A stretch of 32,983 bases of DNA from Lachnospiraceae bacterium UBA6998. Lineage in GTDB: Bacteria; Bacillota; Clostridia; Lachnospirales; Lachnospiraceae. Positions 1 through 32,983 of this stretch are shown here, piece after piece; within the stretch, counting starts at the first letter, position 1; the number at the start of each line of letters is the position of its first letter. The position numbers and the translations under genes were made by a program. The notes below the pieces were generated by a model. That model was not told where the DNA came from and ran no database searches. It saw only the letters and a list, made by a program, of their open reading frames with translations. The stretch is from assembly GCA_002448395.1 (NCBI GenBank), contig DJXS01000067.1, positions 15,793-48,775 of the forward strand, given 5' to 3'.

Positions 1-80
1 AAACCAAATATTCCTGCCGCGACACCGGACAGAAAAACTCCTATAATACACATGATCAGCCGCTTCTTAAATTCGTCCAT
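1..80 (-). CDS. N-terminus of a YczE/DUF6198-like membrane protein (partial)
   Basis: The gene runs off the left edge; only 26 codons are visible, read leftward from the ATG at 80. The visible residues are a short basic head (MDEFKKR) followed by a hydrophobic glycine-rich helix. This arrangement is typical of the first membrane segment of YczE/YitT-type (DUF6198) integral membrane proteins. A GGGAG ribosome site lies just upstream of the ATG. A full-length relative lies at 24996-25685, so the family occurs twice in the window. The family call rests on very few residues; another small membrane protein is possible. Function unknown. Confidence 0.4.
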   Translation of the reverse strand, partial: MDEFKKRLIMCIIGVFLSGVAAGIFG

Positions 81-93
81 TTTGGGTCTCCCG

Positions 94-176
94 TCCTGTT
101 TGTTGTTTTTTACGTGACATACACTAGTAGTTTACTACCTTCTGCGCCATTTATTAATGGCAAAATAAGCACTGTT
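94..176 (-). promoter_or_regulatory. Candidate promoter and operator upstream of the left-edge gene
   Basis: On the minus strand a TTGTCA element (near 171-176) is followed after 17 bases by ATTAAT, a weak -10. Downstream of it, around 121-138, lie overlapping short dyads (GTAG-TTTA-CTAC and ACTAGT), a plausible repressor site for the leftward gene. There is no supporting evidence beyond the pattern. Confidence 0.2.
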
Positions 177-206
177 GACAATCCTTACTTCCATATGTAA
201 TCTTAG

Positions 207-253
207 TGAACTACCCACCGCCTACGCATAATCGCTAAGAGGCGAGGGCTTTT
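207..253 (+). mobile_element. Possible IS200/IS605-type end (remnant)
   Basis: The sequence CTACCCACCGCCT, a spacer and then AGGCGAGGGCTTTT can fold into an imperfect hairpin (CGCCT paired with AGGCG, extended with mismatches). This resembles the subterminal hairpin and tnpB-omega-RNA 3' region of IS200/IS605 elements, which often read CTACCC...GGGCTT. No tnpA or tnpB reading frame is present nearby, so it would be a solitary remnant. The resemblance is from memory of the family; an unrelated hairpin is possible. Confidence 0.25.
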
Positions 254-289
254 AAACTCTATTTATTAATCAGGATGGCTTACTTCTCT

Positions 290-382
290 CTATTTTTCTT
301 CCATCCACCACACCCATGCGCCGGCCCCCACAATCAGTGCAGTGAGACCAAAAACAACAATCCCTGCCATCAATGAGTTCAT
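290..382 (-). CDS. 30-aa single-pass membrane miniprotein
   Basis: This short frame starts at the ATG at 382 behind a strong AGGGGGAG ribosome site and ends at a TAG. It encodes 30 residues: about 22 hydrophobic residues, a WVWW motif, and a charged MEEK tail. It lies 15 bases downstream of the 48-aa frame at 398-544 and is probably co-transcribed with it. Tiny helices of this type are known as accessory subunits of sodium symporters (MetS-like, OadG-related), but no transporter is adjacent here, so the role is unknown. A good ribosome site, tight spacing and membrane character argue that it is real. Confidence 0.5.
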   Translation of the reverse strand: MNSLMAGIVVFGLTALIVGAGAWVWWMEEK

Positions 383-397
383 CTTTATCTCCCCCTC

Positions 398-544
398 TTA
401 GTCAAACATGCTGTAACCATACTTGAATTTCCTGTATATCTTCCAGATCAGCATGACCGGTATCGAAACTAAAATGTAGATGGAAGCGCCTCCTCCCACT
501 ATTCCCATAAAAATAACGACAATATAGGTAATAATATCTTTCAT
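398..544 (-). CDS. 48-aa small membrane protein
   Basis: This 48-residue frame starts at the ATG at 544 with an AGGAG ribosome site about 9 bases upstream and ends at TAA. A hydrophobic N-terminal half interrupted by a GGG turn is followed by a second hydrophobic stretch. A basic, aromatic tail (KIYRKFKYGY) should lie in the cytoplasm. The topology is probably one long or two short membrane helices. It directly precedes the 30-aa frame, forming a two-gene miniprotein unit. I do not recognise the family. The longer frame at 402-617 in another register is judged to be a shadow. Confidence 0.5.
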   Translation of the reverse strand: MKDIITYIVVIFMGIVGGGASIYILVSIPVMLIWKIYRKFKYGYSMFD

Positions 545-605
545 AGACTATTCTCCTGTTCTTCATTAGTTTTTTGATTCCTATTTTAAAAAGAAACACA
601 CAAAA

Positions 606-627
606 CAGGCCCGGCATTCCGGGCCTG
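606..627 (-). terminator. Rho-independent terminator of the 133-aa gene
   Basis: A perfect 9-bp stem (CAGGCCCGG / CCGGGCCTG) with a 4-base loop is followed on the minus strand by TTTTG. It lies 17 bases past the stop codon of the leftward gene at 644-1045. Confidence 0.8.
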
Positions 628-643
628 AGATCAGCACACGATA

Positions 644-1045
644 TTATTTTTTGCCATCAAGTTCGTGGATATAATCGAGAATATCAGCCAGTTCTCCAGA
701 GGGATAAGACGAATAGAAACTACGGCAGCGGCGAATAAGCTCAGCTTCTGCAAGGCCAAAAGATAGTGTGGCTGCAAGGGTAAGGCGGAACGCGGCGCTT
801 TTTTCACCAGCCTTTCTCACTGACTTTAGAGAAACACCATGCAAGATCGGAGCTTGGAAGAAATCCAGTATTTCGCGGGCACATGTATCACTCACAAATG
901 TGTATTCGATATTTCTGATTTCAGAAAGTCCCGGATGAACCTCACAGATCAGAAGTGCGATGATCAGCAGCAGAACAAATTTACTATATTCATTTGCTGC
1001 CCTTCTTCCTCTCACAACGCTGCCTCCCCGCTCGTTCTGCGTCAC
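644..1045 (-). CDS. Hypothetical membrane-anchored protein, 133 aa
   Basis: The frame starts at a GTG at 1045, chosen because AAGGACGAG lies about 8 bases upstream; the nearby ATG is followed at once by a stop. A basic N-terminus precedes one hydrophobic segment (about residues 22-36), so it is probably a single-pass membrane or secreted protein. The rest is predicted helical, with a charged C-terminus. No motif was recognised. A clean terminator follows. It lies in a region of gene decay, so it may be a relic, but start, ribosome site and terminator are intact. Confidence 0.45.
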   Translation of the reverse strand: MTQNERGGSVVRGRRAANEYSKFVLLLIIALLICEVHPGLSEIRNIEYTFVSDTCAREILDFFQAPILHGVSLKSVRKAGEKSAAFRLTLAATLSFGLAEAELIRRCRSFYSSYPSGELADILDYIHELDGKK

Positions 1046-1113
1046 ATACTCGTCCTTTATATTACGACCTCCCCCAAATGCTTGTTAAGAATAAAAAACT
1101 ATCATAATAAATA

Positions 1114-1219
1114 GACCTCTGGGGTATCTTGCTGCCAAGGGACCTCTGGGGTACCTTGTCGGTGCAAAACGACCTCTGGGGTATTTTGCTCCCACGGGAC
1201 CTCTGGGGTATCTTGCTGC
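1114..1219. repeat. Four-copy direct repeat array, 27/30/27-bp spacing
   Basis: Units start at 1114, 1141, 1171 and 1198. Each opens with GACCTCTGGGGTA and continues with a looser TCTTGCTGCC-like tail. The core ACCTCTGGGGT is itself an imperfect 11-bp dyad with one G-T mismatch. All spacings are multiples of three, and the array stays open in the murT frame as four PLGY repeats, as well as in a DLWG frame and an antisense YPRG frame. The last unit runs straight into the first recognisable murT codons near 1218. It could be a protein-binding array, a dispersed genomic repeat, or a recombination joint. Confidence 0.85.
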
Positions 1220-2242
1220 GGATTTCGCATGCCTGGAGGTCGATGAGGCCTCCGCGGCCCGGGTCCTGCAGGACCTACACCCCGATTTCATGATCCTGAC
1301 CGGTCTCTTCCGCGACCAGCTCGACCGCTACGGTGAGATCGACCTCACAATGAAAGCTCTGGAGAAAGCGATCCTTGAGGCCCCGGACATGACGCTCGTC
1401 ATCAACGACGATGACCCTCTCACAGCTTATCTGGCAAAAAAGAGCGCCCACCGCATTGTCAGCTACGGGGTAAGTGAAAAAGTGACCGGAAACGTAGACG
1501 TGATCCGTGAAGGCCGATTCTGTGAGAACTGCGGAGCTCCTTTGCAATATGATTTCTATCACTTCAGCCAGCTCGGCGTATACAGATGCCCCTCCTGCGG
1601 ATTTGGAAGACCTGAGATCGACTATGCCGCTTCCGGCGTCAGACTTTCGCCGCAGCTGTCTTTTGACATTCAGAAAATCAATTCTGCCCATGAAAGAATC
1701 TCTGCCCCCATGACCGGTTTCTACAATGTCTACAACATCCTCGCCGTTTCAGTGTCCTTCGGGAAATGAAGATTTCCACAGAAATGTTCAGCGAGGTTCT
1801 AAGCAGCTTCAAGCCTCAGTTCGGCCGGGGTGAGATCTTTCATGTCGGAGAGAAGCGCCGGCAAAAAGTGCTGCTTAACCTGGCAAAAAATCCCGCCGGC
1901 TTTAATCAGAATATCTCCGCCATGCTGCAGGACCGCTCGCCGAAGGACCTGATCATTGTGATCAACGACAATGCCCAGGACGGCAGAGATGTCTCATGGC
2001 TGTGGGATGTAGATTTTGACAGGCTGGCGGATGAGACGATCCGCTCCATAACAGTGAGCGGGCTGCGCGCGCTCGACATGCAGCTGCGGCTCAAATATGT
2101 GGACATCAAATCAGAAAGGGCACCGGATGTGGAAAAGGCGATCGACGAACGGCTGGCAGACGGCTGCGAAAACCTCTATGTGCTCGTCAATTACACGGCG
2201 CTTTACGAGGCGCACAAGTATCTGGAAGGGCTTGAGAAATGA
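1218..2242 (+). pseudogene. murT: murT pseudogene: Mur ligase-like lipid II amidation subunit, N-terminus lost and frameshifted
   Basis: MurT works with the amidotransferase GatD to amidate the D-glutamate of lipid II. Recognisable MurT sequence begins at ACLEVDEAS (near 1224) and continues through FRDQLDRYGEID, the two-cysteine pairs CENC and CPSC (zinc ribbon), then NLAKNPAGFNQ and INDNAQDGRDVSW of the C-terminal DUF1727-type domain. The first 110 or so residues, including the ATP P-loop (GTNGKTT in relatives), are missing; their place is taken by the repeat array. A second lesion is a one-base loss in the T run at 1747-1749, which splits the frame at 1769/1766. Two open pieces remain (1290-1769 and 1766-2242). 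The stop overlaps the start of gatD. It is almost certainly non-functional as a ligase, unless the single-base change is a sequencing error and another P-loop domain is supplied elsewhere. Confidence 0.85.
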
Positions 2243-3024
2243 ATAATGATCGCGGCAATGAACAGTATAGCAATAGTTATCGGCTGAATATCGTACATCT
2301 CTACCCCGACCTCCTGAATCTCTATGGAGACCGGGGCAATATCCAGTGCATGCGCATGCGCTGCAAATGGCGCGGGATCGACGCGCAGGTTACGGAGTGC
2401 AATCTGGACGATCCTCTCTCCCTGGCTTCTGCAGATATTGTCCTTCTGGGCGGAGGATCGGACCGGGAACAGCAGATCGTCTGCACCCGTCTTCAGAAGA
2501 TCCGTCTGGATCTGCGCGATTACGTAGAAGACGGCGGTTCGCTGCTTGCGGTCTGCGGCGGCTATCAGCTGCTCGGTCACTATTACGATACAGCTGATGG
2601 CAGGATGGAAGGCCTCTCATTGGTGGACCTTTACACAGAACAGGGCTCTCCCAGACTGATCTCCAACATTGTTCTCAGAAATGAATCGCTGCCTGATGCC
2701 CTGCCTTATGAGATCGTCGGCTTTGAAAACCATGGCGGCAGGACTTACATCGGCAGCAACACACCTTTTGGCAGAGTTTTATATGGTCACGGCAACAACG
2801 GAAAGGACGCCTGTGAAGGCGTCCTCTACCGTGGTGTTATAGGCACATATCTGCACGGGCCGCTTCTGCCCAAGAACCCGCACGTATGCGATCTTCTTCT
2901 GCATAGAGCTCTATCCAGGAAATACGGTGTCTCTTTGACAGACTTTCCGGCTCTGGATGATTCCCTTGAAAAAGAAGCAAACCGGGCTGTAGGAACCAGA
3001 TTTCACTCCCCGCTCGCCCCGTAG
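2239..3024 (+). CDS. gatD: Lipid II isoglutaminyl synthase glutaminase subunit GatD
   Basis: This 261-aa class I glutamine amidotransferase-like protein supplies ammonia to MurT for amidating peptidoglycan D-glutamate. The visible hallmarks are HLYPDLLNLYGDRGN at the N-terminus, LLGGGSDREQ, the nucleophile motif LAVCGGYQLLG with the cysteine near residue 105, and GTYLHGPLLPKNP carrying the catalytic histidine. The start overlaps the murT stop by four bases, the usual coupled arrangement. The frame itself is uninterrupted, although its murT partner is broken. The extreme C-terminus (after EANRA) looks unlike relatives and overlaps the convergent asparagine synthetase relic, so the end may have been altered by the rearrangement that damaged that gene. 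Activity without a MurT is doubtful. Confidence 0.85.
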   Translation: MNNDRGNEQYSNSYRLNIVHLYPDLLNLYGDRGNIQCMRMRCKWRGIDAQVTECNLDDPLSLASADIVLLGGGSDREQQIVCTRLQKIRLDLRDYVEDGGSLLAVCGGYQLLGHYYDTADGRMEGLSLVDLYTEQGSPRLISNIVLRNESLPDALPYEIVGFENHGGRTYIGSNTPFGRVLYGHGNNGKDACEGVLYRGVIGTYLHGPLLPKNPHVCDLLLHRALSRKYGVSLTDFPALDDSLEKEANRAVGTRFHSPLAP

Positions 3025-3971
3025 TTGGACAGCACTCTCGCCGACGGATCATTAACATCGCAGCCCTCCCACTCCCGGTTGGGCATCCAGAAATCTGCGA
3101 CCATTTCTGACTGGCCGGGGTAGTATTTCTCGAAAATCTCCCTATACAGCAGTGATTCCTTGGTGAAAGGTTGCGCATGAACAAACCGCTGCTTGCGCGC
3201 CTCAAACTCCTCATCCGAATACAGGCTCCCCGCGTACTCGATCAAGTCGTTTACAAGCGAATGCCCGACAGCATCGGAGAACGCTGCCTTCTCCCGCATC
3301 AAAATATCCCACGGTATCAGCTTATCTTCCTCAAATGCCGCGCGCAGCAGGTATTTCCCAATCCCATACCGGTTCATCTTCTTCTCCAGGTCAATCTTCA
3401 TGCAGTAGGAGACAAAATCCAGATCGCCGAACGGCACTCTCGCCTCCAGAGAGTTTACACTTATGCATCTGTCCGCTCGCAGACCCCCATCAGGTTCTTG
3501 GGCTCTGAAGCGAAGACCGGAATGCCCTTTTCATCTCTGCCAAAATATAGCGGCCTGATCCCGATCGGATCCCTCGCGGCGATATACTCCTGTCTCTCTG
3601 CGTCGTACAGAACCAGAGCAAACTCAGCGTCCAGAAAACGGAACATGTCGATTCCATACTCTTCATAAAGAGGCAGCAGGATCTCACAGTCGGAACCGCT
3701 CATGAAAGTATATCCTTTTTCGATCAGTCTCTCTTTCATCTTGCGAAAGCGATAGAGCTCACCGTTGCAGACCACAGCATTCCCGCCGAGTGTAAAAGGC
3801 TGCATCCCCTCCGGGGTCAGCCCCATTATGGCAAGACGATTAAAACCCAGAAAACCGTTTCCGGTATTCAGGATCCTGCTGTCATCCGGTCCCCTCGAAA
3901 TTGTTCTCGAGAGCATCTCCTCCACCTTCGGGATCCGCCTGTCCGCTGCAATAAGCCAAAATAGAACACAT
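3003..3971 (-). pseudogene. asnB: Asparagine synthetase (glutamine-hydrolysing) pseudogene
   Basis: The original start is the ATG at 3971, behind GGAGGCAGGAA; it encodes MCSILAYC, giving the class II amidotransferase N-terminal cysteine. A one-base frame change near 3940 shifts into the frame reading RRIPKVEEMLSRTISRGPDDSR. That piece covers most of the glutaminase domain (GFNRLAIMGL, VVCNGELY, GSDCEILLPLYEEYG) and stops at 3461. The frame then resumes as SVNSLEARVPFGDLDFVSY and runs to NDPSARVLSNYGASGE at 3003. About 200 residues between NLMGVCER and CISVNSLEARVPF are deleted, including the SGGLDSS ATP-pyrophosphatase loop. The gene therefore has at least two independent lesions and cannot make asparagine. 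It is convergent with gatD, overlapping its last 22 bases. Confidence 0.9.
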
Positions 3972-4022
3972 TTCCTGCCTCCTCCCACAAATCTTGTCAC
4001 TCGGGTTTCATTTTGCAATTAA

Positions 4023-4070
4023 AAAGGCGCTTCAAGCGCGGATCTTACGATCCATACTTGAAGCGCCTTT
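4023..4070 (-). terminator. Long terminator hairpin downstream of the PepSY gene
   Basis: A perfect 14-bp arm pair (AAAGGCGCTTCAAG / CTTGAAGCGCCTTT) encloses a second stem (GGATC-TTAC-GATCC). On the minus strand it is followed by TTTTTAATT, so it should end leftward transcripts from 4208-4792 and insulate the asnB relic. Confidence 0.8.
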
Positions 4071-4207
4071 GCCTCATTCGTTTAATTGCTGTTCCTGCTC
4101 AGAACTGTCTTTTGTCTATACTACTTCCAATACTCCCTAAAATCAAGAGAAACATTGATCAGCTGCTCACTGTGCTGCCGCCTCGCCTGAAGCGTTCATT
4201 GCTTCCG

Positions 4208-4792
4208 TCACTGTTTGGACTCCGCGCCGGCCGCCTTCTCAGCTGCCGCTCTCGTGCAGGCAGGTGTCTTGATCGTCCTGGAGTAACTCAGGATCTCCCC
4301 GCCCTGCTTGGCAATGTCATATTTGTACTCCGCTGTATCGTCCTCAAACTCAAACTCGTAGACAGGAACGCCTTTTTCTGTGCCGCTCCTGTTCTTCCTG
4401 AAGGAGGTCTTCTTTTCATTTACACCGGCATCAGAAACCGCAATGTTCTTGGCCTGGGCCTGGTTGATCTGTTTGCCGTCCGCATAGGGCTCCGAGTATT
4501 CCCAGCTGACTTTCACGATCTCGCCGTCTGCGACCGCGACATCATACTCATAGTCCTTAACGTCTGTCCAGAACTCTATCTCATAGACAGAAGCGCCCTG
4601 CTCTGTCCCCTTCTCCACTTCTTCAATAGTCACTTCATCCTCAGTAAGCCCTGCGTCCTTAAGTGCGACTGCTATTGCATAATCCGCCGTGGTGCTCTCT
4701 GCCGCCGCTGCGCCGATACTTCCGGAGCCGGCTATCACAGATGCAAGCATCATCGCTGCTGTAATAAATGTAACACTTTTCCTGAGTTTCAT
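4208..4792 (-). CDS. Secreted protein with two PepSY domains, 194 aa
   Basis: The protein has a signal peptide (basic MKLRK, a hydrophobic core, and an AAAAES cleavage region near residues 28-32). Two PepSY-type repeats follow (about 38-100 and 108-172), each with the pattern helix, VYEIEFWTDVKDYEYDVAV-like strand, then GEIVKVSW. PepSY domains act outside the membrane as protease inhibitors or regulators of signalling and cell-wall enzymes. The start at 4792 is supported by AGAGGT upstream. It is monocistronic: a hairpin lies beyond each side. The C-terminal tail is alanine- and lysine-rich. The family call is strong, the precise role unknown. Confidence 0.85.
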   Translation of the reverse strand: MKLRKSVTFITAAMMLASVIAGSGSIGAAAAESTTADYAIAVALKDAGLTEDEVTIEEVEKGTEQGASVYEIEFWTDVKDYEYDVAVADGEIVKVSWEYSEPYADGKQINQAQAKNIAVSDAGVNEKKTSFRKNRSGTEKGVPVYEFEFEDDTAEYKYDIAKQGGEILSYSRTIKTPACTRAAAEKAAGAESKQ

Positions 4793-4869
4793 GGTTCTAC
4801 CTCTTTCAAGAATGGATTTTCGGTCTGAATCATAACAATTCCTTGCAGTTTTGTTTCTTATAGTACGAA

Positions 4870-4893
4870 ATTATAAATGAAAATCATTCATCA
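4870..4893 (-). promoter_or_regulatory. Candidate promoter with Fur-like box for the PepSY gene
   Basis: On the minus strand TATAAT (complement of 4870-4875) lies about 78 bases before the start codon. It is overlapped by a TGAAAATCATTCATC stretch resembling the 7-1-7 core of Fur-type boxes (TGATAATnATTATCA). The -35 is weak. The match is partial and the AT-rich context makes chance likely. Confidence 0.25.
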
Positions 4894-4929
4894 CGAAACA
4901 TATAATTTCTTAAAAGTTGCTAAACAATT

Positions 4930-4984
4930 ACAGCCTCCGAGGGCGGTTTATCCACAAAATGTGGATAACTGCCCCGGAGGCTGT
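4930..4984 (-). terminator. Large hairpin after the aldo/keto reductase gene, carrying paired DnaA-box sequences
   Basis: A 10-bp outer stem (ACAGCCTCCG / CGGAGGCTGT) continues into a near-perfect inner stem containing TTATCCACA (4948-4956) and its inverse TGTGGATAA (4960-4968). It follows the stop of the leftward gene at 4995, so a transcription-ending or 3'-protecting role is likely. The T tract beyond it is poor (TAATTGTTTA). Confidence 0.55.
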
Positions 4985-4994
4985 TCTGTGACTC

Positions 4995-6182
4995 TTATTT
5001 TACTTTCCGGAACATGATCTTTCTGGCTATGCCAATGCCGATCCGGTACGGCAGCGGGCGAAGTTCCCTGTCCGCCTCTTTGAGCTTCTCCCTGATCGGG
5101 ATTCCCTGAGGACAGTGCTGCTCACATTTGCCGCAGCCTACGCACTGCGTCGCGAAAGGGGGCTCCTTGGACAGACTTACAGTCTGTGCAAACTGGAAGC
5201 GTCCCGCGCTCTTGCCTTCCGTATACATCGCGTTATAACAGCGGAAAATGCCGGGGATATCCACCCCTTTGGGACACGGCATACAATACCTGCAGCCAGT
5301 GCAGCCGACCTTTTCCTTCTCACGGATACAGTTCTTAACCTCTTCGAGGGTCTCAAAGTCCGCTTCCGTCAGGTGTCCTGCTGCAGCTTCCGACGCTGTC
5401 CTGCAGTTCTCCTCTACCATTTCCACAGAGTTCATGCCCGACAGGACCACGGTCACTTCCTTCTGGTTATAGAGCCAGCGAAGTCCCCACTCGGCAGGCG
5501 TCCAGTCATGACCGCTCTTTTTCATCGCCTCAAGGGCGCCCGCAGGCAGCATGTTTACAAGCTTCCCGCCGCGCAGAGGTTCCATGATGACCACGGGGAT
5601 CCCTTTGGCGGCCGCTGCCTTGAGTCCTTTCACCCCGGCCTGCGACACTTCATCGAGATAATTGTACTGGATCTGACAGAAGTCCCAGTCGTAGTCATTT
5701 AAAATCTTCAGGAAGTTCTCGGTATTGCCGTGATAGGAAAATCCGATGTTCCGAATGGCGCCGCTCGCTTTTTTGTCCGCGATCCATGAAAGGATCCCGA
5801 CCTGCTTGAGCTTCTCCCACATGGCGACGTCAGTCAGATGATGCATCAGATAGTAATCAATATATGTGGTCCTCAGACGCGCGAGTTCCTCCTCGAAGTA
5901 CTTGTCCAGCCCCTCACGGCTGCGGATCATGTACTGCGGAAGTTTCGTCGCGATGTTGATCTTGTCCCTGATCTTGTTCCGCCCGAAGACCTCACCCAGC
6001 AATTCCTCGCTGCCGGGATAAATATAGGCCGTATCGTAATAATTTACGCCGGCCCTGAAGGCGGCCAGTATCTCCTGCTCCGCCTTATCGATGTCTATAC
6101 TGTTTCCCTTTTTAGTAAAACGCATGCAGCCGTAACCCAGGATTGACAGCAAGTTGCCGTGTTTATCGCACCTGTATTGCAT
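4995..6182 (-). CDS. Aldo/keto reductase with C-terminal 4Fe-4S domain
   Basis: This 395-aa NAD(P)H-type oxidoreductase joins an aldo/keto reductase barrel (about 1-280) to a ferredoxin-like C-terminus. The catalytic tetrad is visible as Asp50 and Tyr55 (YYDTAYIY), Lys80 (ATKLP) and His114 (YYLMHH). Two cysteine motifs follow: C294-C297-C300-C303P and C347-C350-C353-C357P, each able to bind a 4Fe-4S cluster. Such fusions are common in anaerobic Clostridia; their substrates are mostly unknown. The gene is last in a probable five-gene leftward operon, 23 bases behind an SGNH protein. The start at 6182 gives the normal MxYRxxKxGxxLSxLGxGCMR opening. Confidence 0.9.
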   Translation of the reverse strand: MQYRCDKHGNLLSILGYGCMRFTKKGNSIDIDKAEQEILAAFRAGVNYYDTAYIYPGSEELLGEVFGRNKIRDKINIATKLPQYMIRSREGLDKYFEEELARLRTTYIDYYLMHHLTDVAMWEKLKQVGILSWIADKKASGAIRNIGFSYHGNTENFLKILNDYDWDFCQIQYNYLDEVSQAGVKGLKAAAAKGIPVVIMEPLRGGKLVNMLPAGALEAMKKSGHDWTPAEWGLRWLYNQKEVTVVLSGMNSVEMVEENCRTASEAAAGHLTEADFETLEEVKNCIREKEKVGCTGCRYCMPCPKGVDIPGIFRCYNAMYTEGKSAGRFQFAQTVSLSKEPPFATQCVGCGKCEQHCPQGIPIREKLKEADRELRPLPYRIGIGIARKIMFRKVK

Positions 6183-6205
6183 TGCTTACTCCCTCTTTAT
6201 TATTC

Positions 6206-7246
6206 TTACCCCTTTGGTCCGTATTTTTTCCTGTCGTAGTCAGCGGGCCTTTTCTCCTCTTCGATCTTTTTCTCTATATCCGGATAGCAGGTGCCATCCA
6301 TATCCCTGACTTCCTGCTCATATTCTGAAAGAATATCTGTCCAGGACTGATATGCAGCGTCGCCCCTGTGATCCTCCAGATCGCACTCGCGCACAAGATA
6401 ATCGGCAAGATAAGCGGTCATTTTCCTTGTTCCGGAGAGATTGAGGTGGTCCGCGTCGTCGTCAAAATAGTCCGCCTTGAGGTCAATTCCGATCTTTTCC
6501 GCATCGATGTTCCCGTCAAGGAAATCCAGTCCGTACTCCTGCGCGAGCTTCGCGTAGCCATTGTGCATCTTCATGTTGTAACAGTGGGGAGACGGCACCG
6601 CGTAGAGGACCAGCTTGATCCCCTCTTTCTGGCAGTAATCGTAGATCTTGTCAAATACATACAGCTGGTCTTCGGGAATCTCAAAGGCCTCCGTCACAGT
6701 GTAATTCAGGTAAGGCATCTCTCTGTCGTCGGGCGTGACTTTTTCATTTACGACGTATCCCTTGAAGTACTTGCGGATCCCTTTCCCCTCTATCAGTCTT
6801 TTCCAGATGTAATGATACTTGATGAACTGGGACTTGTACTTCGAGTATTCCGAGATTCCGACCATATAAGGTTCAAAATCCTCCTGATGCTTGCACAGAT
6901 TATGTACTTCCCACAGCACGACTTTAACGGGCTGATGCTGTCTGGCCTGTTTTATCGCGTAGTAGGTCTCGGTACATTTCTGCAGATCCCGTCCCATCAC
7001 ATAGGAAGTGATCCCGTAGTCTCTGTACATCTCCACCGGCGTGATCGCGATATCCGCCAGGCTGTCTCCGACATTCAGCACGTCGATCTGTCCCTCAGGT
7101 TCTTCCTGAATCCCGGCGATCCTGCAGTCGCGGTCCGCCAGATACCCCCTGAGGTACCAGTACCCGCCTCTGAAAGGATATCCCAAAAGGCCGATCATAA
7201 GAATGAGCAGGACTGTAAAGCCCGCGATTTTTAAAATGCTTTTCAT
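6206..7246 (-). CDS. Membrane-anchored SGNH-like protein, copy 1 of three
   Basis: This 346-aa protein has an N-terminal membrane anchor (about residues 5-25) and an extracytoplasmic SGNH/GDSL-like domain. The block I signature VLNVGDSL places the putative nucleophile at Ser62. A DADHLN motif (Asp266, His267) matches the C-terminal Asp-His of block V. Such proteins act as esterases or as acyl transferases on envelope polymers. Its start overlaps the stop of the next copy by one base (TAATG), so translation is coupled. A charged C-terminal extension (about 315-346, rich in E, K and R) is longer than in the other copies. No substrate can be assigned. Confidence 0.75.
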   Translation of the reverse strand: MKSILKIAGFTVLLILMIGLLGYPFRGGYWYLRGYLADRDCRIAGIQEEPEGQIDVLNVGDSLADIAITPVEMYRDYGITSYVMGRDLQKCTETYYAIKQARQHQPVKVVLWEVHNLCKHQEDFEPYMVGISEYSKYKSQFIKYHYIWKRLIEGKGIRKYFKGYVVNEKVTPDDREMPYLNYTVTEAFEIPEDQLYVFDKIYDYCQKEGIKLVLYAVPSPHCYNMKMHNGYAKLAQEYGLDFLDGNIDAEKIGIDLKADYFDDDADHLNLSGTRKMTAYLADYLVRECDLEDHRGDAAYQSWTDILSEYEQEVRDMDGTCYPDIEKKIEEEKRPADYDRKKYGPKG

Positions 7247-8277
7247 TACTTATCACTGTCCATTTTCTTCAGCACCAATATCTGCCGCTGAATTCCGGCG
7301 TTGTCTTCAAGTATAAAGTAGTCCGTACCTTCCATGTCTATGACTTCCTGCTCATATTTCGCAATCATTTCATTCCATGACCGGTACGCCGGATCGCCTC
7401 TGTGATCCTCCAGACCATAGTTTTTCAGGACATGTTCACCGAGATAAGCCGTAATTTTCTCGGCTCCGAACACATTTACATGATCTCCTTTATCGTAAAA
7501 ATCATTTTCCCAGTCAATGCCTATCCTGTCCAGATCACAATTGAGGTCCACAAATTCCAGCCCGCGCTCTTTGGCCTCTTTCTCAAAGCGCCTGTGCACC
7601 GGAGTATTATAACACTTAGGTGATACAAAGCCGACAAGCACCAGTTTGATCCCGTTCTGCTCGCACAACTTCTGGATTTGTGTCAGCATGTGACCGTTCT
7701 CCCATTGCATCGGATAAGTATAGGGATCATCGGGATCATAATAAGGGACATCCCCCTTATATCCCACCACGGTCTCATCCACAAGAAACCCCTTGAAATA
7801 CTTGCGGATACTTCTGCCGTCGAAGCAAAACTTCCAAAATGAATGGTATTTGAGAAACGGAAACCTGTGCCCCAGTGCTGTCGACAGCCCATATCCCCAA
7901 GGATCCGTTCCATCAATCTCTCTGATCAGTCCGTGTGCCTCCAGCAGGACGACCTTGATCGGCTGTTTCTCAATTGCTTCCTTGATGCAGTAATAAGTCT
8001 CAACCGGCTTCTGCATCTCTTTTCCCGCGTTATAAGAAGTGATCCCGTAGTCACGATACAGGATCGGGGAACAGAAACCTGCGCCGCACAGGCTGTCACC
8101 AACGCAAAGGACATCGATCTGTCCTTCCTGTTCATTTGACAATTCTGCGACTCTTCTGTCGTAATAAATAACGCTTCCCCGGGCTGCCAGGTCTCCCCCG
8201 TTAAATACCAAAGATAATATTTCGAGCAGGACGACCAGCACCGCTCCGAAACACAATATTTTAAGCAAATTCTTCAT
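7246..8277 (-). CDS. Membrane-anchored SGNH-like protein, copy 2 of three
   Basis: The second tandem paralogue (343 aa) shares a single N-terminal membrane helix, EGQIDVLCVGDSL with Ser62, the DYGITSYNAGKEMQKPVETYY segment and GDHVN with Asp265-His266. It has diverged most in the middle (about 115-200), where the substrate-facing loops would lie, and has a different C-terminal tail. It is separated from copy 3 by 9 bases and overlaps copy 1 by one base. This points to one transcript and possibly coordinated or complementary roles. Enzymatic activity is inferred from motif conservation only. Confidence 0.75.
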   Translation of the reverse strand: MKNLLKILCFGAVLVVLLEILSLVFNGGDLAARGSVIYYDRRVAELSNEQEGQIDVLCVGDSLCGAGFCSPILYRDYGITSYNAGKEMQKPVETYYCIKEAIEKQPIKVVLLEAHGLIREIDGTDPWGYGLSTALGHRFPFLKYHSFWKFCFDGRSIRKYFKGFLVDETVVGYKGDVPYYDPDDPYTYPMQWENGHMLTQIQKLCEQNGIKLVLVGFVSPKCYNTPVHRRFEKEAKERGLEFVDLNCDLDRIGIDWENDFYDKGDHVNVFGAEKITAYLGEHVLKNYGLEDHRGDPAYRSWNEMIAKYEQEVIDMEGTDYFILEDNAGIQRQILVLKKMDSDK

Positions 8278-8286
8278 GTCAATTCG

Positions 8287-9279
8287 TCATCTGTTCTTTC
8301 CTATAGTCTTCTCGATCGTGGGATAACTTGTCCCCTCCATATCCTTCAGTTCCTGTTCATAGGCGGGAAGCATTTCGTCCCAGTTCCGGTACGCCGGATC
8401 GCCCCTGTGGTCAGTCAGGCCGCACTCGTCAGCCAGGTAATTGCCGAGATAGCGCGTCATCTTCTGACATCCGAAAAGATTCAGATGGTCCCCGCCGTCA
8501 AATGTATCCCGCGACCAGTCGATATAGACCTTATCCACGTCGTAGTTGGCGTCAAGATAATCTACACCGCACTCCTCGGCAAACTGTACCACCGCGTTGT
8601 GCAGACGTATATCATAACTCTTCGCGGAGACGCCGCTGTACAGCACCAGCTGTATATTATTCTTCCGGCAATAATCGAGCGCCAGCTTAAACAGAAGCTT
8701 CTGCCTGCTGTGGATCGGATAGATTTCCTTATCCGGGTACCAGTAATGCGGGCCGCCTGTATAAGGAATGCTCTCCTCGTTGACCAGATATCCTTTGAAA
8801 TACTTGCGGATCCCGGGTCCTTCCAGCCAGTTCTTCCAAATATAGTGGTACTTGATGAACGGAACCTTATACTTGAAAAACTCGGAAAAGAGCATGCCTC
8901 CGAAACTGATGATACTCTCGTCCTTGAACAGATTGTGGGCTTCCCAGAGTATTACCTTGATCGGCTGCCGCTTCGCGGCCTGCTTAATGTAAAAGAGCGA
9001 TTCCAAAGGCTTCTGCAGGTCCCGTCCCATATTGTATGCCGTATAGCCGTAGTCGCGGTACAGCTCCATGGGCGTCATGCCGACATTGCACAGACTGTCG
9101 CCGACATTAAGTACGTCGATCTGTCCGGGCATCTCCGCGTCCATACCGGCGATCCGGGCGTCACGGTCTGCTATATAGCCCTTTTCCACCCATTTCGCGC
9201 CGTCAAAAAAATATGACAGCACCCAGAGGATGATGAGCACTCCGGCTGTAAAGCCAATGATCTTAAATATGTTCTTCAT
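8287..9279 (-). CDS. Membrane-anchored SGNH-like protein, copy 3 of three
   Basis: The first gene of the triplet in transcription order encodes 330 aa. I prefer the ATG at 9279 to the adjoining GTG at 9282, because it aligns with the MKxxxKI openings of the two paralogues. The N-terminal anchor (about 5-25) is followed by GYIADRDARIAG, GQIDVLNVGDSL with Ser62, ILWEAHNLF, and GGDHLN with Asp264-His265. It lies 25 bases after the NifX/SlyD fusion gene, with which it is probably co-transcribed. Conserved WEAHNL and RKYFKGYLV segments are shared by all copies and may be family-specific. Confidence 0.75.
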   Translation of the reverse strand: MKNIFKIIGFTAGVLIILWVLSYFFDGAKWVEKGYIADRDARIAGMDAEMPGQIDVLNVGDSLCNVGMTPMELYRDYGYTAYNMGRDLQKPLESLFYIKQAAKRQPIKVILWEAHNLFKDESIISFGGMLFSEFFKYKVPFIKYHYIWKNWLEGPGIRKYFKGYLVNEESIPYTGGPHYWYPDKEIYPIHSRQKLLFKLALDYCRKNNIQLVLYSGVSAKSYDIRLHNAVVQFAEECGVDYLDANYDVDKVYIDWSRDTFDGGDHLNLFGCQKMTRYLGNYLADECGLTDHRGDPAYRNWDEMLPAYEQELKDMEGTSYPTIEKTIGKNR

Positions 9280-9304
9280 CACCTGCGTTCAGGACCTCAG
9301 CGTA

Positions 9305-10186
9305 TCATTCCTGTACTTCAATAAGTTCGATGTGGAAATTCAGTTCCCTGCCCGCCATCTCGTGATTGGCGTCCAAAGTGATCGTAGTATCGTCCTTGGC
9401 CGTAACTGTCACAGGGAAGGGCTGTCCCATCATATTTCTGAGATAAACTCTCTCTCCGACATTCAGGTTCTCTGAGCCGGGAAGCTGCGCGATCTCAATC
9501 GTGATGATCGCTTCAGGATCCTTGGGACCATAAGCCTCCTCGGGCATCAGATGCACATCCACAGCCTGGCCGACTTCCATATCCGCCACTGCCTTGTCAA
9601 AGCCCCTGATCATCATACCTGTGCCGCAGACAAAATCCAGAGTCTCTCCGCGGTCATAGGAAGAGTCAAACTGTGTGCCGTCGTCAAAGGTGCCTCTGTA
9701 GTGGACCCTGACACTCTTTCCCGCATTCTTTCCTTCCAGAGTGAGCTGCTGAGCGTGTCTGCCGCAGCATCCGCCGCCTTCACCGTGTTCTCCGCAGCAC
9801 TCGTGGTCCTCGCCGTCGTGATGGCCGCCGCAGCACTCGTCACCTTCTTCATGGTGATGGTGGTCACAGTTGGCACCGGTGTCCACAAGGTCGCCTCTCA
9901 GATAAGCCTCGACTGCCTCGTCAGCGTTTCCGGAAGCGCCTGCGCAGACTTCGATCCCCGCATTCTTGAGCGCGTTCAGGGCTCCGCCGCCCAGACCGCC
10001 GCAGATCAGTACCTGAATGTCGTTCCCGGCAAGAAGTCCTGCCAGCGCGCCGTGTCCGATCCCGTCGGAGCCGATCACTTCACTGGATACAACCTTTCCG
10101 TCTTCTACCTCATATACTTTAAAACTCTCTGTTCTTCCGAAATGCTGGAAGATATTCCCGTTTTCATATGTAACTGCAATCTTCAT
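9305..10186 (-). CDS. NifX-like / His-Cys-rich / SlyD-like FKBP fusion protein
   Basis: This 293-aa fusion has three parts. Residues 1-105 form a dinitrogenase Fe-Mo cofactor-type (NifX/NifB C-terminal) domain, seen in IAVTYENGNIFQHFGR and ICGGLGGGALNAL. Residues 107-144 are a metal-binding stretch packed with His, Cys, Glu and Gly (HHHHEEGDECCGGHH and similar). Residues 145-293 form a SlyD-type peptidyl-prolyl isomerase with its insert-in-flap domain, seen in VHYRGTFDDGTQFDSS, MEVGQ, PEEAYG and TLDANHEMAGREL. Classical SlyD carries its metal-rich part as a C-terminal tail; here it is the linker. A role in handling metal cofactors or chaperoning metalloproteins is inferred. The start at 10186, six codons inside the longest frame, has AAAGGAAC upstream. 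Confidence 0.85.
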   Translation of the reverse strand: MKIAVTYENGNIFQHFGRTESFKVYEVEDGKVVSSEVIGSDGIGHGALAGLLAGNDIQVLICGGLGGGALNALKNAGIEVCAGASGNADEAVEAYLRGDLVDTGANCDHHHHEEGDECCGGHHDGEDHECCGEHGEGGGCCGRHAQQLTLEGKNAGKSVRVHYRGTFDDGTQFDSSYDRGETLDFVCGTGMMIRGFDKAVADMEVGQAVDVHLMPEEAYGPKDPEAIITIEIAQLPGSENLNVGERVYLRNMMGQPFPVTVTAKDDTTITLDANHEMAGRELNFHIELIEVQE

Positions 10187-10227
10187 AAATGTTCCTTTCT
10201 GCACTCGTTTTCAAAGTCCGTCTTACT

Positions 10228-10236
10228 ATAGTAGCA
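10228..10236 (-). promoter_or_regulatory. Extended -10 promoter for the leftward operon
   Basis: On the minus strand TGC-TACTAT fits an extended -10 (TGnTAnnaT), about 42 bases before the start codon of the NifX/SlyD fusion. No convincing -35 is seen, which is compatible with an extended -10. Confidence 0.4.
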
Positions 10237-10325
10237 CATGACTATTCCGAGAAAAAGAGTGAAAATCCACGATTGCGCCCTATTGCTGTGTTTTGGCACA
10301 CTGTTCAATATACTTTTCCAAATGA

Positions 10326-10334
10326 TGGTATAAT
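10326..10334 (+). promoter_or_regulatory. Extended -10 promoter for the kinase gene
   Basis: TGG-TATAAT is a perfect consensus -10 with the extended TGn motif, 40 bases before the kinase ATG. The -35 region is poor. It faces away from the opposing operon promoter at 10228-10236, making this a divergent promoter region of under 190 bases. Confidence 0.6.
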
Positions 10335-10374
10335 ATACATGAAGTATTTTGTGATCACATTCAGGAGGACTACT

Positions 10375-11406
10375 ATGAGTCAAAATACAGTTCTTCTCCA
10401 GGGCCGTTACCGAGTCAAAAGTATACTGGGCACCGGAGGCTTCAGCACGATCTACCTTGCAGTGGATGAGACCACAGGGACCGAAGTGTCTATCAAAGAA
10501 TTTACCGCCGAGCATATGGACGGACTCGCGACAGTCCTGCGCGCTAACGCCTACGATATCGCCAACCGTTCCGAGCCGCAGCCGGTACCCGACCCTTCCG
10601 CCCTTTCCGGCGAGGAAAAGCTCTCCCGGGGCCTGATGCAGGTGCGCAGGGAGGCGCAGATGCTGGAGCTGTTCAGCAGCGTCCCCGGAGTTCCGGGCTG
10701 CTTTGGCACTTTTCAGGAAAACAACACCTTCTATCTCGTCAAGGAATACCTCGAAGGTATGACCTGTAAAGAATATGTAGACCGATTCCGCGGCCGCATG
10801 CCCTTCACTCTGGCGCTCTATATTATGAAGGGTACGCTGGAAATCCTGCAATCGATCCACAGCCAAGGGTTTATCCATTGCGACATCAGCCCTATCAACA
10901 GTTTCCTGTGCAGGGACGGCGGCGTTTATCTCATTGACTGGGGCAACGCCGCGGACTTAAACGGCAGTATGGAAGATCACGTGGTCCGGCAGGCGGTCAA
11001 CATACGCTATGCAGCGCCTGAACAGCAGATCAGCGGCCGCACGCTGACTCCCGCCACAGACCTCTACTGCCTGTGCGCCACGATCTACGACGCGATCTGC
11101 GGAGAACCTCCCAGAAAGTGCGTGGAGCGCCTGCGCGGTGAACCCCTCGTTCCGCCCGTTATACACGTCAGCGACCTTCCTGCCTTCGTAAACGATCTGC
11201 TCATGCGCGGACTTGAACTTGATCCCGCAGAGCGCCCGCAGAGCGCCGGAGAAATACTTGAGATCATTAACAGAGAAGTCGCTTTCAGCGTATCCCCCGT
11301 TCCGGGCACAGGCAACGCCTCCGTATCAGCGAAGCTTCTCAACGAAAAAAGGAGTCCTTTCGGTTTCCTGACTTCCCGAAGGAGCCGGAGGCCCACTTTA
11401 TTGTGA
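10375..11406 (+). CDS. Stand-alone Ser/Thr protein kinase, 343 aa
   Basis: The protein is a Hanks-type kinase domain with no membrane segment or sensor domain. Visible elements are the glycine loop GTGGFSTIY (19-27), the ATP lysine K41 (VSIKEF), the helix-C glutamate E93, the catalytic loop HCDISPIN with D170 and N175, the metal-binding DWG (D188) in place of DFG, and APEQ followed by DLYCLCATIY. The HCDIS loop lacks the lysine of the HRDLK consensus, as in several clostridial kinases. The ATG at 10375 is chosen because AGGAGG lies 7 bases upstream. The gene is monocistronic, ending at a shared hairpin. Targets are unknown. Confidence 0.88.
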   Translation: MSQNTVLLQGRYRVKSILGTGGFSTIYLAVDETTGTEVSIKEFTAEHMDGLATVLRANAYDIANRSEPQPVPDPSALSGEEKLSRGLMQVRREAQMLELFSSVPGVPGCFGTFQENNTFYLVKEYLEGMTCKEYVDRFRGRMPFTLALYIMKGTLEILQSIHSQGFIHCDISPINSFLCRDGGVYLIDWGNAADLNGSMEDHVVRQAVNIRYAAPEQQISGRTLTPATDLYCLCATIYDAICGEPPRKCVERLRGEPLVPPVIHVSDLPAFVNDLLMRGLELDPAERPQSAGEILEIINREVAFSVSPVPGTGNASVSAKLLNEKRSPFGFLTSRRSRRPTLL

Positions 11407-11434
11407 TCGGCCGGATGCTGTATTTCAAAGAAAA

Positions 11435-11482
11435 AGGCTGTGGAGAAATGAGTTCTGTATCAAACTCATCTCTTCACAGCCT
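11435..11482. terminator. Bidirectional terminator between kinase and thioesterase genes
   Basis: A long hairpin (AGGCTGTGGAGAAATGAGTT against AACTCATCTCTTCACAGCCT, with small bulges) is flanked by A-rich sequence on the left and CTTTGTCGTCTT on the right. It lies between two convergent genes and can serve both. Confidence 0.75.
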
Positions 11483-11500
11483 CTTTGTCGTCTTATAAGG

Positions 11501-12034
11501 TCAGAATCCGATGTCCTTTCTGGACTTGCGGTTGTTGCGGCGCAGAAGGGCACCGTCCCAGCGCGCCTTTTCAGCCACGGTGTTCACCTCCAGTCCATAG
11601 GGGATCGGCAGAGGACGTCCCTTCTCGTCGATGGCCACATAGGTCAGAAATGCCCGGTTGATGATATGGCGCAGTCCCTCCTTGTCCTCAATAAAGGAGT
11701 CGACCCTGACTTCGCAGGAAGAGCGGCCGACATAGGTGACGCGGCCTAACAGGACAAGACGGTCGGCGAGATATGCGCCGCGCTTGAAAGTGAGGTTGTC
11801 TATGGAAGCAGTGGTCACCGCGAGTCCTGTATGGCGGCTGGCACAGGCGCCGGCCACTTCGTCGATCCAGGAGACGAGCTGTCCGCCGAACAATCTTCCC
11901 GTGGGGTTGATATTCTCATAGCGTATCGTGTATACATTCTCAACCTGCGAAAATTCCACGCTCCTCTTGGGACGGGGATCACTGGCTCCGTAATCCGTTC
12001 CGGTATTGCCGAGTCCTGCATGTAAATCGCTCAT
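11501..12034 (-). CDS. Acyl-CoA thioesterase, hotdog fold (YciA/BFIT-like)
   Basis: This 177-aa hotdog-fold thioesterase probably cleaves acyl-CoA to free acid and CoA. The diagnostic region NPTGRLFGGQLVSWIDEVAGACASRHTG carries the family's Asn/Asp and G-G-x-L-x-x-x-x-D/E active-site helix. VTTASIDNLTFKRGAYLADRLVLLGRVTYVGRSS gives the central strands. A 30-residue polar N-terminal extension precedes the domain. AGGAGGG lies upstream of the ATG at 12034. It is a single gene, convergent with the kinase gene. Chain-length preference cannot be read from sequence. Confidence 0.85.
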   Translation of the reverse strand: MSDLHAGLGNTGTDYGASDPRPKRSVEFSQVENVYTIRYENINPTGRLFGGQLVSWIDEVAGACASRHTGLAVTTASIDNLTFKRGAYLADRLVLLGRVTYVGRSSCEVRVDSFIEDKEGLRHIINRAFLTYVAIDEKGRPLPIPYGLEVNTVAEKARWDGALLRRNNRKSRKDIGF

Positions 12035-12208
12035 TTTTCCCTCCTGTTCCTAAAGCGGGTATGGACGTCTGTGCCCTTTATTATATATGATTTCGGGGAT
12101 GCGCGAAAGTGCCTGCCCTTGCGCATTATGTGCTTTTATGATACGCTCTTGAACATGAAATCATATGTTTTTCGTTTCCTGATTTTAGAAGGAGTGTGAT
12201 TAGGTCTT

Positions 12209-13633
12209 ATGGACGATGGCAGTCAATCAACATGGCTGATCGTAATTCTGTTGCTATTCGCCGCAATGTTTTTCGCAGTAACGGAGACCGCTTTTGCGTC
12301 AGTGTCCCGTGTGCGTCTCAAGACAGACGCAGAGAGAGGGGACAAACGTGCCGATACGGCTCTGTATGTGACGGATCACTTTGACCGGGCGATCACGACT
12401 CTCCTGATCTGTACTAATATTGTGCACATCGCGACAGCCTCCATTGTGACAGTATATGTCACCAAACGGTGGGGCGTTTCCGCAGTTTCCATTTCCACAC
12501 TGGTAACCACGCTGGTAGTGTTTTTCTTCGGAGAGATGCTGCCTAAAAGTGTTGCGCGAAAATACAGCGAGCCCATCAGTCTTGCGACGGCGGGCACTCT
12601 GCGTGCGATCATGACGATCCTTAAACCCTTCGCTGCACTGCTTACGATGATCGGTAATGCCGCGGCGAAAGCTTCGAAGGGCGAAGACGAGACGTCAGTC
12701 ACGGAAAATGATATCTACGACATCATTGAGGACATGACCGAGGAAGGGACGATCAATGAGGAACAGAGCGAGCTCATCTCCTCTGCGCTCCAGTTCGGCG
12801 ACGTGACTGTGGAGAGTATTCTGACGCCCCGCATGGATGTGGCGGCTATTGACATCAGTATGCCCCAGGATGAGATCCTGCAGTTTATCAAGGAGCAGAA
12901 TCACAGCCGCCTGCCGGTATACGAGGGAAGCATCGACAATATCATCGGTATTCTGCACATCCGCAGATATATCCGATACTACATACGTATAGGAAAGGCC
13001 CTGGATATCAGGCCCCTTCTCTACGAGCCCTTCTTTGTCCATCAGTCGACCAAGATTGATGATCTTCTGACGATCATGTCGAGGAACAAGATCAACCTCG
13101 CCGTGGTAACTGACAACTACGGAGGGACCCTCGGCATTGTGACGGATGAGGATATTCTTGAAGAACTTGTGGGAGAGATCTGGGACGAGGACGACCGCGC
13201 GGTGCGCAACGTTGTCCCCATGACGGATGGCTCCTACAGTGTCAACCCCGAAGAGCAGGTGCTGGATGTCCTGGACGAACTCGGCGTCGATTATACCGAG
13301 GAGCAGGAGGAAAGCATCGGATATAAGCTCATGAACGAGCTTGCTTACGAGGCCTTTCCGTCAATTCCTGTGGCGGGGGACAGTTTCCACTATCTGGGCA
13401 CCAAGATCTCCGTTCTTGTCATGCGCCACAACAGGATCATGCGCCTTAAGGTCCGCAGACTCACAACAGAGGAACTCAAAGAGGACCGCAAGATCGCCGA
13501 GAACGACGACAACCCCGAAGAACTTCGGGAAAACTACGAGGGCTTTGCCAAAGGCGAGGCATACGCTGTCCAGCAGGCCAAAAACAAGCACTACGCGAAG
13601 GCCATGCGCCCTTCCGCAAGAGAGGGGAGGTGA
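12209..13633 (+). CDS. CNNM/CBS-pair membrane protein (HlyC/CorC family), copy 1
   Basis: This 474-aa integral membrane protein has an N-terminal DUF21/CNNM transmembrane domain (about 5-150) with FFAVTETAFASVSRVRLK and FFGEMLPKSVARK. Two CBS domains follow (about 210-330; LTPRMDVAAID, RLPVYEGSIDNIIGILHIRRYI and NLAVVTDNYGGTLGIVTDEDILEELVGEI). A CorC/HlyC C-terminal transporter-associated domain comes next, with a charged tail. The family is linked to divalent-cation (Mg2+) export or sensing; the older hemolysin name is misleading. The AAGGAG element is rather far (about 14 bases) from the ATG, so initiation may be weak. The next gene follows after 7 bases. Confidence 0.88.
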   Translation: MDDGSQSTWLIVILLLFAAMFFAVTETAFASVSRVRLKTDAERGDKRADTALYVTDHFDRAITTLLICTNIVHIATASIVTVYVTKRWGVSAVSISTLVTTLVVFFFGEMLPKSVARKYSEPISLATAGTLRAIMTILKPFAALLTMIGNAAAKASKGEDETSVTENDIYDIIEDMTEEGTINEEQSELISSALQFGDVTVESILTPRMDVAAIDISMPQDEILQFIKEQNHSRLPVYEGSIDNIIGILHIRRYIRYYIRIGKALDIRPLLYEPFFVHQSTKIDDLLTIMSRNKINLAVVTDNYGGTLGIVTDEDILEELVGEIWDEDDRAVRNVVPMTDGSYSVNPEEQVLDVLDELGVDYTEEQEESIGYKLMNELAYEAFPSIPVAGDSFHYLGTKISVLVMRHNRIMRLKVRRLTTEELKEDRKIAENDDNPEELRENYEGFAKGEAYAVQQAKNKHYAKAMRPSAREGR

Positions 13634-13640
13634 CGCGTAG

Positions 13641-14894
13641 ATGGATCTGTATATTTATATTATAGGAATTATTGTCTGCGTCATGCTCTCGGCATTCTTC
13701 TCCGCGTCAGAGATGTCCTATTCCGCCTGCAACAAGGTACGCCTTGAGCACGAGCGGGACAACGGGAACAAAAAAGCGGGGATCGCCGCGAAGATCGCAA
13801 GTAAGTTTGACGACGCCCTCTCCACGATTCTGGTAGGAAATAACCTGGTGAACATTGCCGCATCTTCCATGGGGTCGGTCGCGGTGATGATGACGCTGGG
13901 CGAGCACTACACCTGGGTCTCAACGGCACTGATCACGGTGGCAGTCATTATTTTCGGCGAGACCATTCCCAAGATCACAGCCAAGAAGAACGCGACCAGA
14001 TTCGCGCTCTCTTTCGCCTACCCGATCAGGGCGCTGATGATCATCCTAAAACCTGTGACTTTCGTCGTGGTAGGGCTGGTCAATCTGATCACCCGCCTGC
14101 TGCCGGATATAGAGGACACGGACAGCGACGCGGCTCTGGAGGAGCTGCATACGATGATCGACATGGCGGAGGACGAGGATGTCCTTGATGAGGACGCATC
14201 GGAACTTGTCAGCGCGGCGATCGACTTCGCGGACATCTCGGCGTCGGAAGTCATGACAGCCAGAGTGGATATAGTGGCGATCGACATCGACGACCCGTGG
14301 GAAGAGATCCTGCGGACCATCGACTCCTCCCCCTATACCAGAATCCCTGTCTATGAGGACAGCATAGACCACATTATCGGCATTCTGTCCCTGAACCGCT
14401 TCCTCAAGGCGATGATCGACAACGACAAGGTTGAGATACGCTCTCTCCTGCTTCCCACCTGCTACGTTTACAAGACCATGAAGCTCCCCGCGGTGCTCTC
14501 CTCTCTTAGAAACGCGCAGCAGCACATCGCGGTGGTGACCGACGAATACGGCGGAACGCTGGGTGTGGTCTCCATGGAGGACGTTCTGGAGCAGCTGGTC
14601 GGAGATATCTGGGATGAGACCGACACGGTGGAAAAGGATGTCGTGAAACAGGGCGACGGAAAGTACGAACTGGACGGCGACACGCCGATCTACGAGTTCC
14701 TGGAGCTCATGGGATGGAAAGAGGATGACTTCGATTTCGATTCCGAGACCGTCGGCGGCTGGTGCATCGAGTACAACAACGGATTTCCCAATGTCAACAG
14801 CACGTTCAGATACAAAGATATCGAAGTGACGATCATGGAAGTGTCGAAGCGAAGAGTCAGACGTGTGAAGGTGCAGGTTAAGAGAGAAGAATAA
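13641..14894 (+). CDS. CNNM/CBS-pair membrane protein (HlyC/CorC family), copy 2
   Basis: The second tandem member (417 aa) has the same layout: CNNM membrane domain (FFSASEMSYSACNKVRLE, IFGETIPKITAKK), CBS pair (MTARVDIVAID, RIPVYEDSIDHIIGILSLNRFL, HIAVVTDEYGGTLGVVSMEDVLEQLVGDIWDE) and CorC/HlyC domain. It lacks the long charged tail of copy 1. A strong GGAGGTGA ribosome site sits 9 bases before the ATG at 13641. The two genes form an operon closed by the terminator at 14908-14937. Paralogue pairs of this kind may form heterodimers through their CBS domains (inference). Confidence 0.88.
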   Translation: MDLYIYIIGIIVCVMLSAFFSASEMSYSACNKVRLEHERDNGNKKAGIAAKIASKFDDALSTILVGNNLVNIAASSMGSVAVMMTLGEHYTWVSTALITVAVIIFGETIPKITAKKNATRFALSFAYPIRALMIILKPVTFVVVGLVNLITRLLPDIEDTDSDAALEELHTMIDMAEDEDVLDEDASELVSAAIDFADISASEVMTARVDIVAIDIDDPWEEILRTIDSSPYTRIPVYEDSIDHIIGILSLNRFLKAMIDNDKVEIRSLLLPTCYVYKTMKLPAVLSSLRNAQQHIAVVTDEYGGTLGVVSMEDVLEQLVGDIWDETDTVEKDVVKQGDGKYELDGDTPIYEFLELMGWKEDDFDFDSETVGGWCIEYNNGFPNVNSTFRYKDIEVTIMEVSKRRVRRVKVQVKREE

Positions 14895-14907
14895 AGTCAT
14901 TAACAAA

Positions 14908-14937
14908 GGGCGCCGCATTAAGCAGCGCCCCTTTTTT
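14908..14937 (+). terminator. Terminator of the CNNM operon
   Basis: The stem GGGCGC / GCGCCC encloses CGCATTAAGCA and is followed by CTTTTTT, 14 bases past the stop codon. Confidence 0.85.
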
Positions 14938-14977
14938 ATGCCCTTTTTGTCTTTTCGGGATCTGATGCTCATCGCGA

Positions 14978-15646
14978 TCATTTCGCCGCGTGAAGCGCGA
15001 AGTCCCGAAATCTCTCCCAGTTCTCAAGAGAATGGAGGTAGAGTCCGCTCTCCTCCCGAATCGCGGTATTGTCGGAACTGCTGGCCGCATCATATACGCC
15101 CACCGTCACAAATCCCGCGCTGTTTGCCGTCCGAATGGCGTGGATCACATCTTCGAACACAAATATATCCGCCGGTTCCAGACCCATGCGATCAGCCGCC
15201 AGCAGGAAGATCCTCGGGTCGCTCTTTCCGGCCCCTGCCTCCTCGCAGGTGATCATCCCGTCAAAATATTCATACAGCCCCAGTCTCTTCAGAGCCGCAC
15301 GGACGTGTTCCCGGTTGCTCGAAGTCGCCAGATACATCGGTATACCCCTCGACGAGAGCTGCCGCAGGAAGCTGTCCGCGCCGGGTTTAGCCTGCGCCTG
15401 ATAGAAATAAAAGTCGCGGATCACACCCAGAATTCCGTCTTTGATCTCCTGTTCCGACAGAGCAAGCCCATAAGCCGACTTCAGATAGGCTGCTCCCTCG
15501 TCAAGGCTCATACGGAACATGATCTCATTAAGGCCGGGTTCAGCTTTCACGCCAAGACCCGAGAGGAACCTCTCCGACGCGTCGTCCCAGATGGGCATGG
15601 AATCCAGCAGTGTTCCGTCAACATCGAAGATCGCCCCTTTATTCAT
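14978..15646 (-). CDS. HAD-superfamily phosphatase (beta-phosphoglucomutase-like), thi operon
   Basis: This 222-aa haloacid dehalogenase-type hydrolase has motif I DVDGT (nucleophile Asp8, general acid Asp10), motif II LATSS (Ser110), motif III lysine K141 in GAGKSDP and motif IV FEDVIHA (Glu165, Asp166). The alpha-helical cap at 15-85 makes it subclass IA, the phosphoglucomutase/phosphatase group. It overlaps the end of thiE by 8 bases and is the last gene of the riboswitch-led operon. A thiamine-phosphate phosphatase or other thiamine-salvage step is a reasonable inference; a general sugar-phosphate phosphatase is the alternative. Confidence 0.85.
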   Translation of the reverse strand: MNKGAIFDVDGTLLDSMPIWDDASERFLSGLGVKAEPGLNEIMFRMSLDEGAAYLKSAYGLALSEQEIKDGILGVIRDFYFYQAQAKPGADSFLRQLSSRGIPMYLATSSNREHVRAALKRLGLYEYFDGMITCEEAGAGKSDPRIFLLAADRMGLEPADIFVFEDVIHAIRTANSAGFVTVGVYDAASSSDNTAIREESGLYLHSLENWERFRDFALHAAK

Positions 15647-16280
15647 TGAGCATCTCCATTGTCGTCTCTTTTAAGAGCGCCGTCGCCGCTTTGATGTCCT
15701 TCTGCGCGAAGATCGCGCTGATCACCGCGATCCCGCAGATCCCGCTGCCTGCCAGCTGCCTGACGTTCTGCTGTGAAATGCCGCCGATAGCTACTACAGG
15801 TATACTTACCGCGTCGCAGATCGCCTTCAGCGTCTCATGGCTGACGTCGTCCGCGTCGTCCTTGGATCCGGTGGGAAAGACTGCGCCGACACCCAGATAG
15901 TCGGCCCCTCTCTGCTCGGCGAGAACTGCCTGCTCCACAGTCTGGGCAGATACGCCCAATATTTTGTCAGGACCGAGGAGTGCTCTGACGTCGCCGGCCT
16001 CCATATCGTGCTGTCCGACGTGGATCCCGTCCGCGCCCATCGCAAGCGCGACATCCACATTGTCGTTTACTATAAAAGGAACTCCGTATTTGCGGCACAG
16101 TTCCTGCAGTTCCCTGGCCTCCTCCAGGAAATGCCCGCCGTCAAGGTTTTTCTCCCTCAGCTGCAGGAAAGTCGCGCCTCCCTCCAGCGCCTCTTCCACC
16201 ACACTCGCGAGCGTTCGGCCGTTCAGCCAGTATCTGTCTGTGATCGCATAGAGCAGAAGGCTCTCTTTTTTGACTTGCAT
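15639..16280 (-). CDS. thiE: Thiamine-phosphate synthase ThiE
   Basis: ThiE joins the thiazole phosphate and HMP pyrophosphate to give thiamine monophosphate. The TIM barrel of 213 aa shows YAITDRYWL, ATFLQLREKNL, VPFIVNDNVDVAL, GADGIHVGQHD, GVSAQT, YLGVGAVFPTGSKDD and VVAIGGI, all family landmarks. The start at 16280 is preferred because AGGAGG lies 9 bases upstream; the longer frame starting at 16298 would include that ribosome site as codons. It sits between thiM and the HAD gene in a TPP-controlled operon. Confidence 0.95.
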   Translation of the reverse strand: MQVKKESLLLYAITDRYWLNGRTLASVVEEALEGGATFLQLREKNLDGGHFLEEARELQELCRKYGVPFIVNDNVDVALAMGADGIHVGQHDMEAGDVRALLGPDKILGVSAQTVEQAVLAEQRGADYLGVGAVFPTGSKDDADDVSHETLKAICDAVSIPVVAIGGISQQNVRQLAGSGICGIAVISAIFAQKDIKAATALLKETTMEMLNE

Positions 16281-16312
16281 CGTTATGTACCTCCTCATGC
16301 TCAGGCTGCGGG

Positions 16313-17134
16313 TCAGCGCACTTCAAACTTCGCGCCCTCGTCGAGGCACTTGCCGTCCATATTGCAGATCGCGTCGATAATGCGGTTTCTGTATGTGGAA
16401 TTGCCCTCATAGGAAGCGAGGTGGGAGTAGCCGATCTCTCCCGCAAGGCCCATCGCGCAGACAGACGCAGCGGCCGCCTCCAGGGCATTATCCGGATTCG
16501 CCACCACAAATGCCGTCATCATACCGGACAGCTGGCAGCCGGTTCCGGTGATCCTGCCCATCTCGGGCCTGCCGTTGCGGATCACAAAGCATCTCTCCGC
16601 GTCCGCCACAAGGTCGATCGCACCGGTCACTGCTACAACAGATCCCGTCTTTGCCGCGAAGTCTTTTACGAAGCGGACCGCGTCATCCAGGTTATCCTCT
16701 GTCACCGCATCCGCGATGTCCGCGTCGACGCCCTTGGTCGTGCCGCTTCCCAGCGCCAGCGCCTTGATCTCAGAGATATTTCCGCGGATCACTGTAAAAC
16801 GGATCATCTCCATAAGCTGCGCCGCTGTCTCCGTGCGAAGAGTGCTCGCGCCCGCTCCGACAGGATCAAGAAGCGTGACATGGCCCAGTTCCTGCGACTT
16901 GCGGCCGGCAATCTTCATGCCCTTGATACTTCTCTTATTGAGCGTGCCGATATTGATATTGAGACCGCCGCAGATCGACGTAATGTCTTCCACATCCCTC
17001 GGTTCGTCAGACATGATGGGGCTTCCCCCGCAGGCCAGCAGGATGTTGGCTACGTCGTTAACAGTCACATAGTTGGTGATGTTGTGCACCAGAGGTGTCT
17101 TTTTTCTCACTTCGTCCAGATACTTTCCAAGCAT
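16313..17134 (-). CDS. thiM: Hydroxyethylthiazole kinase ThiM
   Basis: ThiM phosphorylates the salvaged thiazole moiety of thiamine (THZ), giving ThiE its substrate. The 273-aa ribokinase-like protein shows PLVHNITNYVTVNDVAN at the N-terminus, GSPIMSDEP, LLDPVGAGAS and the C-terminal catalytic GTGCQLSG with Cys200. AAGGAGG precedes the ATG at 17134. It is first in the operon, directly behind the TPP riboswitch and its terminator. thiD and the de novo thiazole genes are not in the window, so the operon looks like salvage. Confidence 0.96.
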   Translation of the reverse strand: MLGKYLDEVRKKTPLVHNITNYVTVNDVANILLACGGSPIMSDEPRDVEDITSICGGLNINIGTLNKRSIKGMKIAGRKSQELGHVTLLDPVGAGASTLRTETAAQLMEMIRFTVIRGNISEIKALALGSGTTKGVDADIADAVTEDNLDDAVRFVKDFAAKTGSVVAVTGAIDLVADAERCFVIRNGRPEMGRITGTGCQLSGMMTAFVVANPDNALEAAAASVCAMGLAGEIGYSHLASYEGNSTYRNRIIDAICNMDGKCLDEGAKFEVR

Positions 17135-17206
17135 TTTTTGTTTCCTCCTTGTCGGTTCAGGTCCTGCCCGGTTCCTGCGGCTTCAGATATTGCTGCAAAA
17201 ACAAAA

Positions 17207-17231
17207 CGGACATACTGCCTCAGTATGTCCG
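17207..17231 (-). terminator. Riboswitch-controlled terminator ahead of thiM
   Basis: A perfect 11-bp stem (CGGACATACTG / CAGTATGTCCG) with a 3-base loop is followed on the minus strand by TTTTGTTTTT. It lies between the TPP aptamer and thiM, so it is the likely expression platform that ends transcription when TPP is bound. Confidence 0.88.
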
Positions 17232-17252
17232 CTCAGCGATCAAATATCTCCG

Positions 17253-17341
17253 CATCCCTACGTTGGCATTATCCAAATCAGGTTACCGGGTCGGCACTGA
17301 CAAAAGCGCCCTCTCAGCCTGCTGCGGCAAGCTCCCCTTTT
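17253..17341 (-). ncRNA. TPP (thiamine pyrophosphate) riboswitch
   Basis: Read on the minus strand, the conserved THI-box parts appear in order: AGGGGAGC, the GCAGGCTGAGAGGGC core, GACCC, then AACCTGATTTGGATAATGCC and AACGTAGGGATG. Position, orientation and the downstream terminator all fit TPP-dependent shut-off of thiM-thiE-HAD. Confidence 0.96.
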
Positions 17342-17407
17342 GCAATATTATCTTACCATGTCAAAACAATGTCAACATCCTATGTAAATCAATACCGGTA
17401 AAGCAGA

Positions 17408-18775
17408 TCACACACGCCCGCTCATGGCAGCCTCCTGTCCCCTGATCACACGGTACAGCAGCGTCAGGGAGACCGTCATCATAATGAATTCCGTGACCGG
17501 CTGCGCCCAGATCATGCCTCCGAAGCCGAACACCCTGTTCAGGACCAGCAGCAGCGGCACATAGAGGAACAACTGCCGCACAAGCGTAATAGCAAAGGCG
17601 TACTGGGGCTTTCCCATGGCCTGGAAAGACATTCTGCTCATGGAGACCGCTCCCACGAAGGGGAGGATCCACATGATCGTCCTAAGAACCCGGCTGCCCG
17701 TCGCAATGACCTCGGCCGAGTCCGTAAAGATTCCGATCAGCTGCGGCGCGAATATGCCGTACACTGCCATGATGCATAACTCCGTACCGCTGCAGACCAT
17801 GACTCCGGCCTTCAGGACATCGATCATGCGCCGGTAATTCTTCGCTCCGTAGTTGTATCCCATGATGGGCTGTGTACCTGCAGCAAATCCCTGGTACACA
17901 TAATTGCCCAGGGAAAGGATCTTCTGCGCGATTCCCATCGCTGCTACCGTCAGTTCTCCGTATCCCACCGCCAGATTGTTGTTCACGATATAAGCTGCTG
18001 AAGTCAGCAGTGTCTCCAGCGTCGCGGGTACGCCGACCCAGAAGATCTCTCTGAGGATCTCAGCAGTCGGGCGGACGTATTTGAGAGAAGGGCTCAGCAA
18101 TGTTTTGCCGCTAAGGTAGAACCAAAGGGAGACGCACATTCCCGCGGCGTTTCCGAGGATCGTCGCGATGGCCGCGCCCCTGATCTCCAGCCCCAGCGCA
18201 AAAATAAAGACCGGATCGAGGATGATATTCACAATCGTCCCGGCAATCATGCCCGCCACGGACTGTTTGACGGATCCCTCGCTTCTGAGAAGCTGTCCGA
18301 AAGTGTAATTCCCCATCGTGAAAAGGCTTCCGGCCAGTATCACCTGTACGTACTGCCTCGTATATTCAAACGTATTGGCCTGGGCGCCAAGCCCTGTGAC
18401 GATCGGTCCGAGCAGAATGAGACCCAGAGCCGCCACTATCACACTGTTTACCACAGTCAGGACGAATCCGGCTGTCACCGTGTGATCCGCTTTCTCCCTG
18501 TCGCCCGCACCGAGGCTCCTCGCGATCAGCGAGGAAGCGCCCGTTCCGATCATGTTCGAGATCGCGATGGAGATCATCATCACCGGATACGCCAGGTTTA
18601 CGGCCGCCAACTGATAGTCGTCCCGCATCAGTCCTATGAAATAAGTGTCCACCAGATTGTACAGGACCATGATGAACATGCCTGCGATCAGGGGAACTCC
18701 CAGTTTTACCACTGCCTTCGCGGGCTTCTCCTCCCGCAGTATGTAGATCCTTTTGTCTTCCGAGCTGCCAGTCAT
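17408..18775 (-). CDS. MATE-family multidrug/metabolite exporter
   Basis: This 455-aa protein has about twelve membrane helices in two repeated halves. Family features include VVKLGVPLIAGMFIMVLYNLVDTYFIG near the start, GTGASSLIARSLGAGD, GAAIATILGN and GTQPIMGYNYGAKNYRRM in the second half. MATE proteins export drugs or metabolites using a Na+ or H+ gradient. The start is 3 bases after the stop of the LysR gene, so the two are co-transcribed and the regulator may control the exporter. The substrate is unknown. Confidence 0.92.
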   Translation of the reverse strand: MTGSSEDKRIYILREEKPAKAVVKLGVPLIAGMFIMVLYNLVDTYFIGLMRDDYQLAAVNLAYPVMMISIAISNMIGTGASSLIARSLGAGDREKADHTVTAGFVLTVVNSVIVAALGLILLGPIVTGLGAQANTFEYTRQYVQVILAGSLFTMGNYTFGQLLRSEGSVKQSVAGMIAGTIVNIILDPVFIFALGLEIRGAAIATILGNAAGMCVSLWFYLSGKTLLSPSLKYVRPTAEILREIFWVGVPATLETLLTSAAYIVNNNLAVGYGELTVAAMGIAQKILSLGNYVYQGFAAGTQPIMGYNYGAKNYRRMIDVLKAGVMVCSGTELCIMAVYGIFAPQLIGIFTDSAEVIATGSRVLRTIMWILPFVGAVSMSRMSFQAMGKPQYAFAITLVRQLFLYVPLLLVLNRVFGFGGMIWAQPVTEFIMMTVSLTLLYRVIRGQEAAMSGRV

Positions 18776-18778
18776 TGA

Positions 18779-19693
18779 TCAGATCTCCCAGGCCTTTCTA
18801 CCGTCCAATACGCCGGTCACGATCTCTATGAGATCCTCCGCATACCTCGGCAGGTCTTCTCCCTTTCTCCAGCACGCATAGAAATGCCGGTGATTTTCAA
18901 CTCCTTTCAGAGGATAAAATACCCCCTGTTTTATGACGGTTTCGTCAAAATAGATATCCGGGCACAGCATACATGCCCCGCAGGATACTGTGACACGCTT
19001 GGCCATCTCGAGGGAATCCACTTCCATCAGGATCTTGGGATCAATATCAAGCATCCGGAACAGCTGGTCCTGCACTACCCTGATGCTGTGTCCCTGTTTG
19101 AGGCTGACGAACTGTTCGCTCCGCGCCTCCGTAAGATCGATCGGCGTCCCGGAAGCAAACCGTTCTGCCAGTCTGCTGGACTTTCCCACCAGTATACCTG
19201 TGGTCTCCTTCTCGATCAGCCTGTAGTTAAACCGGGCGCTGGTGGACTCCAAAGCCGCGAAGGCGAGATCGATCTCACCATATCGCAGAAGATCTTCCAT
19301 TCTCACACTTCCCGTCTCCCGCAGTTCCAACGAAACGTTGGGATAACGGGTGATGAATTCCGGCATTGCCTGAGGAAGTATCCTCATTCCGCGCTGCACG
19401 CTGATCCCCAGACGCAGATGTCCGCTGTTCTCCTGCCGGATATCCTGAAGCTGGTTCTCCAGACGGTCATTGGCGACGATCATCGTGTGTGCGCACTCCA
19501 GATATTTCTCCCCTGCGTAGGTAAGTCGCAGCGGCAGGGATGTCCGGTCAAACAGCGCTACGCCCAGCTCTTTCTCCACCTGGCGCACCATCTGGCTCAG
19601 GGAGGGCTGGCTGATATACAATTTTTTGGCTGCCGCTGTTATGCTTCCCTCATTCGCGATAGTCTGAATATACTGTGCCTGCTTGATATTCAT
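18779..19693 (-). CDS. LysR-type transcriptional regulator
   Basis: This 304-aa regulator has an N-terminal winged HTH (MNIKQAQYIQTIANEGSITAAAKKLYISQPSLSQ, about 1-60), a linker helix and a periplasmic-binding-type effector domain (about 90-295; HLRLGISVQRG, GEIDLAFAALES). It is transcribed away from the citDEF-transporter operon and upstream of the MATE gene. LysR proteins commonly control the divergent gene, so a citrate-responsive role is plausible (inference); control of the MATE gene is equally possible. The effector is not known. Confidence 0.93.
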   Translation of the reverse strand: MNIKQAQYIQTIANEGSITAAAKKLYISQPSLSQMVRQVEKELGVALFDRTSLPLRLTYAGEKYLECAHTMIVANDRLENQLQDIRQENSGHLRLGISVQRGMRILPQAMPEFITRYPNVSLELRETGSVRMEDLLRYGEIDLAFAALESTSARFNYRLIEKETTGILVGKSSRLAERFASGTPIDLTEARSEQFVSLKQGHSIRVVQDQLFRMLDIDPKILMEVDSLEMAKRVTVSCGACMLCPDIYFDETVIKQGVFYPLKGVENHRHFYACWRKGEDLPRYAEDLIEIVTGVLDGRKAWEI

Positions 19694-19909
19694 AGATAAG
19701 CCCTTTTATACCATATATTATCATATAATCCTACGTTATTTCGTTTATTCCGATATATGTACAGCATAAATCTTTCGGTCACCAAGATATAATATAAATA
19801 CTATATCCTTATTGTCAATTCAGTATTTGAAGATTATGGCAATCTATGTAATTATAGTAATGTAGCAACATAAAGTTTATCCAATCTTAGGGGAAAGGAG
19901 AAATGTCAA
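19694..19909. promoter_or_regulatory. AT-rich divergent control region between lysR and citD
   Basis: This 216-base stretch is clearly more AT-rich than its surroundings. For the rightward operon TTGTCA (19812-19817), a 17-base spacer and TATGGC (19835-19840) form a weak promoter; AGGGGAAAGGAG serves citD. For lysR, GGTATAAAA on the minus strand is a possible -10. Short dyads such as ATTATCATATAAT lie between and could be LysR sites, but no clear T-N11-A box was singled out. Confidence 0.45.
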
Positions 19910-20209
19910 ATGGATATCAAAAAGTCAGCGGTTGCCGGCACTCTGGAATCCAGTGACTGCATGGTAACAGTTGAGCCTGGCAGGGGGCAGGTCGATCTTG
20001 ATCTCGACAGCGTAGTCATCCGCCAGTACGGCAGGCAGATCCGCAAAGTGATCTATGATACCCTGAAACGTCTTGACGTCAATGATGTCAAAGTGACCGT
20101 TGTAGATAAAGGCGCTCTCGACTGCACCATCAAAGCGAGAGTTGAATGCGCCGTCTACCGCAGCAACGACATCAAGGGCGGTTTACCTTGGGGAGGTGCC
20201 ATCAGATGA
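19910..20209 (+). CDS. citD: Citrate lyase acyl carrier protein (gamma subunit) CitD
   Basis: This 99-aa acyl carrier protein carries the 2'-(5''-triphosphoribosyl)-3'-dephospho-CoA group of citrate lyase. The attachment serine is Ser14 in GTLESSD, the same place as in characterised CitD. The remainder matches the family (VTVEPGRGQVDLDLDSVV, IYDTLKRLDV, DKGALDCTIKARVE). The stop overlaps the citE start by four bases. It is the first gene of the citrate operon. Charging requires CitG and CitX, which are not in the window. Confidence 0.95.
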   Translation: MDIKKSAVAGTLESSDCMVTVEPGRGQVDLDLDSVVIRQYGRQIRKVIYDTLKRLDVNDVKVTVVDKGALDCTIKARVECAVYRSNDIKGGLPWGGAIR

Positions 20210-21105
20210 ATCCAAACCTGAAAAGACTTCGCAGGAGCATGATGTTCCTGAATTGCCAGAAACCCGGCCTGATCAAGGATCCCTATGTATACGGACCCGA
20301 TTCGATCATGCTGGATCTTGAGGACGCGGTAGCGGAGCGCGAGAAAGATGCCGCCCGTTATTCGCTCTACCACGCGCTGCAGGAAATCGATTACCGCGGC
20401 GTAGAGCGCGTTGTACGTATTAATGGTCTTGACTCCGATCTCTGGGAAGAAGACATCCGCTGCTCCGTAGCAGGCGGCTGCGACGCGATCCGTATTCCCA
20501 AGACCGAGACCGCAGAAGATGTCAAGAGAGTTGAAGCTGCCGTTATCGCAGCTGAAAAGGAATTCGGCATCGAAGAAGGACGCACGCTGATCATGGCGGC
20601 TCTTGAGTCTGCCAAGGGCGTATTGAACGCTCTCGAGATCTGCGAGGCTTCTCCCCGTCTGTTTGGTATCGCTCTTTCCGGCGGCGACTACACCAAAGAT
20701 CTTCAGACCTCGATCTCCGGCACAGGCGTCGAGCTCATGGGCGCACGCCAGCACATGATCATTGCGGCACGCGCTGCAGGCAAACAGTGTTTTGACACTG
20801 TCTACACGAATCTGAACGACATGGAAGGTTTCCGCAAGGATGTCGAGACCATCCACACGATGGGATTTGACGGAAAGAGTATCATCAATCCCAGACAGAT
20901 TCCGATCGTGCACGACATCTACACTCCCAAGCCGAAGGAAATCATCTTCGCTGAGAAGGTCGTTCGCGAAATCGACACCAAGAAGGCAATGGGCATCGGC
21001 GTCTTCACCGTTGACGGCAAGATGATCGACATCGCTTTCTATGACGGCGCAAAGCGCACTCTCGCGCTCGCCAAAGCATCCGGCGTTTATAAAGGAGAGC
21101 TGTAA
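20206..21105 (+). CDS. citE: Citrate lyase beta subunit (citryl-ACP lyase) CitE
   Basis: CitE splits citryl-ACP into oxaloacetate and acetyl-ACP. The 299-aa TIM-barrel protein shows SMMFLNCQKPG, the metal/acid motif IMLDLEDAVAEREKD (about 34-48), VRINGLDSDLWEED, RIPKTE, ALESAKGVLNA, and FGIALSGGDYTKDLQ. The start at 20206 uses the GGGGAGG site inside the citD end and gives the ATGA overlap. An upstream in-frame ATG at 20146 would duplicate citD coding and is rejected. Confidence 0.95.
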   Translation: MNPNLKRLRRSMMFLNCQKPGLIKDPYVYGPDSIMLDLEDAVAEREKDAARYSLYHALQEIDYRGVERVVRINGLDSDLWEEDIRCSVAGGCDAIRIPKTETAEDVKRVEAAVIAAEKEFGIEEGRTLIMAALESAKGVLNALEICEASPRLFGIALSGGDYTKDLQTSISGTGVELMGARQHMIIAARAAGKQCFDTVYTNLNDMEGFRKDVETIHTMGFDGKSIINPRQIPIVHDIYTPKPKEIIFAEKVVREIDTKKAMGIGVFTVDGKMIDIAFYDGAKRTLALAKASGVYKGEL

Positions 21106-21125
21106 TGTTATTCATTCATAGCGAG

Positions 21126-21180
21126 CTCTCCTTTGCAGATTGCTCTGCAATCTGTCACCACGCTACTAAGAGCGTAAGGA
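21126..21180 (+). promoter_or_regulatory. Intercistronic structure before citF
   Basis: A small hairpin GCAGATTGC-TCT-GCAATCTG sits at about 21136-21154. A CTCTCCTTT stretch upstream is complementary to the AAGGAG ribosome site of citF (near 21177-21182), so the citF ribosome site could be masked. Whether this matters in the cell is unknown. Confidence 0.3.
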
Positions 21181-21190
21181 GATTTGTGAT

Positions 21191-22744
21191 ATGAGAAATG
21201 CAGTCGGTCGGGAAATTCCCGATGAAATCCTCAGAGCAACGGGGAAAGAGCCCTTTCAGGGCAATAATTATAAAAATGGCGTGCCTTTCAGAAGACAGGC
21301 TCCCATTATCCGTCCTGTAATGGACAATCAGCACAGCAAGATGTGCAAGGACATCCGTGAAGCGCTGATCAAGTGCAAAGCACACAGCGGAATGACCGTC
21401 AGCTTCCACCATCATTTCCGTGAAGGCGACCTGATCGTCAACATGGTCATGAAGGAGATCCACGACATGGGTCTTAAGAACATCACACTGGCAGCCACTT
21501 CCCTGGGCAAGGCTCACGAAGCTCTTGTTCCCATGATCGAAGACGGCACCATCACCCGCATCGAGGCATCCGGTGTCCGCGGCAAGATCGGTGAAGCGAT
21601 CTCCAACGGCAAACTCAAGGGCCTTGCGATCATGCGCAGCCACGGCGGACGTGTCCGCTCTCTGGTAACGGGTGAGACAAAGGTTGATATCGCATTCATC
21701 GGCGCTCCCACATCCGATGATTACGGCAACCTCCGCGGTGTCGGCGGCAAGACCAACTGCGGCGTTCTGAGTTACTCCCACGTCGACGGCGACTGTGCTG
21801 AGTATGTAGTAGCGATCACTGACTGCCTGGTACCTTTCCCGAACTTCCCGGCACACATCTCCATGACCAAGGTTGACTGTGTTGTCGTTGTGGATGCCAT
21901 CGGTATCCCCGAGAAGATCGCTACAGGCGCAGCGAAACCCACTACCGATCAGCGCAAGCTGATGATGGCTGAATACTGCACGCAGGTCGTTGTGAACACT
22001 CCTTACTTCAAGGATGGTTTCTCCTATCAGACCGGCGTTGGCGGAGCTTCCATCGCTTCGACCATCTCCCTGACCCGCATCATGAAAGAGCGCAACATCA
22101 AGATGGGATTTGGCGTAGGCGGATTGACCAAACCCATGTGCGACCTTCTGGATATGGGCATGGTCCGCGTCCTGATGGATACGCAGGCTTTCGACCTTGA
22201 CGCAGTCAACAACGTCATCAACCCCGCTCACCACCGCATCACTGCAGGTGCATACGCGAACCCCTTCAACAAGGGCGCGTTCGTCAACAAACTTGATTAT
22301 GTCATTCTCGCATCCCTTGAGGTTGACGTTCACTTCAACTGCAACGTAGTGGTAGGCTCCGACGGTGTCATCACCGGCGCGCAGGGCGGACATCCTGATA
22401 CCGCCCAGGGCGCTAAGTGCACCATCGTCATCTGCCCGCTTCTGCAGGGCCGTATCCCCGCGATCTGCTCGGAAGTCACGACCGTAACCACTCCCGGCGA
22501 GAGCGTGGACATCGTAGTCACAGACTACGGCGTAGCTGTCAACCCTAACCGTCACGATCTGCTGGAGTGCCTCCGCAAAGCGGACTGCGTACCGCTTAAG
22601 ACCATCGAAGAGCTGCGCGACATCGCGTATTCCATCGTTGGCGAGCCTGATCCCGTAGAATTCGGCGACCGCATCGTCGGTATCATCGAAGCCCGTGACG
22701 GCACCATCATGGACGTTGTCCGTCAGGTCAAGCCTGCCGAATAA
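21191..22744 (+). CDS. citF: Citrate lyase alpha subunit (citrate:ACP transferase) CitF
   Basis: CitF exchanges acetyl for citryl on the CitD prosthetic group. The 517-aa protein is full length for the family and shows MRNAVGREIPDEI at the start, TVSFHHHFREGD, SSGVRGKIGEA-like ASGVRGKIGEAIS, RSHGGRVRS, GAPTSDDYGN, FGVGGLTKPM and YGVAVNPNRHDL. AAGGAG lies before the ATG at 21191. It is third in the operon; with CitD and CitE it completes the core citrate lyase. The product oxaloacetate could feed pyruvate or amino-acid formation, with acetate released. Confidence 0.96.
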   Translation: MRNAVGREIPDEILRATGKEPFQGNNYKNGVPFRRQAPIIRPVMDNQHSKMCKDIREALIKCKAHSGMTVSFHHHFREGDLIVNMVMKEIHDMGLKNITLAATSLGKAHEALVPMIEDGTITRIEASGVRGKIGEAISNGKLKGLAIMRSHGGRVRSLVTGETKVDIAFIGAPTSDDYGNLRGVGGKTNCGVLSYSHVDGDCAEYVVAITDCLVPFPNFPAHISMTKVDCVVVVDAIGIPEKIATGAAKPTTDQRKLMMAEYCTQVVVNTPYFKDGFSYQTGVGGASIASTISLTRIMKERNIKMGFGVGGLTKPMCDLLDMGMVRVLMDTQAFDLDAVNNVINPAHHRITAGAYANPFNKGAFVNKLDYVILASLEVDVHFNCNVVVGSDGVITGAQGGHPDTAQGAKCTIVICPLLQGRIPAICSEVTTVTTPGESVDIVVTDYGVAVNPNRHDLLECLRKADCVPLKTIEELRDIAYSIVGEPDPVEFGDRIVGIIEARDGTIMDVVRQVKPAE

Positions 22745-22786
22745 TTCCATATTGCTTTTTTAAGCTTTTACTGAGGGGAAATGTGT

Positions 22787-22817
22787 CGGCGCGCGGGTCC
22801 GGAATGCCCGCGTGCCG
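22787..22817 (+). terminator. GC-rich hairpin between citF and the transporter
   Basis: Arms CGGCGCGCGGG and CCCGCGTGCCG pair with one wobble around a 9-base loop. No T tract follows, so it is better seen as a stability or attenuation element that could lower or adjust transporter expression than as a full stop. Confidence 0.45.
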
Positions 22818-22845
22818 GCGGAATAACTGAAAGGAGATACTCTTT

Positions 22846-24252
22846 ATGAGTAATACTATTGTTGGTATTTTGGGATTGCTGACAATCATTGCGATTGTTG
22901 TAACTCTGTTCCAGAGCAAAACACAACCGGCTATCGCTTTCATCGTATGGCCTACGATCCTCGCTCTGATCCTGGTCGTCACCGGCCGTTATTCTTTCGA
23001 CAATATCGCCGCGATGATCAAAAGCGGATTCGGAAGCACAGGCCCTACAGCGGCTCTGTTCGTCTTCTCGGTTCTATACTTTGGTATAATGACCGATGCG
23101 GGTATGTTTGATGTCATCATCGGTAAGCTGATGACCTTCGTCGGAGACAACGTAATCGGTGTCTGCGTCGTAACCTGCATCATCGCTCTGGTCGGCCATC
23201 TGGACGGCGGCGGCGCTTCCACATTCTGTATCGTCGTTCCCGCTATGATGCCCGTATTCGACCGCATGCACATGCGCAGAACTTCCATGCTTCGTATCGC
23301 GGTCCTGGCAATGGGTGTTCTGAACCTGATGCCTTGGGCAGGCCCCACAATGCGTGCCGCTTCCGTTCTCGGTATTGAGGCAGGCAGCCTGTGGCAGACC
23401 ATCCTTCCCATCCAGGTTTTCGGTGTTATTCTGGCTCTTGCACATTCTGTACTTACAGGTTTCCAGGAGAAGGCGCGCGGCGCCGGCCTCCACGGCAAAC
23501 TTGCTGATTTAGAGGGAGAAGTTAAGGTTACCGAGTCTGTTGTCGCTGATGAGAACGACGAGCTCAAGCGCCCCGGACTTTTCATCTTCAACATTGCTCT
23601 GACTCTCTGCGTTATCGCAATGCTGATCTGGGACGTATTCCCCAGCTACTATCCTTTCATGATCGGTGTGGCGATCGCACTGTTCGTGAACTACGGCTTT
23701 ACTGCTAAGATGCACAAGAAGATCATCAACCTGCACGCAGGCCCGGCTCTTATGATGTGCTCCACTCTGATGGGCGCAGCCGTCCTGATGGGTGTTCTTA
23801 CATCCTCTCTGGGTGCAGACGGCGCTGTTATCTCCGCTAAGACAATGGATCTGCCTGCAGACGCTATTCCTTCTGTAGTCCGCTGCCTTGCTAACATCGT
23901 TGCCGGCATCATGCCTGCATCTCTTGGTCAGCACCTGCCTCTGGTTATCGGTATCCTTTCCGTTCCGCTGGCACTGGCATTCGATACAGACTCCTACTTC
24001 TATGGCATGCTTCCCGTTGTTATCGGAATCGGCCAGGCATTCGGCGTCGAGGCTCTGCCGATCGCTGTCGCTATGGTTGTCTGCCGTAACTGCGCTACCT
24101 TCATCAGCCCCATGGTTCCTGCTACCCTGCTTGGTACAGGTCTCGCGGAGGTCGATATCAAGGACCACATCAAGGCAAGCTTCCTGTATGTATGGGCATT
24201 CTCCATCCTCTGCATGCTTGTCGCGGTAGCATTCGGAATTATGCCTCTGTAA
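22846..24252 (+). CDS. CitMHS-family citrate transporter
   Basis: This 468-aa membrane carrier has about twelve helices. The family regions are evident: TAALFVFSVLYFGIMTDAGMFD, ALVGHLDGGGASTFCIVVPAM (the conserved LDGxG motif) and LNLMPWAGPTMRAASVLG, with a charged cytoplasmic loop near 205-245. CitMHS proteins import citrate, often as a divalent-metal complex, with H+ symport. Its place behind citDEF makes citrate uptake for the lyase the natural role. AAAGGAG precedes the ATG at 22846, and a terminator follows. Confidence 0.93.
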   Translation: MSNTIVGILGLLTIIAIVVTLFQSKTQPAIAFIVWPTILALILVVTGRYSFDNIAAMIKSGFGSTGPTAALFVFSVLYFGIMTDAGMFDVIIGKLMTFVGDNVIGVCVVTCIIALVGHLDGGGASTFCIVVPAMMPVFDRMHMRRTSMLRIAVLAMGVLNLMPWAGPTMRAASVLGIEAGSLWQTILPIQVFGVILALAHSVLTGFQEKARGAGLHGKLADLEGEVKVTESVVADENDELKRPGLFIFNIALTLCVIAMLIWDVFPSYYPFMIGVAIALFVNYGFTAKMHKKIINLHAGPALMMCSTLMGAAVLMGVLTSSLGADGAVISAKTMDLPADAIPSVVRCLANIVAGIMPASLGQHLPLVIGILSVPLALAFDTDSYFYGMLPVVIGIGQAFGVEALPIAVAMVVCRNCATFISPMVPATLLGTGLAEVDIKDHIKASFLYVWAFSILCMLVAVAFGIMPL

Positions 24253-24285
24253 TAATTCTGCTGCTGCAATAGTGTAAACTCACTA

Positions 24286-24352
24286 AAGGGACAGTCGCAT
24301 TAAGCGAAAAGGGTATAATCCTACGCTTGTGCGGCATGTCCCTTTTTTATTA
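24286..24352 (+). terminator. Terminator of the citrate operon
   Basis: Arms AAAGGGACA...CGCA and TGCG...TGTCCCTTTTTT form a long imperfect stem with an inner AAGCG/CGCTT pair, followed by a T run. It lies about 35 bases after the transporter stop. Confidence 0.75.
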
Positions 24353-24407
24353 CGTTGAATTCGCGGGGATTCACACTGATCCCATCATCCCGTCACAAAT
24401 TAAAAAT

Positions 24408-24438
24408 GCCGCCCCGGGAAACTGATTCCCGGAGCGGC
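24408..24438 (-). terminator. Terminator of the DUF6508-like gene
   Basis: The stem GCCGCCCCGGGAA / TTCCCGGAGCGGC (one mismatch, 5-base loop) is followed on the minus strand by ATTTTTAATTT. It ends leftward transcription from 24450-24794. Confidence 0.82.
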
Positions 24439-24449
24439 AGTTCCATATT

Positions 24450-24794
24450 TTACATCTGTTCATCAAACTTCTTAAGAAGCAGCAGCCACTTAAGCAGGCT
24501 CCCGTCCTCGTAGATCGCGCTCAGCGTTCCGCAGTTGTGGCGCTCCCCGTGGACCGCGGCGGCCAGGAGTGCCATGACGCCCAGCCATCCAAGGCTGCCT
24601 GCGTCGATTTCGGACAGCGGCATCTTCTCGACATCTACACCTCTGCTCTTTAAGATATCCCTGTAATACTTGAGACCGCACTTCGGATTATTGTGTACAA
24701 AGCTGTAGACGGCGTCCTCTATTTTGCTGATAGTCCGGTGCGCATCTTTCTTCTCTTCCAGATCCGGTATATATTTTGTCACTCCTTCAAACAT
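24450..24794 (-). CDS. DUF6508-like protein, 114 aa
   Basis: The start at 24794 (MFEGVTKYIPDLEEKK) is chosen because a GGAGGGGAG ribosome site lies directly upstream; the longer frame has none. The fold appears all-helical. The pattern of an opening YIP segment, then FVHNNPKCGLKYYRDILKSRG, and a C-terminal ERHNCGTLSAIYEDGSLLKWLLLLKKFDE matches what I recall of DUF6508 proteins (GxLxxFxxDGSxLKWLxRLKxxD). Function is unknown. It stands alone between two operons with its own terminator. Confidence 0.7.
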   Translation of the reverse strand: MFEGVTKYIPDLEEKKDAHRTISKIEDAVYSFVHNNPKCGLKYYRDILKSRGVDVEKMPLSEIDAGSLGWLGVMALLAAAVHGERHNCGTLSAIYEDGSLLKWLLLLKKFDEQM

Positions 24795-24926
24795 ATGCTC
24801 CCCTCCTGTAGTTGCCACCCCTGGTTTGTATTTGAGAGTATTATCAGCACTCCTTATACGCAAAAAACTCTTATCTATATTTTATACCAGAATGGCACAG
24901 ATATCATCTGAAAAAGCACAAAAAAA

Positions 24927-24959
24927 CCTCCTCCGGCGCTGTCATGCGCACAGAGGAGG
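24927..24959 (-). terminator. Terminator at the end of the fld-like cluster
   Basis: The stem CCTCCTC / GAGGAGG with an inner GCGC pair is followed on the minus strand by GGTTTTTTTTGTGC-like sequence, 36 bases past the stop of the YczE-type gene. Confidence 0.85.
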
Positions 24960-24995
24960 ATCTGAAAAGAATGAGGAAGATTTCTCAGATTTTCA

Positions 24996-25685
24996 TTATT
25001 CTTTGCTCTCTCCGAAGCAGATCTTCTGAACGATCGGGGAAAGCGGCTTTCTTATGATCGCAATGACCTTACCCGTGACGAGTGCCGCGAGGATCGTGCC
25101 CTCTCTGATGCGGACTCCCGGATCACGGAAGGGGATCAGGTGAAGGAATACGACCGTAAGAATCACGCCGAGCAGGACAACTGCGCAGTCCACGATAGTC
25201 TTGACTTTTGTGAAGGGCTGACCAGCTTTCTTGGCGATAGCCATTGTCATGCCCTCCATGGGCATCGGAACGAGATCCACATCCAGATACAGGAAGACGC
25301 CGAATGCTACGAACACAATGCCGACGCACTGCATTCCCAGACGTCCGATGTACCCTCCGGGAAAGAGGAAATCTCCTACCATCCATTTCGTGAAGTTGAC
25401 AAAATATCCAAAGATCGTGGAAAAGACGATCTGGAACAGGTTGACCGGATTGAACTCTTTGCCCAAAAGCAGGATCTGCACAAGGATATAGAAGCAGAAT
25501 ACGATCGTAACACAGGTTCCGGGCTTCATTTTTACGATATCACTGATGACATACGGGAGAGAGTTGACGGGTGAGATTCCCAGGTCGGAATTGGCAGAGA
25601 ATGCCACTCCCAGCGCCATGAAGAACAAAGCGATACAGTAAAACAGGACACGAATCCCCCACTGGGGCAGTGTGCTTTTTCTCAT
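24996..25685 (-). CDS. YczE/YitT-type (DUF6198) membrane protein
   Basis: This 229-aa integral membrane protein has about five hydrophobic helices. Family marks are the GVAFSANSDLGISPVNSLPYVIS segment after the first helix and LYLDVDLVPMPMEGMTMAIA later, both typical of YczE-like proteins. The biochemical role of the family is not established; members often sit next to transporters or regulators. Here it is last in the fld-like cluster, separated from the YkvI-type gene by about 100 bases that contain a hairpin, so co-transcription is likely but may be reduced. Confidence 0.8.
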   Translation of the reverse strand: MRKSTLPQWGIRVLFYCIALFFMALGVAFSANSDLGISPVNSLPYVISDIVKMKPGTCVTIVFCFYILVQILLLGKEFNPVNLFQIVFSTIFGYFVNFTKWMVGDFLFPGGYIGRLGMQCVGIVFVAFGVFLYLDVDLVPMPMEGMTMAIAKKAGQPFTKVKTIVDCAVVLLGVILTVVFLHLIPFRDPGVRIREGTILAALVTGKVIAIIRKPLSPIVQKICFGESKE

Positions 25686-25718
25686 CAGACTATTCTCCTG
25701 TTCTGTTTAAAAGTTCCC

Positions 25719-25747
25719 GGGGAGACCGCTTAAGAGCAGCGCTCCCC
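25719..25747 (-). terminator. Hairpin between YkvI-type and YczE-type genes
   Basis: GGGGAG and CTCCCC arms enclose a partly paired 17-base loop. On the minus strand only a short ACTTTT tail follows, so partial termination or transcript processing is more likely than a full stop. Confidence 0.4.
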
Positions 25748-25786
25748 AGGATGTAGGGAAAATTAGAAATGGTTTAGCATTGCTGA

Positions 25787-26962
25787 TTACTCGTCGATAC
25801 CTGTAGCTTCGATGTTGTTCTCTTTCAGGTAGCTCTTCTGGATCTTTCTGTTTGCGAGAACAATAGCAGGGAAGATCAGCAGAGGCAGGTTGAGGTATCC
25901 GAGGATGGTGTAACCTGTGGATACAAGCTTAACGATACCGATCTTGGAAGCAGCTGCGCATGCGAGCAGCAGTACGACTACAAGAAGGCCGTCCTTAAGA
26001 GGAGCTTCTTCCGTAGGCTTGCGATAGAGCTTAGAGTATCTTGCAACGGCACCGAAGCTGAATCCTACAGCAGTGGAAAGAACAGCGATGAAAACTGTGA
26101 TAACATACACGAGCTTCAGGCCGGAGAATCCGAGCGCTGTCAGTGTGCCGTAGAAAGGAAGCGGGTTTGTAGCTGTGTCGAGAACATTGTAGTTCTCAAG
26201 TGTGGTAGCGGAAAGGAAGAACAGGCTCAGTACGACGAGCATGCATGCGTTTCCGCAAATACCGATGATGGCGCCGAGTCTTGTGGTCTTGCGATCAGGA
26301 AGAGTCGGAGCGATGGAAGAAATGTTGCCGATTACGTTAGCCTGGAAGGAAGCATAGATAACGCCGCTCCAAAGTGCTCCAAGGAAGCTCGGGTTGATTC
26401 CTTCAACTGTTCCGGCGCTGATGTTCGCGAGCGCCTGGCCAAGATGAAGCTTGCCTGTGGACGCGCTCATGATGATGATGACTGCGAGAACAGCGATAAC
26501 AAGATACATCATGTAAGAAGATGCGCGGGCAACGAGCTTAGCACCGTATGCGCAAAGAAGGCCTGCGCAGACGATAACGGCACCTACGCCTACCCAGTAG
26601 TTCAGGCCGAACTGGCTGTTGAGCAGGTTTCCGATCGCGCTGAGGGATCCGCCGAGAGCGGTCAGCATAACGATGATGAAGGAGAAGTCAAGAAGATATA
26701 CGATCCAATCGACTCCCCAGACCTTCTTGGTCCAGTCTGCATAGTTGTAAGTCTTGTAGATTCTTGAAAACTCTGCTGAGCAATAAATGCAGTAGCCGAG
26801 CAGGGCCATAGCAAGGATGCTTGCGAGAGTGCCCCAAATACCGTACTTGACCCAGTAAACGAGGATCTGTGTACCGGATGCTACGCCGGGACCAAAGTGT
26901 GTGCCCATCCAGACGCATGCCATTCCGATGGCGATTGATAAAGTTGACTGTTTCTTCTCCAT
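25787..26962 (-). CDS. YkvI-family membrane transporter
   Basis: This 391-aa protein has about ten membrane helices and resembles YkvI/APC-superfamily carriers of Bacillota. It opens with SIAIGMACVWMGTHFGPGVASGTQILVYWVKYG, an unwound first helix with the GPGxASG motif near which ligand binds in LeuT-fold carriers. The start at 26962 is chosen for the AAAGGAGG site upstream; the longer frame reads through that site. It follows the acyl-CoA dehydrogenase gene in the fld-like cluster, which suggests import of the amino acid or hydroxy acid used there, or export of the reduced product (inference). Confidence 0.85.
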   Translation of the reverse strand: MEKKQSTLSIAIGMACVWMGTHFGPGVASGTQILVYWVKYGIWGTLASILAMALLGYCIYCSAEFSRIYKTYNYADWTKKVWGVDWIVYLLDFSFIIVMLTALGGSLSAIGNLLNSQFGLNYWVGVGAVIVCAGLLCAYGAKLVARASSYMMYLVIAVLAVIIIMSASTGKLHLGQALANISAGTVEGINPSFLGALWSGVIYASFQANVIGNISSIAPTLPDRKTTRLGAIIGICGNACMLVVLSLFFLSATTLENYNVLDTATNPLPFYGTLTALGFSGLKLVYVITVFIAVLSTAVGFSFGAVARYSKLYRKPTEEAPLKDGLLVVVLLLACAAASKIGIVKLVSTGYTILGYLNLPLLIFPAIVLANRKIQKSYLKENNIEATGIDE

Positions 26963-27000
26963 TTGTTTCCTCCTTTTGTGTGCTTTTCGCATATCTATCA

Positions 27001-27031
27001 CTGCTTACGGCTTTCCCCAAACCGTAAGCAG
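27001..27031 (-). promoter_or_regulatory. Perfect intercistronic hairpin between acyl-CoA dehydrogenase and transporter genes
   Basis: CTGCTTACGG and CCGTAAGCAG form a perfect 10-bp stem with an 11-base loop. No T tract follows on the minus strand, so a transcript-processing or stabilising role is more likely than termination. It sits 38 bases before the transporter start. Confidence 0.55.
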
Positions 27032-27060
27032 CAACATTCTGTAGGTACAAACTCCGCCTA

Positions 27061-28203
27061 TCAGCGAAGAAGCGCGCCGGAGATGACCATCTGCTGAACC
27101 TGAGAGCTTCCTTCGTAGATGGAAGTGATGCGGACATCGCGGTACAGACGCTCGATCTCGTACTCCTGAGAGTAACCATAGCCGCCGTGCAGCTGCAGGG
27201 ACTTATTAACGATCTCAATAGCAGCCTCGGTGGTGAAATATTTTGCCATGGAAGCAGCCTTTGTTGCGTCTTCCTTGTTGTCCATGAGCCATGCTGCGTT
27301 GTAGACAAGGTTTCTTGCTGCATTGAGCTTGGTCTCCATATCAGCCATCATGAATGCCAGAGCTTGGTTCTTGCAAAGAGGCTTGCCGAACTGGATACGG
27401 TTCTTGGTGTGCTCAACAGCAAGATCAAGAGCTTCCTGAGCGATGCCCAGAGCCATGGAAGCGACGCCGACACGGCCGACATTCAGAGTCTTCATAGCGT
27501 TGATGAAGCCCATGTTCTCCTTGCCGAGCAGGCAGTCAGCGGGAACGCGGACATCTTCCAGGATCAGATCGCTGACCGGAACACCGTGCTGGCCCATCTT
27601 CTCTTCGTGCTTACCAACGGATACACCGGGAAGATCCTTGGAAACGATGAACGCGCTGATGCCCTTTGTGCCCTTATCCGGATCAGTCTTTGCATAGACG
27701 ATGTGATAATCCGCGATGGGAGCCATTGTGATGAAGCACTTTACGCCGTTGAGGATGTAGCTGTCGCCGTCCTTAACTGCCTTTGTCTTAAGGGAGCCGG
27801 CATCGGAACCTGCGTTGGGCTCAGTCAGAGCAAAGGAAATCTTGGTGCTGCCGTCTGCTACGCCGGGAAGGTATTTCGCCTTCTGCTCTTCTGTTCCGGA
27901 CAGAAGGATCGGCTGTGTGGACAGGGAGTTAGCAGAAGAAATGAACAGAGTAGCGGTCGCGCACTTCTTCGCGATCTCTTCCATAACACAGACATAGCTG
28001 CGCATGTCAAGGCCGAGTCCGCCGTACTCCTCCGGGATCTTCAGACCGTAAAATCCGAGTTCAGCCATCTCCTGAACAACTTCTTCCGGAAATACGTTGG
28101 TCTTGTCGATCTCAGCTGCGATCCCTGCCAGGGTGCCTTCTGCAAACTGCTGTGCCATCTCGCGGATGGATTCGTGATCTTCATTGAAAAATGCACTTGC
28201 CAT
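27061..28203 (-). CDS. Acyl-CoA dehydrogenase (enoyl-CoA-reducing direction likely)
   Basis: This 380-aa flavoprotein of the short-chain acyl-CoA dehydrogenase group shows FALTEPNAGSDAGSLKTKA (flavin and substrate binding), the YILNGVKCFITMAPIADYHIV strand region, and LQLHGGYGYSQEYEIERLYRDVRITSIYEGSSQVQ, placing the catalytic base at Glu364 as in SCAD/MCAD. FAD-dependent interconversion of acyl-CoA and enoyl-CoA uses electron-transfer flavoprotein. It lies 17 bases behind the acyl-CoA synthetase gene, and with the dehydratase it would reduce the enoyl-CoA product, as AcdA does in C. sporogenes. No etfA or etfB is present in the window. Confidence 0.94.
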   Translation of the reverse strand: MASAFFNEDHESIREMAQQFAEGTLAGIAAEIDKTNVFPEEVVQEMAELGFYGLKIPEEYGGLGLDMRSYVCVMEEIAKKCATATLFISSANSLSTQPILLSGTEEQKAKYLPGVADGSTKISFALTEPNAGSDAGSLKTKAVKDGDSYILNGVKCFITMAPIADYHIVYAKTDPDKGTKGISAFIVSKDLPGVSVGKHEEKMGQHGVPVSDLILEDVRVPADCLLGKENMGFINAMKTLNVGRVGVASMALGIAQEALDLAVEHTKNRIQFGKPLCKNQALAFMMADMETKLNAARNLVYNAAWLMDNKEDATKAASMAKYFTTEAAIEIVNKSLQLHGGYGYSQEYEIERLYRDVRITSIYEGSSQVQQMVISGALLR

Positions 28204-28220
28204 AGTTTTGTCCTTTCTTT

Positions 28221-29924
28221 TTATAAAATTGCCTTTGCATAGTTTCCTGTTGTTCCAACCGCTCGCAGCCCTGCTTCATCCGCAGCGTTTCTCGCGGCGA
28301 TCTCCTTGAGTTCTCCCAGGCGGACCTTTCCGCTTGCCGTCATCGGGAGCTCCCGGAATGTAAAAATGTATTTCGGAATCTTGAAGTAAGAAAGCCTCGG
28401 TTTTAAGAACCGCAGAAGCGCCGCGGCGTCAAAATCCTGTCCGTCTTCTACGACGATGCATGCCGCGATCTCCTCCTGTGTGAACTTGTTGGGAACACCG
28501 ACGACCTTTACTTCCTTCGTCATTCCGCTCGCGATGATCGCCTTTTCGATCTCTCTGGGAGAAATGTTCTCGCCGGACCGGATGATCATCTCTTTTCTTC
28601 TGCCTGTAATGCAGATCTCATCAAACTCGTTAAAGTATCCGATATCACCCGTCTTGAGCCAGCCGTCCTCCGTCATGGTATCCGCTGTCTCCTTGGGCAT
28701 CTTGTAGTACTCTTTGAAAATATTGAAGCCTGCAAGTTCCAGCTCACCCGGCAGTCCGTATACTCTCTTCTTCGTTCCGTCCGGGTTGACCACAGGATCC
28801 GCCGCTGTATCCCAGCCGACGATCTCTCCGGTTACGATATCCCTGACCCTCGCCATCGTATCTTCGTAGAAGGCGCCGCCTGTGACTTCTCCGCTTCTGA
28901 GAGGGTTGTCCCAGTCTGAGAAGGATCCGCTCGTTGACGCTTCTGTCATGCCAAAAGAGGGAATCAGGTGCGCCTGCGGGAATCTCCTGCAGATCTCCTT
29001 ATACTCTTCTGTCGTGATCACGCTTCCGCCGATGATGCCTGAACGAAGTGAACTTCCGTCGTATACTTCGTTTCCTTCCTTGCGGACCAGTGCCAGATAC
29101 ATACTGGGAACACCGAGCATTACCGTGCAGTGATAATCGCTGATGGCCTCCCAGACGCCCTGCGTCCTGAAGGACGGAATGATGTGCATCGTCATACCCA
29201 CGATCACGCTGCCCGCCAATGCGGTGTTAAGCCCGAATCCGTGGTACATGGAAACAGCCACAACAGTCTTGTCATCTGTGGTCCATCTCATGCACTTCTG
29301 TACGTGGAGATTGACGTTTACGATCCCGTAGTGAGTCAGCACAACCGGCTTAGCCTTGGATGTCGTTCCTGAGGTAAAGATGATGCAGGCAGGAGAATCT
29401 GAAGAAAGATTTTCCAGATTCCTGCGCATTTCCTGCAGAGGAAGGCGCTTTCTTCCTGATTCAGAAAAACTGTCAGGCTTAAGCCATTTGCCGGCTTCTC
29501 TCTCCTCGATATGGAGAAAATGTCTGATCTTAGGCGTTTTCTTACGGATCTGGGGGATCAGCTCGTCAAAAATAGTGCCGCGTGCGCCGGATCCATAGAA
29601 AAGTACTTCTACATCCGCCCGGTCGAGCTGGTCTATCATTTCATCCTGACTGTTGGCGGCATTGAGAACGACTACAACAGCTCCGATCTTGTACAGAGCA
29701 AGCACGCCCTGTGCAAACGCCGGAGAATTCTGGCTCCAGATGCCGACATGTGTGCCTTTCTGAATGCCATACAGACTCATAAAACGCGCCGCCAGAAGAT
29801 CCGTCACCTCGTCAAACTCCGACCATGTGCAGCTCCAGTCCCCGAATTCAATTGCGGTCTGCTGTCCTACTCTTGCTGCCGTCTCTTTGAGACAGCCGCC
29901 GATTGTCTTTTGAACCAGTTCCAT
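28221..29924 (-). CDS. Acyl-CoA synthetase (AMP-forming), FldL-like role
   Basis: This 567-aa ANL-superfamily ligase activates a carboxylic acid with ATP and CoA. Motifs in order are FTSGTTSKAKPVVLTH (A3), SFGMTEASTSG (A5), GWLKTGDIGYFNEFDEICITGRRKEMIIRSGENISPREIE (A7-A8) and PMTASGKVRLGEL with the catalytic Lys533 (A10). The start at 29924 has GGAGGAG 9 bases upstream; the longer frame is rejected. In C. sporogenes a ligase primes the fld cycle by making the first aryl-CoA, and this gene could do that or activate every substrate molecule, since no CoA-transferase gene is seen. Substrate specificity is unknown. Confidence 0.93.
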   Translation of the reverse strand: MELVQKTIGGCLKETAARVGQQTAIEFGDWSCTWSEFDEVTDLLAARFMSLYGIQKGTHVGIWSQNSPAFAQGVLALYKIGAVVVVLNAANSQDEMIDQLDRADVEVLFYGSGARGTIFDELIPQIRKKTPKIRHFLHIEEREAGKWLKPDSFSESGRKRLPLQEMRRNLENLSSDSPACIIFTSGTTSKAKPVVLTHYGIVNVNLHVQKCMRWTTDDKTVVAVSMYHGFGLNTALAGSVIVGMTMHIIPSFRTQGVWEAISDYHCTVMLGVPSMYLALVRKEGNEVYDGSSLRSGIIGGSVITTEEYKEICRRFPQAHLIPSFGMTEASTSGSFSDWDNPLRSGEVTGGAFYEDTMARVRDIVTGEIVGWDTAADPVVNPDGTKKRVYGLPGELELAGFNIFKEYYKMPKETADTMTEDGWLKTGDIGYFNEFDEICITGRRKEMIIRSGENISPREIEKAIIASGMTKEVKVVGVPNKFTQEEIAACIVVEDGQDFDAAALLRFLKPRLSYFKIPKYIFTFRELPMTASGKVRLGELKEIAARNAADEAGLRAVGTTGNYAKAIL

Positions 29925-29961
29925 AGGTCGCTCCTCCGGTAAACTTCCGTGACCGGATCCT

Positions 29962-29982
29962 GCGGGCAGGGGAGCTGCCCGC
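29962..29982 (-). promoter_or_regulatory. Intercistronic hairpin between dehydratase and ligase genes
   Basis: A perfect 8-bp stem GCGGGCAG / CTGCCCGC with a 5-base loop is flanked by GACCGG and CCGGGTC, which can extend the pairing. There is no T tract. It lies in the 75-base gap before the ligase start. Confidence 0.5.
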
Positions 29983-29999
29983 TTCACCGGGTCTTCTAA

Positions 30000-31118
30000 T
30001 TACAGCAGGTCCTTGAAGGTCTCGATCGCAGTTCTGGCCTGCTCGTAGTTAACCATCTGACGGTCTACTTCGATAAGAACGCAAGGGATCTCCGCTTCCG
30101 CGCATGCGCGCTTGATCAGAGGATAATCAAATTCCTCGGGATCGCAGAACTTGGTCAGGACGACCAGTACGCCCTTTGCCTTAGCTGCCTTAGCGTCGCT
30201 GACGATCTTATCTACGCGCTTTTTCTCTACATCGTAGAGAACACTGCAGTTGTCCATAGCGCAGAACTTGGAAGCGAGACGGTCCAGCGCGGTTTCGCCC
30301 TCTGCGGGTGCGTCTGTGCGGTACTGTCTGCTCTCAGCCGCGACGTCGTCGCAGACGATCTGCATGCCGTTGTCGTCCAGGATCTCAAGGAGTCCGGGAG
30401 CATCGGCGAGGATACCGCTGGTCATGATGCGGATCTTATCCTCTGCAGGAGCTTCTGCTTCAAGAACTGCCAGCAGTTCGTTCACGAGAGCTGTGTGCTC
30501 TTCTTTTCTCATGAAGAAAGCGCTCTTGAAGATATCGCTTCTCTGTGCGCATGTGATCTCGGAATGCGCTGCCAGTGCGGGAACCAGCGCTCTCATTGCC
30601 GCATTGTGGGCGTTGTAGACTTCGATAGATTCAGCGAGTTTCTCGTCGTCAAACTTAAGACCGGTCGCCTCTTCAAGGCCCCTGATCACGTACTCATAGC
30701 CGGCCTTTGTGAATGTGTGGCCGAAAGCGGGCTTTCTGTTCTGGGGATAGGTCATGGCGATAAAGGGGATGCCCTTAACCGCGTATTTCCAGTTCTGTCC
30801 GATAACTTTAAGGGAATCGCACAGGCTGGGGATCACGATTGCGGACGCTCCTTCGTATACGCCCTTGATTCCCAGCTCGACAATGCTCTGCATGATCGTG
30901 CAGATAAATGCCGGGAAGTATTTTTTGGCCTCGTTGATCTGAACGTCTGCTCCCCAAACGCCCATGGGAACCATTCCCATGGAATGGATGATCTCTTCGG
31001 GTGTATAGACAGGGGCAGTCAGAACTACCTTGCGGCCTTCTGCCAGATATTTGTCCATCAGCTTCCTGGGGTCTGCGACCGCCTCATGGAAGCATGCGAG
31101 TAATTCCTGTTTATTCAT
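30000..31118 (-). CDS. 2-hydroxyacyl-CoA dehydratase subunit, FldC/HadC-like (beta)
   Basis: This 372-aa protein is one half of the Fe-S heterodimer that removes water from (R)-2-hydroxyacyl-CoA through a ketyl radical. It matches the FldC pattern throughout: APVYTPEEIIHSMGMVPMGVWGADVQ, KKYFPAFICTIMQS, IPSLCDSLKVIGQNWK, DDVAAESRQYRT, and VVLTKFCDPEEFDYPL followed by VLIEVDRQMVNYEQARTAIE. The cysteines in FICT, SLCDS and KFCDPEE are candidate cluster ligands. AGGAGGAAT precedes the ATG at 31118. It lies 83 bases after the alpha-subunit gene. It resembles phenyllactyl-CoA dehydratase more than lactyl-CoA types, from memory of those sequences. Confidence 0.92.
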   Translation of the reverse strand: MNKQELLACFHEAVADPRKLMDKYLAEGRKVVLTAPVYTPEEIIHSMGMVPMGVWGADVQINEAKKYFPAFICTIMQSIVELGIKGVYEGASAIVIPSLCDSLKVIGQNWKYAVKGIPFIAMTYPQNRKPAFGHTFTKAGYEYVIRGLEEATGLKFDDEKLAESIEVYNAHNAAMRALVPALAAHSEITCAQRSDIFKSAFFMRKEEHTALVNELLAVLEAEAPAEDKIRIMTSGILADAPGLLEILDDNGMQIVCDDVAAESRQYRTDAPAEGETALDRLASKFCAMDNCSVLYDVEKKRVDKIVSDAKAAKAKGVLVVLTKFCDPEEFDYPLIKRACAEAEIPCVLIEVDRQMVNYEQARTAIETFKDLL

Positions 31119-31201
31119 TTATTCCTCCTTATTCCGGAATGTGCTGTGTAAGTTACGCTGTCAGGCCGCGTTTACGACCGTCAAAATAGCGCTTCCCGCC
31201 A

Positions 31202-32428
31202 TCACTTCCGTGCTTCCATAATTTCCATAAGGCCCTGGACGCGGGTGTCATACTGCGCCTCAGAGAAGTTGCGGGGATCTGCCTGGTCGCCGTCGAAGCT
31301 TGCTACAGGGATGTCGCACTCTTCGCCGATCTGGCGGCTCATCTCATACATGAATCCGCTCCAAAGCTTGCAGCTGCGGTTGGTGTGGACCAGAAGGCCT
31401 TCGACCTTGTTGTTCTTGCAGAGCGTGACGCGCTTGTCGCGTGCGTACTCGAGGTTGATGGCGTTCGGCACCTTGCAGTATGCGCGGCACATATCGTCGA
31501 AGTCGTCATAAATGAATCCGAAAGCGTCGGCGTAGATGGTGGTGACCATGTTGATGCCTCTGCTCTTAAGTCCTGTGGATGTCACGCGAAGCCAGGGCCA
31601 GCATGCGATGCCTTCGAACATGATCCTGTACTTCTCTTCCGTACGGAATGTGCTGACGCCCTTCTCGTGGTTCTCTTCGTACTCCTGATACAGCTTCTCC
31701 ATAGCTTCCGCCGCCTCAAGTTTGCCGCGGGCGGTGACCATGACTGCCATGTGGTTGAGCAAGTCGAAGCCGTTGAAAGGTGAGGGCTCATAGTGAGCGC
31801 AAGCGGTAGCCTTGAGCCATGCACGGCTGGTTCTTCCGCTGATCTCTCTGACTTCGTTGTACTTCTCCTCGCTCCACTTCTTGCCGGTCAGTTCCTCGAG
31901 CTGCTTGATGGCTGCGCGGAACTGGTCGCGGACATAAGCGACTTCAGCGTCGGATACTTCGTAGTCAGGGTTAAAGGGGATATCGATCATGATCATGGGG
32001 ATATTGAGTTCCTTAGCCAGGTTCTCATACCACTTGATCATGCAGTTGCAGATATTATTACAACAGAGAAGGAAATCGGGCTGGGGCATATCCTGCTCCG
32101 GCGCGCTCTTAACCTTGGCATAGGCAAGGCTGATCCTTGCGTACGCGCAGATGTCGTTGGAATATCCGTCTGCTTCACTGATGTTGCACATGCGCTCGCC
32201 GGCGCCGCGGGCCGCGATACCTGCCGCCTGGTTCTCGGGGTAAACTACTGCCAGGCCGAGGGTCTCGGGAATTTCCACGGGGAAGTTGCTGGAGCACCAG
32301 CCTACCATTTCACCGCGTTCCTTGGCAGCCTGTGCGGAAGAATATGCTTCTGCCGCGATCTTGCCAAGTCTTGCCTTCGCTGAATTCGGATCCAGCGGCG
32401 GACGTTTTTTCTTAACTTCTTCTGCCAT
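31202..32428 (-). CDS. 2-hydroxyacyl-CoA dehydratase subunit, FldB/HadB-like (alpha)
   Basis: This 408-aa partner subunit matches FldB closely in order and wording: EMVGWCSSNFPVEIPETLG, VVYPENQAAGIAARG, DFLLCCNNICNCMIKWYENLAKELNIPMIMIDIP, FNGFDLLNHMAV, MFEGIACWPWLR, and NRSCKLWSGFMYEMSRQ followed by VASFDGDQADPRNFSEAQYDTRVQG. The cysteines in CCNN, ACWP and RSCKL are candidate Fe-S ligands. A GAAAGGATCGATCG sequence precedes the ATG at 32428. The gene lies 18 bases after the activator gene. The strong similarity to arylacetyl-type dehydratases suggests an aromatic or branched 2-hydroxy acid, but the substrate cannot be fixed from sequence. Confidence 0.93.
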   Translation of the reverse strand: MAEEVKKKRPPLDPNSAKARLGKIAAEAYSSAQAAKERGEMVGWCSSNFPVEIPETLGLAVVYPENQAAGIAARGAGERMCNISEADGYSNDICAYARISLAYAKVKSAPEQDMPQPDFLLCCNNICNCMIKWYENLAKELNIPMIMIDIPFNPDYEVSDAEVAYVRDQFRAAIKQLEELTGKKWSEEKYNEVREISGRTSRAWLKATACAHYEPSPFNGFDLLNHMAVMVTARGKLEAAEAMEKLYQEYEENHEKGVSTFRTEEKYRIMFEGIACWPWLRVTSTGLKSRGINMVTTIYADAFGFIYDDFDDMCRAYCKVPNAINLEYARDKRVTLCKNNKVEGLLVHTNRSCKLWSGFMYEMSRQIGEECDIPVASFDGDQADPRNFSEAQYDTRVQGLMEIMEARK

Positions 32429-32446
32429 GTCGATCGATCCTTTCTA

Positions 32447-32983
32447 TTATTTTTTCACTTGTTTCTGGTATGCATAAAGCGCTGCGCCGATCGCTCCGAA
32501 CAGCTGGGCCTGTGGAGAGAACAGTATGGGCTGCCCGATGCTGCGGGATAGCGCGTTTCTGACGCCTGCGTTCTGCGCAACGCCTCCGCTCATACAGACA
32601 TCCGGAACAATATTGATTCTCTTGGCCAGATTTCCCACACGGACTGCTACGCTGCTGCAGATTCCCGCGATCAGGTCCTCCATCTCCACGCCGTTGGCGA
32701 GCTGGCTGATCACTTCGCTCTCCGCGAATACCGTGCAGGTACTGGAGATCTGGGCCGGGTTTACGGATTTTTCGCAGTACTGCGCGAATTCATCCACCGG
32801 CACGACCAGAATGTTGGCCATGACGTCCAGAAACCGCCCTGTACCGGCCGCGCACTTGTCGTTCATGAGGAAGTTGTTCATGCGGCCCTTTTCATCCAGG
32901 GAGATCACTTTGGCGTCCTGTCCGCCGATATCGATGATCGTGCGGACTGTGGGGAAAGTATGGTGCGCGCCGAGTCCGTGGCA
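32447..32983 (-). CDS. Dehydratase activator ATPase, FldI/HadI-like (partial, 5' end beyond the window)
   Basis: The visible 178 C-terminal residues belong to the BadF/BadG/BcrA ATPase family. The activator is an ATP-driven homodimer that injects one electron into the dehydratase. The frame is open to the right edge, reading CHGLGAHHTFP before the first internal ATG. IIDIGGQDAKVI is the phosphate-binding motif. NDKCAAGTGRFLDVM and SSTCTVFAESEVI supply the two cysteines per subunit that hold the bridging 4Fe-4S cluster, and SGGVAQNAGV is the late ATP-binding motif. The gene order activator-alpha-beta matches fldI-B-C. The internal ATG at 32908 is not a real start. Confidence 0.93.
   Translation of the reverse strand, partial: CHGLGAHHTFPTVRTIIDIGGQDAKVISLDEKGRMNNFLMNDKCAAGTGRFLDVMANILVVPVDEFAQYCEKSVNPAQISSTCTVFAESEVISQLANGVEMEDLIAGICSSVAVRVGNLAKRINIVPDVCMSGGVAQNAGVRNALSRSIGQPILFSPQAQLFGAIGAALYAYQKQVKK

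What the first reader, a model, noticed from the sequence alone, without database searches (positions are those of the whole stretch)
24996..32983. Candidate complete uptake-to-reduction module built on an FldIBC-like dehydratase
Activator, dehydratase alpha and beta, AMP-forming acyl-CoA ligase, acyl-CoA dehydrogenase, a YkvI-type carrier and a YczE-type membrane protein run in one direction with short gaps. Known fld and had clusters also need a CoA-transferase (FldA or HadA); none is in the window. If none lies just upstream, each substrate may be activated by the ligase at ATP cost, or the ligase only primes a transferase encoded elsewhere. A dedicated carrier in the same cluster is a further difference from the C. 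sporogenes fld locus. The pathway could be an electron sink producing an arylpropionate or branched acid.
Basis: partly seen in the sequence, partly recalled or inferred. Interest (0 to 1): 0.75.

Follow-up and report, generated by a model that had tools for sequence, protein, structure and literature searches.

The report
Gut bacterial operon reducing hydroxy acids
Seven neighbouring genes of an uncultured gut bacterium make up most of an operon predicted to import a 2-hydroxy acid, likely an aromatic one, and to strip its hydroxyl group to dispose of electrons; the CoA-transferase gene that seemed to be missing is the next gene, past where this contig breaks off, in each close relative with the same gene order that can be read that far.

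Summary
The genes are real and in the stated order, but the central novelty claim fails. The contig ends inside the activator gene (178 of about 259 codons left). In relatives with the same operon (DNA 85-98% identical) a family III CoA-transferase comes next, then a divergent LysR gene; a transferase is in the cluster in 51 of 51 homologous loci with enough flank. So the ligase does not replace the transferase; priming of a 'CoA loop', as in caffeate respiration, is likelier. 'FldIBC-like' is not borne out by phylogeny: the dehydratase forms its own clade on the hydroxyglutaryl-CoA dehydratase side, outside the Had/Fld and lactoyl groups. What looks new is a hybrid: the acyl-CoA dehydrogenase is sister to a clade that contains the structurally solved caffeyl-CoA reductase CarC. 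By my cut-offs no homologous locus has both a ligase and a 2-hydroxyacid dehydrogenase (34 and 8 of 51), suggesting two feeding modes: imported hydroxy acid or amino acid. The window type lacks linked EtfBA genes and has a DUF6198 (YczE-like) membrane protein. The substrate is inferred, not shown.

The parts
32447..32983 (-). dehydratase activator (HadI/FldI type), 3' 178 codons; the 5' part is cut off by the contig end
   Evidence: PF01869 169.6 bits, TIGR00241 197 bits over its cut-off; contig ends here; full length 259 aa in L132
31202..32428 (-). 2-hydroxyacyl-CoA dehydratase alpha subunit, 408 aa
   Evidence: PF06050 239 bits; 3o3m_A HadB 407 bits; S37, E55, C84, C117, C346 of HadB conserved
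30000..31118 (-). 2-hydroxyacyl-CoA dehydratase beta subunit, 372 aa
   Evidence: PF06050 270 bits; 3o3m_B HadC 354 bits
28221..29924 (-). AMP-forming acyl-CoA ligase, 567 aa from the likely start at 29924 (ORF opens at 29987)
   Evidence: PF00501 208 bits; start by relatives L036, L037; 35% to A. woodii CarB
27061..28203 (-). acyl-CoA dehydrogenase, CarC-related enoyl-CoA reductase, 380 aa
   Evidence: best solved structure 6fah_C CarC 447.7 bits, next 378; tree
25787..27001 (-). APC/LeuT-fold secondary carrier; the real start may be the internal Met of MEKKQS
   Evidence: no Pfam/NCBIfam family; AlphaFold model pLDDT 81 and Foldseek
24996..25685 (-). DUF6198 / YczE-like membrane protein, 229 aa
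   Evidence: PF19700 43.3 bits over cut-off 27; model pLDDT 77, best PDB match only E 0.34
24920..24959 (-). terminator-like hairpin and U run after the last gene
   Evidence: fold of 71 nt -25.5 kcal/mol, z -3.57; not among the sites of the consensus scan, whose own count was near its shuffles

Best explanation
The window holds seven same-strand genes of a dehydratase operon, cut by the contig end inside the activator gene, that is predicted to import a 2-hydroxy acid (likely an aryl-lactate such as phenyllactate or 4-hydroxyphenyllactate), to dehydrate its CoA ester and to reduce the product to the saturated acid as an electron sink. Shown: the genes, their order, the contig break, the conserved cluster and catalytic positions, the transferase and LysR gene next to the same operon in relatives, and the kinship of the reductase to CarC. 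Inferred: the carrier brings the acid in; the ligase makes the first CoA ester at ATP cost; the family III transferase (predicted to lie just past the contig end) then moves CoA from the saturated product to fresh substrate, so that ATP is needed only for priming; the ATP-driven activator gives alpha/beta the starting electron for loss of water; the CarC-related reductase takes electrons from an EtfBA encoded elsewhere (one EtfBA pair is on contig 43, beside butyrate-pathway-like genes); the DUF6198 protein may let the product out.
For: Contig end. In the genus, 10 of 62 genomes have this reductase; of the 9 besides the source, 5 show LysR | transferase-activator-alpha-beta-ligase-reductase-carrier-DUF6198 with no etf gene in the stretch read; three contigs break before the place and one genome (G023) is arranged otherwise. 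Transferase in 51 of 51 loci with room, on either strand, 72 of 80 in all; CoA_transf_3 264 bits for that of L038. Order hadAIBC as in C. difficile (passage in PMC6384274). HadB positions conserved. CarC (6fah) lies inside the reductase clade of homologous loci (71-77% identity); the window's reductase is in the sister subclade, SH-aLRT 100. EtfA of homologous locus L055: CarE 649 bits, next 341. In an even class sample 5 of 8 CarC-type copies lie within 6 kb of this dehydratase type. Ligase 34, 2-hydroxyacid dehydrogenase 8, both 0 of 51; carrier in 32 of 80, never with the dehydrogenase. LarA-type isomerase beside some homologues.
Against: No transferase is readable in this genome: the best hit is 27% identical on another contig, so its presence here is inferred from relatives. 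The window's reductase is only 57% identical to CarC and sister to that clade, not in it. Alpha is nearer to the hydroxyglutaryl type (53-56%) than to HadB (48%), so an aromatic substrate does not follow from the dehydratase. The ligase is 35% identical to CarB and grouped with it only loosely. No etfBA lies in this operon type. 3 of 8 CarC-type copies, among them CarC itself, are not beside a dehydratase. The dehydrogenase-bearing loci are close kin, so 'never both' may rest on one or two events; it also rests on my 50% limit: ligase locus L096 has a 25% dehydrogenase hit, and more distant loci L175 and L176 have a ligase and a 26-27% hit in one stretch. No LarA match in this 73% complete genome.
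Confidence: 0.55

Rival explanations
1. Same operon, but the substrate is an aliphatic 2-hydroxy acid (for example 2-hydroxyisocaproate or 2-hydroxyisovalerate), so the product is a branched-chain acid as in the had pathway of C. difficile.
For: Operon order hadAIBC in relatives (PMC6384274 passage); HadB/HadC are the best solved structures for alpha and beta and the top NCBIfam models.
Against: Alpha and beta lie outside the Had group; NCBIfam scores 494 and 422 are under the cut-offs 750 and 700; the reductase is nearer to CarC (57%) than to the Had-linked reductase of L068 (50%).
Confidence: 0.2
2. The ligase and reductase serve free (hydroxy)cinnamic acids from plant cell walls, as CarB and CarC do for caffeate, and the dehydratase is a second entry point for aryl-lactates.
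For: CarC kinship; the car operon of A. woodii (L172, CarC 100%) has ligase-CarC-EtfB-EtfA without dehydratase; several near relatives are titled as rumen (RUG) or omasum genomes.
Against: The ligase is only 35% identical to CarB; the reductase is outside the CarC clade proper; the dehydratase would have no need to be in the same operon.
Confidence: 0.2
3. Hydroxyglutarate or lactate dehydratase module with a misleading neighbourhood.
For: Alpha and beta are on the hydroxyglutaryl side of the trees.
Against: No glutaconyl-CoA decarboxylase, lactate permease or family I transferase among 29 window frames scanned with Pfam, unlike the labelled loci, though the far side of the contig break is unseen; the clade is well supported as separate (96/90 for alpha, 100/100 for beta); a reductase gene follows.
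Confidence: 0.1
4. One reading: the ligase replaces the CoA-transferase and each turn costs ATP.
For: No transferase gene of that kind within the window.
Against: Contig end; transferase in 51 of 51 homologous loci with room and in relatives with the same operon at up to 97.8% DNA identity.
Confidence: 0.03

Closest known systems
hadAIBC-acdB-etfBA of Clostridioides difficile (2-hydroxyisocaproyl-CoA dehydratase)
   Same: Gene order transferase-activator-alpha-beta then a reductase, seen in relatives; conserved cluster and catalytic positions
   Different: Own dehydratase clade; no etfBA seen in the operon and no ldhA beside it; extra ligase, carrier and DUF6198 gene
carABCDE of Acetobacterium woodii (caffeyl-CoA reductase; found here as L172, CarC 100%)
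   Same: Ligase plus CarC-related reductase; a transferase alongside
   Different: The A. woodii transferase is family I, that of our relatives family III; no dehydratase there; the window type has no linked EtfBA
fld locus of Clostridium sporogenes (phenyllactate dehydratase)
   Same: Same chemistry is the likely one; dehydratase pair plus activator
   Different: Not in the group of P0205, which I took as FldB-like; that label is inference, and P0205 also passes the HadB model's cut-off (769 of 750 bits); authentic FldBC was not available
lap cluster of Coprococcus catus (lactoyl-CoA dehydratase) and its likely kin L123, L127
   Same: A carrier in the cluster; reductase candidates there are unlinked, so shared electron-transfer partners have a precedent (PMC8914356 passages)
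   Different: Separate clade; lactate permease and propionyl-CoA transferase there; here the reductase is in the operon
hgdCAB, 2-hydroxyglutaryl-CoA dehydratase (L126, L128, L129 by context)
   Same: Nearest labelled clade in both trees
   Different: 53-56% alpha, 35-37% beta identity; decarboxylase neighbours not seen here

Membership tests
Had/Fld-type 2-hydroxyacyl-CoA dehydratase system | two HGD-D subunits and a BadF/BcrA-type activator | tested here: met
Had/Fld-type 2-hydroxyacyl-CoA dehydratase system | alpha cluster cysteines and Ser37/Glu55 of HadB (roles recalled, positions tested) | tested here: met
Had/Fld-type 2-hydroxyacyl-CoA dehydratase system | family III CoA-transferase in the operon | tested here: inconclusive
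   contig ends before the place; met in relatives
Had/Fld-type 2-hydroxyacyl-CoA dehydratase system | alpha subunit inside the Had/Fld group | tested here: not met
   Had/Fld group itself 88/85; no authentic FldBC in the trees
Had/Fld-type 2-hydroxyacyl-CoA dehydratase system | 2-hydroxyacid dehydrogenase beside the operon | tested here: not met
   7 PF02826 matches in the genome, 6 over the cut-off, none on contig 66; none marked in L036, L037, L038, L043
Car-type (caffeate) operon | reductase inside the CarC clade | tested here: not met
   sister subclade, 57% identity
Car-type (caffeate) operon | linked EtfBA with ferredoxin-type EtfA | tested here: not met
   none in the window or in the stretches read of five relatives; present in many wider homologues
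Car-type (caffeate) operon | ATP-dependent ligase of the CarB kind | tested here: inconclusive
   35% identity, loose grouping
2-hydroxyglutaryl-CoA dehydratase | membership of that clade and decarboxylase neighbours | tested here: not met
   the stretch past the contig end is unseen
Lactoyl-CoA dehydratase (acrylate pathway) | membership of that clade, lactate permease or family I transferase nearby | tested here: not met
   the stretch past the contig end is unseen
Any of these | substrate turned over by the purified enzymes | not testable with these tools
   needs the bench

The most novel reading that the evidence does not exclude
A family of hybrid had-car operons, not found described in my searches, runs aryl-lactate respiration in gut and rumen bacteria: a dehydratase clade of its own feeds a caffeyl-CoA-reductase-type enzyme, a ligase primes a transferase-driven CoA loop, and a carrier supplies external substrate. 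In the window's subtype the reductase has dropped its bifurcating EtfBA partner from the operon and taken on a DUF6198 membrane protein instead.
Probability: 0.3. Interest if true: 0.65.

Novelty: new variant of a known kind. Interest (0 to 1): 0.42.

Why it matters
If right, aryl-lactates and perhaps cinnamates released from protein and plant matter are reduced by gut and rumen Clostridia through a route that a search for fldBC alone could miss, because its dehydratase is in another clade; 13 of 391 genomes of the class carry this alpha type at E <= 1e-170, the source included. It would also give the CarC reductase clade a role beyond caffeate: 5 of 8 CarC-type copies in that sample lie beside this dehydratase type, while one published reductase tree had A. 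woodii CarC as the only member of its clade in its data set (PMC8914356, passage read). The ligase-or-dehydrogenase split is directly testable with cultured species that carry each form.

Tried and rejected
Ligase in place of transferase: rejected. Fld membership: not met. Horizontal spread as the cause of 100% identical alpha: not pursued, since the identical copies in the genome search are in the same genus and the DNA differs (L134: 95 synonymous codons). Family name for the carrier: no Pfam, NCBIfam or PDB sequence match; only the fold could be read. DUF6198 fold: no PDB match. LarA group 22 substrate: two LarA papers (passages only) do not name that group under the searched terms. FldL and the C. 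sporogenes cluster layout: only listings and passages found; Hess 2013 and Bertsch 2013 are not held. Literature search for 'caffeyl-CoA reductase' with 'hydroxyacyl-CoA dehydratase' gave 0 papers in the held library; with 'CoA transferase' and 'Acetobacterium' 6. A window-type reductase elsewhere in the class: 1 of 391, its own genome.

Rows used and dropped: the alpha tree used 20 of 80 loci, the beta tree 19, chosen by hand for spread; 8 of the 240 listed proteins went in. The reductase tree left out L034, L035, L037, L038, L043, L054 as near copies and hits covering 90% of the query or less. The ligase tree left out 12 loci. The neighbour counts depend on 6-frame BLAST hits to my reference proteins and on a 2.6-kb gap limit; L097 and L103, counted without transferase, have one farther off.
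Full report
What is there. On the minus strand of 24996-32983 lie, in order of transcription, the 3' part of an activator gene, dehydratase alpha and beta, an AMP-forming ligase, an acyl-CoA dehydrogenase, a carrier and a DUF6198 protein, with gaps of 18, 83, 75 (ligase start taken at 29924), 17, 59 and 101 nt, followed by a terminator-like hairpin at 24959-24927 (z -3.57). Compared with a relative of the same genus (L134) alpha has 1 amino-acid change against 95 synonymous codon changes, the reductase 6 against 72, the ligase 65 against 199: these are genes under selection.

The missing transferase. The window is the end of contig 66 (48,775 bases) of a 2.42-Mb, 73% complete assembly, and the activator is open at that end. 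The only transferase hit in the rest of this assembly is 27% identical. Ten named loci have alpha at 93% identity or more (L034-L043); nine have room upstream and all nine have a transferase gene upstream of the activator (L041 has no room). In the genus, 10 of 62 genomes carry the reductase at E <= 1e-150; of the nine besides the source, five (L132, L133, L134, L148, L149) show a LysR gene and, divergent from it, transferase-activator-alpha-beta-ligase-reductase-carrier-DUF6198 (in L132 the last gene is cut); two contigs begin in beta, one breaks at the activator, and one, G023, is arranged otherwise. Five of these contigs have the lengths of named ones, so the two counts are not independent. 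L132 is 97.8% identical to the window over 7,440 bases. The transferase of L038 is CoA_transf_3, 264 bits.

The wider family. One search kept the best 80 of 199 relatives (alpha 77-100% identical). A script marked neighbours by tblastn and joined runs with gaps under 2.6 kb, either strand. Of 51 loci with more than 2.5 kb upstream and 6.5 kb downstream of alpha, 51 have a transferase, 34 a ligase, 8 a 2-hydroxyacid dehydrogenase (at least 50% identical to that of L104), none both. Of all 80: transferase 72 (the other eight have under 3 kb upstream), ligase 45, dehydrogenase 10, carrier 32 (28 with ligase, none with dehydrogenase). The dehydrogenase loci are mostly Mogibacterium-like kin, so the split may reflect few events, and weaker dehydrogenase hits exist in L046, L059, L096 (the last with a ligase) and, outside the 80, in L175 and L176. 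A LarA-type isomerase (NCBIfam group 22, 489 bits over its cut-off 400, for L074) is marked in L048, L074, L096, L130, L136 and L177, and Hungatella locus L055 carries a GlcD-type oxidase (PF02913) upstream. This is what one expects if hydroxy acids themselves are the food in the ligase loci; that is inference.

Phylogeny of the dehydratase. Reference clades were labelled by context: L126 (OAD gamma), L128 (OAD beta, PYC_OADA) and L129 (carboxyltransferase) as hydroxyglutaryl type; L123 (L-lactate permease), its near copy L127 and L124 (family I CoA transferase) as lactoyl type. HadB and HadC are from 3o3m. P0205 [Clostridium botulinum], 64% to HadB, is taken as FldB-like by inference; it also passes the HadB model's cut-off. 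In the alpha tree (38 rows) a 100/100 branch parts the window clade, the hydroxyglutaryl clade and P0240 from Had/Fld (itself 88/85), and within it the window clade of 22 rows is separate (96/90). The beta tree (30 rows, no FldC) also keeps the window clade apart (100/100), beside the hydroxyglutaryl clade. Alpha identity: hydroxyglutaryl 53-56, HadB 48, FldB-like 47, lactoyl 39-41%; beta: HadC 45, hydroxyglutaryl 35-37, lactoyl 38-39%. So the substrate cannot be read off the dehydratase.

Phylogeny of the reductase. Among solved structures CarC, the caffeyl-CoA reductase of Acetobacterium woodii, scores best (447.7 bits; next 378). In a 65-row tree (quick method, no bootstrap) CarC lies inside a clade of reductases from homologous loci 71-77% identical to it, all of them from loci without the 50% dehydrogenase; the window's reductase is in a sister subclade of eight rows (seven different), support 100, 57% to CarC. 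EtfA of L055 matches CarE at 649 bits against 341 for the next. In 391 class genomes CarC-type reductases (E <= 1e-150 to that of L055) occur in 7 genomes, 8 copies; 5 copies lie within 6 kb of the dehydratase (alpha 65-75% to the window's) and 3 do not, one of these being CarC itself in G149, whose operon is family I transferase-ligase-CarC-EtfB-EtfA. The window's own reductase type was found in 1 of 391 (its own genome, E <= 1e-165).

The window subtype. No row of its reductase subclade has an etfBA of its own beside it as far as can be seen: L135 and L098's second copy sit at the end of their stretches, and the latter follows an etfBA that stands behind another reductase. A DUF6198 gene follows, directly or after the carrier, in the genus loci, in L062 and in L101; L097/L136 lacks it. 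Erysipelotrichaceae loci L067, L075, L076, L080 carry a DUF6198-cytidylate-kinase fusion (domains scanned for L067) before a reductase that does have etfBA. The source genome has one EtfB hit at E <= 0.001, with an EtfA gene beside it, and one other acyl-CoA dehydrogenase hit, 48% identical, on another contig. Coprococcus catus is reported to have acyl-CoA dehydrogenases unlinked to its lactoyl-CoA dehydratase (PMC8914356, passages), so a shared Etf is plausible. YczE is described as a membrane protein of unknown function, possibly a transporter (PMC4944035, passages).

How it most likely works. The carrier brings in a 2-hydroxy acid; the ligase makes the first CoA ester; alpha/beta with the activator remove water; the CarC-related reductase saturates the double bond; the transferase hands CoA from product to new substrate, as the CoA loop of caffeate respiration does (that loop is recalled from Hess 2013, whose title alone I saw, in a reference list). 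Aryl-lactate is favoured because of the CarC kinship. Every step after gene content is inference.

Verdict. Real operon, good observation, wrong key inference. New variant of a known kind: a had-type dehydratase branch joined to a car-type reductase and ligase.

Noticed in passing
window 18779-24252: Citrate lyase operon: CitD-like 19910-20209, CitE-like 20146-21105, CitF 21191-22744, CitMHS permease 22846-24252, with a LysR gene at 18779-19693 on the other strand; it converges on the dehydratase operon.
   Followed up: partly
window 31202-32428: Alpha is almost frozen in sequence between species of the genus: 1 amino-acid against 95 synonymous differences in 408 codons (window and L134), while the ligase shows 65 against 199.
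   Followed up: partly
L048, L074, L096, L130, L136, L177: A LarA-type nickel-pincer isomerase (NCBIfam group 22 for L074) recurs beside this dehydratase family; a hydroxy-acid racemase would fit, its substrate is not known to me.
   Followed up: partly
L067:3834-5144, also L075, L076, L080: DUF6198 membrane domain fused to a cytidylate-kinase-like domain (scanned for L067) upstream of the reductase gene in four Erysipelotrichaceae loci; no explanation.
   Followed up: no
L055:471-8749: Hungatella locus has Ptb- and Buk-like genes, an acyl-CoA dehydrogenase with EtfBA and a GlcD-type oxidase upstream: looks like the oxidative half of a hydroxy-acid dismutation (Ptb and Buk named from their sequence by eye).
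   Followed up: no
L131:4857-10241: Butyrate-pathway-like genes of the source genome (thiolase, EtfA, EtfB, hydroxybutyryl-CoA dehydrogenase, crotonase; non-Etf names by eye) without an acyl-CoA dehydrogenase between them.
   Followed up: no
window 14978-18775: Thiamin genes (hydroxyethylthiazole kinase, thiamin phosphate synthase), a HAD hydrolase and a MatE transporter in a row.
   Followed up: no
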